DNA of 64,000 nt from Daphnia pulex (lineage: Eukaryota > Arthropoda > Branchiopoda > Diplostraca > Daphniidae). Both the position numbers and the translations under genes were made by a program. The notes under the pieces were generated by a model. That model did no database searches and was not told where the DNA came from. It was given only the letters and a program-made list of their open reading frames with translations. Within the stretch, counting starts at the first letter, position 1. Every line of letters starts with the position of its first letter. The DNA lies in NCBI RefSeq assembly GCF_021134715.1, contig NC_060018.1:6279501-6343500 (forward strand). Direction: 5' to 3'. Positions 1 through 64,000 of the stretch are shown piece after piece.

Positions 1-1190
1 TAGGATCAGGATCATTTTCGGATTTCAGTGATTCTTGAAGAGCGGGATTGGCCTCTTCCAGGAAAATAAATTCTCCGGGTTCCCTCCTGACTTCGATTCG
101 CTCCATTTGAAAGTCTCCCCATCCAGGTATGTGGACTAATCCATTCACGTTTAAGGGTTGGTAGCGTACGTATCCATCGACAATCAAACTTCCGACTGTA
201 GGATCATCAGAATTTTGCTTGAAGTTCACTTCTTCACAAAGAAAATGGCATCTCATATTTCTTTGATAGATAGGTCGCTGTTTCTGGGACCCAATGTGAT
301 GCAACAGTCTGAGAGCATCACTTTCATTTTCAATCACTTGAAGCTTCTCTAATGGCACCATCTGATCCAGCTGTTTCATAAGAAGCTTCTTGTAATCATT
401 TCGTTTCTTCAATGAAATGGTCTCAATGTCATTAACAACAAAAATTGGAGAAGGAAGCCCCTGTGCCATGATGGCAGACAACAACTCTTCACCACTGCTG
501 TCAAAACCCAAAGGCCCTTCATTACTTGTTGAATGAGACATACAGCTGTCAGTGTCAGAAGGAGGTGATATTATGAATACAACATTATCAACAACTTTGC
601 AAGCATCTAGTGCTGCATATAGATCTCCAGGACGAGGCACTATCAAACTGAAGTTCTGCCGAAAACGTGGCACACTGAAAAACAAGAAAGAAATTAGCAA
701 CATACAAATATATGTATATATATATCTATAGGCACTTTACTTGATGTTTATTACATTGGAGCCAGTCATTTCCACTTTTGCATCAGCATCACACTCTTTG
801 ATTTGTTTCAACAACTTTTGAATGTTTGCTGATTCTCCTAGTGGGATTATTGCAGACAGAAAAGGAGCTGAATCATTCCCACCTATTGCCCTCTTTTTAG
901 CCAGGACATCTTCTCGTTTCTTTGACCTTATCTGATTTGCTTTCCTTCTTCTTTCATCCCGCTTTAGTTCTTGATTTTTCCTTTTTGATGCTAATTTGAC
1001 ATGAACTCGTCCTAGAATTACCACACTAAGTTAGTTTGAAAATGACGCCAGTAAAATAAAATACAAATATTTGCTTACCTTTGTTGTTCTTGTCAATTTC
1101 ACTTTTGCTGCGATGTCTCCCATTTTTATGAGATTTATTTTGCTGTTTTAGAAGACCGGGTCGATGTGAAGCCTGTTCACCTCCTGCCAT
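1..1190 (-). CDS. TSR1: Pre-rRNA-processing protein TSR1 (5' part, cut by window edge)
   Basis: TSR1 is a GTPase-like but catalytically inactive factor needed for late maturation of the 40S ribosomal subunit. Three exons are visible: 1190-1079, 1011-741 and 674-1, with GT-AG junctions that keep frame through 352 residues. The N-terminus MAGGEQASHRPGLLKQQNK, the basic stretch RVHVKLASKRKNQELKRDER, the block KKREDVLAKKRAIGG and RPGDLYAALDACKVVDNVVF match the family order, as does VDGYVRYQPLNVNGLVHIPG further on (AARP2CN region). The start is the first ATG of the conserved N-terminus. The C-terminal half lies left of the window. Family assignment is firm; exon ends are inferred from splice consensus. 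Confidence 0.93.
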
Positions 1191-2050
1191 CCCACTATTT
1201 ACTACTGTTAATTACTTAATATAGTAAAAGAAAATGTAACCGTTCACTTGGTACTATAGACGTTTTACACACGTGGAGTTCGCGGACGGCACAATATTTC
1301 AGTGCAGACGACGCTAAATCTTGCAAAAGTCGTAAACGAACAATTTGAAGTTGCCCTACTACATGCTACTACATGCTACATCTTGTTAGTCCGCAAGTTA
1401 TTAACGCGTGCGAATAATATTATATGTTAATAACTTAATATATATATATTCATGTTATTGTAATACATATAATATTACTATATTGTGTTGTAACTACGTG
1501 TACCGCAAGTCCGCATGCGGTGCTGAGCTGACACGCTGTCCAAACGGGCAGCCGCAGCGGGTCAGCGGCCATGCCCAGCGCACGTTAAGTGTTCCTTAGT
1601 CCCTTTTCATTATCTTGTGATCTTTTTGTCCAGTCAGAGGCGCCATTTTTCCTCTACCAGTAAATGCTATTGTCCCTCCTTAGAAGTCAGGATTTTTATC
1701 AATTTTATCGCTGCAGCAGGTTGCATATTTTTAATTTATACAGTTGTATTCCCAAGCAGTTAAGTATCGTTTCTCCAATCGTCCTCTCTGGTAGAATATC
1801 TCCAAACCCGATTAAACATTAAATTAAATTAGAAAACTGAAGTGACCATATAAAAAAAAAATGTCTCAACAAAGTTCCAAAAGTTGGAAGCAATTCACGA
1901 AAAAAGTTCGTTCAATACAAAATAATAATATAAAGATTTGTATTATCTCACGAAAGCTCTTTACTAAAGAATAAGCCATTGAACATTGCAAATTACAACA
2001 ATAACTTATTACTGTTTACTCTGGTTTAGTTTTTAAATGATTGGATTTTT
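1191..2050. other. Intergenic, TSR1 promoter side and HSD17B10 3' flank
   Basis: AT-rich sequence with no supported gene. It should hold the TSR1 promoter and the 3'UTR of the gene to the right. Short open frames here lack codon structure or recognisable motifs. Confidence 0.6.
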
Positions 2051-3331
2051 TTACGGTTGCATGCGGATAGCGCCATCAACACGAACCACTTCTCCGTTCA
2101 TCATTGGGTTGAGTATAATTGATTCAACCATCATTGCATACTCATCTGGCTTACCCAGACGTTGCGGAAATGGTACGGTCTTTGCCAAATATGACTGCAC
2201 TTTTTCAGGTAAAGACTCGAGCAAAGGAGTTTTAAACAATCCTGGTGCAATGGTACAAACCCTGATACCCTAGAAATGATAATAATTAGTTAACATTGTA
2301 ACCAGTTTTAACTTGAGCCATTTTATCTCTACACCTCCAGTTAATTAGTTTTATTAAATTACCTGGGACGACAGATCTCTCGCAATCGGTAGAGTCATTC
2401 CAACAATTGCTCCTTTGCTTGCAGAATAGGCGGCTTGACCCATCTGACCATCGTAAGCAGCTACAGATGCAGTATTGACTATCACTCCTCTTTGACCGTC
2501 TTCGTTGGGCTGATTTTCGCCCATTAATCCTGCCGAAAGGCGAATAACATTGAAAGTTCCCACGGTGTTTACCATCAAAACTTTAATGAAGTCTTCTAGT
2601 TTGTGTGGAAGATTTTTGTTAAAATTGTATGTTTTGAAAGCAACTCCAATTCCTTAATAAATAAACAAGCTATTAAACTTTTATTCAAACAGAAATTCTT
2701 TTAAATTTAATGAAAATTACCTGCACAGTTTACTGCAACATCAAGTTTTCCAAATTTTTCTTTTGACATGGAAAGAGCATTCATTACATCTTTCTCAGAA
2801 GAAACCTATTAGGAACATCACATGTTATTAGTTGAACATTATGTTTTACTTCTTAAACATTATCTTTACATCTGTTGGGGCAAATATAACATTTTCTGAC
2901 ATGCCAGCAGCTACTTGTTGTCCTTTAGAAGTTGGTAGATCACATAAGACTACCCTTCCACCTTGTCGGACAATTCTCTATCAAATGATACAATTATACA
3001 TCAAGGCTGGATAGTAAATTCACAAGAAAACCAGTTCTGATATACCTCAACAGTTGCCCGGCCCAAGCCAGAAGCTCCACCAGTCACCAAGGCAACAGCT
3101 CCCTATTAAAATCAAGTGTTTCAATTACTCCAAATCCATATTTGTCTTCTGTGACGATAAAGGGAAACATATAACGAAAACCGGACATGTAATATAAATA
3201 CACATCAGAAACTCAAAACTATATAGGGTTCTTGACATAATTTGAAAAAAAATTGTTTTAATATTTACTTTACAGCATTTAATTTTCCATTCCATATACA
3301 AATGCAATGTTATTTAACTTACTTTCAACAT
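2051..3331 (-). CDS. HSD17B10: 3-hydroxyacyl-CoA dehydrogenase type-2 / 17beta-HSD10
   Basis: Mitochondrial NAD-dependent short-chain dehydrogenase of isoleucine and fatty-acid breakdown; in animals it is also a subunit of the mitochondrial RNase P complex. Six exons: 3331-3323, 3102-3046, 2977-2870, 2805-2721, 2652-2363 and 2269-2051, giving 255 residues (human 261). The NAD motif GGASGLG is at residues 11-17, NCAG at about 84-87, and the catalytic set is S149, Y162 and K166 in the YxxxK motif. The end [15 protein letters not shown] is diagnostic for this family. The first exon carries only ATG plus two codons, so the start rests on a good donor (AAA|GTAAGT) and on the short leader typical of the family. 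It lies head-to-tail with TSR1. Confidence 0.95.
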
Positions 3332-3469
3332 TTTATCAAACGAATTTTATTTTGCGATTTAAACACGAGTCCTTTTGCCTGTTCCTCGCGATATGCAAGA
3401 CAGCAAGAGAAGGATCCGAGTACGGCAGCAGACGACCTTACGAAAGTTAGACGTTGACATTTAACAAAA

Positions 3470-3858
3470 ATGGATTTCCCTTTGAAAAGACGAAAAAGTG
3501 GTCTTGTTGTCATCCCTTCGATTTGGATAGATGCAGGTTGCAGGTATAAGTTAAAAATGAGCTATAAATGTAGAATAATCCTTAGCTTAGTGTCCCACCC
3601 CATTCCATTGGGATTAACAGCTGTCAGTTAACATCGGTAAATTTGAAATTCTTGAAAATAATATTCCTTAGGGATTCACTTTCTCCCCATGGAAACTTTG
3701 GCAGTTTACGACATGTTTTTGCGCCTGCCTTTCACCCTTGGCTAGAAAAAAAAAATATCTTGTCTCAAAACTTGCTAAGGAAAAGACCGACACCAACCAC
3801 ATCTTTAGCCTACCTTAAATCCAAGAATAACGGTCACATCGGTCACATAAAGAGATGA
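3470..3858 (+). CDS. Possible small two-exon gene, unknown
   Basis: A start at 3470, a donor at 3544 (CAG|GTATAAG) and an acceptor ending at 3671 (CCTTAG) join two open segments, 3470-3543 and 3672-3858, into 86 codons with no stop. The product begins MDFPLKRRKSGL, is basic and ends GHIGHIKR. I do not recognise it. It starts only 139 bp from the HSD17B10 ATG on the opposite strand, so a shared bidirectional promoter is possible. It could equally be chance open sequence. Confidence 0.22.
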
Positions 3859-3964
3859 ATACCTGCATATTTGCTAAGACACAATATTTTTTTGGCATAT
3901 TTTTTTTATATATTTCGGAGTCAACGACCGAGAACGACCGACTTTAGTGTGCATCTGCGATGCA

Positions 3965-4002
3965 TATAAAGGCTCTTTGCAGCACACTTTTCTCTATCAA
4001 TC
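3965..4002 (+). promoter_or_regulatory. Core promoter of the eight-cysteine peptide gene
   Basis: TATAAA at 3965-3970 is followed about 32 bp later by a TCAATC initiator-like site near 3997. The same arrangement appears before the second lipocalin. The predicted 5'UTR is only about 30 nt, with no intron. Confidence 0.6.
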
Positions 4003-4028
4003 TTTATTTGAAAACCTTACAGATCAAA

Positions 4029-4344
4029 ATGAAGATCTCAGTGATGACAAGCATGATTTTGCTTTTGGCGACTTCTATATGGACTGCAATGGCCAGCGCC
4101 ATTGCTGTGGAGACTACCAGTCAAAAATCCCTTTGTCGACATACACCAATTGCAGGCAAGTTCCTACTTGTTCATTGTTTTCTTCTTAACTGTATTCTTA
4201 TCAATTTGAATAGCAAAATTTTTGTGCCCACCGGAAGCGTGCTCACCGAGTTGCGGAACAGGTTATCACTGCATGAAAGGGCAATCTCCCAACGAGCCGC
4301 CTTGTTATTGTATGCTTGATTCAGATATGCCATGCGTGAATTAA
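4029..4344 (+). CDS. Secreted eight-cysteine peptide, CS-alpha-beta (drosomycin-type) spacing
   Basis: Two exons, 4029-4155 and 4214-4344, encode 85 residues. Residues 1 to about 24 form a signal peptide (hydrophobic core MILLLATSIW, then AMASA). The mature part has eight cysteines at 36, 47, 52, 56, 62, 73, 75 and 83. The order C...C...C-x3-C...C...C-x-C...C is the arrangement of eight-cysteine CS-alpha-beta peptides such as drosomycin, so an extracellular antimicrobial role is the leading inference. The 58 bp intron has a GC donor (CAG|GCAAGT) and an ordinary AG acceptor; no GT donor nearby keeps the cysteine frame. TATA box upstream and AATAAA at 4420 support a real transcript. Another knottin-like extracellular peptide cannot be excluded, and no sequence homologue is recognised. 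Confidence 0.68.
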
Positions 4345-4419
4345 TTATCCTTCGATACCCCGCGAACCTTCAACGTGATATCACAAATTTTTGTACACCG
4401 TAGAAAATATATTTTCTGG

Positions 4420-4425
4420 AATAAA
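4420..4425 (+). terminator. Poly(A) signal AATAAA of the peptide gene
   Basis: AATAAA lies 76 bp after the stop codon of the eight-cysteine peptide gene, at a normal distance for a short 3'UTR. Confidence 0.55.
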
Positions 4426-5177
4426 ATTTACGACGCTGTTAATCTTTTCGAATTCTGCATGTTAGTTACTCGTCGTGTAAAACCAATGCGCAAGAATTAA
4501 TAAATCCAGTTCTTTTTATTCATTAAATGTTTTACTACAATGCGTTGAATTCGATCATTGTGCATTTTTCACATCAAACAGTCACGTCCGACATACTTTC
4601 CGCATGCCGACATGCGTCACGGACATTTTTTTTATGGGTAATTCCACGTAAAGTGAAACCAAACAGAACGAGTGAAAAAGCCATCGGCGTGATGACTCAC
4701 CAAATATGGGTCTCCATACTCTCCAAATATACACGGGAAACTTAGAAAATTTCCCATTTATTAGTTATTACGAAATGTTTGCGAGAGAGACAAATAAAAC
4801 ATTTATACTAAGACCTCCGAGATGTCGCACAGTCCACTGCCAAAAGACAATTTGTTTTGTTCTGGCCGTTTTTAATTTGATTGAAGTATTGTTTCTTTGA
4901 AATTAAATTTGGACGAAGCCACAACGAAAGTCGCTTAATAAGGAATAGGAGGGTGAACTTACTAAATTAATCTCTGGCGGGATATCCTCATTTCTGTTAT
5001 CAACCCAGAGAAATTCCGACTTGCTGATTGGCTGCAGTGCGTAGTGTTATTATTTTGTTTACGAAAAGGGGAGGAAGAGAGAAAGAGGCCTGGCCTGTGG
5101 CAATGGGTGCAGTAGCCAGAAACCAGTTGCAGAACAGAACAGTGAACTCCGGTAGTCAGTCTGACATTTCGAGGCTT
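4426..5177. other. Intergenic between peptide gene and first lipocalin
   Basis: No supported gene. The right part should carry upstream control sequence of the first lipocalin; I see no clear named site in it. Confidence 0.55.
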
Positions 5178-5214
5178 TTTAAAACCGAGCTACACAAAGC
5201 TTCTTTTGTTCAGT
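5178..5214 (+). promoter_or_regulatory. Core promoter of lipocalin 1
   Basis: A TATA-like TTTAAAA at 5178-5184 lies 32 bp before TCAGT at 5210-5214, the arthropod initiator consensus. A 5'UTR exon would then run to 5269, joined by a 100 bp intron (5270-5369) to the exon holding the start codon. Confidence 0.6.
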
Positions 5215-5399
5215 AGCTTTTGATTCTCGAACTCGACAACAACGCATCGCTTGTCGCTTCAATCCGAAGGTTAGTATTTGTTTTTCCCCATTGGAATGAC
5301 ATTTTCCGTACAGTACGTGTTTTATGAATATTTAAAAAAAAAAAACGTGATTGAAATTTTGTATTCAAGGCCAAACAAAGCTTGCAGAATAAAGAGAAA

Positions 5400-7241
5400 A
5401 TGGCTGGGAAAATATCGATTGTCGCAGCACTGATGGTATGTATTGCTGGCGTCGTTCACAGCCATACATACTACCTGGGCTCGTGTCCTCGAGTTGAGCC
5501 AGTCAATGATTTTGACATGTCAAAGGTAAAGTTGGAAGACATTTTTAACAATCCATAATTTCAAGAGGACTAATAATTTTTGTTATGTTTGAATCAATTG
5601 ACGACCTAGTTTCTTGGACGCTGGTACGTCATCCAGAAATTTTCCACTGCCTCGTCTTGCTGGACATACGATTTTATTCGCAATAAAACCGACGACTCGC
5701 TGAAAATTGTACAGTCACGCGATCATGTCGCTCTGGATACCATTGGTCTAGACAACAACTATCGTTACACCGGAGCACTAGTACGTTTGACGTTTTGAAA
5801 CATTTTAAGCCATTTACTTATTTTAATTTTTCTTTTTTCACTGGTAGGATGTACCCGATTTGAACCGACCAGGCTTTATGCGTGTGCGTTTTCCTATGAG
5901 TAAGGATTCTCTCTTATAAATTACTGTTGAATTGCAAAGAGGAAATGTCAATTTTGGAACGTTACTCTTAATCAAGGTTTGGCAGGCAAGGCTGACTACG
6001 TCGTTTTCGCAACGGATTACGAAAACTACGGAGCTGTTTACAGCTGTCAAAGCATTTTGTTTGGCCATCGTCGTTCTGCTTCCATCCTCTCCCGTCGCCC
6101 GACCTTGGACCAACCGTTCATCAATAAGGTTAGTTACATTCCAGACAAACTCTTGCGCAAAAGATGCGTGTCGTGCATACCATTTAGTAGTTCCGGTTTA
6201 ATCAACTTGTTGCACGACAGATTCGCTCAAAACTGGAAACCTTTGGAGTTGATCCTCACGACTTCTCCATTATCGATCATACCGATTGCAAGACTCTCCC
6301 CTCTACAAGTCTGCTGAACGTCGAAGTCAATCCAAATACTTTCAGTACCGGAAATGTCATCAATGTCGCCAAGGATGTCGGAAAAACCGTTGGTTAGTTG
6401 CGATTACTAAAGTAAAATTTAAGAGCGGTGTGAAGTGATTAATTTCATCATGCTTGGGAATGTTTTATTTATTTTTTTGCTATAAATATTTTTACTTAAA
6501 AAAAAACTTTAATAAAGAAATTGATGCTTCTTCTAACTAACTCATAAAAACAAACTAGCCCGTGTTGATGGGCTAATAATTAACTGGATTGGTAATGGCA
6601 TTTGTATTTATTTCAAAATTTAGAAAAAGTGTGGATAACTTCAGAAAAACTGTGGGCACTTTTGTCGATGTTCACTATTTAACTTGCCCCAACGTACGGG
6701 GTAAGTTCACTGCGGGTGTGAGGCAAATTGACATCGGTGGCGGGCAAAATCAATATGCATGCAAAAAAAAAGAGTTTGATCGATTCTAGAAACACTTGTT
6801 CACTGGCACATAATATGCATGGTAAACAAGTAAATATAGGTTTAATTCGCTGAAACTTTAAAGAATGATCTACATTCAATGGGAAATGAATAATAAGAAA
6901 ATTTGTGTTAGATAAAGTTAACTTATTTAAAATTTCGACGTTTTTTTTTTAATTTCTTTCTGGGAGGATTTCCAAGTTAAATTGTTCTATACTAAAATCT
7001 TAAAATAATTTCGCAATTATACACGCACAGTTATAAATTTGTGTCAAGTTTAGCCTTCTAACCGAAAACAATTGTTATCTATTTTTGTTTTATAGTTAAC
7101 GGTGTCGTTGATGTCGCGCAAGGAGTTGGAACAATCGTTAATCGTTTAGCAAATTCCACTGTTAATTCTTCCAGCAATGCAATCAGAGAAGTCGAGCACG
7201 TCACCGCTGGAAACCGTCCAAACGAATCGGAAAACTTGTAA
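5400..7241 (+). CDS. Apolipoprotein D-like lipocalin 1
   Basis: Secreted carrier of small hydrophobic ligands. Six coding exons: 5400-5525, 5610-5780, 5848-5899, 5986-6128, 6221-6392 and 7096-7241; 269 residues. Signal peptide about 1-22, then LGSCPRVEPVNDFDMSKFLG with the lipocalin GxW at G45-W47 (GRWYVIQKF) and a conserved Cys at 59. The block ADYVVFATDYENYGAVYSC and LFGHRRSASILSR follow the apolipoprotein D layout. After the barrel there is an extra tail of roughly 70 residues encoded partly by a separate exon behind a 703 bp intron; it repeats V/G-rich units (VAKDVGKTVVNGVVDVAQGV) and is absent from the neighbour. AATAAA at 7419 ends the unit. Ligand unknown. Confidence 0.9.
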
Positions 7242-7418
7242 AACTAAAAGACAAAAAATGAATTGTCTGTTTTTGATTTATGGACTATAAAACTCTCCGC
7301 AACTTTTTTTCAATAATTCCCCTTTGAACGTAGAGTAGATTTAAATTTGATGACCCTTTTTTTTGCTAAATTACACTCATAAACTAGTCTCTGTGTATCG
7401 ACCATCCGCAATAACTGA

Positions 7419-7424
7419 AATAAA
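7419..7424 (+). terminator. Poly(A) signal AATAAA of lipocalin 1
   Basis: AATAAA about 178 bp after the lipocalin 1 stop codon, and well before the next promoter at 7695. Confidence 0.5.
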
Positions 7425-7694
7425 AAGTTCGTGCAATCATAACTCGTTTTTTTCTTTACTCATGATCAAATAACCGGATACGATACATTGGGCGATGACA
7501 TAATCTATTGAATTTCATAACCGATTCAAGGCTTGAGGGACATTGTAATTTCCTCTATTTCGCGTCCGAACAATGTATCGACGATGGTCGCCATATTTGT
7601 TAAATACGCTACCTTGAATCAATTGAAAAAAGTAGGTAACAGAAAAGAGAAAGCCTTATTCTTTTCAGTTGTGGCTGTGTAATATTTACTTTCA

Positions 7695-7725
7695 TATATA
7701 AAACCCATTATCGATGGGCATCAAT
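7695..7725 (+). promoter_or_regulatory. Core promoter of lipocalin 2
   Basis: TATATAAA at 7695-7702 with an ATCAAT initiator-like site near 7720. A 5'UTR exon ends at 7754 (ACG|GTAAGT) and a 188 bp intron (7755-7942) leads to the exon with the start codon. Both lipocalins thus have a 5'UTR intron just before the ATG exon. Confidence 0.6.
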
Positions 7726-7953
7726 CCGTCATTCTGCCTTGCACGCTAGACACGGTAAGTAAAAGAGATTTGGACAAAAAACGTTAACTTTGAAGTTTGA
7801 ACTAGGCTACCAAGAATTATTTGTTCATATAAATTTATTGCACAAACACATTCTAAACTTTTTGCTTGTCAGCGATATTTGAGTATCAGTCAAGGTAGTA
7901 TCTCATTATTAAAACTACTGTTTATATTGTCTGTCTCCACAGAGTTATCGAAG

Positions 7954-9008
7954 ATGTATACTTGGTTCCTTTTTTTCATCGGCTTAATGACGAGCTCAGT
8001 CCCGCTGATTCGTGCCGACGACTATGGATGGGGAGAGGTAGGCATAATTAATTAGTTTGCATTTACGTTGTATTAATTGAACCGCTAGTAAATCATCATT
8101 TCATTATTTATAAAATTTAAAAATATATCTACAGTATATTGTTTGATTGTTTTTGTTCCAGTGTCCAAAAGTCGATCCTGTCCCAGACTTTGATTACAAT
8201 AAGGTAAATGACTCACCTGTTTGGTGACTAATGATGGCGATGAATCATCCTTCCGTTTCCTTTGATTTACTTTTGTGGTATTATATTCTAACCAGCAAAC
8301 CACAATGATAACCAACCGGCGGCGGAAATGCCAATTGTAATCTTGTATATTGTTTAGTTTTCCGGTCTGTGGTATGTGATAGAAAAATTCGATTTGTCTT
8401 CGCCCTGTTGGACATACTATTTCATCAACCAGAACGGCACAAGAAAATTGATTCAAACATATAATCAGACGGTGAACGAGCGCGAACCAGAAAAAACCCC
8501 AGGCACGGTGGGGGATCTTGAAATTATCCGCGAAAGCGAACCTGGCTTCATGAGTGTTAAATTTTCTGACAGTAGCCGAAAACATTTATTATGAAATTTT
8601 TCTGCATGATGGTACGCTAATAATGTGATCTAATCATGCGCAGACATAATCGGAAAAGCTGACTACATCATATATTTTACGGACTACGAAAACTATGGTG
8701 GAATATTCAGATGTCAGAAATTCTTGTTTGGTCATCGCCGATCGGCGACTATTTTATCCAGAAAGCCTTACTTATCGCAGTCGTTCACGAATCAGGTAGA
8801 AATCCTATAGCACGAAAGATTGAATTTGGCAATCATTCATCGATTATTTTTTTGTCATCTTGGACAGGCTCGCGCAAAATTGCTTAGCTACAAGATTGAC
8901 ATCACTTCGTTCAAAAGTGTCGATCCATACTTTTGCAAATACCCAAAAAGTCTGAAATCTCCCTCCAATTCAACCGAATCTCCAGAATTTTCTTGGCCAG
9001 GGAATTGA
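7954..9008 (+). CDS. Apolipoprotein D-like lipocalin 2
   Basis: Tandem paralogue of lipocalin 1. Five coding exons: 7954-8037, 8162-8203, 8358-8571, 8644-8795 and 8868-9008; 210 residues. Signal peptide about 1-21, CPKVDPVPDF, then GxW at G45-W47 (SGLWYVIEKF), the conserved CWTYYF, and IIGKADYIIYFTDYENYGG followed by LFGHRRSATILSR. Compared with copy 1 the exon that holds the middle of the barrel is undivided, so one intron differs, and the V/G-rich tail is missing; the protein ends in a short S/P-rich tail instead. The donor at 8572 (ACA|GTAGCC) is weak. Stop lies 187 bp from the convergent RAB3GAP2 stop. Confidence 0.87.
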
Positions 9009-9194
9009 AGCGATTATTCAACTATGGTGCTCCATCCGTCAAATTATACCCACAAGAAATCTTTCCACATTCAATAATCAATACACTGCTTTGTGTTATT
9101 CTGACTATTAAATTGAATTGAAAACTGGCAAACAAGTAAATCATTACACCATAATATAATATGATTTAAAAAAGCGGAATTTGTGAAACACATT

Positions 9195-12100
9195 TCAAAG
9201 GCTGGGACTCTGCATAGTGGTTAGGAGTGAGTGTAGTTCATTAGCTATGAACTGCTCATTGCATTCACTTGGAATTCGGCAAAGGCATTCAACCAGCAGA
9301 GCGAGTGTTTTGGTGGGCATCGGATCACATGCTTCCAGCTCTCGAACAACACTGTCAGTTTTTGAGGAGAATCCATTCAACAGCCACTCAGTTGTCATCG
9401 GACTCAAAGCTGAAGTATCACTTGGCTTCAAAAACATTTTGAGTCGTCTTCCAGCAGCAACGAGAAGTGTCGAAACAAGTTTTTCATCGGATCCAATGGA
9501 CACGAGTACTTCGTGAGCCAGGTGATCCATATGATTGAGATACAGAAGGTCGACGTACTTAATTCTTAATTCGTCGACATCGACCCTCCACTCGTACCCC
9601 AGTTTTATTGCTTGATTGATATAATCAAGGGCAAAACTCTGATTGTTTTCCTGGTTAACAAGAAAATAGCATTTAATGAATGCGACGATTAAAGAAGTAA
9701 TTTAGTCCTCTACTCACCATGTGTTCAACAGCTTTACTAATAACTTGCTTGAGGAATTGTAAACGGTTTTGAACAACAATTGGGTCTGCTTCTTGTGACG
9801 GAAGTGGCGGATAGCTATGAAGGTCTTTGAAAAATGCGAATCTCCCCTAATTAAGATAAGCAATGAAGCTTTTGCTAATTTATGCAGGAACATTTAATAT
9901 TACCACTCGTTGATCAAAAAGGGAGAAAACATGGACCCCCTTGATCTCCAAGCTGGCGACAAGGTGTAGTGTTTGGGCCAGTTGATGATGCAATAGCACC
10001 AAATCAATATTGACCAAGCGATGTCGGATGGCTACTTCTTGCATTGGAGTCGCACCTTCACAAGTAGGCCAAATATCGTCATATCGAATGAACGGGGGAG
10101 GCTCAATTTCAGCGGACATAGCAGACTGAAAGTTGAGAAATTAATTTAATTTAATTTTGGAATATTAAAAATTTAAAATGCAAAATGTGTTTTCCCAATA
10201 TTTTACCGAGACTGCAGTGTCCAGTAGTTTCATAGTTATCTCCAAAAACGGAACTGCCTGATCTGGTGAGGGAAGGTTTATTTTCCGAGAAGTAAAATTC
10301 TTGGGTAATCGTCCCGTCTTATCCATTAAAATCGCCAAATCTTGGAATATTGGTAAGAACGACATGGACCAAAGTGTTCTACAGATTCCTGTAACAAAAT
10401 GCGTATATTAATTAACGAACGCAGATGACCAATCATTTGTCCGTACCGTGTCGAAAAAGGTGTGAACGAAGAGGCAAAACAGTTTCGAAACTTCGTTGAA
10501 GTAATTTCATGTGCTTGGGATTCCTAATCCATATGGCTGCGTATTCAACAGCAGCATTCAACAGAATCACGTCATGTTGCTAAAGTAAAAAAAAAAAAAA
10601 CTTTGTACTAAAAATTTAACAAATTAGAATTACATCAATTTGATGAAAAAATACCGTGCTGTGAGGTAAATGCTGACTGAGGTCTCGGATTAAATCTGTG
10701 GTTCAACGTATAAACACTTAATTAATACTAGGAATTGGTTGAAACTGTGAACTTTGGAATCAATTATACCTTGAATAACAATGATTTCTTCTAAAGATCC
10801 TACTGACAGTTTATCGGCTTCGGGTGCCAATTCAGCATCCGAGAGATTTGCCATGGATTCATCTGAGTTTTCATTTGTTTCTTCTGTTGATCCAATTAAA
10901 GTTCTCACCTCAAGTAAATTTTGGGTAATCCAACGAGCTATTAACTCACTTACCGCACCTGTAGATTAAACGTTTAAACGATGTACATAATTTTTCAATC
11001 GATATTCAATACGATGATACCTCTTCCTTTTTGCAAAATTGAAGCGAGAGAAAATTCCAAGATATCGGAATATTTGTCCTCGACCAGAAAATCTAGATCT
11101 CGTCTCTGCGTTTCACGTAATTGAACGGGATTATAACGAATTAATCGTGACAGAAAAGAGAGATCTTCAAGTTGCTTCGACAGCACGTTCCATGCACAAA
11201 AGTCAATCGACATATCTTCCCAATCGTTCATGGAGTCCTCCATGTTCACATCGGTGTCCTCTGCGTTCTTGTCATTCAACTATAAACGAAGAAAAGGATT
11301 TTGATCCTGTTAGTTTCTACGGGTAACTTTTCATTACTTCCATTACCCGATTAATTTTCCGCTTCTCGAATTCAGCCATGACGGATCGGACAACGAGTGC
11401 GGCGCAACATGCTTGCTCTAAGTTGCAGCTCTTTGAAAGTAGATCTTTGAGATTCTGCCACCAAGGAGACGGAGTCTCGATATTGTTGAAGTTTTCAGGC
11501 CCTGAAATAGATATAAAGAAATTATAGCGTCAATTTGAGTCGTTTGTCAGATAAAACGAACCTGCAAAGTTGCAGAGAATTCGAAGTAGTTTGTGGAAGT
11601 GGAGAATATTCGACAGAGCTGGTGAACTAAGTTGTAACCAATAGTCTACTAGCATGGCAACGAGATCGTCAGCGGCAATTGACGACGATTTAAGAACTAG
11701 TGCCAATTCGTCCAAAAGATCAATGTTTCGTGAAAATGGAGTTCCCCATATCCAATAGCCAAGCGAATGGCGATCGTCACGCGAGAGGGAAGACTTGACA
11801 CGAACGCAATCTTCTAGACTGCCGTGGCCAACTGATAACTCGAAAGCGCAGAGAAAGGTATGTATCTCGACCGCCGACTGAGAAGCAATCGGGTGTAGTG
11901 TTGGTGTAGTGCACCGTTGAATCGACCGCGATATTTCGTCTCCGTCCAGTCGGAGAATGGTTGCAACATCCTTGATGGAAAAGATATACATTGACAATTT
12001 TTTAAACTATCTAGAAAACTGGATTTAGTAGCTGATTTACCTGAAGAGAAACATGCGATGCGTTGACGACAGCATCGTAATCCGGTGGAAGACTTTGCAT

Positions 12101-14823
12101 TGCTTTTAAATGAATGTAGAGGCGTGCTAGCCGAGAGAGAATTCGACATCGAGACAACAATAATCGACTCTCGGCGTCAAGGGCTTCCGCTTTGCTATAC
12201 TGGCTGACGACAGAGTCCAGACATTTGACAAACGCATTGGGATCAACCAAATGTCGACATTCAAGGAGCAAGTCTAACCCTTGATTTACTATACTAGCAT
12301 GACGGATGTCCATCAAAAGATCGAAACTTGTTGCGTTAGCATCGTGTACAAGCTCGGTGCGTAGTTGTTGCAAAACGTGAAGATCGCGAGCTTTCTGGCT
12401 ACTGTCGCCTCTATGCAAAAATGAAATCTGATTAATTTTCAACAAAGAATAGACTTTAGGCGAAAGTTTACTTGAGAGCGCAATGGAAAGGAACTGCCAC
12501 TTCGTCGAGTCTTCCATCCGGATTTAAAAGGCAACACTGTGGTTGGTCGTTGTCAGCGGATGAGCCCATACTCACGTTATTCATGTAAATAAGTCTAAAA
12601 CGTTGAGCACGTTAGGATAACTGACGGATTGAATCAAATGACAAATTATTACTTGGCGCCTTTGCTGTAGTTAAATGCGGCAACTCTAGTCCCTTGTTGA
12701 GGAGTCCATATTTCCACGATGCCTCGTTTGGTAATATAGATGACTAGAAAAGAAACTGTCCTCGGAATAGTTGTCTCTCTTTCTGAACAGCTAGAAGATG
12801 ACAACTGGCCGACTTCTTCCCACGCTGTTATCCATCCACACTGAGCATCTCGATACCCTATTGTAGGTCTATATTCGTAAATACAATTGAGAAAATCAAT
12901 CTGCTCCTATATTTACCTTTCCACATGCGCACTGCGACTCCCGTGGGTAGGTCAATGAGTAGTACTCTTCCCAACGAGTCCGTAACAACAGCAAACCTCT
13001 CGTTCGGTGAAACAGATATTGACAGAGCTTCTCTTAAGGAATCTGCAAGACCATATCTCGGGTAAACGGGTGTAGCAGGTTCAGCTACTTGCTTGTCTTT
13101 AGGTGTTGATGGTGCAGTATCAGCGGCTCCTCCACCCCAACCTAACCACCCGCTAAGAAAATTTGAGGAAAACGAAATGTTAAATTTTAGGAATGTTTCG
13201 TAGCCGAATAGTATGTGATGACAGACCTCGTTTTGGAAAATATTTTGGATGTTACTTTGCTGGCTAAAGCGTAAGCAACGTCAGATAGCAGTGGGGCAGC
13301 CGAACCCTCAACAGCATAGTGCCATGCACAAAACGGTAGGCTTCCTAAGGAAAGAATTCCAGTAGCCACTGGAGGGGAATTATTATAGCGAGCTTGAAAC
13401 CCTCCTGCAACGGAAGCTGCTTTGAGATGATCAAACTGTGTTGGCGCGTTTGTGCCGAGGACGAAACAATCATTTGTCCTCCTCTGTTCTTGCAAACCGA
13501 GCTTTTTGTAGTGCAGTGGTGGATGTTGAGAATGCAAATCGCCCGATCCGTAGAGGGCACGACCTAAAAATTCATTAAAAATAAAGAAATAAGCAATACA
13601 TGACAACTCGAAGTACTACAGTAATTAAAATGAATATTCGACAACCTTTGGCTATATAACTCCGGCATGCTCTTAATGAATTCAAAAGACCTAAACCCTC
13701 TATGATGATCAAAGTTTTCTGGTACAAAACCGTGAGCTCCTGTTTGGCGGGATTGACAACTGAACAGTGAAATTTAAGGTGATGAACGGGTTCATCATGG
13801 AATACTTCAGTCATCAACAGTTCTCCATTCTAAATTAACATAGAATTTAAGAAAAACAATCCGGAACAAGTACAAAAGTAAGTATGCAACGTTACCACTG
13901 TATACATTCGCACAAATCCCGTATTAAATCCTAAAATAACACAGATCCAATCAGGCATTCCTTGGCTGCTTTTTTGCAAGGATTTGATTGGTACACACAG
14001 CACTGAAGTAATGGTTTCACTGAAATTGAAAGAATTGAGATTTAGTTGGATAAATTTGAACTTATTTAAATATTAATTATATATACCCAACTCCATCTGA
14101 AGTGGTTGATGTTGGGTAAGTGACATAGTATTTGCGAACTTCTTTCTCATTCTTCCTTTCCCACTTTGCTGTACAAGTCATACAAAATATTTTATTATTT
14201 CATTAAAGGAAATTTTTTTAAACTAAACTTTAATAAATCTTACAAGATAACACAACATATCGATCTTGATGGGCAATCACAAGAACTTCAAACTGATGAG
14301 AGGTTGAAATTAGGCAAGATTGAATCCAATCAGTAGAAATTTTATCTTCATTTTTGTCACTTGCATCGTCAAAATCAGTTTTCCATGTCCACGCTTCATC
14401 AGACCAGCTTTCACCATCATTGTCTGCAAGATTTAAATTTCATCAATGTAATTTACATTTATCGTTGTGGCTGCAGTTTCTTTGTGTTCTGCTCAATTTT
14501 TGGCACTATATTGTATTTGTGGAATATGAACTTAGCTAAAATGTTTGTTTGATTTCTTTGTCATTCTTCAAGTTAAATATTGAGCTTAGCTGTGTTATCC
14601 ATCAATAAAAAATAAAAGTGCTTGCAATGAACTTCGCGTAACGTAAAGAAACTTATTCCAGCAACGACTGGGCTAGTACAATTAAAGTCACTGTCAAATG
14701 TCAATATTTTGTGACACCACTCAAAAGTAGAACATTACCTTCAGCTTCTTCGTTAGGAAAAAGAATTCGTTTAATTTTAACCAATTCGTTAATCGAAGAA
14801 TGAAACTTAATTTCACAAGACAT
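9195..14823 (-). CDS. RAB3GAP2: Rab3 GTPase-activating protein non-catalytic subunit
   Basis: Regulatory partner of RAB3GAP1; the complex acts on Rab3 in exocytosis and as exchange factor for Rab18. Twenty exons: 14823-14739, 14423-14244, 14168-14087, 14019-13896, 13829-13646, 13563-13227, 13152-12917, 12857-12653, 12594-12472, 12410-12041, 11970-11562, 11501-11347, 11279-11021, 10958-10770, 10695-10655, 10579-10447, 10388-10207, 10125-9904, 9846-9718 and 9650-9195. They keep frame for 1366 residues (human 1393). Diagnostic blocks in order: GMPDWICVILGFNTGFVRMY, LLNSLRACRSYIAKG, YKKLGLQEQ, GGFQARYNNSPPVATGIL, YAVEGSAAPLLSDVAYALAS, SGWLGWGG, VAVRMWKGYRDAQCGW, FLVIYITKRGIVEIWTPQQG, and a C-terminal PSL. 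Exon 14 could also end early at 10909 but reading on keeps a plausible acidic segment. Confidence 0.95.
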
Positions 14824-17118
14824 GTCTGATTGGACTGACAATGGTGAAGTGTTGTTTACATCGAACAGCTGTTCGAAACAGCTGATTTGACAATCAAATT
14901 GTCTTCATTTTTAAAGTGTATCTAATTCGGTAATTTCATATTTTATCAACGGTTGTTGATTGAATCTTGTTTCTATTTCTTCTTCTAAGCATTAAGCCAG
15001 TTAAGCTGTTAAATGTGTTAAATACTTAATTGATAAGATTTAAGATTTTGTCGGACGTTGAACGCCATTAACTTATTTTTCAAGTACTTTTTTTTTAATA
15101 TAGCGGCGGTAGCGCTGATGGCGTGGGAGTGGGACGGGAGTGGGACGTTACAACCAGGATTTTGTTTTCTATTAAACTTGTTATGTGAAGTACGGACCTG
15201 AGATCAACAGGAGGTTTATTTTTAAACGTCTTTTTTCAACTATGTGTTTTTTTCCTGGTAAATAACTGAAGAATCTTGCTAATATTTGAGGTATAGATAC
15301 AGTCTGCCTCATGAAATGTGTAGATAGCCTAAATCTTGCGGAAATGAAAGGTTACTTTCAAGTTACTTTCATAAAATACTCAAACTGAAATAGAAGCATT
15401 CAGCAGAGTTTGTGTAAACGCTGGAATCGCACGAGATCTTTAAAGTTTTCCTGGATTCTGTTTTGAAATTACGCCATAATGATTGATGTCCTCCGGCTGG
15501 GCACATGCCCGTTTGTTTGGTCCATTATGAGCGCTAGCGGCTAAGTAACATATACATCAGTATAAGCCATAAATCAGACGATGCATACGTCTCACAGGCT
15601 TGAACAGAACATGGACGTAATTGAGCGTTTTACTACCGAGACAAGAGATGCCCTACAGGCTAAAATAATAAGATCCTTCAAAGACTTATCCCATTGAGGA
15701 CACTTGAATGTTTTGCAACTCTTCATTTGGGGTCGATATATGGTAACTTCCCAACATGGGTCGTGTTGTTCCTTGAACGAGATTGCACTTGTCGTCGCTT
15801 GTCGCCGACGAGAGTTAAAAGAGAAGAACGTACTGTCTCTTCATGATGCGTACACAGTGATGATGCTGATGGTCTCCATCGTTGTCACTTAAAAAACATT
15901 AGTATTCAATCACATTGTTTGGGTTTTTCCGGTAATTTAAACAGCGTTTTCTTTAATCGCACTTGTTTTCTCTTCATGTATAGTTTCCTATCTCGAACGA
16001 AACCCATAATCGTAAAAGACTAAAAGGTAAAAAAACAAAACCTAATGACGATCTGACGATCGATTTAATCGACTTTCGGATTACGTTCGTCGTGTGTTCT
16101 ATATACGTTGCGCTGCCGCCGCTATACGGAACGCCATAGTAATGAGGCACACGTGCATAATTAATTTAAATCGAACTCACACGTCGTTTGATATTCTATC
16201 TAAAACGATAGAAGACAAAAAAAAAATATAAAGGGTTTTAGATATTGGAAAAAACTCTCTCTGAAGTTTGCTGGAAGCAAAATCTAATCCACTCATCGTT
16301 TCCGGGAAATTTTCCATCGTGACTTTTGTGTGCGTATATAACTTATGCACGTGTATGTAAAAAAAAAGGGGGGAAGTCAATATTTTATACAGAAATAATG
16401 GATTACTACGAATTGACTAGGGAATCTTGCTATAGGGTTAAACAAATTTTTTTGTTCATTATTAATGCAGTCGATTTCTTACACTCTTCCTTCAAGATCA
16501 ATGCCAAACTTAAATCGGCCTATATATATATACTAAGCCTCTTGTGCAGCAACAGCGCTTAGGTTATTGACAAAGTTATGGAAGGTTATATTGTGCAAGG
16601 CGATCGATTGAATAAGTGACAATATGGGAAACTACTATCTATTAAAAAAGCAACCAATACTGCTTATATAACCTTCAAGTTGAGGAGTAGAGTTAGTCTT
16701 GTATACAATAAGATGCCGTTATATTGCATCCATAAAGAAAACGAAACTTGAAAGCTTACTTATACTTTCGTATTAGTAGTACCGGTACTAAGGTATTATT
16801 TCTCTTTAATGTATTGTTTTTAATGCACCATTATTGCACCTCCCCGCATGGAATTTTTAGACCTGATGATAGGCCTATAGAAACATAGCGATCTATAAAG
16901 GTAATAAAAAACGAAGTGCATCACCGCAGAATTTCCGAGAAATAGTTGTACGGAATTAGTACGGAGGGCTGTGACGAAGCCAAGAAGGCCGGATTGGCCG
17001 GATAGAGTGGTTTCACTTCGAAGCCGAAACATGATTGATTTATGAATCATATATTTCACGATACGTCTCAATATTATGACTTCTCCAATAGTTTCATTAC
17101 CTGCAGTGGGATATATAT
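14824..17118. other. Intergenic, no gene seen
   Basis: Holds the RAB3GAP2 promoter at its left end. A tandem GAGTGGGACG(G) motif at about 15126-15146 is the only local structure noted. Open frames are short, without recognisable domains or splice structure. Confidence 0.55.
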
Positions 17119-17524
17119 TGTCGCGGGCAGGTTAAACGGGATTCACGTTGACACGGCCGATCAATAAAAGTAGTTCACGGAGCTGGCTTGTCTATAACAC
17201 TGGCTCAGTCTCAGAGAAACACCTTCACTGTCGTCTCTAATCCAACTCTAATTCACTAAGACGACAGTGCCCTTCACCAATTACACCAACACAGTAAGAA
17301 GTCTGGGAGAATACTAATTATCCAAAGGGGGACTCGGGGTTAGATATATATAGGAAAATTTAGGGGTGACCCCACTCCGCCAAGCAATCGTCAGGATACG
17401 TAGGGGTTTCGTCTAGGGTCACCTTACATGCTATTCTAAGAAAGACATAGGTTAAGTCGTAAAACGTTTGCATTTAATTCCAGTCGTCAAGCCCAAACAA
17501 GTCTCTGTCACCTTGTACGTGACA
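17119..17524. mobile_element. Probable solo LTR of an LTR retrotransposon
   Basis: The segment begins TGTCGCGGGCAGG and ends CTTGTACGTGACA, so it has the TG...CA ends of an LTR with short inverted TGTC/GACA termini. It is flanked on both sides by ATATAT, which fits a 4-6 bp target-site duplication although the local sequence is itself AT-repetitive. Inside are an AATAAA (about 17162) and a TATATATA stretch. No gag or pol frame is next to it, so it is read as a solo LTR of about 406 bp. Superfamily not determined. Confidence 0.5.
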
Positions 17525-19663
17525 ATATATACGAACTAGCCTATTAGCGAAAAGCGCGGCAAATTTGTACGGAATCAGTCAATCGACTTCATTGCCAGGA
17601 ATAGGTTGCTGGAGAACTTCAGTTGATTTGAAAACATTCCGCTACGGAATGCACCCGAACCCATAAAAATATTTGTATGGATGTTGATCGCATGCGATCG
17701 CATGTAGAGATATGACATCTAATTCTGCTACTTCCTCACGCAATAATAAGCGTCCCCTTTATACATTTTGAATGTGTTTCCGTGATTGCGAATTCCATAC
17801 AGCCCACGCTGTATACAAGGTTGGGTGTTATGCATGTCTCTGCCCTCCAATCACTCTACTTCTCCGCGTATAGTACTGTTGCCGTGAGAGTGCACCAGAC
17901 AATGTGCGGTAATTGCGAAGACATTCAATTGAATTTCAAAACTCCGAACCACAGCAACCGTATACCACGCCTAATTCCTAAACTAATTAACAAGAAGGCA
18001 ATATCGACGAAAAACAAATTTTGTTTCTGCTATTTTCTATTTTAGCTTTTGACTCGCCATAACTATTAAAATGCGGCAATAAAAGACTGGCAATTATTTC
18101 AGATTGAAAATAAGATAGACTGCAACCAAGCTGCACCTCCTTTTTTTATTGATCCCATGACAGAGCAGCACACTCTATAGTCCATCTCCATAATCACAAA
18201 TTCATGTATAATCGATTGATATTCCTATACTCCTTTTCAGGCTTTTAAAAACGAGAAGAGGACGACGATTGTATACTTCTCATTTCCTTGTCACATTAAT
18301 TCTACGAAATGATGGAATGGACGGACAGCTATAGGCTGATGGGTCGGGCTGGGTGACAATGTGCACCGATTTCCGCTTCATCTTCCCAGTCAGGCCGCTA
18401 CATCGGGCGAGACAATTCTGACAGGTCAGCCGCCGCTGAAGATGACAGCCATTCAAATGGGGCTTCATGAATAGAGACGAAGGCGAAGTCGATTTATACG
18501 CGCCAGCTGGCTTGCCAATGTCACTTCGATTATAACGCGACGGAGCGGCAAATGGTGTGTAGTGTTTTAGATGATGATGATGATGGCTTTCCGGGGAAGA
18601 ATAAAAACAGCAAAACAAAAAACTCAAACCATATATTTCTAACCTCTCCAGTATAACTGGGAGGAGTCTTATCGATTCGTTCACTCATTCCTATTGATGC
18701 TCAACACATGCCAAGAGAAGTTCGACGAGAGGTAAACAAACAACAAACAAATAACATCGTTAATGACCGCCCGAAAAGTGTGCGTTGGCTGCCACTACAT
18801 CCAGTATAAGGACGCGGCGGACTGGAGGGGGTCTGAGTTCGTGAGTTGTCGCCAAATAAATAAATCACTTCGCTTCTTTAGGACGCCGCTTTCAAGGACC
18901 GTTGGCTCTTACATTTTCTCTTGTTACATAGTATTCGTTGCGCAGTATATGTGTATATATACGTTTGCGCAATCAATTACATTTTATGTCGAGGGAATAA
19001 GGCGAGGAGGAGAGCTAGATAGAGCGGCGGTGAATGCGTAACAACTTGATCCAGTGCCAAAAACAGGGGGAATGAATCTCCGGCGGTGTGTATAGACAAG
19101 CGAGGATCATTGTGGGAAAAAATCGATACACACGACGAATTCCTGTTCCCTTTCCACTCACTAGGCTGCCTAACAAGTGAACACTGATGTGCTGCCTCAC
19201 CTCGTTCTATTACCCAATGTTTTTTTTACCCTGTCGGTTCGTTGCACTCGTCGAAGAAGTATTATACATATAGTATATGATCTAAAGAAATTTGCGCATA
19301 TACAAGATCCAATTTTCAGCAATGTATATATGGCCATATCTTTCTGACATCATATATATTAGTATTAAGGAAAGCAAATTTGTAGGCAAGTATTTGATAG
19401 ACTGGAATATGCTGTATATACTTGAACAACTTTTTTGATGTTGATGATGGTATACGTTGGCTGTCAATAAGTTCAAAATAGAATGCTTGGTTAATATGCG
19501 CCCAACGGCGTCTTTTAATAATGAAGCAAATAATGGATTATTACAGTTAAAAGAAAGAACAGATGTGGACATTCATAATAATTAATTTTAAAATACGTCA
19601 ACACCGTACAGACGAGGACGAGTGGTCCTAAACATTTTGTTTTTATGTAAACTAAACTAGCCC
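17525..19663. other. Intergenic downstream of the globin gene
   Basis: No supported gene. The largest open frame (about 18684-18280 on the minus strand) contains a run of histidines from a CAT/ATG repeat and lacks conserved domains, so it is not called. Confidence 0.5.
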
Positions 19664-19669
19664 TTTATT
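19664..19669 (-). terminator. Candidate poly(A) signal of the globin gene
   Basis: AATAAA on the minus strand about 327 bp after the globin stop codon, the first such site downstream. Confidence 0.4.
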
Positions 19670-19995
19670 TATATCACATTCATATAGTGAATTTTCCATT
19701 TTTTTTTTCTTTTTCTTTTGAGCTAATATATCGAAGGACAACGAGGAATTGAACATCGGGAAAACATTGAAATTCTCCTGTTTGGACAATAGCCAATCCG
19801 CCAATCCCGAGCGCTTCTCTCTCTCTCCTCATCCGCATTTTTTGTGTCTACCCAATTCTCATACGCCGCGTACACATACAAGCCAGTTGCAATTATTTCC
19901 TAGAGCGATGATTTAGAACGATGTATGGTTCTCGGTGATGGTTCTTGGTCTTTCTTTCTTTCTCGCTATGAAAGAAAAGAAACGACAGAAGAATC

Positions 19996-22900
19996 TCAGT
20001 CATCCGTGGCTGCCGATGACGAAGACGATGACGAAGGCGGAAGAGTCAGCGATGGCTTCGATGACTCTGCGGCGGAAGCGTTTCTCGCTTCCACAAGGGA
20101 CTCTTTCATTGTGGCGGTCATGTAGTCGAGTAGCAAAGTCCAGGCTTTCTCAGTGTCCAACGTCCAGTCGTCTCCAAGAATCGGGCGAATGGCGCACAAG
20201 AACTGCGGTCCAATGTACTGCGCACAAAAAAAAATCACAGAGAGCGCGTCACAAAAACAAGAGCCAAGTTAATAAGGTTATACAAGTCATTAAAAAAAAC
20301 GTTAGAAGCCATCACCAAGCAACAAGAGAGAGAAAAAATATAAAAGAAATTGAGTCAAAACCAAAAATTAGCGATTAAGAAACAGCAGCAGCCGTCAGGA
20401 CGAGCTGGCATTAGTCAATGTCGAGATAATAACTCGAGCGTCTACACAAATACATCGCAAACCCGGCAACACTACTTCTGGCACCCACCTTGCTTTCCCA
20501 TCAGATATAATCTAGCTTAAAGAATTCTTAGATAGAGTCCCAAGTCCAAGAAGTCAATTTTTCGGTTGGGAAAGCTAATTATAATATTCTAGCCGCCGCC
20601 TATAACTCAACGTCATACCAATTTCATAGTAATTTGTATTAATTAAAAATTTACGGACGACATCATTCCTGACGTCGTATACCGTAAAAAAAATATCACG
20701 ACGGATAAAGCAAAAAAAGGGGAAAAGAGCTTAAATAAGGTCGGAAAGTAAGTTTTTGCACATTCAATCCATGCATGTCTGGCAAACGTCCCGGCCGGGG
20801 ATCAAAAGTTCAAGACGGACAAGAAGGAGTTTGTCGATTGCTTACATATGGCCTTAATGATTTATTACTACAACCGCAGACGCTATATATTGCTGGGGTA
20901 TAAAGTAAGTACAAACAAGAAAGAAATGATGATCGATGAAACTCACGTCAATGTACTCAAGTTTGGCTCCATTTTTGTCGTGCTTTCGCCCGAGTTCGGA
21001 GAGGAAGGCGTGTAACTTTTCGGGTTCCTGTAGACGATGGACTGCCCGTTGCACGGCCCCCATGACTCTGTCGTAGCAAAAAAAAATTCAAATAAAAAAT
21101 TATTCAGCACCATCAATCGATAACAAATTATGAAGAAAATACAAAGTTTGAACGCCGTGAGTCTCGTGAACTTTTTTACAAGAAAGTCTAAACAACAATG
21201 CATTAGTTAGACCGAACGACTAGCACGCTAAGATCTTGGCTAAGATTGTTCTCGGATGAGCCCATTAACAATTAATTGAAAGGGTTCACAATTGAGTGCT
21301 GGAGTGAGAGAGAGAACTAAACCAAGTTCAAACAAAAGTTGCGCAACGCATTAGCCTATATTTGAATTATCTAATTTTATAACGATGTTATTCAAAGCAC
21401 GTCGTGCGTAGATCGTGTGTGACTGCTGTCAATGTCGTCACCTAGGACAATTCAGTTGGCGGAAGGCACTAGAGTTTCTAACAAGTAAATATTTGTTTAG
21501 GTCAGAAATAAGGACCAGCGCAGCAGTGTCCTTCGTGAATGATTAATCGCTTCTTTCTCATTATCTCCTTGTTATGTTTTACGTGTATTACCTGAGAGCG
21601 TGTTCCGAAAGCAACTTGCTTTTCTTCAGGTCATCGAGGACGACACCCGTAAACGGCAAGAAGACCGACTGCATGTCTGGATGGGTTTCAAACAAACTGA
21701 AGAAAAAAAAAAAAAGATAACAAAATGAGACGTTATATTGGGTTATATTTATAGCAAATCATCGACATCTCACGTCAAAGTTTTTTTGTTTTTTTCAATA
21801 ACAATGATATATTCGTCTGGGGAAAAAACCTTATGGAAATACAACAGATGCCACAGGATTTGTTCGAGTCTTTCTTGACCGATATTGGCACCTGCTTTTT
21901 CCGCAAAGTCCATAAATTCGATCAGTTATCGTTTAGACCGAGTTAGAGCTTTAGATAGGATCAAAGTTTTTTTTTTTTTTCTTAAATGTTGTCGTCGCGG
22001 GGGGGGGGGGATGCTGAAGTCGCGGTGAGAGGATATCGAATATGGTGAACCTATCGATCAACGTCTGATTCTTCATTTCTCCTTTGGAAGTTTGTTATTG
22101 AAGCAGCAGCGCGTTTGTTATCGCGTTATCACAGCGCACAGCACAAGTTGAACATCTGTCAGCCGATGTCTTATCGACTTATATGCTGCTACCGACGTGC
22201 ATGGGCCATTAATAAAAGAACTAGGAAATCGCGGACCATCAAAGCAGAAAGAAATAAAGAGGTTATATATTGAAGCCCCGGCTCGGCATTTCTCATCAGG
22301 CCAATAGATCGAATGACGTGTACTCATTCCTGATAGCGCGTCTAAGTCTATAATACATAACACATACTGTATTTATGTAATATATAGAGTCCAGATATTT
22401 GTGCGAGCGTGTGTAGTATATATATGTGTACTGTATATACATATAGACTGGTTTCAAGTTATTGCTTCGGCTGCGATATCGAATGCGATACTATATACTA
22501 GACGAGATAACAGCCCAGTAACAGCCAATCTCTTTTATTATACACCAAGATCTTTCCTTGCCGCTTCCTCTTTTTCCCTGTCCATTTTTCGGAAGAGTTT
22601 CTCAACTTCCCCGAATCACCTCTGGCTGGATCGCAAGGTTGAAACCCTTGAACTTGCCGGTGTGTATGTGTGTGTGTATATACTGTGCGTAGGATAACCT
22701 ATATACAAAATGCAGAGAAAGCGAAAAAAAATAAAAAAAAAGGTTTTGGACTCTTGTCAATGTCGTATTCACCGGGCGCGTTTTCTCTCGAACACAGAAA
22801 TCGATCTGTTACCAGCGCTGGAAATTGGAATAGATCCCAGGTTTGTTTTATTGCCTTGGCTATTTACTTGAACCCACTTTTTCTTTATCTGCGTAAGCTG

Positions 22901-25900
22901 TCTGCCTCGCATCGGGCCGAAAGAAAATAAACGATTCATGGCAACTTGCAATTTTAATGCTTCCAATTTCTTTTTTCACAATCGTATAACATGGGAGCAG
23001 CGCAGATTTCAGTGAAGGGCATAAAAGCGAGCGACTATAGCTATGATATTAAAAAACAAGGCGAGCAATAACATAAGACGGCCGAAAAAAAATGATGAAA
23101 GATATGTATAATGGCATATCAAAATATAAAAACAGACAGAAGGACTAGACAGTTTTATTTCCTTATGGATTTCCCTCTCATTTCATTCTGGCAACGGCAA
23201 TTCCAATTTTCTTGGCCTTATAGGCTTATACAAATGATAACGCGACTTAATGAATCGAAACTTCCTTGCACGTTAAGTGTAGGCTGCACATCAACAATGC
23301 AGTGTGATTGCTGATGACGTGAAATTCAGGATGGAAAAGTTTCTTGATTAAGAATCTATTGAGACTGCTGTGAGAGATATAGAGAGGCCTTTTATAATGA
23401 AGCTACGATTTTAGCGAGAATTCTATATTGATCAGTTTTGTTGAAAGTTCAACAGTTGTAAAAAAAAAAATTTTTTCAAGCCCAGCGAGTCCTGCATCTA
23501 CGCCTCCTAGCTCAAGAATGTCAAGTTGATGACGTTCCACTTAAAAATGTAAATGTTGGACTTGTACGGTTGTACCCCGTTATTTTTATTTCAGAGTGTC
23601 CTGATGAATACGAAACTGAGTTTCCAAATTGCCAACAGTGCACGGTGACACAACAAACTCCAAAATTTATTTCGTCCGCTAAGTGCTATATTATTCCCAT
23701 TGAAGTTTAATTCTTGCCGACAAAGTGCTGCTGCTGTCACAAAAGAAGCGGGGTGACACAATCTGACTTAGTTTTTGATGCAATGAAAGGACGAAGTTGC
23801 TTGAAACTTCCCTTTCCCTCTCCTGCTGCGTAACGCAACACGATTTGGCAATTTCCTTGAATTCATTTGGAGCTCGCTCGGGAGTAAATCAAAAGGGCGC
23901 GCAGATGAAATTTTTGAAAAATTTAGTATAAGGCACACTTTTGACAATAATGAAGCGAGAAGCAGCCAGATCTAATAGCGTACATGTATAAGATTCGACG
24001 GCGAGTCAAGGTGTTTCCCCCTTCTCTGTCTGCGCTCCCCATAATTAAGGCCATCGATTGGGCAAAACACCGGGTGTGGGCGGACGGCGGCGGAGCGTCT
24101 TATTAGAACCTCTAGCTATATACATAGGCGTCCGTACGCCCTTCGCGTTCCGTTTCGGAATGACAGATCACGAAAGCTATGGCTGTCTAAGAAAATGTCA
24201 GATAGGGGCGGCTCTTTAATCGCGTCGCCCTTAGCACCAATAAAAAATTTTTTTAAAACGCTGGTTATAAATTAGTCAAACGACATCCTGGTCGTCCCGA
24301 TGAATTGAAAAAAAAAATATTATTAGCCGGTGAAACTTTATTCATGCACGAGAGACGGAGAGAGAGAGAGAGAGAGAGATTGGAGTCGTTCGGGTCGTTC
24401 ATCATGGACTTTTTTCCAGATAAAGTATCCTGATAATTATTTACCATCTCTGACGCAATATAATAGAGAAGAATGTAAAAAAAAAGAAGAAGAGGAATGA
24501 ATTGGGGAATGCCATTATACGGAGCCTTTGTAACTGACGATGAAAAATGACTATAGGTCTGTTTGACCTGGCTCTAATATAATGTCGTAATCGATAAAGA
24601 GAACTCGGGAGCGTGCTTCTCCAGTCTTTTTTCTTTCTCCCCGCCCATTAACCACATCCACAAATAAAACCCACATAGATAAACGTTTCTAAAGCCCCGT
24701 TTATATTTACTAGAAAAAAGAGGATCATTTAGCCTGGTGGTGGTTCTTGGCGGCCAGTGTGCAAACGTCGACTACTATATAGGAACCTGTTTTTAATGAC
24801 ACCACTTGAGAGAATCAATAGCGTGAAGAATAAGAGAAATAATCAAAAAAGAAAGAGCGAGTTGGAGAGGAAGTTGTCAGGCGGAGGTGGTGGACGGGCG
24901 ACGCAACACTCTTATTCTATTCAAGTGCGCGGAGAGAACTTTTACGTCTCGACGAGAGAGCGCGGCATTTCGATCGATTGATCCGGCCAACTTAAAGTGC
25001 AATCCCGTTATATACGGGAGCAGGTCAATTCTCACCATATGACAGGTCAGTGAAAGCGAAAACATGTCCGCGTGTTGTCTTTTGGGGTGTTTCCTTTTTT
25101 TTCTTTTTAAGACCCCGAGATAGTCCAACTCCGTGTCAAATATCCCAGTAGGATTATTCGATGTGCGGATATGTGTACCGAGAGTTAAAAGCAATTTAGA
25201 CCACTCGGCTAGCTAACACGGTTAACGACTTATTTATTAGCCAGTTATTTCTGTATAGGCGAATAGCGCGCCATTTTCGAATGAAATCCGTCCGCTCTTT
25301 GACTTGGCTATTTTTCTTCTATCGACGTCAACGAAGAAAGTGCGTGCCAAACCAATCTAGCGTGACAACAGATTTCACCGGACATATCATGGCTGGGCGA
25401 ATCAACTGAATTCTTCTTGAACTTGAGCTGACCTCAGAAAAAAAACAAACCACCGTTATTTCTATTTATAGTCTAGAGTGTAGCCTATATAAGGCCTCGT
25501 ATCGCAATTCTTGATTTCAATCTTTTTTAAATGTTTTCGTTAAGGTTAAAAAAAAAACAAAGGGATGTAATACGACGGACCATATAGATCTGGCATCTGG
25601 CGTATTTGTTTTGTTGGGGGATTTTTTGGCATTGTTAATAATGCGCCTCGCCTGGTGGGAGGCACAGGTCTCGTGTATTTGTGTGATTCCACAGTATAAT
25701 CAATTTACTGCGAACTTTGTCATCACAACGGAACGGCATTTGTTTCATACAGTAAATATACGTATATTCTACGCATATGTAACATACCGTATTATGTGAG
25801 ACGGAAACAAGGCTATTCGTATCTAAACTTAATGAGAACAACTGATCACAAAGAGCAAAATGGCTGAATTCTAGACTCGGCCGGGGATCTGTTGCCGGTT

Positions 25901-27284
25901 GATTAACAATTATACCATCCAATTATAAAATGCGGGGCTCACATGCGCAGCAGTAGTTATATATTATACAGTGGCAGAGAATGAAAGATTCATTTATTGC
26001 CGGCTATAGTATATATCCCGCTCTCTCCTATTACCAGATAACGTTCGTACCAATAAAATCGGATCATTTCGTTTCTCACAGTCTGGACTGAATTCGAAAG
26101 GAAGCAACGCCTCGTTTTCAGGTGAACGATAGATTAGACCCCACCAGATGCTCCTCTTCATCGTAAACCCAGCGCTTGTCACATGACTAATAAGCAATAG
26201 TGCTTGTTTGCATTTTTTATTATCGCCAGGTAAAATGATATTTTACTTACGAGGTATACCAGCCAAGATTTTTTCTAGAAGTTAATGGAATACACCTACG
26301 CGCCCGCTCCTTACAATTTACATGTGAGTTGTTTTCAGCTTCCCCCCCCCCCCCAGCGATGCAGCCAGTGATTTGAGACAAGTTTCGGCCGAAATCCCAT
26401 TACTAATATATTACCTATACCGCTAACCGCCTAGCGCAACGTTTTCGGAGTTTCCGTCGCCAAGGAAAACAATCGATTGCATAAATTCCCCCCAACGTTA
26501 AGCTGATGACTAAATATTCAGTGCTTAACGAAATCCTCCGGCCTGCCGTGGAATCTCAAAAGCCTATATAGCCTACCTTAACAGAACAAATTAGTCGAAC
26601 CAAATTTACAGAACACAAACTTTTAAGGGTCAATTAGAAAAGAAAAAAATAAAAAGCTCGGAATTAGCGTTTCCGCTGACTTGCTTGACAGGCAACATAA
26701 TCCCAAACGTAATTAAGGATTTCCTCTCCAGCCACTTTTTTTGTAATATCAACAACTTGGGAGGGCACAACAAAAAAAAAATCAAGAAGACGGAAAGGGA
26801 TATACTATAAATTGCCCACTAAACTAAAACAAAACAAAAAAATAGAGCGCTCAGCCATGTGATTAATCAATCGCCCCCAAAAAACGTTAATGAATTAAAT
26901 TGGCCAAACTCACTTGATAAACACGATGATGCCAACTTGAGCGATATCCTTTTCGAGCCGCTTCCTGGTCGCGGAAAAAAACACCAAAGAGAAAAAAAAA
27001 AAAACAAGAAGAAGCGAGAGTTAATTATAGCCGCTTCTATTGAGCTCTATAACAAAGCTGCCAGTGATTTGTTGACTTTACCAGCTCTCTTGAAGCAACG
27101 TCTTCTGAAGATCCGTCAAGTCGGCGACGGAAGCCATTGCCTTTTTGGCGGGCGGAAAGGCCGTTGAATGGGGGACTGTCGCCGCTGTAGCGACGATCCC
27201 ATCCGCGCCGTTCCTCACTTCATCTTTGCCGTTGGCCGTTTTATTCTTGCCATTGCCGCTGTGAGTGACGTGAGCGTTGCCCAT
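19996..27284 (-). CDS. Globin X-like globin
   Basis: Haem-binding globin of the X type, a mostly membrane-associated group thought to act in redox protection or signalling. Five coding exons: 27284-27082, 26964-26914, 21696-21592, 21067-20947 and 20217-19996; 233 residues. The globin domain runs from about 55 to 200. Seen: A-helix LQKTLLQESW with W68, GIIVF, LFETHPDMQSVF, CD-corner F97/F100, distal His H117 (LLSEHALRVM), proximal His H149 (ELGRKHDKNG), and GDDWTLDTEKAW in the G/H region. A 50-residue N-terminal extension starting MGN gives Gly2 for possible N-myristoylation; the Cys3 of other globin X proteins is absent. The tail is Ser-rich (a run of seven Ser) and acidic. A possible 5'UTR exon lies at 27616-27557 with an acceptor before 27290. 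Intron 2 is 5.2 kb. Confidence 0.88.
21967..22010. repeat. T14 and G12 homopolymers in globin intron 2
   Basis: T14 at 21967-21980 and G12 at 21999-22010. Such runs are slippage-prone and may be assembly weak points. Confidence 0.85.
24358..24379. repeat. (GA)11 microsatellite in globin intron 2
   Basis: Perfect GA dinucleotide run of 11 units inside the 5.2 kb intron. The intron (21697-26913) otherwise holds scattered poly-A/T runs and no supported gene on either strand. Confidence 0.9.
26342..26354. repeat. C13 homopolymer in globin intron 2
   Basis: Thirteen consecutive C on the plus strand. With G12 at 21999 it makes two long G/C runs of opposite orientation in one intron. Confidence 0.85.
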
Positions 27285-27616
27285 CTTCGCCTATATTATA
27301 TGCAGCAGTCAGAACAAATAATCCAGGTGGATGCGGTGTTTTCCGCTTGATTCAATTCATACAAACAGACAAACATCAAGACGAGAGACTCAAAAGCTTT
27401 TTTGGTTTTTTTTTTTCGTCTCTGGTTAGCACGGGGTAAACATGTATATACATGCACGTACGGCGCGGTGGCAACCTCACGTTCGGACGATTTTCAATGC
27501 TCTATCCAAATCTATAAACACGACAACATAAATGTTCAACTCTGTTCGGCACTCACCTGATGGAAGAAGACGTCGGGAATCTGTAGAGGTGGGCGAACAA
27601 AGGCGGCAGCGATGCC

Positions 27617-30600
27617 TGGAACAGATAAACAAACTAGCGAAAGGTGGAGCGAGCTGGGTGGGCGGATGAGAGGATGTTTGATCTTCTTAGCTAGCTCTCT
27701 TTTTATACTTTGTGTGCTTATTCTTTAATCTAGTTAAGTGTCTGTTTACCAGCGTACACACAACTCGCGGTAGGCCACGAATTGCGGGTGCGGAGCAATG
27801 CCAAACTCTTTCCCTGTCTGTCGCTATGCTATTGGGCGACTCCTGCAAGTTTGTGTGTGCGTGTGTTTGTCAGCTCGACGCTCTCGCACTACAGACGATT
27901 TGTGACGACAAAACCCGGTTCAAATACTACTACTATTTCTTCCTCGGCTCCAATCTCTTTCTATCGTGTGTGACGGCGAAGCGGAGAGAAATTGGCGAGT
28001 CTGCGCGTACGCCGCCCGGCGCCGGCGGAGACTGTAACTAAAAAAATACTGTCGCCTCCGCTGGATGCGTATAGCAGCTCAGTAGCAGCTAGTCCAAAGT
28101 AAAAGGGAGAGATCTGCACTAAATAACGCCGGATATTATAGATTCACTCTGCTGGGAATCAAGTTAAGGGGGCGTTTTTGATCGCATTAGAGTGTATAAT
28201 TGTAGTGTAAGGTGTATACGATGGCCTAATGTGATTGACGGGGATTATAAGGGTATACGCGATCGCAGGACATGGAGAGAGAGAGAGGCAGAAAAGTAGG
28301 CAGTCTATACATATGTATATTTATGTATTAGGATAGGTTCTCCGAATCCATACAATTGCTGGATATGTGTGTAAGTCTATCAATCGAGTGGGCGTTCCTC
28401 GGCTGTATACACACACAATAAGCAAATGGATTGCCTGAGAAAAGTCCGGCGGGGAGATCAATATTATATGATCTTCTTTTGAACTTGGCCATCATTTTGA
28501 TAGCCGCCGGTGGCCACCGGCGTTGTTGTTGCGCCGCTGTTTCTGTGGAGACGAGCTCGTCGGGATCATAACGCTGAGAAATTCTTAGTCCTGACATCAT
28601 CACGACTCATTGAATAAATAAGAGAATTTAAAAAAAAACTTTTTGCGCGGCGGATTTCAATGGCTAAAAACACTCCACTCCGACTTCTTCCTCCCTCCTT
28701 GTTCAGCCTTGGCGGATTGGCGTATGACCTTTTCTCCCTTTGGTTGATGGGCCGAATAGCTAATAGTGCTGTATATACCTACAAGACACGACACACAGCA
28801 CACTAGGTCTAGCTCACCAGGGTTTCCCTTTGTCCTAGCCTTTGTCTACACATCTCTCGTTGGACATTACAATGTTTCCCGGGAGAGAGTGAAGAAGCCG
28901 AAAACGGGAGAGACCAGCACGCAGAGCGATATTATATATCCCTATTGTATTCAAGGTATACTAGATATACGTCCCTATATTGCCGGCAATAAATAGAATA
29001 ACACGTCCACCAAACTTTATCTTTAGACTTAACGCTTCTTGATATAATAAATAGAGAGAGAGAAAGAAAGGCGACTGGAAATTATTTATCTGATGTAGAA
29101 CGTTGGGAAAGGCGCAATGCATCAACAGTCGGAACGTGAGCCCGCTACTGCCGCTGATGTTTGATTTATAGAGGGAGGCGACGCTATAGGGCGGGGAGAG
29201 TGAATAAAAAGACTCCTATCAGAATGGTTCTTGGAAATAGGAAAAATATTATTTATATTATCTCTCTCTCTGTCTCTATTCCGCTTGTCGCGATAATGCC
29301 AATTCAATCTTGAGCGGGTGGAATTGGAGTTGCGGCGGCAGATGCCGCGGCTGCTGTGCACCGCGCGAGCCCGTCGATGGCGCAATAATAACCCTTTCCT
29401 TGCCGCAAAAGTCTTCTCGGGGTCTTGACTAATTCAATTGTTCGCCAATGTTATTCTCTGATTATTATTGACGTGTCGTCACCCGTTGTCTGCAACCCAA
29501 TCGGCACTGCGGGTACTCGACGGTGTTGGCCTTATTTCCCCCTACTCAAACTTTTTTTTTTCCTCTCTCTCTCTCTTTGTTCATCGTACACCAAACTCTT
29601 CAAAACTTTCATTGTTATTGGAAAATACCTAGCAAGTGTTGAAAAGCAATATTTCTCGATAGTTCTTATCTAGGAGTTACGTTTCCCGGCGTCTACCTTA
29701 TCAAAATCAATACTGGTGTACACACCTGGATGGCACCTTGGGTTTATTAGAAACTGATGTGGCACGTTATGTCAGAAGAGACAATAAAGTCATATGGGCG
29801 TTAAGATGAATGTGCGAACCTCCCAGGTGTAAAATATGACAACTCTGTACTGCTACAATATTTTGAATTATTGGCTTTCTACTGCGCCACGATATTTGGT
29901 ATAATAATCTCCTTTCAATAAAGTTTACAAAACAAAGTATAGATAAACATATTTTAAAAAAAAATGAACATGGAGTCGATACATATGATGCTGCGTAGTT
30001 GAAAGTAACGTCGTAATGGCCTATCGCGCATCGGCCATTGAATATGGCTTATATGCATTTACTAGTTCGGTTGTTGAGGCGCACGTACTTTATTTGGGAT
30101 AGTTTCCGTTTCTCCTCTGGGAAATATTCCACTAGGCCTATATAACATTTGAAACCCCACCCGACAAAAGAAAGAACATGATATATTGAATATTAATATC
30201 TAGTTAGATTCACGTATGAAGTATGATATAATATACATTATTGCCTCTTATTCCATCGACTGGCAATTCTTGATCCATTATTCGACGGCGAGGTCGGGCG
30301 GGATCTACTTTAGCCTGGTAACGCCTAGGTAAAAGATGCAAATGTTGGCCCTTCCCATTATACATGCATATATAGGCTCTATACTTAATAGCCTGATGAT
30401 ACTCTACATAGCCAGCAGTACCAAGGATATAAAAATGGATTTATGTTCCTACTGTACTACCGTATAAGTAGCAATAATAGATTAAAAAGTCGAACCTACT
30501 CCCTTTCTAAAATAAAATCTCTTGGCCCTTTGTTTCGTAGAATTGAAGTCCCTTTTCAATAAAAGCTCCTTCTCTAATATCAGTCGGATGATCAATGTGG

Positions 30601-32298
30601 CTTTGCGAGAGCTACATACAGGTAACCATACGTCAGGCAGAATGATTATTCGATTTAGTCGTTCAATTAATAAAAGTCTGCACGCCCATGAACCCAGATA
30701 ATTGGCTGTGCATTCAGTACGATTATGCATATGTGGCTGCTGTGTTCCGGGCTGTGCAGCAGACTTACTGAGCATTATTGAGTGTCTCCATCCAGCTTTC
30801 CACAATGATCGGAAGGATAAAGTACTTTATATCGGGTGCGATCAATGTTTTCAATGCATATTTGAAATGCTGTGCGTGTCGAAGAACCCTTCGTTTTTTT
30901 TCCCCCGTTCCTATCTAAACTTGCATCTTTATGATGACGTTCATCAGGAAATAAATACGCAGCTGTTAAAATGCGAGTAATGCAGCGAAAACATTTCCTG
31001 AAAAAAAAGGATGAAAGGCGTGTGCCGAGCTCACCACCTACCACTCTAATAATGGCAGTCCTTTTGAAAATAAAATTTTAAAAACTATCGCAAATTACAA
31101 AAATAGCTTGACGCATTTTGTGGCGTTTTCTAAAAATGGGGACTGCAATTTTTAAAACTGGGAAATAAAAAAGGAATCGAATCATAGCCGGATATAATCT
31201 TATAGATCCATGCATTGGCGTATCCCGCAGCCAAATTGAGTTATCCGCCACTTTCTTCGTTTACAAAAAAAAAAAAAAAAAAAAGATTTCATCTGATGCA
31301 AATGACTCGAGAGAATGTTAGAGCCGACTACGCAATCGTGTCTTGTATATAAATGCAACATAACCATTCGTGTTTTCTTTCCATTTTCTAGAAAGGGCCC
31401 TTTTGAAATTCTATATGCCGTTCGGAAACGAGATGTGCGTTGGAGGCTTGGGGGACGAATGTCGTATTACCTCAGACTATAGCAAACACAGCCGAGAGAC
31501 ACTTTGCCTATATATACGACAGTCGAGCAATTCGTACCCCTAGTATACACGAAAAATAAGTGGCAGTAAAATTTCAAAAATAGAAAATTGACGGCACTGC
31601 ATGCCGCGCGCTCGTCTTTCTGTATACTCACGAAACATATAACAAACATTGCGCAACTGTTCCACACAACTTGGGTACGTTATTGTGTGCAAACTATCAA
31701 CAAGATATCAACATCGAATTTTTCTCCCAGATATTTGACAACGTCAATATTCTTTCCACTGTCATTTCACTTTTCCCGACAGAATATTAGATAGACTAAT
31801 ATAATTCTGGCAGTTTATTCATAACGCGGGAAAGAAATTGGACACGCTGTATATGGAAACAATTGCTTTTAGGCCTATTTCTCTCATCAATTGACTGTGC
31901 TTGACGCTCGTTGGAAATTTTTATGTATTCCATCATTTCTTGGAATCAGACTAAACAATAAAGCGGTGCAAATTTAGAACATAAAGTGTCTTATACCGAT
32001 ACTATCTTTCTGCGAAAAGTATCACGGTCACTGAGTACAATGTACGAAAATCTAGGCGTAGAAAGTTGAAACTTTCTTCGCACGTGAGTTCATAACAACA
32101 ACAAAAAAACAAAACAAACACTAGATTTTATAGGACATGCGCTCAAAATCTACTATCAAATAGGACGGCCCAAAATAGTAGGTCACAGTAAAACAAAAAA
32201 AACATGGCATTCTGTACAGCATCTCATTTACAGTTTACAGGACTATACTACATACGATCGCGTATGCGAAATCGGATACTTAAAATAGTTGAACGCGC
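27617..32298. other. Gene-poor intergenic stretch
   Basis: About 4.7 kb with no frame I can support. It holds the upstream region of the globin gene on the left, short GA/CT-rich tracts (around 28274-28286, 29052-29070 and 29561-29578) and an A18-type run near 31266. It may contain distant control elements or 5'UTR exons of the globin gene. Confidence 0.5.
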
Positions 32299-33144
32299 CT
32301 ATCCGGCCGGATTAGCCAGATAACTTCGAGAAGTTGGCACGTCACTCTTGAGCGAATGTTTGTAATCAATGAGCGCCTTTTCCACGTGAGCGGCGAGAGT
32401 GGCGAGTGTCCGGGAATGATCGGACGACAGAAAGAAATCGAAGCTGAAAATCTTTTTGTAATCGAATTTGTTCAAATCGACTGTGGCGTACCAGTTACCC
32501 ATGCCACGCTTCCGAACGGCTCCCTGGCCCAGCGTTGTCAAATCCCAAACGTTGTAGCCGACCGCTATGACGCCCAGTAGGAGAACATTGAAGAAGAAGG
32601 CAGTACAACAAATTAACAAGGGAACGTAAGTTACGAAGCCGACAGCCGCTTTGAGTCTGGTGCCCAAGTTGTAAGTCGGCTCCTTGCTCGGCTCTCGACG
32701 AATGACGGGCAACTTTTTCCAGGCTCTGGTTATGACATTTCCGGAGCGCTTGACGTAAGGAATCACATCTCGTCTGACTTTCGGGTGGCTCAGCATCTTT
32801 GCCATCTTGGGTAGTACGTTGTCATAGACAGAGTGGATGCTGGAAGATTCGTTCTGATACAGGGCCGGTAACTGGGTAGACGCTGGAAATGTCGGTTGAT
32901 GCTGGGTGGCGGGCAGAAATGTTATCGCTGTTGAATTTTCTGTTATTACTGGTGCCTGTGCGCAGCTGTCATTGAGAATATCCGTTCTGAGCGCTTCTTG
33001 AATTTTGAGTTGAGCTTCGGCGGAATCGTGAAAAACTGGTTCGAGATGGACGGCGGGATCAGCCATCAAACTTGTCGCAGAGTCTCTTGTCGATGCTAAC
33101 AGAAAATAGATGAGCCAGAAATATTTATCCGATAAACAATTCAT
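32299..33144 (-). CDS. Tandem family member 1 (short type), unknown function
   Basis: Member of the seven-gene cluster; 281 residues in one coding exon. The start is ATG at 33144, because an acceptor (TTGTTTAG) lies just upstream at 33160-33159; an upstream in-frame extension has only a GTG. Residues 1 to about 25 look like a signal peptide (YFWLIYFLLAS). A hydrophobic segment (FVTYVPLLICCTAFFFNVLL) is followed by the basic RKRGMGNW, then FDFFLSSDHSRTLATLAAHV, the family's conserved block. The C-terminal cysteine pair and the small last exon of the long members are absent; it ends SYLANPAG. Similarity to the others is clear but it is the most diverged copy. Likely secreted or membrane-anchored; function unknown. 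Confidence 0.8.
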   Translation of the reverse strand: MNCLSDKYFWLIYFLLASTRDSATSLMADPAVHLEPVFHDSAEAQLKIQEALRTDILNDSCAQAPVITENSTAITFLPATQHQPTFPASTQLPALYQNESSSIHSVYDNVLPKMAKMLSHPKVRRDVIPYVKRSGNVITRAWKKLPVIRREPSKEPTYNLGTRLKAAVGFVTYVPLLICCTAFFFNVLLLGVIAVGYNVWDLTTLGQGAVRKRGMGNWYATVDLNKFDYKKIFSFDFFLSSDHSRTLATLAAHVEKALIDYKHSLKSDVPTSRSYLANPAG

Positions 33145-33351
33145 CTTCAACGTCAAAACTAAACAAATTATTAAAGTCGTCACATAAGCCGGAACTTGAG
33201 GATCGAAACGCGCGTTGTGTTACCGAACGAAACAACGTTTCTTTTTGTCAATATTCAATCACTGTTAACTTTGATGAGGTTCCAATCAGTTGGAATGATT
33301 TTCTTTCCACTCACGAATAAACGCTCAACACGTTTTGAACTGATGTGTAAA

Positions 33352-33388
33352 CAAGTTCGACTCCGGTTGGTCATCGAACAACGACTGT
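33352..33388 (-). promoter_or_regulatory. Shared promoter-like block, family gene 1
   Basis: On the minus strand ACAGTCGTTGTTCGATGACC then a diverged GGAGTCGAACTTG: the same block that stands upstream of all seven family genes. Likely initiator and early 5'UTR. Confidence 0.45.
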
Positions 33389-34169
33389 GAGAAAACTTTC
33401 TCGGCCAGTCTTCTTTCTATGCAACCGAAGGCTTTAGCTTTTTTTATTCAAACGTACCTACACATAATTATGACCCAACGCCCTTCTCTTTTTCGTCCTC
33501 GTTCTTGTTCACCCGCCTGGTGTTCAGACGTTATTCATCACTTTATTAGAGCTGGAACTGTAATTACTATTTTAAAAAAATAATACCCGCGTCTAAATTT
33601 TTCAGATATTTCGTCTTGTTGACAACAGCAAAATCTTTTTCGTGAGTCACAAGTTTTAAGACGCCTTTTTTAAAAAATGTATTCTTCTGGAAATGAAATA
33701 TCTTTGAAATGTTTTGACAACGTAAAATAACAGCCCCTAGGACAAAACAAAAATTGGTAATTCATTCGAGATATAGTTGACTGTATATTCATTTGATTTC
33801 GAATGCAGAAACAAGAGCCATTTTCGGCACACGGTGCCCGCGCTCGGGCATAGTCGAGGAAATAAGAAGCAGTAAATTTAGGACAGGTCGTCGCCTGGGG
33901 CAGAGGTGGGTTTCGGTTTATACATATTACAGGAGTACAAATATCAGGAGGACATCAAATATTCACGCCGAAACGCATCGTCACGAGTTCATCGTGAACT
34001 CCAAAGTAGATGTAGGACGTTCCGAATGTCTACTATCAAACAGGACGGGTATAAAAAATATAGGACACGACGATATACCCAACATTCTTTTATAGAGCAT
34101 CCCATTTCCAATTGGGAGTTGCGTTGTGTTACGTCAAACCGGTTGTATCGTCTCCTTCCAGTTTTTTGG

Positions 34170-34637
34170 TCAAGACGAATATTTCGAGGTTGCTGCAGGA
34201 CGACGAGGCGGGTCTTCTTTCTTGGACGCAAAGATGTAACTTTCAAGAGCATGCTCCACTAAAGCGGCCAAAGAAACCAGATATCTGCGTTGCTCCGATG
34301 TCAAATAACGATCGAAATCAAAGTCGCTGCTGTTTATGCTGTTTATGCTCGCCGCGGTTGTCGTCAAGTCGCGTCTCTTGCGTCCACCGAATGGAAAGAC
34401 GCCAGCTGCAGAGAGAGCGGGAACCGTCAAGCCGAACGCTAAAATTCCGGCGAAAAATGGGATCGGAAGGAGCATGGCGAGTAGGTGAGCAGCCGAAGTG
34501 ATCAAGGGAACTGGCTCCTCGCTGGCTGGTTGTAAATCACGAATAGCGGAAGTTGCGGAGGAACATGCGGATGTCATCAACGTAACCAAAAACGATAAGC
34601 AGAGCCACCAATTCCCTGGCCATCTTGTCGCCTTCAT
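34170..34637 (-). CDS. Tandem family member 2 (shortest), unknown function
   Basis: 155 residues in one exon. The signal peptide GNWWLCLSFLVTLMTSACSS matches the GNWLL start of the other copies, but here the family's ATGGCC codon is out of frame and an ATG 14 bp upstream is used instead (MKATRWPGNW). Most of the middle region is missing. A hydrophobic segment (LLPIPFFAGILAFGLTVPAL) leads into GGRKRRDL and FDFDRYLTSEQRRYLVSLAA. It lacks the cysteine pair and the last exon, ending SKYSS. This is a compact derivative of the family; a decaying copy is possible, but the frame is intact from ATG to stop. Confidence 0.75.
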   Translation of the reverse strand: MKATRWPGNWWLCLSFLVTLMTSACSSATSAIRDLQPASEEPVPLITSAAHLLAMLLPIPFFAGILAFGLTVPALSAAGVFPFGGRKRRDLTTTAASINSINSSDFDFDRYLTSEQRRYLVSLAALVEHALESYIFASKKEDPPRRPAATSKYSS

Positions 34638-34890
34638 TTCGAATTAGAAAATCAAACAAATAAACAAGACATTTTTTGAAATTATATTGTCAGTCTCTGC
34701 AACTTTATGGTTGATATAAAAGTTCCTATTTTTAAAAGTTACCATTTAACGAATCTCGGAATCAAAATTTCAGAATCCAATCACGATATAAATGCGGATG
34801 AATCTGAAGCTGCTGCGCGCACAATTTATATTCTAATATCACGGCAGCAGCAGATCAGTCTGTTGTATAACCACCGGATTAAGGAGGACT

Positions 34891-34925
34891 GTTCAATCTC
34901 AGCTGATCCTCCTCAAACGACTGTA
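34891..34925 (-). promoter_or_regulatory. Shared promoter-like block, family gene 2
   Basis: Minus strand ACAGTCGTTTGAGGAGGATC then AGCTGAGATTGAAC, a version of the family block with a small insertion. Confidence 0.5.
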
Positions 34926-36105
34926 TAGGGAAACGTCCCAGCCTGGTAGTTTCTTCTATACTAACCGAGAGCTGCTGCTGCTATAGCCACGTGCGCCACT
35001 ATAAATAATTATGACCTAATGCCCGCCTCATCCAATTCGTTCTCCTTTCTAAATTCAGAATATTCCCTCCTCCTTCTTGTATACACATATCTCCACCCCT
35101 CCTTCTCACCTAGTTGGCACTCCACTTCTTGCCGCTGGGAGTCGAATTAAATCAATAAGTCTGTGTCTATATACTGGCTGGTTGCGGATGGATAAGACTT
35201 TTCAAAGGCAAGCGAATGTTGTGCCGTGTACGAAAACAAACAAAGGGAAAACAATTGCAGCACTCGGTGACAACTGAGAGAATGACAAAGAATAGGTTTC
35301 CTTTTACTGATTTCTGCTCAGCAACGAGGAATGCAAAAACAAAAAAACCCAACAAAACAAATGCGCGGTGAATGATTTTGAGCCGTCACAAAATAAAGAC
35401 TCTCGCACGCGAAGTAGCAAATGGTGTTATTGTAATATCCAGTAATATTGTCTTCCCTTAATACTCTTCTCTGTTCTCTCATCCGATCATCGTTTGGATC
35501 CAATAGCAATCCTTTATATGTCTAATAAGCCTCGTATGGTCGTTTCTCGATACGCTACCGTATTATTAGAGTGTGCGTGCTGAAAAGAATTAGCAGTATA
35601 CTTTTGAATTTACTGTAATAATGCTGATGACATCTTTTTTTATTTAAAATAAATTCCCATCAGCAGAATGCGAATAGATGCAGGTATGGTTCTGATTGAC
35701 GATGGGCGGCTGATATTCTGCTTTGATATGAATTTAAAAGAAAAATAGCGGTATCTCTTTTTATTTTCGTTGGTGAAATTTCCCTTTGAGGATAAAATAC
35801 ATAACATTTCAAGGTAGACACGTAATCAAAAAGAAATATGCGGATGCGCTTTCCTAGTCATGAAATAAATAAATGAGTTGCAGCTTTGACAAAATTATTG
35901 TGGCTTTACTTTACTGGAAGATGAGAATTAAATATTAGCAAGGTATGTTTGGGGGTATATTGAACAATAAATAAGGTCTGGGATTATTGAGACTGGCAAA
36001 TAAATTATTATGGTCGGCACAAAGTTACTACACGAAAGAAAAGAAAAATGACTACTAGATGGAATGTCAAACTATTTAAAAAAGAAGGATTATGATATAG
36101 TGTGT
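34926..36105. other. Intergenic between family genes 2 and 3
   Basis: AT-rich, no supported gene. The right end is 3'UTR and flank of family gene 3. Confidence 0.5.
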
Positions 36106-37183
36106 TCATCCAAAGATGGGGAGACTGCACTTCATTTTTCTGCAATCGGAGCTGCCACTGCGGGCGCCAATTTTGAACGCAGCCAGCATCTCGGACATGT
36201 ACGCAGGAACTAATGGTTCCAAATACCTATACGCAAATAGAACATACTCTGTATTAATGACACCTATGTTCGGCTCATTTTACAGAAATATCAGCAAACG
36301 CTTACGTGATGATGGGCTCGGTGAACTTGGCCCATCGATTAGTCATTTGGCCAACTTCGCAATAGTATCTCTCGAGGCAGGAGTCGTCCTTATAAGCGGT
36401 CATGTAGGTATCGAGCACACTATCCAGGCGAGCAGCTAATGATGCCAAAGTTGTGGACTGTTCAGGTGGCAAAAAGCGATCGAAATCAAAGACTTGGTTA
36501 TTGAGATCCTTGGCGGCGAACAAGTCCCGGCCCACTCGTCTTCGCCCGAACGCCGACACGGCAGGAAAGAGAACTAGGATCACCGAGAAAATCACGAAGA
36601 GGGCGGCAGTAGCAGCTACGAGGGGTGAGACGATGGCGAGTCCGATGGCCGTCACCGCACTGCTGATAGCGCCGAACGCCCTGTCAGCTATTTCACGCCG
36701 GCTGGGAATATTTTGCCACACTCGAGATGCGGCGGCCGCAGCGCTTCCGTGATGAGGCCTGATGTAAGGCAGCAACTCTTTCAGCTTTGAAGAATACTTC
36801 TCGACAACTTTGGGCATCTTGAAATAGAAAGAATTCATATAATCGTCCAGGTTGCTGTACAAAGACGCATCGGAAACGGAATAAGCATCCGGATGGATCG
36901 ATTGCTCAACGGGTGGAAAAGCAATACGGCTCGGTAATAATGCTTGTGATGCAGGATATTGCTGCGCCATCGGATATTTAAAATAGTTAGCGTGTGACGC
37001 ATCAGATTGGAGCGCGTGACCTTTTCGATTTTTAATGATCTCCGGGACAGGATTGACAGAATTTGTCAAAGCGGACTTGGAATCCGGGCCAGGATCAGTG
37101 GGAACGGTGCTGGCTGAGCTTGCAGCTGTTAATGATGCAGCTAATAATAAGCACAGTAACCAACTTGACGATAATCTAGCCAT
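36106..37183 (-). CDS. Tandem family member 3 (long type), unknown function
   Basis: Two coding exons, 37183-36306 and 36226-36106; 332 residues. Signal peptide about 1-22 (LLCLLLAASLTAASS). A low-complexity S/P-rich region to about 105, then KMPKVVEKYSSKLKELLPYI, ASRVWQNIPSRREIADR, a hydrophobic segment about 177-212, the basic FGRRRVGRDL (213-221, furin-like), VFDFDRFLPPEQSTTLASLA and the pair C269/C275 (DDSCLERYYCEVG). The last exon adds YLEPLVPAYM, GARSG and a second pair in DCRKMKC. A 93 bp 5'UTR intron (37283-37191) precedes the ATG; that acceptor argues against the in-frame upstream extension. Possibly a secreted protein released by cleavage after RRRVGR. Family unnamed. Confidence 0.85.
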
Positions 37184-37422
37184 TTTCCACCTGAACAAAA
37201 AAACAAATAAATAAATAAATAAAAACGAGCATAAACAACTCGTGCACAAATAAAAACTTACTAGTGGTAATTAAATTAGTTACCGTAAAAAAGGAATAAT
37301 TATCACAAAACTTTAGCAGCAATAATCCAATTCAGATTTTTTAAATAGAACGAATTCCGTTATTTAGTATTAAGTTCACTAGCACACCAGCAGACGGGAA
37401 TGAGGTAACACCAGATTGATGA

Positions 37423-37456
37423 CAAGTTCACCTTTGGCTGATCGTCGAACGACTGC
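37423..37456 (-). promoter_or_regulatory. Shared promoter-like block, family gene 3
   Basis: Minus strand GCAGTCGTTCGACGATCAGC then CAAAGGTGAACTTG; near-consensus copy of the family block. Confidence 0.55.
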
Positions 37457-38254
37457 TGGAAAATGTCCAGAGTCTAGTGGTCTTCTTGGTCTATCAGTCG
37501 AATGCCCTTAGCAAAAACATGTTTCTATCTTTGTATAGTCGTTCCAATGCCCGGCCTCGTCCAAAATTCACGGGCGGTTTCAAAGATTCGAAAAGATTCC
37601 CTCCTCTTTCTTTCTCCACTCACGTCCAACCTAGTTGTTACTACTCACGTTAACTTCATGGCATTTCGCTGTACAGTCACGCAGATCATGACATTTTACT
37701 TTACCCGAGTTATCGCAATGACGCAATCTAATAAATTATTTGCGCAGACAATTCCAAGGTGATACTTTTGATCATTTTCGATACACAAAAATTTACTTCC
37801 GGGCAATTAATTGACTTGTGTTCACATTTGAAACTCAATTTGTTTAGAATAAAGCATTTGCATACACACTCGGCAAAAACAATTCTGACAAATCAGATTT
37901 ATTATCTGAAATAAGACCCAAAACTTGTTATTTGCTTTCTCCTTTCCAGCACACACACAATTTTCTTGAGGCTTTGATTTGTATTGCTGCGCTTTCTTAA
38001 GTTATCTGTATGAGTTTTTCTACTGATGCGTGCTGTTACTACCCTCAATCCATATTTGAAACAAGTGTGACAAGCGGGGAAGAACCGTCCAAAGAAAAAG
38101 CTCTTATCTATATCGTGTCGTTTTCCTCGTGTCGTTTTCCTAGAACAAGCTAGTTATCCTGTTTCCATCAAAGTCTTATTTTAGCCTATTATTTTCCAGG
38201 CTAACAAATCGAACTTGACAATTTTTGGCAAATTAGATTAGTAATCAATCTCAG
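37457..38254. other. Intergenic between family genes 3 and 4
   Basis: No supported gene. Its right end borders the relic last exon of gene 4. Confidence 0.5.
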
Positions 38255-38292
38255 AATTATGGTTCACGCAGGAACTATTAGAGAGGCTCCGG
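38255..38292 (-). pseudogene. Relic of the family last exon behind gene 4
   Basis: Minus strand GGAGCCTCT, then a small insertion that brings stops, then GTTCCTGCGT: the same two 9-10 bp blocks that encode EPL and VPA in the last exon of genes 3, 5, 6 and 7. The remainder of that exon, including its two cysteine codons, is not found. Confidence 0.5.
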
Positions 38293-38355
38293 GATTCTAC
38301 GAAACAGGGTAAATAATCTTGACGTTGACTTTTATTTTAATGTTTTTTTATTTAT

Positions 38356-39216
38356 TTATTTATTTTTAAATTTCTTAAACAGTGGGAATGGGCTCGGTAA
38401 ACTTGCCAATCCGGCAGGCTTCATTCGTCCAGCTTGACAAGGATATTTCTCCAGACAGGTGTCTTTCATGTTCACATTTTTAGGGTAGGTTTCGAGCACA
38501 CTATCCAGTCGAGCAGCTAATAATGCTAAATTTCGGGATTGTTCAGCCGTCACGAAATTATCAAAGCCAAATACTTCGTTGAGATCTTCCGCGACGTCAA
38601 AGTTCCGATCCATACGTCTTCGACGACTTGCTGCGATACCAGGAAAGGGGATGCCAAATTTTCTTAAGATGAAAACACCAATAAAATAAGCTACAACAAC
38701 GGGACCAAAGACGAGAATGTTGGAAGAAATAAGATTCGACAATTCAGGACCGAACAGATTGTTGTCAGTGGCAATAATATCAACTATTTCACGTTTGCTG
38801 GGAATGTATCGAGATGCAGCAGCATCTCGCAGGAGAGGCATCATATTTTTGAGCTGTGAGGAATACTTCTCGGTAAATTTGGGCATCTTGGAAGAACTTA
38901 TATATTTGTCAAAGTTGCTAGTTGAGTAATAATGCGGACGGAATAACTGCTGGCCGGATGGAAAAGCAATCTTGGACGATAATGATAATGGTGTCGGAGA
39001 TTGCTGTGCCACCGGATATCTAATATAGTGAGAATATGACGCATCTGATTGTTGGAGCGGATGACGTTTTCGGTTTTTGAGGTGCTCGACGAATTTGACC
39101 AAAACGGGTTTGGAGTTCAGGGTAGGGTCAGTGGCACCGATGGTCGAAGATTCAGCAGGTGTCAATGAAGTAGCTAATAATAACCATAGTAACCAGTTTC
39201 CCAAAAATGTAGCCAT
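38356..39216 (-). CDS. Tandem family member 4, 3' end altered
   Basis: 286 residues in one exon with intact frame from MATFLGNWLL. Signal peptide, KMPKFTEKYSSQLKNMMPLL, hydrophobic segment about 160-190, ASRRRRMDRN, VFGFDNFVTAEQSRNLALLA and the pair in DTCLEKYPCQAG are all kept. After QAGRM the reading is shifted against the family: the neighbouring frame would give RIGKFTEPI, but the actual frame gives GLASLPSPFPLFKKFKNK and stops. The donor ACGTAA of the other copies is changed, so the last exon cannot be joined. Either a functional copy with a new tail or an early pseudogene. A 5'UTR intron at 39310-39230 is kept. Confidence 0.75.
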   Translation of the reverse strand: MATFLGNWLLWLLLATSLTPAESSTIGATDPTLNSKPVLVKFVEHLKNRKRHPLQQSDASYSHYIRYPVAQQSPTPLSLSSKIAFPSGQQLFRPHYYSTSNFDKYISSSKMPKFTEKYSSQLKNMMPLLRDAAASRYIPSKREIVDIIATDNNLFGPELSNLISSNILVFGPVVVAYFIGVFILRKFGIPFPGIAASRRRRMDRNFDVAEDLNEVFGFDNFVTAEQSRNLALLAARLDSVLETYPKNVNMKDTCLEKYPCQAGRMKPAGLASLPSPFPLFKKFKNK

Positions 39217-39426
39217 ATTCCAGTCTTGACTGAAAAAAAAAAAGAATCAAATCGACATTAACAACCATACTCAAAGAAATAAAAATTCGTGTAGTATTTG
39301 AATTAGTTACCGTAAAATAAGAAAAATCACAAAAGGTACTTCACAACAATTTCAGATGAAGAAGTGACAAATGGCAGTTAACTGGCCCGCAAATGGGAAT
39401 CAGTCAACACCAGACTGCTGTGGATG

Positions 39427-39458
39427 AGTTCACCTCCGTCTAGTCTTCGAAAGACTGC
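39427..39458 (-). promoter_or_regulatory. Shared promoter-like block, family gene 4
   Basis: Minus strand GCAGTCTTTCGAAGACTAGA then CGGAGGTGAACTC, with GATATACT about 33 bp upstream as a TATA-like site. Confidence 0.5.
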
Positions 39459-39859
39459 TGAAAAATCGCCTGAGATATTCTTCTTAGTATATCAGCTCAA
39501 AGCCAATCGAAAAACATGTTTCTCTCTCTCTATGCATGAATATGAGTTTTAATCACGACCTCGTCCAACGCGGGGAAATCCGGAGGATTTAACTTGAGGA
39601 AAGGGGATAACTCCCCGCTTTCACTTCTTCACTTACAGCTGCTCACCTAGCTTTTTCTCACCTTATTCATCGTGGCACTCTGTTATACATGTTTGGCCAG
39701 CTTTCGTCCCATTAAGACTCCAATGCGAGTATTAATATTAAATAAAAAACTCGATAAAAAATATGAAGGCTTAACGCGCAACTAAATAACTAGCTACTGG
39801 TAGCTTTTGATAGTATTCAAGTATATTTCAGGGAAAAACTCGAACAATTTTCAACATAT

Positions 39860-40931
39860 TTATCCATCGAAAGGAAGTTTGCATTTCATTTTGCTGCAAT
39901 CGGCGTTGCCACTACGAGCACCGTTTTTGAATGCCTCCAGAATTTTGTACATATTCGCCGGAACTAGAGGCTCCAGTAACCTAAGCAACATAAAGAAATC
40001 CGTAAACGTAATACGTGTCGTATTCCTATAACGATATTGGTTGCAAATAGAAAAACCTTTACGTGATAATGGGCTCAGTAAGCCTGCCAATCCGGCTAGT
40101 CATTTGGCCACCAGCTTGGCAAGAATATTTCTCCATGCAAGTGTCGTCCTTATAAGCAGTCCTGTAGGCATCAAGCATTCTATCCAGACGAGCAGAAAGA
40201 GATGCTAAATTTCTAGATTGTCCAGCCGGCAAAAAAATATCAAAATCAAAAATTTCGTTGAGATCCTCCGCGATCGACAACTTGTCGATCGACGACAAGT
40301 TTCGGCCCACGCGTCTTCGACCCACTGGTGTGAGACCAAAGAAGAAGTTAACTAACAACGTTAAAACAAAAGCAACTAAAAAAATTGGCCCAAAGATGAA
40401 TAAGTCAGGAGTAAGAAGATTCTGCAGAGTAGTGAATATTCCGAATGCTGCTCTGTCAGCTATTTCACTTCTGCTTGGAATAGTTCGCCAGACCCGAGAT
40501 GCAGCGACTGCAACATGAGGTTTCAAGTTTATAGGCATCCGATTTTTGAGCTTCGAAGAATATTTTTCTGCCTGCAGTTTGAGCATCTTGATAGAACTCG
40601 AATATTCGTTCAATTTATTGTATGAAGGCGCGTCAGGAATCGAGTAAGTATCCGGATGGATCAATTGTTGGGCAGATGGAAAATCAATATTCGGTGATAA
40701 TGGTAGTGATGTAGCAGATTGCTGTGACATCTTATATCTAACATAGTTAGCGTGTGACTCATCAGATTGGAGCGCCTGAACTTTTCGGTTTTCGAGGTTC
40801 TTGACTGATTCAAAGAAAACGGGTTTCAAATCAAGGGCAGGATCAGTAGAATTGATGGCCGATGGTGCAGCAGCTGTTAGCGACGCAGCTAATAAAAAGG
40901 ATAGCAACCAGCTTCCTGATGATCTAGCCAT
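39860..40931 (-). CDS. Tandem family member 5 (long type), unknown function
   Basis: Two coding exons, 40931-40063 and 39980-39860; 329 residues. Same order as member 3: signal peptide (LLSFLLAASLTAAAPS), YSSKLKNRMPINLKPHVAVA, ASRVWRTIPSRSEIADR, hydrophobic segment, VGRRRVGRNL, IFDFDIFLPAGQSRNLASLS, DTCMEKYSCQAG, and last-exon LLEPLVPANM with GARSG and DCSKMKC. It is very close in sequence to member 6. A 62 bp 5'UTR intron (41006-40945) precedes the ATG. The donor of intron 2 is AC|GTAA, so a retained intron would end the protein at the junction. Confidence 0.85.
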
Positions 40932-41141
40932 ATTTCAATCTTAACTAAACAAATCAAAATGAACATTTGAAACCACACCATGCAAAATGAAATTGAATTT
41001 AGTTACCGTAAAATAGAAGAATAGTCACAAAAACCTTGCAGGTAAATTCAGATTTGAAAGCGACGAATTCGGAATTCCACTATAGTAAGTTATTCACTAA
41101 CCTACAAAAATGGGAATCGTTTAACACCGGATTGATGAAGA

Positions 41142-41173
41142 AGTTCACCTTTGGCTGTTCGTCGAAAGACTGT
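41142..41173 (-). promoter_or_regulatory. Shared promoter-like block, family gene 5
   Basis: Minus strand ACAGTCTTTCGACGAACAGC then CAAAGGTGAACTTC, with GATATACT about 33 bp upstream. Confidence 0.55.
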
Positions 41174-41689
41174 GGAAATCGTCCCAAAGAATCTTCCTAG
41201 TATATCAGCTGAATGGCCTTAAAAAACGGGTTTCTAGCTCTCCACGCATAAATATGTGGTTTAAACCCAACTCGTCCAATACGCGGAAGAATCGAACAAT
41301 TTATTTTCTGTCGTTTCTTCGTTGACCTGGGTTTTATAACGTTTTTATTGGCATTTCGCTATGTAGCTTCAGAGATTTAACATTTAATTAAATTTTCGGA
41401 TAAATTTATATCTTCAAAAATACATATACATTCCAAAAATATGACACGGAATACTTTTTTTTCAAATCATTAGAAGAACTCAATCTCAGAGTGACGGTAT
41501 TTGTATTTAGTACACATTGATCAGGTTCCTGGAACGTAATGAATATAAAAGCAAGACCAGCTTGCCCTCCATTGGGAAACGAAGTAGACTCTGATTTGAG
41601 TCTCATTAAATTAAAAAATAAAGGCTGGTAATGTGCAACGAAATAAACTAGGTAGCTGTTGAATTATTTGAGGGTGAAAAACGTTGTTC
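41174..41689. repeat. Duplicated flank, left copy
   Basis: This sequence is nearly the same as 42982-43489 (for example GACACGGAATAC, GATCAGGTTCCTGGAACG and GTGCAACGAAATAAACTAGG occur in both). The copies are about 1.8 kb apart, marking a recent tandem duplication that made genes 5 and 6. Confidence 0.8.
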
Positions 41690-42738
41690 TTATCCGATGA
41701 AAGGAAGTTTGCATTTCATTTCGCTGCAATCGGCGTTGCCACTACGGGCGCCTTTTTTGAATGCCTTCAGATTTCTGTACACATACGCCGGAATTAGAGG
41801 CTCCAGTAACCTAATAAGAAATGTAAGAAATCCGTAAACGTATTCCTATAACGATATTGCTTGCAAATAGAAAAAGTTTACGTGATAATGGGCTCAGTAA
41901 ACCTGCCAATCCGGCTAGTCATCTGGCCAGATTGGCAAGAATATTTCTCCATGCAGGTGCCGTCCTTATAAGCAGTCATGTAGGCATCGAGCATTCTATT
42001 CACGCGAGCAGAAAGAGATGCTAAATTTCTAGATTGTCCAGCCGGCAAAAAAAGATCAAAATCAAAAACTTCGTTGAGATCCTCCGCGATCGACAAGTTT
42101 CGGCCCACGCGTCTTCGACCCACTTGTGCGATTCCCGAGAAGAAGTTTCTTACCATCAATATAACAAAAGCAACTAAAAGAATGGGCACAGAGATGAATA
42201 AAGGAATGAGAAAATTCAGCAGAGTAGTGATTGTTCCGAATGTTACTCTGTCTCTGTCAGCTATTTCACTTCTGCTTGGAATAGTTCGCCAGACTCGAGA
42301 TGCAGCGACTGCAACATGAGGTTTCAAGTTTATAGGCATCCGATTTTTGAGCTTCGAAGAATATTTTTCTGCCTGCAGTTTGAGCATCTTGAAAGAACTC
42401 GAATATTCGTTCAATTTATTGTATGAAGGCGCGTCAGGAATCGAGTAAGTATCCGGATGGATCAATTGTTGGACGAACGGAAAACCATGAATATTCGGTG
42501 GCAATGGTAGTGATGTAGCAGATTGCTGTGACATCTTATATCTAACATAGTTAGCGTGTGACTCATCAGGTTGGAGCGCGCGACCTTTTCGGTTTTCGAG
42601 GTTATTCTTGACGGATTCGAAGGAAACGGGTTTCGAATCCAGGGCAGGATCAGTGGAATCGATGGCCGATGGTGCAGCAGCTGCTAACGACGCAGCTAAT
42701 AAAAAAGGTAGTAACCAGTTTCCCGATAATCTAGCCAT
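41690..42738 (-). CDS. Tandem family member 6 (long type), unknown function
   Basis: Two coding exons, 42738-41882 and 41810-41690; 325 residues. The start is the MARLSGNW ATG; an in-frame TTG upstream belongs to the 5'UTR intron (42820-42753). Domains as in member 5, with VGRRRVGRNL, VFDFDLFLPAGQSRNLASLS, GTCMEKYSCQSG and last-exon LLEPLIPAYV, GARSG and DCSEMKC. Differences from member 5 are concentrated in the hydrophobic segment, where it carries a two-residue DR repeat, and the VGRRR loop; elsewhere the two are close to identical. Confidence 0.85.
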
Positions 42739-42949
42739 ATTTTCAACCTTAACTATAAACAAATCAAACGAACATTTAAAACCACGCGAAGTAAAATTTC
42801 ATAACAAGAAAATTAATTACCGCAAAATAAAAGAATAGTCACAAAAACCTTTCAGTTCAGATTTGAAAGCGAGAAAGCGACGAATTTCGCTATAGTAAAT
42901 TCACTAACCTGCAAATCGGAATCAGTTAACATTGGATTGATGGCGAAGG

Positions 42950-42981
42950 AGTTCACCTTTGGCTGTTTGTCGAAAGACTGT
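42950..42981 (-). promoter_or_regulatory. Shared promoter-like block, family gene 6
   Basis: Minus strand ACAGTCTTTCGACAAACAGC then CAAAGGTGAACTCC; the surrounding 500 bp is also shared with gene 5. Confidence 0.55.
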
Positions 42982-43489
42982 GGAAATCGTCCCAAAGAAT
43001 CTTCCTAGTATATCAGCTGAATGGCCTTAAAAAACGTGTTTCCAGCTCTCTTTGCATAAATATGTGGTTTAATCCCAACTCGTCCAATACGCGGAAGAAT
43101 CGAGCAATTTATGTTCTGTCGTTTCTTCGTTGACCTGTGTTTATAACGTTTTTCTTGGCACTTTGCTATGTACCTTTAGAGATTAAATTAGATTTCTGGA
43201 TAAATTTACTGCTTCAAAAATATCTACACATTCGAAAAATATGACACGGAATACTTTTTTTTTCAAATCATTAGAAGAACTCAATCTGAGAGTGACGGTA
43301 TTTGTATTTAGCTCGCATTGATCAGGTTCCTGGAACGTAATGAATATAATAGCAAGACCAGCTTGCCCTCCATTGGGAAACGAAGTAGACTCTGATTGAG
43401 TCTCATTAAATTAAAAAATAAAGGCTGGTAATGTGCAACGAAATAAACTAGGTAGCTGTTGAATTAGTTGAGGGTGAAAAACGTTGTTC
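42982..43489. repeat. Duplicated flank, right copy
   Basis: Partner of 41174-41689. It lies upstream of gene 6 and runs into the last exon of gene 7, just as the left copy lies upstream of gene 5 and runs into the last exon of gene 6. Confidence 0.8.
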
Positions 43490-44562
43490 TTATCCGATGA
43501 AAGGAAGTTTGCATTTCATTTCGCTGCAATCGGCGCTGCCACTGCGGGCACCGTTTTTGAATGCCTCCAGCTTTTTGTACATGTACGCAGGAACCAGAGG
43601 CTCCAGTAACCTAAGAAGCGCATAAAAGAATCCGTGAAATTATTCTTCTGATGATTTCTCTTACAATTATAGGAGAAAGTTTACGTGATAATGGGCTCAG
43701 TCAATTTGCCAAGCCGGCTAGTCATTTGGCCAGCTTGACAAGAAAATTTCTCCAGGCAGGTGTCGCTCTTGAATGCGCGCATGTAATTGTCCAGCACGTC
43801 GTCAACGCGGGCAGCCAACGACGCCAAAGTTCTGGACTGCTCCATCGGCAAGAATCGATCGAAATCCAAAACTTCGTTGAGATCTTCCACAGCTGACAAA
43901 TCGCGTCCCATTCGTCTCCGGCCAAACGCCGACACGGCAGGAAAGAAGAAGAGGATCACAATGAAACCCAAGAAGAGAACGCTGGATATGAGCATGACGG
44001 GAGCCAACAGGACCAGTCCAATGGCTGAAGTGATATCGAACGTCCTGTCGGCCATTTGACGCATGCTGGGCATGTTTTGCCACGCTCGAGATGCAGCGTA
44101 TCCATAATGTTTGACGTAGGGCATCAGATCTTTGAGCTTGGGGTAGTATTTCTCGGCAACCTGCGGTAGGTAATAATACACGTAGCCCATGGTGGTTTCT
44201 TGTGGGTTACTGTACAAAGCTGGAACAGGAATCGAATGGGATGCCGGATGAACTGCAGGCTGGACCGCTGGCTGGGCCGCTGGCTGGGCGATGGACGGAA
44301 AGGAAACACCTGCTGCTGATCCTGACAACGCTACTGGTGTCGGAGGTTGGATTTGAGGTGCTTTCAAATAATTGGTGTACGACACATCAGATTTGAGTGC
44401 GTGACTGTCTCGACTTTTGACTTTTTCGGTCGATTCAGCGAAATTTTGCAATGCGGGCTTGGAATCGACAGCAGGATCAGCAGCAGCAGCTGCGTAGCAT
44501 GTAACTGCCATCGACGCAGCCAATAACCAGTACAGCAAACCATTTCTCGACAATCGAGCCAT
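43490..44562 (-). CDS. Tandem family member 7 (long type), unknown function
   Basis: Two coding exons, 44562-43685 and 43610-43490; 332 residues. Signal peptide about 1-25; a short tandem repeat AQPAAQPAVQPAVHPA at 92-107 is unique to this copy. YYPKLKDLMPYV, ASRAWQNMPSMRQMADR, hydrophobic segment 180-212, FGRRRMGRDL at 213-222, VLDFDRFLPMEQSRTLASLA, cysteine pair C269/C275 in DTCLEKFSCQAG. Last exon: LLEPLVPAYMYKKLEAFKNG, then DCSEMKC. A 79 bp 5'UTR intron (44653-44575) precedes the ATG. As first gene of the minus-strand array and one of the best-preserved copies it may be close to the ancestral form. Confidence 0.86.
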
Positions 44563-44787
44563 TTGTATCTTCAACTATATGAGCAATAGTAAAATTGTCG
44601 TCAACAACTATTACTTATTAAAGTTAACAAAAGCACTGGAATCATGTAGTTACCTTTTCAAAAGTTCAAAAGTTTTTTTTCCGAATTAAATCCCTTTTCA
44701 AATTCCAGATATAATTCACACTGTATTCCGTTTCAGTACAGGAAGCGGGATGAATAATAGATGGTAACTCCGGATTGTAGACAGACA

Positions 44788-44820
44788 AGTTCACCTTCGG
44801 CTGATCCTCGAACGACTGTG
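44788..44820 (-). promoter_or_regulatory. Shared promoter-like block, family gene 7
   Basis: Minus strand ACAGTCGTTCGAGGATCAGC then CGAAGGTGAACTTG; consensus copy of the family block. Confidence 0.55.
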
Positions 44821-47800
44821 GAAAAAAGTCCAATAGTGGTCCCTCTTTGTACACGAGCAGTGAAACCTACCTGGCGACGTACTTCACTGTAAATAATTAG
44901 GCCCCAATGCGGATCCTCCGCCTTCAGTCCCCCGGTTCTCTCTTTCTCCCACTCACCCCACCCCACCCCACCCACCTCAACCACCACCTCCTCCTTCCGT
45001 ATCACCGCCCGACCACCTACCTGGTAAGTTTTCAACGCCGAGGTAATCATCGAAAGGGGAAAGATTTAAAGTCTGGTGTGGGTGGTGTGACGTATTCTAG
45101 AAATCGGTTGAAACAACAAGCGGCCAGACAAACAACACGAGACGTGGGGAGAATCGAGTTGGTAAAACACGCGGAGAAAACTCGATTTACATAAATGAGA
45201 AAGTTAAACAGATGCCGTCATGGATTTGCCGGAAACAAGTTCTCGTCGACATGAAGTTTTCTCCTTTACCACATCAATGCTGGCGGGAGTCTGACGCAGG
45301 TGAGCATTACCGTCTGTGGGAGTCGCTAAAAACGTTAATACGTTGCGCAATTTCACAAATTTAATTGCGTTTATTGGAGCGCGATGATGTTGGAAAATGA
45401 AGCGATGTTATGAGCACAGTGAAACAGGCAACCGACATAACATCTTCTGAGAAAACTCATATGCATACACAAGTGGACGGAATCTAACGGAACACGTTTG
45501 CGGCATCGGCTTGTTCTTCCACCTTGAAATACCCGGGGGTCGACGCAACGGTGGGTTCAGGAAGGTCAAGCCACTGCCAAAATCCAGTACGATATGGCAG
45601 TGTTTTCCACCTACCAATTTACGCAGATGTGTTGTTTTTCTGTGCACTTGAATGACGCAATCAAATTTCGGTTTCCTTGCTACAAGGGTGGCGATTATAG
45701 GCTACAAACGAAGAGCATTGGACGGAATTTTTTCCAACGATATCCGGAGACCTCGGCTGGAAATAAAATTGCAATTCTTGGCTCAAAACAATATGGGATG
45801 CGCAAAGGACGATGAGCAGCGATTCAGTCCTCGGATGTGTATTTACAGTAAGATATTATTTCCCACCTATATAGATGTGGGAATATCAAACACAACCGTA
45901 AAAAGTAAATGAAAAAAACGAATCGACTTTCGGTATTTTCAAACTACTATCATATAATACGTGTGGCGACAGAAAGAGAAAGAAAAAAGGGAAGACGAGC
46001 AACGAAAAACCGCACCCGTCGAACGGTGATCGCAGGGAGGGGGTTCAGAGGTCGGAGCGAAGTTCACCGTTAGTTCTTCCTCAGCAAACAAAAAAAAAAG
46101 GCAGCCAGCAAATAGAGGTAGTGAACGTTATTTCGGGACTATTACTTTCCAACAGGCGGTGCCTGGAACTTTACTCAATATGAAGAGTGTCGGATGGTCT
46201 TACGGGATTCTTATTGTGAACTCGTAGATTTCTCAACTCTGCGTAACCACCTGTGTGTACACGGGGGACCCCATGGGTCACGGTGAGCGTCCTAACGTTT
46301 TGAACGAGGTGAAGCCAACCAGCGAAAGAGGTGTCAAAGAGCCTAGAAGCTGAAAAACGAAAACGGCACCTTAAACACAAAAAGGCACGTAATGAGGAAG
46401 AATAGGCAAAATTACATTTCCTTTAAAAGGCCAGCACACACATCAGTATTTTCAAACGGCCATGCCGGTACAGGTGTATTCAACCCGAAGATGATAATAT
46501 ACACATACGAGGCCAACCGCACTCTCAGTATTTGCTTCCTTATTCTCTTCGTGTTGGCATCCATCCACAAAACAAATTGGCAATTATAGATAAATCACTC
46601 TATACCAACTTGGATATATCGAAAGGCAATACGTAACACAGAAGCGGAAGTCTACCGATAATACGGTTATTACAATTCGTTACGAATTCTGGTTATCCCA
46701 TATACTGGATGCCTTCCGCCGAATTTGTCTTTTGTATGTAACATGGGAGAAAAATGCGATGCCGCATTCTCTAGACACGGGAGACAACCCAATGTTGTCG
46801 CTTGGCCCATAACAAGAGAGTGGGTCAACATTTGTTACGACTCGGCCAGTTCGACTATGTCATAAATATCACAATACACGTAAGTGACAGGGACTCCTTT
46901 TAGCAATTCAAATTCGGTCGCAAGTTTCCTATCAGAATAATGCCGACTCAAAATACTTGAAAAGGACTTATTGCCTTTGGGAACGAGTTCTTTCCCTATA
47001 ATGGAATACCAAGAGGAAATGGTCGAATGCCATCGATTATTACTTTTGTTGTGATTATCAAACATGGGAACATGTCGTGCCAATAACAAACCAAAAATCT
47101 GTGCACGTAGTGTAGCCTCAATAATTCATGGGATCGAAGTCAACCGATTCATCGCATTGAAAAGGCAGGAACCGATTCAGTGTGAATCTTAAATTTAGGA
47201 TAACAGTTTCCGACAACATTTTCAGCTATAATTTACTGTATAGGATTCATTTGCTTAAATTTTTTTGGTCTTCTTAAACGACCACAAAAGTTGGTTCCGA
47301 TTTTCAGTAGAAAAAAATGCTCAAAATTAGTGTGCACATGTAGTTTACGTGCTTTTTACGCACGAAGTAAAAGCAACCGAACGCGCAATCTCAAATTCTC
47401 AAAAGGCTTTTGCAATTTCTAAATGTGCACGGAGCATGCAAAGAAGATTATTTTCCACATAAAAGACGCAATCTTAACAATGAGAAAGGAGATAAATTAC
47501 ATCGTGTGAGTTAAGAATTGTCGGTCTAATCCATGATCTATTCTCAGGATCCAGCTCAAGTTCAAGTTCAAAGATTATTTTTCACGGGCTTGGCAGTCAA
47601 CCTTGAACTAGCGAAGTAGTTAAACAAACAGAGGGGGAAAGAGAGAGAAATATCGCAAAAGATTGCAACCCTTGTTTTCAAATCTTTTTTTCACCAGCTT
47701 AACAAACAGAATGTAGGTTAAAGCATTTAAAGTTGTGGCGAAATAAGAGGGGGCAGGCGGAAGATGTCCAAGAAATTCCACGGTGGTGGTTGGGGGGGGT

Positions 47801-48063
47801 CTCATACTTACAATTTAAAGAAAGTTGGGAGGGACGACGGTTATCTTTTTAAACATCCTTCTTATCCCTCATTTCACTCGCCCATTCCCTTCGACAGCTG
47901 CCCACGTATTCGGATATTCCAAATGCTTGAGCGGTGAAAGAGAATCTTCCTTTGCCATCTCAAGTTGCTTTCTCTTGACCTCGTTAGAAATCCGCCTCAG
48001 ATGTCTTTCCGCAATCTACCCAAGTCGAAAAACGGAAATGTAATTGTGACCTAGTTCTCGATA
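44821..48063. other. Gene-poor stretch right of the cluster
   Basis: No supported gene. A CACCCCA-type C-rich tract lies at about 44953-44980. A frame at 47089-46835 on the minus strand reads like degraded coding sequence but I cannot assign it. The region may be transposon debris, given the relic at its right end. Confidence 0.4.
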
Positions 48064-48480
48064 CTAGGAAAAATAGAAAATATGCTGAAAACAAAAGTAG
48101 TGCGCACGGAAAAATTTCATGACGCTAAAAGTTGTAGTAATAACTTTTAACGAGGAAGCAACATGTGTTTGGCTAATACCAACCAGACGGACTAATACCA
48201 AACACGCATTATAATAATTTATATCGTAGTAGTGACCGAAATTACCAGCTATACTCTCATGTTTGTAGGGTAGAAAAACTGAGTGACGCTCAATAGCCGA
48301 GTCTACTGTGTCGTCTGGAATAGTGGCAGGCAGGTCGAACGGAAGACGCCGGATTTGAGAACGAGTGAAGCGGAAGAAGTACCGGTCTTTTTCCATTTTC
48401 TCCTAACATGGTATTCTCTCAATGTCTAGAAGCGGTCGCACGCATTCACTCGCAGATTCCCATCCGTTTCTTTGACCCCG
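48064..48480 (-). pseudogene. Relic resembling a PIF/Harbinger-type transposase N-terminus
   Basis: One minus-strand frame reads CVRPLLDIERIPC, a stop at about 48408-48406, then EKMEKDRYFFRFTRSQIRRL followed by PFDLPATI and TVDSAIERH. The FRFTRSQIRRL-FDLP wording resembles the N-terminus of HARBI1-like transposases found in many crustacean genomes; this is from memory of the family and is not certain. Similarity fades after about 48230 and there is no catalytic DDE region, so this is a broken fragment. Confidence 0.4.
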
Positions 48481-49188
48481 AACTGCATGCGTCAGAACGA
48501 CGAGTTCAATTCCCGTTGCAACACAAGTCGTCATCAATTTACGCAAAGTCCTAGAGACGAGGGGGGAGGGAAACGAACGTAAGCTCGGCCCTGTTAATAA
48601 TGCGTAAAACGATGTGGGATGAAAGTTAACAACCAAGTTTTGGTGAATAAAAGGATGATCTCGGGGCTGACACATTTTACCTTGTTGACGCTGCCGAATG
48701 AGGAGGCAATGAAATTGTTAATTTGGGACAGGAAATAAGAGAAGAATGTTGCATGAAAGAATTTCACAGGCTCATCAGACCTTAAATGAGGCCGCATAGC
48801 GCTTGTTGGTTTCGATTACCAATGACATTTCACGAGGTTTGTAATTTGAATCACCACTTTTTCTTCCAAGCATTCAAATGTAAACTTTTTATGTGAATAA
48901 TATATTGTCAAAAATTCAACAATAAGCAACACAACACCAGGAACACCACCAAGTAAAAAACATTACCTACTTCAGGGGATTATGACACAATTCACTAGAT
49001 GATGAAGTTAATAAAGTTTAAATACTTCCAAGGTAAGAAAAAAGTCCGTCAAATTTGCCCTTGAACCCCTTGACGGTCTAGATTAACAAGGCGTAAAAAT
49101 AGATGCACGCAAAGCAAGTACCCCCCACGTAACCACGGATCACGCAGCTTGTAAAAATTCACGCCCAACCGGTTACCACAGGGAAATT
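48481..49188. other. Intergenic left of EEF2K 3' end
   Basis: No supported gene. The left part may be further debris of the transposase-like relic. Confidence 0.4.
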
Positions 49189-49194
49189 TTTATT
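49189..49194 (-). terminator. Candidate poly(A) signal of EEF2K
   Basis: AATAAA on the minus strand about 155 bp after the EEF2K stop codon. Confidence 0.45.
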
Positions 49195-49348
49195 AGTAGT
49201 TCTTTTGAAAAGAAAAGAAACAATTAAACAAACATTCCCATAACAATTCCCTTTGGGACAATCTTAAAAAGACAAAAAAAAAACTTTCATAAGGATACAT
49301 CCTCTTTAAAGAAAATAGAGAGTAACCTCGACTAGCCACAACCAACAT

Positions 49349-52080
49349 TCATTGTTCATCTTCCTCGACCAATGCGCTCATCTCTTCTGCCAAAGCGTAA
49401 TATTTATTGGCCAATCTTCCTTTCATGGCGGCCATGGCTGAATCGGCTGCGTTACTGAAGTAATCAGCTGGCAAAACGATATCACAACATTTTCAATCAG
49501 ATTCTAATATCACCAAAAAAAGAAGAGGAGAAAAAAAAGAAGAAAATATAGTACCGGCTTTCGATGGATTTTTGTCTAGTCCGTGTCCTCCATCGCGGTA
49601 CATTTCCCCCAATCGGCCAAGTAGTTGATAGGTCGGATCGTCCATAGTCCCATCATAGTTTCCCTCCTCGTCGCTTGTTTTTACGGCCTCCACCGCCTCG
49701 ATGTACCAGTAAACCGATTCGGACCAGGAAACGGAACGGGTACCTGTTTGAAATTTTTTTAAATAATTTTTTAATAATAAATCTTTATAAAAAAACAGAA
49801 CGATTTTTTTTGAATTTTGAAACGGGTACCTAAGCCTGTGCCAGTATCGTACGCTTTGGCCAAATACACTATTGCAGCACGATCACCAGCGGCTGCTGCC
49901 TACAAACCAAACAATTTTAAAATTACCTTAATAACCGGGTAATGAATCAAAACAAAACTTACCATTCGCATGTAATCGACACCCATGTCAAAGTTGTGAT
50001 CGGTTTCTTCCAAAACGAGATCCGGTAAAACGTCGTGTGGAAGATTCAAAGCAACTCTTGCCATGGTTATAATTGCTTCGAGATTACCGCAATCAGCAGC
50101 GTGACGCAGATGATACAAGGCAGCTTCACGGTCGTATCCCGTCGAATCGGGTTCAGTAAAACGTTGCATTTCATGGTACTTTGCCAGATCCAAGTGAATC
50201 TGACCCAAGACCGAACCACCCGTCTTTTGTTTGCGCCTTTCGTCAGTATCGTCGCCTTCTTCTTCCTCGGCTTCCCACAATTTTTTCCTAGCTTCCACTT
50301 CAGCCATAACGCACGACGAGCGTGTTTTCTTATCTATTGATATTCTGTTAAGTGTTAACATTGTATGTTAACATCAAAGAAATGTAATTTTCTTTGTAAA
50401 AATTCCATGTTACCTGAAAGCGACTCGATCTGCTTCTTCAGACTTTGAAACAGACCCAGAACTCGCTTCCGAGAACAATCGAGGACGCCGGCGAGGAACA
50501 CTGTCCGAACTACTTCTATGAGAAGAAAAAAATTAAATTCATGTTTAATTAAATGTAAGGCTCGTATTTAAGTTTAAACTGACTCGTTGTGATTCAATGC
50601 TTCCCAGTGAGTCGGAGAAATACTATTTTTCCCCACTGATGGGAGACGCGTGCGAAGCTGAATCCCTCCACAATCAGAATCATTGCCGTCATCTTCTACA
50701 ATGTCATTCGATGTCCATTCGCCTATGCTTTCTGTTAGTGATGCGCATGAACCGATGCTCGACGAAGACCTCATTCGGAGAAATTCGTGAAGGTGGGCTC
50801 GTTGATACCTTAGAAAGATTCACATTTGAATGTTATGGACACATGGTTTGCAAGAAAAAATGTTACTCACTGAGAAGGTAGGACGACTAAATCTTCGGTA
50901 CCGCGTGAAACGGTTCCGACTTCCTGATTAGGAGTACTAGGGAGTGCCGTTAAGACAGCGAGCTCAGAGGGTGCCAAATCAAATGGTGTCAATCCTAAGC
51001 TCGCACAAATTGAGTTGCATACATGTGAATGGAAGAACAAGGCCATTCCTTTGGTTCCAAGATTTCCATCGCCGTATTCAATACCTAAAAATGCGAAGTG
51101 AAGCAGAGTTACGTAAACTAACGATAAAAACGATAAAGATTATAAGTATGGTACCCGAGACTGTGTGAATTTGCGGATCTGTGTATAAATCTCCAACTCC
51201 TTGAACGTCCACGACCATCAGTTCGTGACCGGAACGTTCAAACGTAAAGTGACTGAATGCCTGCGGCGTATGGCGCTGAGCATCGTCGCCGAGCACGAAG
51301 CCAGAGTTTGAATTGTACTTGACATAGTTTCCTTCGATGAAATTTTCGATATGGTAAAGGGGTTTATCTGGACGATCAACAAACTCTAGGACGGCCATCT
51401 GAAAAAAATCGATTTGCTTAGGAGGGTGGTGTCTGTTGAATTCCTCGCCCCACAACTTGGTATCCATTTGTAGTTTAACTTCATCAAAATACACTTCACG
51501 AGGAGCAGGCTGAATAAAGCGTTTAACGATTGCGTTATTTGAATCGCGACGCCAATCCTGTATGAATTGAAATAAGTCAAGCTATTAGGAAGATGAGAAA
51601 ATTACAAAACCATCATACCTGGTTGTGACTAAAGTTGCTCAGTTTTTTTATCCGAAAACATTCTCTCATTGCGCCATGGGCAAATGATTCAGCCTGCATT
51701 TTTACAATAACTTGATCGATCACCCATTCTTTTTTCAACGCATTGTACCGATGGCGATTAGCATTTTCAATTGGGCAATCTTCTAAATGGAATTTCTCCC
51801 AGGGATCAGTATGACATCGCGCTTTCATTAATGCATGACGCCAATTATTTTGCACTGTTTGTTTATGGTTTTGTAGTTGTGAAGAAGAAATTGATGGTTC
51901 CCTTTTGCGTTTGGAACTCATACCCATGGCAGCAGAAAAATATTTCACTTGATGTCCATCTAGATGAACCTCAGGAAGGGTATGAGTTTGATCTCCATTA
52001 GAAATATTCCATTTAATATCAGTGAATGAAATTGGTTCCAAGATTAAGTCCTCATGATGAGAAATCTCAGCAGTAGCCAT
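49349..52080 (-). CDS. EEF2K: Eukaryotic elongation factor 2 kinase
   Basis: Calcium/calmodulin-dependent alpha-kinase that phosphorylates eEF2 and slows translation elongation. Nine coding exons: 52080-51619, 51557-51155, 51084-50871, 50808-50584, 50515-50414, 50344-49963, 49899-49830, 49743-49555 and 49467-49349; 721 residues (human 725). Calmodulin-binding segment NNWRHALMKA with W80, kinase block GAMRECFRIKKLSNF, KRFIQP, LWGEEFNRHHPPKQ, TPQAFSHFTFERSGHELMVV, GVGDLYTDPQIHT, and the zinc-site H309/C311/C315 in SHVCNSIC. A Ser-rich regulatory linker is followed by SEL1-like helical repeats and the conserved end MAAMKGRLANKYYALAEEM. A 5'UTR exon probably ends at 52589 (AAAG|GTAAAT) and joins at 52166. 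Exon 4 must end at 50584 (GA|GTCAGT); a later GT would break frame. Confidence 0.95.
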
Positions 52081-52649
52081 GATTATTGATTGTTATCTTA
52101 ACAGTATTGTGATTAGGCAGTGATCACAGTAGGCAGCTTTTGGCAGTTGTTGATGTATTGGGTTTGCTGGAAAGACAAAGACATCACCTTTAAAAAATAA
52201 AAATAAATGTAATTAATACAGATATCATAAAACATGTTCCTCTGAATTATGAATAGAACAAAAAAAAGAACATGATAATTTAAATATAGTTTAAAAAACA
52301 ATTTTGGCACATATTTTCAAGTATTTCTACTGGCATTTTCCATACAAATTGTGAAATGTAGTCCAACTTGAGAGAAATTTTAACTAACGTTACAAAAATA
52401 GCTCGCGTACACGGCAATGATAAGCAAACAAACGGTGTACGTGACATAACAGATACCCGCATATATTAATCTAATAATATACAGAGTCCTTGTGTGACCC
52501 AGTAATTTTCATCACAGTATACACATACACATTTGATATTAGATACACTACCACCAAAAACACATGCAATAGTTAATTCAAAATTTACCTTTGATCGCTT
52601 CCAGTTGTAAGTAAAATGTGAAGGATATGAATAACTAACACAAATGAAG

Positions 52650-53884
52650 CAAGTTTCTACGACATTTCAGTTCAGTTGTTCAAGACTTCAAGGACAATCG
52701 CAGCGTGGCGATCATAACACACCTTTAGACATCTGCTGACAAATTGTAGCATCTCTTACAAGGAATGATTAGCGACATCTAGGCCAACGATTTCAAACTC
52801 CTTTTCAAGAAACAGTATGTCAGTGCGTGTTCATTACTCACGCTCAATCTGATCTCTTGCTGCGCAGTGCGCTTGCGATATTTCTTCTTGAATTAACCTG
52901 CTGTGAATTTTTCAAATCTGTTTTCATTTTACTCTTAACTTGGAAATTTTTTTCTGAACGTGGCATCATTTCAGGTTAACAAATGTCTTATTGTGTAATA
53001 TCCCCACTGTGCCTGTATGTCTTGTATGTCTGCGCATTTATCATTATCAATGGCAGTCTAACTAACATTACATCATGAACCTGAAAAGCTCAATAAAATT
53101 CTAAACTGACCTCCCGATCTCTTGGGCGTCTTATTGGCTTATTGCTATAATAAAGGACGTCTGTTATAAAGATCGTAACCCATAAAACCCGAGTATCTCA
53201 GCTAATTGGGCTTACGCTCCGACACTGTTTCGGTAGTTCCTATGATTATCCCCTGCGGATAACGGATCACCAACAGTTACCCTTCACTCGGTAACGCAAG
53301 AAGGCCCAATTAAGACCTAGTAGCCAGTGTGCAAGACAATGAAGTAGGCCTATACGAGCTTGTACCCAGGCACCACTCCACAAACAACCTTTCCTTTTGC
53401 TTAATTAACTTTTGCTTTTACTCAATGTTCTTATTTGAGAAATATACTATTAGAGATGAGTATAACCAACTACGTGAATCTTGCGAATCAACCTGCTAAT
53501 GTGAAAATTTTTTCAAACGTGGCATAACCAAATGTCAGATCAGAGCGTCAAGCAAGAGTTTTTAGTCGGACAAAAGGGATAGCGTGTATTTTGTGTCTAA
53601 AGCTATCGAAGCCACCCGTGACGGGCCATGTGTGAGAAAATGGCAACACTTATTAAAAATTTTGCAATAGTAAACAAGTTTTGTACACTGATCCTATTAC
53701 TCCCATGCATTATACATCAATGGCACCTGAATCCTTTTATCATGATAATAATGTACCGTATTAACTTTATACACGAATAATTTAGAATTAAACGTTTAGA
53801 CCAATAAGTGTCGGTTGGAGATGCAGACGAACACCACTCAGCGTATACATATTTATGTTTTCTTTTGGGGGGCTTTTGACGGTT
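52650..53884. other. Intergenic between EEF2K promoter and RAB26 3' end
   Basis: No supported gene. The left end should hold the EEF2K promoter. The part around 53000-53400 has two AATAAA-like sites and a TGTAATATCCCC start suggestive of transposon sequence, but I found no matching end. Confidence 0.4.
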
Positions 53885-53890
53885 TTTATT
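53885..53890 (-). terminator. Candidate poly(A) signal of the RAB26-like gene
   Basis: AATAAA on the minus strand about 93 bp after the proposed stop at 53983. Confidence 0.45.
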
Positions 53891-53982
53891 TGGTTATGTG
53901 GGTGTATGTCGCATGATGGGCTTGAAATGTGAGAGATTTTCCAATGAAAGAAGTGACCGCCAGAATACTAAATGATAATCGT

Positions 53983-56900
53983 TCAAGACGTGCCGCATGC
54001 AGAGCAAACGTTTTGTGACCACTGACTGGGCTCTACGTATTCCTGGACTCCGTACGAAGCGCTGACCGTGGTCCGTTTATCCCTTAACGCTCTGCAAATT
54101 CCAAACAGAGAGCATTACCAGTTTGCGTTACCAAAACTTCCGCCGCGCGCTGGTTGCGCAATTCAACCCAAATCTATAGACTAAATATACATACCTGGCC
54201 ACTTCAATAAAGGCAAGTTCGACGTTGAGACCAGTTTTAGCTGACGTTTCCATAAAGTTGACTTTGTACTCCCGAGCGAGTCTTTCGCCATCCTCCCGGT
54301 CTACAATTCGATCCTCGCTGTCACACTTATTCCCTGCGCGGAAAAGTTTAAGTTTTTGGCTTAGAAAGGGATTTCTACTTGCAGATGCGATTAATTCATT
54401 ATGCTAATGTGTAGTAGTAGCCTTTTCAACAACACTGTTTCAACAAACTTTGGGAAAAAAAAACTATCGCAAGTACCCAATAGCATGATGATGACGTCAC
54501 GGTGTGCGTATTCGTTGATCTCCGCCAGCCACGCGCGAGTGTTATCGAAACTTTTTCGATTCGTCACGTCGTAGAGGAGGAAGAGAGCTTGAAATGTGGT
54601 GGAGTATAGATCCCGTTTTACCGTTTTATAATGCAAAGTCAAAGGAAACGAGAACAAATGACTTTCAACGATAACAACTCAACAGGCTTCCGGTGGTTAG
54701 AGATAAGCTCATTATTTTGCAATTTTGTCGACATTTTTATTGTTTTTTGAAAAAAGATTCGTACCGTGGGCGTCGCGATAGTAGGCATGGGTTACGCTCC
54801 TAAACCTTTCCTGTACCAAAAAAAGAAAATAGAATTAGATTTTCCTTGATTTGAATAAGTTTTTTAATTATTTTGAAGTAAAAGCGATGGCGAAAGATGT
54901 CGACTTACTTGGCCGGCGGTGTCCCAGATCTGTAACTTAACTTTGGCCCCGTCCACGACGAGTACTTTATTCTAAAACAGAAAGTACATAAATAGACGAA
55001 AAACGATTACTGAAATTGAATTAGTGAGAGCGAATGCGAGAGACTCAAGCTATAGATAAATCCAACGTTTGAAGAGAAGTCCAGAGGACCGAATAACTTT
55101 GTGCCATGATCACAATGGCAATAAAGGCCCGGCCAAAATCAAATTCCACGACAGCACTTAAGCAAAGAGACACTCTTTCGACGTCCAACTGCTGGTTATT
55201 AGTACATATATAGAGGCAACTTATAATGAAAGAGGAGCAGACGGTAGGTAGTAAAAAAGAAAAGAAAAATAATCATAGAAGCCCAGTTTGCAAACAATGC
55301 AATTTACCCTGTAATCGATACCGATCGTAGCGATGTAAGAGCCAGACATGAAGGCTTTGTCTTTGAAGCGAATCAAGAGGCAAGTTTTACCCACCCCCGA
55401 ATCTCCCAGCAGCATCACCTGGACATAAAGACGTCAGAGATACGATCACGAAGAGCGGATGATAAAGCCTAGCTCAAGTATTAGGACTGGATTCAAAACA
55501 GAAGGCGGTCGTCTGCCGGAAATACTGGACCAAGCTATAATAGGCTCTACCTTAAACTGGGCGCTCGTTTGCTCATCTTCGCTGACGGCCGAGGGTTTTC
55601 GGAAATTGTAATTCACGTTATTGATGACATTGAGCTGCCCTGGGGGAGACTCCTTGAATTTGGAACGAAACGAACCGCCCCTAATTTGAATAAATCGGTA
55701 GGTAGATCGATCGGACGGCGGCTCTTTGATGATCGAACGATTTGGCACTGCCTGTGATTTCAAGTCGCTACCGAACTGAGTCAGGGTCAGCATTTTATTC
55801 GCTTGCGTCGGGTCTTATCTTTGGTTTAATTAATTCAACTTAAATAAAAAATTAAACAATGATTGAATCCCAGAATTGAATGGCCCCAACAGACCCGAAA
55901 TAGAATGGAATGAATTAAATCGATCGGAGCTGGTATGATATGTATACAGCAATATAACCGCGTTGCGTGAAAGTGTTTTGAAGTGTCTGACTCTTGGACG
56001 ACAACTGACGCTCGACAACCGGCGAAAGGAAGTGTCTATGTCTCGACGACTCGGCCTGATTAGGTCGCCCCGGAGAGAGGGTGCGAGGCAAGGGAAAACA
56101 CTTGTGTGTCACACCCAGCAGCCAGGCTGTTTTTCACTTCATCCCCACCTAGTAACCTCAATTGCGTACATATACGCTCCTCCCTGCAGCACTCTGAGCG
56201 AGTCACGGCTGCAGTTGGTCGAACGTGAATGCGGACGAGAGAGACGACGCGGAACATCTGTGTGACTGAAGGAAACACGCGCGGTTACCAACCAAATATC
56301 TCCCTTCGATCGATTTGAAAACTTGTAATACCTAACGATTTTCTCAAAACAATGACGAACGGGGGAAGACAAGAAAAAAAAAGAAACACAATATTTGAGT
56401 AGCTTTCGGCTGTGATTCACTATACAATTCAGGTAAACTTCTTCAGTCCTGAATTCTATAGATCAGAGTGCTTGTGTAAGTGACGTCATCACGACTTTGA
56501 GCCGTTTTCTAGAACTGTTTGCCTCAGGTTACTGCTGCTGCTACACCAGTATCGATCGAATGGTACAGTAACATTTTTCGTTTTCTTTTAAAAAATCTCT
56601 CTTAAACATGTATACATTTCCCTTTTTAGTATCTATTTCTTTTAAATCAAGAAGTTTTTAATTTGATTTGTGCTGTATTTGCTTTCTATTTTATTACGTT
56701 AAGGGCTAATCAATTGATAAAAAAAATAAAGTTTCAAGTGGTTGTGGGCGGATACATCGTAACCTATGAATATCAAATAGAAGGGCACATGTAATATGTA
56801 AATTGCGGAACGACTAGAGCTTACTGTGAAACCGATGCCGACAGTAGCAGCGAATGAAGATGGATGGAAAGTCCCTGTGTCGAATTGAACGAGCAGCGAC

Positions 56901-57324
56901 GTCTTGCCCACGCCGCTGTCGCCCACCAGAATCGTCTACGCGCGTCCACAAGATAAATATCATCAAAAGATGCTGGCTGTCCGGCGTGCTGGATTGCACA
57001 AGTCCGTGTACTATAAGCCGGATTACTTACCTTGTGAAGAATTTCCTCGGAAGGGAAATCAGATGACAACGGAACGGGCTGAGGTGTCGGGACGGTGTAT
57101 CCCCGGTAGCCGGTGTCGTTCACCTCCTTCCGCACTTTCAGTTCGATCGGATGAAGTTGGCGGTGATCGTAGCGAGAGTGAAACGATTTTGACGGATCAA
57201 AGTCGTCTTCTTCAAAGACCTCGTCATCGGGTTCGTCCAATCCCATGCAGGCAAAACTTTTGTGAGCCTCTGGCATACCATCCGACGGCGTTTCGTCGCC
57301 CTCTAGAATAATGGGTCTGTCCAT
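53983..57324 (-). CDS. RAB26: RAB26/RAB37-type small GTPase with two alternative 5' modules
   Basis: Rab GTPase of the group linked to secretory granules and synaptic vesicle autophagy. Five shared exons: 54971-54909, 54810-54765, 54587-54477, 54333-54195 and 54091-53983. They encode [20 protein letters not shown] (switch II), [23 protein letters not shown], the GNKCDS guanine motif, [15 protein letters not shown] and a tail ending NVCSACGTS. Two upstream modules, each phase 0, can join at 54971: A (57324-57031 plus 56935-56825) giving 290 residues, and B (55793-55551 plus 55418-55308) giving 273. Both carry GDSGVGKT. The last exon is inferred from frame, from VQEYV, which recalls the DYV motif near the end of human RAB26, and from an in-frame stop. 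The tail has cysteines in CSAC rather than the usual CC or CXC. Confidence 0.9.
55308..55793 (-). other. Alternative 5' module B of the RAB26-like gene
   Basis: Exon B1 (55793-55551, 81 codons) starts [12 protein letters not shown] and is basic with S/P-rich stretches. Exon B2 (55418-55308, 37 codons) reads [18 protein letters not shown] and ends TIGIDYR, the normal Rab26/37 form. It should have its own promoter between 55794 and 56824, inside the intron of module A. Confidence 0.85.
56825..57324 (-). other. Alternative 5' module A of the RAB26-like gene
   Basis: Exon A1 (57324-57031, 98 codons) starts [13 protein letters not shown] and is strongly acidic ([14 protein letters not shown]). 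Exon A2 (56935-56825, also 37 codons) reads [18 protein letters not shown] and ends TVGIGFT. Same length and phase as B2, so A2 and B2 are duplicate, mutually exclusive exons. A TTG upstream of the ATG is in frame but is not a normal start. Confidence 0.85.
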
Positions 57325-60300
57325 ATCGCCAAAGTTTTTTACCAATAATTCCGTGTTCGGTTTTATGCGCGCAAAATTGCCCCTTTTTCAAATGCAAATA
57401 GACGAGGACTTTGGAAACAGTTTGGACCGTCGGATGCCTTAGTTTTAAGTGCTTTCATCAATGCGAAGGGATTCAGACAAGTAGACCCAACGTATACTCG
57501 ATCAATATTTATCCATTGGCCTAACAGCGGAACGCGCTCAACTCAATTCAGTCGATAAAACAATCGGAAAAGCGGATCTCGTTAATACGCTTCTCTGCAG
57601 CACTCTGCAGTAATCCAGCGGATTTTCGGCGGCCGGTCGGTTTGAAAAGTAAAAGGCGAAATCAAACAACAACAAACCGTTTCAAAATTGAATACGCAAA
57701 GAGTTAAAAAATACAGCGAAATTGATTTGGCACACCTTCAAGGACCCCCGGGCCGAGATTTTCGGATCGAAGACGCGAACGAGCGCAAGAAGAGGATTGC
57801 GGTTGGCGAAACTTGACGGAAGTTCGGTCAATTCGATACTAAAACAAGTGAATAGTGGTGAGTCAGAGAATCGTGTGGCGCGCAGGAGTAATGCGGAGAG
57901 AGTATTATACTTTGCTCGCTCGCCAAGATGAGGCTGTACTACACACGGTATAGAACGTACGCTATAAGGCCCGGCGGGAGTAGGAGGAGACTCGTACACA
58001 CAACTGGGTCGATGCACCGGGCCAGAATGGAAGCGAGTCTCCACTAGCAGCCAGATGAGCAAAGTGTATAGAGCCCTGTGTTGTCGCGCCGCACAAAGTT
58101 AGGTTTGACTTACTGAGCCGGGCGGACGAATCATTGGCTACTCCCAGCTGAGCATCGATCGTCTTCCCTTCTCACTTGCCCATCTTCCCTTTTTATCGCG
58201 CTACGGTACCATTCTCTGTCGCTGACATGTCCCTGATTTGACGAGATGGGATGCGCTCGACTCTAAGATGCAAAAGACGAAAGCTGACAAAGAAATAGAG
58301 CCGAAGAAGCCCGTGATCAAGCGAATGGATATGCGACAACAGCTCACAAAATTATATGAAAAGCTTCTCGGCTGCTGTCATTTGAATCTTTGAACAAGTA
58401 TACCTAGTAGCTACACACAAATGATTTCGTTTGTTCTAGTCCGCATATTGGGACCGACGACGAAAAGCGCATCTGCTGTGCGCTCCGTAGATCGAAGAAG
58501 GTGAATCGATCGATATTTATTTAGGAAAATAAAAAAGTTTTCACAGTTTTGTCGATAAATTAGTTGTAGCGAATGTACAATGATCACCAACTTGTTCCTT
58601 TCTCCGCTTTTATTTTTTAGGTACTTTTCAGGATCTCGATTTTCAATCGATTGACAATGCTATAGTGATTAGTTGGCGACCCGCCGGACCCGGCAACTGA
58701 ATCGTCATGTTTTGGAGAAGAACTTAACTTATTCCATTTTAATTCCTCTAGCTGACGTACACAAGTGGAAGAAATGTTTGACGTTTCAAGTTTTTTTTTG
58801 TCATTATCGAAAGTGAGACTGGTGATTTATTTTCTATTCTGCGGCTTTTCTTTGTTGGGTAACGCAATAGAAGAGTTTTGCCGACGAACGAGGCACTCAA
58901 GTTGGAGAAAATCGAATTAGGCAGAAAAGCTTATTCTCTCCTTTTTCCTTCGCGTACATATAGGAGAACCTTTTTCTGCGCGCTCTCTAAGAGCTACTTC
59001 AGATCACCGACCTTTTCCCAGCCCAATGAAAATATCGTTTAAAATTAATTTCATTATTTGCAGCGCCATTACTACATATATACTCTTTGCGCCAAGCCAT
59101 TTTGTCTCTGCGTTATGTTTCGTTCGTCTTGGGTATTTTTTTACAATTCTCACGAAACGATTTATCTCTTTGTTGTTTAAGAGCAGCAACAAAACACGGG
59201 ACATGAGGATTTAGCAAGAATTCCTGTTTGTCTCTCTCCCGTCATTCATGGTCGTAATTGAAATATTGGCGAGATGTGCGGTTGATCTGTTGTTGCTAGG
59301 TAACCGCGTGGTCGTTTCTAGATAATTTACCTTCAAATAAAAGCGGAACGGCAAAAAAAAAAAATAGTAAAGACAAAGTATGGCTTATAATAAAAACCTT
59401 TGGCCTGCGCAATTATTAAGGTTAAGCGGATAGTGATTATAAAACTTTACTGTGCAACCCACGAAACGGACTAATATTACTACGGCAATGCCGTGGTGGT
59501 AATAAACTTATTTTGATGTTTAGTATACGCAACGCATCGCATTATAGCGCGTTAATGTATAAGAAAGGAAATAAGATATACTACACGCTAAAACAACATA
59601 ACGATCTCATCGTACAGTTATTCTTACTTTCTGTGTACTTTCCGCTTACATAATTATAGGAAATGAAATGGAAAGGGGCCAACGACTGATGCGAGAGCAT
59701 CAACAGATGAAAAAATATGACGACAATGCGCATAATAATAAGCGGCTTTTTTTTAAAGTTGCCACCATGAAACTACAATGTACATATAGATCAAGCTGAG
59801 ATTTAATCTGCTGAGCGTATTTATAAACTAAAAAGTCATGCCCGAAAGCCGCAATAATAAAATATGTAAAATCTGGATTTGTTACTTGAAATCCTTCGTG
59901 ATGAAAAGTGAATATCCGAGCTTGAACAACAGAAATAGCTGTCTCTTATGGTTATATAGACAAGTAAAATCTCTATCCATAAATAACAGTTTTTATCAGA
60001 CAACATGTTTAAATTTCAAAAAGCATATAACGACAACTTGGAGAGCGGACAACTGGAGAGCAAAACAAACGCCCAAAGCCAGCCAAGAAAAAACCAACGC
60101 AGCTAGCTCTTGGCTTTTCGCTTGTTCCGCTCGCTTTATATATTGACATTTCCACTTCAGCTTATAATATGAAAGCTTTTAATCCTACACAATGATTATT
60201 TGAAATGGCTTTCAGAGTGTGCTATTAGATGCAGGCTCTTTGAATCTCTGGCGTTCGCTTTATATTCAACGGGCCCAATTGTCGGGCTTTAATAGAACGT

Positions 60301-62735
60301 TGATTAATATGAGCGACCAGAGCGTCACAGCAGCACCGTTTCCGCAATAGACAAAGAAGCGCGACTAGAGACTATAGATAGGGGGCTAGCGCTATTAATG
60401 ACGTGAAAATCTTGTATTACCAAGCCTTTTCATCTTGCTCCGCCTCGTTGCAGCTGTTTTCGAGTGACAGTACTAATTTAGTTCTCTTATTCTCCTTGCT
60501 CTCAATTTTTCTATGAATTTTTCCATCGCCTTGACGCCTTCTTCCTTTATTTTTTTCTTCAGTGTTTTCTTTTAGTTATCATTTTGGATAAGTCATATAG
60601 GCCTACTTCATCATAGGGTCTCTTTACATGGGAAATGTTTCTGAAGGAGCCATCGATCATATACGGCGAGAGTGAAATGACTTGGGACTTGGGAGGATCC
60701 TCCGGGAATTCATGAAATTACTTAAGTGAAGCTTCTACTCCCGAGAGCTTTCGATTGACTTTCAGTTTATCACGAGGCAATTATATTTCTTACTTCCGCT
60801 TATAAGGAGAGATTGCATAACGAAAACGGGAAAAGATTGACACTGAAGCACGCTTGTCTATTAAATATTTGTGTTTGTCAAGGTGTTTGTTTGACTCAAT
60901 TTGACTAGTATTATATAATAAGAATTATTTTTAGTAACATCATCTTCTGTCTCAGGAACTCATTCCAGATAACAGAAGTGAGCGTTTGAGATTGCTTGCT
61001 ATAAATAATTTTATCGAATTTTATGCAAAATGGTCAATCGGTACATCCCATTCATTAAGGCATTCATTCCTGCGCATATCCGCTTATGAGTAATTCACTT
61101 TATTTCCCATTAAACACGTAGGTTCACTTTGCATTGCAAATTTCCACCTAAATCAAACAGAAAAATAATAATAGGAAATGAGACTGTCAACGAAAAGGGG
61201 ATGAGTAATTGTCGAAATGGATTGTGTACTTATATATAGCCTAGTTACTAGTTAGTGTGACTCACGTTCGAGCTTCACGTTTGTGCGCACGTGCCACTTT
61301 TCGTTCGTTTGACAGAGGGGGGAAGGTTTTGTTGCCCGTCTTGTGTACTACTCCGTTCCATTTTAAGCGACAGGTGGGATGATCTGGCGGAACAGGTGGG
61401 TCTCATCCTTTTGTGATGAGATACTCATGCAGAGTTGAATTGCCTACATGTGCGGAACTTTTGTGAACGACGAACAATACACGGTAAAAAAAATAACTTG
61501 TGATTGATTGTAACGATCAATAATAAATTTCACCCAAAAGTATTCCATTTGCAAGACTAATTTTCTTTTTGTCTATAGTTTGCTATATCTTTTTCATGCC
61601 GTAGCGTCTAAAACTACACGCAGTTAATTTTAATGTCAAACGTAACAGGTATCTACCTTGATGTCATTGATCGGTTTGGATCCGTTTGTTTGATGCGAGT
61701 CATCTCTCGACTCTCGGTCGCCATGGACATGGTGCGAATTTCGTTTTCCGCAGTAACTGTCATTTCTGAATTATTAATTGTAGCACATCTTTTCTCCCCA
61801 ATTAAAAATCTCAGCCCAACAGATTTCAAGGTAATCCTGTTACAAATGGTAGCTACACAATATTTTTTGATTGGTTTAATTCCTTTATTTATTATACATA
61901 GGCATTAGAAAGTTTGGTCCTCTTCCATGACTGCCGCGAGATGGTGCACGGATTCGTAGCTCGAGAATTTCGCGTGGGACATTTGATTTGAGTAAAAAAG
62001 ATTGCACTAAGTCTAAATATGGTTGTTTTCCTGGGATATTGTAGCAAGAAAAATGAGGGAAAAGCTTTTTGATGTCGTTCGTCATTTTGTTATAACAGGA
62101 CTTTTGCGTTCGTGAACAACTCTCATCATAGACCAACACTTTCGAATTTAGCGTAATTCTCGCGACATCATTTGTTTTAAATGCAACAAAATTGTATTTT
62201 CAACCAAGCACGTGATGTGTATATTAGGTAACAACAGCGAGCACTTTACCACACGTATGCTATAACACATTGATAAAGGACAAATGCAGAATCTGGCGCA
62301 AAATAAGATGAGCACTGATTTCACTTTTCTAGTTTTCCTCCCGTTCCGCTCACTTTTGTTTTTCTGTGCGAAATGAAGTTAAACTGAAAATGTCAATTTG
62401 CATCATCTTTACCTATACATGAAACGATCAAAATTACGACGGACACAAATAAAAATGCAACGAAAACGCATCAAATTGTAATTATCACAGATTTCCAATA
62501 GATTACATAGCAGGTCCTACACGCTGTATCAAATAGATAATACAGAGTAGGCTACTGCACTAGACCTGCTAAGTAATTTGTTGCTTTTTTTGACTAGAAT
62601 AAACTATCATGTCTCTCCACACGGCAAATGCCAATCATGTCAACCAATCAACGCTATAAAAAAAAGTTAAAAAGGAACATCTCAAAAAATATCGTGGTTC
62701 ATAATAAGGCAGTTTGAAACGTGGAACCTATTTGC
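57325..62735. other. Intergenic between RAB26 and the guanylate cyclase
   Basis: About 5.4 kb with no supported gene. The left part likely holds 5'UTR exons of module A; a donor-like TTGAAG|GTGTGC at about 57741 follows a long minus-strand frame. The right end, near 61884-61893, has AATAAATAAAGG on the minus strand that could end the cyclase 3'UTR. Confidence 0.45.
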
Positions 62736-64000
62736 TCAAACACACGGTTGAGGGCTCGTCGTCCGTAACGGGATACTAGGCGAAGAATCACGATGGTACG
62801 TCGGATTAGAAGCGATGATGGGCGTGGAACGATGGTAGTGCGTTGTCATCATTCGCTGTGGATTACATATGTTTCCTTGGATTTGACAAGTTTTGCACGG
62901 AGTCTCGATGATGGACGGTTGGCGTGTGAGAGGCACGGGGTTTTGATAATGGCCAAACGAGCAATGATTCCTTTCATTCTTGAAACTAATGTCGACTCCG
63001 TTATTCAGTTGCGGCACCTTTGATTCGTAGTCTTCTTCCGGGGTTGCTGGGCAGTCGCCAAGCAGCCACGTACTCGGAGATGTGTCGATAGGATCCAACT
63101 CTGTTGGCGACTGGACGTTGTCTAACATGAGCGGAATGTCACGCGGCGTCTGTTGATCGACAACCAACGGTTCCGAAGGGATGGATGGTGTCTCTGCTTC
63201 AATGGCAGTCAAACGGCCGCCTCTAGTACGCCAAGGCTCTTCACCAACGAGCCAGTACGTCATCATTTCACCTTTGCCCTGTCAAAATGATCAAAATGAG
63301 TTCAACTGATTCACAATAATCGCGGTAGAAAATGAGCCGCTTACCCGAATGGGAGTCATTCCGCGCTCTTCAATGATGTAACCACCTAACCGATCCAAAA
63401 GCTCTTTGGTGGCGGCGGAAATGTGAATTCGAAGAGCTTGTCCGGATGATTCCATTCTGGACGCAGTGTTGACCGTGTCGCCAAAAAGACAATACCTGGG
63501 CATTTTCAATCCGACCACTCCGGCAACGCAGGGGCCGGAATGAATGCCAATGCGCAGCTTGAGCGTTTCTCCCGGTCGATGTCGAATGTGGAAGTTGCGT
63601 ATCTCCGACAACAGGTGAAGGGCTAGTGAAGCGATTTCGGCCGCGTGATGGTCGCCGTTACGAATGGGTAAACCGCTGGCTACCATGTACGCGTCGCCGA
63701 TCGTCTCCACTTTGTAGGCGTCGTAATTTTCCAGGATCGAATCGAATAACGTGTAGAGCTCGTTGAGAAGGCCAACCACTTGCAGCGGTGTGCTCACGGC
63801 CGATAGCGACGTGAAACCGACGATATCGCTGAAATAAATCGTAACCGAGTCGAAACTTTCCGCTTTCACAGGTTCTCCTCGTTTCAGCGATTCCACCACA
63901 GACCTGTTGGATTTTAATTCTCAGATTAATATCATGTTTCTAAATTTAAATTATTAAAAAGCGAATTACTTTGGTAAGACTCGATGCAAAAGAGCTTCTG
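62736..64000 (-). CDS. Receptor-type guanylate cyclase, C-terminal part (cut by window edge)
   Basis: Membrane guanylate cyclase making cGMP. Three exons: 64000-63970 (partial), 63903-63345 and 63278-62736. The first gives [10 protein letters not shown], the linker entering the catalytic domain. Then [20 protein letters not shown] with the metal-binding Asp, [52 protein letters not shown] and ISAATKELL, as in natriuretic-peptide-receptor-like cyclases. The last exon starts [16 protein letters not shown] and carries a Pro/Ser/Thr-rich tail of about 165 residues ending SPQPCV. The extracellular and kinase-like parts lie to the right of the window, so the exact receptor subtype is open. Confidence 0.93.

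Follow-up and report, generated by a model that had tools for sequence, protein, structure and literature searches.

A RAB26-like Rab GTPase gene of Daphnia pulex with two alternative 5' modules, each carrying its own P-loop and switch I exon

Can one Rab gene present two different recognition faces on a common GTPase body? The question is raised by a locus on the minus strand of a 64,000-nucleotide stretch of Daphnia pulex DNA (assembly GCF_021134715.1, contig NC_060018.1, positions 6,279,501 to 6,343,500; the whole stretch is called the window below, and positions are counted from its first letter). Here two start exons, each followed by its own P-loop exon, precede a run of common exons. 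If both forms are made, what catalogues list as Rab26 or Rab37 may be a pair of switches that differ in their partners, and a screen for effectors run with one form would miss those of the other. What makes the locus interesting is that the arrangement is probably very old and that the switch I of its A type is unusual.

Gene layout

The gene occupies positions 57324 to 53983 of the minus strand. Its nine coding exons form two alternative 5' modules (A1+A2 and B1+B2) and a common part (C1 to C5):

Exon A1, 57031..57324, minus strand: 294 nt, 98 codons, start exon of module A; open frame ending ...EEILHK in phase 0
Exon A2, 56825..56935, minus strand: 111 nt, 37 codons, ...ATVGIGFT; encodes the module A P-loop and switch I and has a Pfam Ras match
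Exon B1, 55551..55793, minus strand: 243 nt, 81 codons, first exon of module B, with phase 0 at its ...SAQFK end
Exon B2, 55308..55418, minus strand: 111 nt, 37 codons, ...ATIGIDYR; encodes the module B P-loop and switch I and is RAB26-like (27/37)
Exon C1, 54909..54971, minus strand: first common exon, NKVLVVDG...DTAGQ
Exon C2, 54765..54810, minus strand: common exon of 15 codons, ending in phase 1
Exon C3, 54477..54587, minus strand: common exon, ...IIMLLG; genome match on contig C2:6333963-6334106
Exon C4, 54195..54333, minus strand: common exon starting NKCD; genome match on contig C2:6333691-6333879
Exon C5, 53983..54091, minus strand: last common exon, ALRDKRT...NVCSACGTS, with a TGA stop; genome match on contig C2:6333486-6333611

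The four module exons have phase 0 at their 3' ends, and A2 and B2 both read directly into C1. The predicted proteins, 290 aa for the A form and 273 aa for the B form, are stop-free inside. All eight introns are of the GT-AG type, with GT at 8/8 donors and AG at 7/7 acceptors. The introns within the modules (95 nt for A1-A2, 132 nt for B1-B2) are in the same range as those between the C exons (98, 177, 143 and 103 nt), while A2 lies 1406 nt from B2 and 1853 nt from C1. In their phases, open frames and splice dinucleotides, the exon coordinates and junctions given by the sequence-only reading proved correct, and the phase-0 open frames bear out its description of two start exons of 98 and 81 codons that each lead into their own 37-codon exon with GDSGVGKT. 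The two-module gene is thus confirmed as a real and sound observation. The same reading had described an acidic and a basic N-terminus, which agrees with the computed charges: A1 contains 10 K+R and 23 D+E (pI 4.5), B1 12 K+R and 7 D+E (pI 10.0). Different targeting of the two forms, as had been suggested on these grounds, might follow from this difference in charge.

Assignment to the RAB26/RAB37 line

Both predicted proteins matched the Pfam Ras family (PF00071) with their G domains covered, at 190.9 bits for A and 195.7 bits for B (cut-off 21.6). Human RAB26 (PDB 2g6b) was the top solved structure for both, among the best 60 of 796 (A) and 813 (B) matched chains. Among the matches listed it scored 246.5 bits versus 187.0 for the next chain with the A protein, and 271.6 versus 201.6 with the B protein; no RAB37 chain was found among the best 60 of 796 and the best 60 of 813. 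The front part of A together with C1 alone also retrieved RAB26 as the best chain (75.8 versus 60.7 bits, best 60 of 326 matched). The common exons, counted from C1 up to the beginning of C5 (...ARALR), are identical to 2g6b in 92 of 123 residues. We therefore retain the designation RAB26-like, RAB26 being the best solved-structure match of both predicted proteins.

The solved human form differs from the Daphnia pair in being of the B type: over the 37 residues of the P-loop exon it shares 27 with B2, but only 22 with A2. A2 in turn has 22 residues in common with RAB26, 20 with Sec4 and 18 with Rab8A, and the A2-B2 identity (18) is no closer than that of B2 and Rab8A (21). Another feature of this exon is the distance between the P-loop and switch I. 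The number of residues between GK[TS] and T-x-G is 18 in A2, B2 and RAB26 and 17 in Rab8A and Sec4. The comparison was extended to a prokaryote genome collection, in which 136 stretches matched the search pattern, 115 encoded a relative and 80 were kept (79 archaeal, from Asgard groups as read, and one Atribacteria MAG); no animal relative was present in this collection, and viral contigs gave four pattern matches and no relatives. With every match taken in its own frame, the spacing was 17 in 77/77 parsed GTPases from these 80 loci, and by eye also in the remaining 3/80, which are without GK[TS]. Likewise, printed alignment ranges gave one residue fewer than the query in 59/59 other chains among the best 60 of 326 matched, many of these chains being repeat constructs of the same few Rabs. 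The extra residue before the switch I threonine, a feature found in this analysis with no published subfamily definition behind it, appears to be the strongest indication that A2 is a member of the RAB26/RAB37 line; simple identity across the 37 residues says less. As A2 is only slightly nearer to RAB26 than to Sec4 and Rab8A, its RAB26 origin rests mainly on this one-residue insertion and on its place in the gene.

Rab proteins usually end in a cysteine pair for prenylation, CC or CXC. The common C-terminus ...NVCSACGTS (53983-54010, minus strand) has neither; its cysteines are at -7 and -4, in a CXXC arrangement followed by three residues. Fly Rab26 presumably also has a CXXC-type end.

A single set of 3' exons

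Searched against the whole genome, the B protein had 46 exon-wise matches and the front part of A had 12; 7 and 4 of these, respectively, fell on the locus. The common exons were recovered at the locus with 76 to 88 percent identity; elsewhere, among the matches listed, those reaching the common part had at most 58 percent, and P-loop exon matches up to 64 percent. A second complete 3' set belonging to one of the modules, which the sequence-only reading had named as one finding that would refute it, was searched for genome-wide and did not appear among the best-scored candidates, exon C2 with its 15 codons being too short to show alone. The case for a single 3' set in the genome is strong, but not absolute. 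Within the 64-kb window, no third P-loop exon was found in a Ras-domain search (best 150 of 168 candidates scored).

Homology of A2 and B2 and the differences between the two faces

A2 and B2 are of equal length (111 nt) and are both in phase 0. Their identity is 18/37 at the protein level and 60/111 at the nucleotide level. The matching bases are distributed unevenly over the codon, with 23, 24 and 13 of 37 at the first, second and third position; the excess of the first two positions over the third was equalled in 417 of 100000 permutations, and a control with shuffled B2 codons gave about 10/37 matches per position versus A2. This pattern fits coding constraint, as expected if both exons have been under protein-level selection since the duplication. 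The exon duplication that had been postulated is therefore supported by equal length, by homology and by a constraint-like codon pattern.

As neighbouring homologues of 111 nt each in phase 0 with 18/37 identical residues, A2 and B2 have the layout of mutually exclusive exons. The human survey of such exons resembles the present case, in the part describing their layout, in that the exons are neighbouring and homologous, of equal length, and encode the same part of the fold in the same frame (PMC5740500). The difference is that in Daphnia either alternative exon is linked to a separate start exon, and that neither the frame nor close spacing enforces the choice. By its description of scope, that survey was confined to internal exons and set aside those overlapping annotated terminal exons, so that a pair linked to first exons would tend to escape it (PMC5740500).

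The P-loop GDSGVGKT is identical in A2 and B2 (0/8 positions differ). With region limits set by us, differences fall on 3/4 positions of beta-1, 7/11 of alpha-1 and 9/14 of switch I. The earlier description of the modules as swapping the P-loop and switch I thus holds insofar as the exon bearing the P-loop is exchanged and switch I differs, but the P-loop sequence itself is unchanged. Similarly, of the nucleotide- and effector-binding face that had been expected to differ, the effector-facing side changes, while the nucleotide contacts are probably the same because of the identical P-loop.

At the end of switch I, A2 reads GIGFT and B2 GIDYR: the Asp of the GI(D)F motif is present in B2 (GIDY) and is replaced by Gly in A2 (GIGF). 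In the Rep15:Rab3C structure, switch I residues V63 and I65 as well as F67 are at the interface and D66 makes polar contacts, according to the part of PMC9308819 that describes it. Aligned via the GIDF motif, the Gly of A2 falls at the place of Rab3C D66. The 77 parsed GTPases of the prokaryote collection have D in 73 cases, E in two, N in one and Q in one at this place, and Gly in none. From these letters we would expect the A and B forms to bind different effectors or regulators with unchanged GTP chemistry; with the P-loop and the entire C part identical, GTP binding and hydrolysis should be alike in both. The A-type segment of human RAB37 presumably also has Gly at GI(D)F. The residue at this place may define a module rather than the RAB26/RAB37 subfamily.

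Splice sites and the production of two forms

Splice sites between 58400 and 54850 (206 donors, 187 acceptors) were ranked by generic splice-site frequencies. On this scale the A1 donor AAG/GTAAGT was the best of 206, and the B1 donor AAG/GTAGAG took rank 14/206. B2 has an acceptor of rank 3/187 and a donor of rank 10/206, and the C1 acceptor ranks 9/187. The donor of A2 ranks 12/206; its acceptor is weak (rank 43/187), which counts against the two-module model. Acceptor-like sites are also present upstream of B1, at 55838 (rank 18/187), 56257 (rank 2) and 56265 (rank 8). All six exon combinations tested (A1+A2, B1+B2, A1+B2, A1+A2+B2, A1 alone and B1 alone, each joined to C) are in frame. The reading frame therefore does not force the choice between A and B, and neither does spacing, given the 1406 nt between A2 and B2. 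Further isoforms (A1+B2+C, A1+A2+B2+C and exon-skipped forms) stay open in frame and are permitted to that extent.

We consider it likely that the locus is one RAB26/RAB37-type Rab GTPase gene whose two 5' modules are used in alternative transcripts as follows. A transcript from upstream of A1 would use A1-A2, skip B1-B2 and continue with C1-C5, and a transcript from upstream of B1 would use B1-B2 and then C1-C5. The two could arise from two promoters, or from one promoter with an untranslated exon that chooses A1 or B1. By intron definition, the short B1-B2 intron would use up the only acceptor of B2; the fused B1-B2 would then be a first exon lacking any acceptor and be skipped in A transcripts, and A2, which removal of the 95-nt intron has already joined to A1, would be spliced to C1. 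The resulting forms would differ in the N-terminus, alpha-1 and switch I (Gly for Asp) and could recruit different effectors or regulators, with secretory or granule-type membranes as the probable site of action. A second promoter for B is plausible. It is favoured by B1 being a full coding start exon; given the acceptor-like sites that precede B1, an untranslated first exon common to both modules may exist instead.

The same sites are what a single promoter would draw on. Here ordinary alternative splicing would start either from A1 or from an untranslated first exon used by both modules, with an A1-B2 chimera as a third normal product. A1+B2+C is indeed open and in phase, encoding 290 aa, and the acceptor-like site at 55838 and the better ones at 56257 and 56265 could serve such a transcript. 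However, if A1 served both modules, the long coding start of B1, in phase with B2, would be superfluous, and joining A2 to 55838 leads to a stop at the third codon. We regard a single promoter as unlikely; it overlaps with the two-module model preferred above, so that the likelihoods attached to the different readings do not sum to one. That module A is the decaying relic of an old duplicate and no longer reaches the common exons could account for the weak A2 acceptor and for the unusual switch I end GIGFT, with Gly there in 0/77 parsed GTPases. Such a relic would hardly be expected to keep 98+37 open codons, an intact P-loop and intact splice dinucleotides, or the codon-position constraint between A2 and B2, and a presumed A-like segment of human RAB37 agrees with A2 in 32/37 residues. 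We consider decay of module A very improbable.

A Dscam-type pairing between selector and docking RNA was also considered and rejected, since nothing complementary to the sole repeat common to both upstream regions was found in the window (allowing up to 3 mismatches, the search gave 3 matches and no plus-strand one). This repeat, CAGAGTGCTGCAGRGA, lies at 57592-57607 and 56181-56196 on the minus strand, with AGCGTAT following after 0 or 2 bases; its two copies start 283 nt ahead of the ATG of A1 and 403 nt ahead of that of B1, respectively. Genome-wide it occurs in 6 places at up to one mismatch and exactly at these two only; a control with the reversed pattern also gave 6. The local score of the pair, 34, was reached by none of 300 dinucleotide shuffles (maximum 33). 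In real sequence it was reached by 8 of 861 pairs of window segments (B side 1/42, A side 0/42), a background of 42 segments that leaves out 31-46 kb and 53-59 kb and is applied to a repeat picked after being seen. As a common promoter element the repeat is weak against this background, and we treat it as a lead only. Between 53500 and 58500, no known RNA family was matched at gathering score.

Age of the pair and known counterparts

B2 shares more residues with human RAB26 (27/37) than with A2 (18/37), which would place the split of A and B before the divergence of arthropods and humans, unless A2 has sped up. Judged from these identities, the split is probably older than that divergence. A recent, crustacean-specific exon duplication would suit two exons of equal length only 1.4 kb apart, but the A2-B2 identity of 18/37 is lower than both that of B2 and RAB26 (27/37) and that of A2 and RAB26 (22/37); a faster rate in A2 could mislead here. 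The N-terminal segment of human RAB37, moreover, is reported to change (PMC9714508), and we give a recent origin a very small chance.

The part of PMC9714508 concerned with human RAB37 describes two splicing differences that alter the N-terminal segment, coding transcripts of 182, 186, 191, 216 and 223 aa, and four transcripts high in cerebellum, with three in other tissues. The likeness to the Daphnia gene, as far as that part goes, is that of one gene with a varying N-terminal segment and tissue-restricted isoforms (cerebellum versus others). A difference is that the predicted Daphnia proteins are longer, with 290 and 273 aa. The alternative human RAB37 segment presumably matches A2 in 32/37 and the standard segment B2 in 28/37 residues, which we treat as a lead. 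If so, the pair would be at least as old as the bilaterians and the Daphnia gene one more member. Drosophila Rab26 is, we assume, A-like. It resembles the present gene as an arthropod Rab26 and acts on secretory granules (PMC9813115); the relevant parts of that paper make no mention of its splice forms or switch I. In C. elegans, rab-37 is absent from the multi-variant genes named in the pertinent sections of a Rab survey, which do mention a short rab-37 isoform and present a tree built with one splice variant per gene (PMC3504004). The A/B pair may therefore be missing in nematodes.

The exon pair goes unmentioned in the relevant parts of three Rab surveys (PMC3425129, PMC3192815, PMC3504004). 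Within the openly licensed literature, as far as its searchable parts extend, no description of an A/B pair across phyla was found and the peptide strings searched occur in no paper; such a description may be published elsewhere. Since human RAB37 seems to be arranged in a similar way, the device is apparently old and not a novelty of this gene. Whether it amounts to an ancient, bilaterian-wide case of two Rabs in one gene is in our judgement evenly balanced. Such a gene would combine a common hydrolytic and anchor body with two exchangeable recognition faces, and its A face (GIGFT) would address a distinct effector class that catalogues with one isoform per gene have overlooked. A gene that has kept both faces in arthropods as well as in vertebrates would offer a clean natural experiment on the specificity residues of Rabs.

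Neighbouring features

Another small GTPase gene lies on the same strand about 45 kb past the end of the window (contig C2:6388683-6389307), with the P-loop exon GDGGVGKT...TIGVEF. Within the window, the next gene downstream on the same strand (51078-52092, minus) contains an alpha-kinase domain (PF02816, 146.9 bits, 51078-51578), and we take it to resemble eEF2 kinase. Seven open frames of 157-322 aa are present at 32299-44574 on the minus strand, and from 36 kb on many common 16-mers (at most one mismatch) recur there at a spacing of about 1.7-3.8 kb. This region is likely a tandem gene family; the two frames scanned (32302-33219 and 36305-37270) matched no Pfam family. Near the window edge, at 63294-63920 on the minus strand, a guanylate/adenylate cyclase catalytic domain was detected (PF00211, 214.7 bits).
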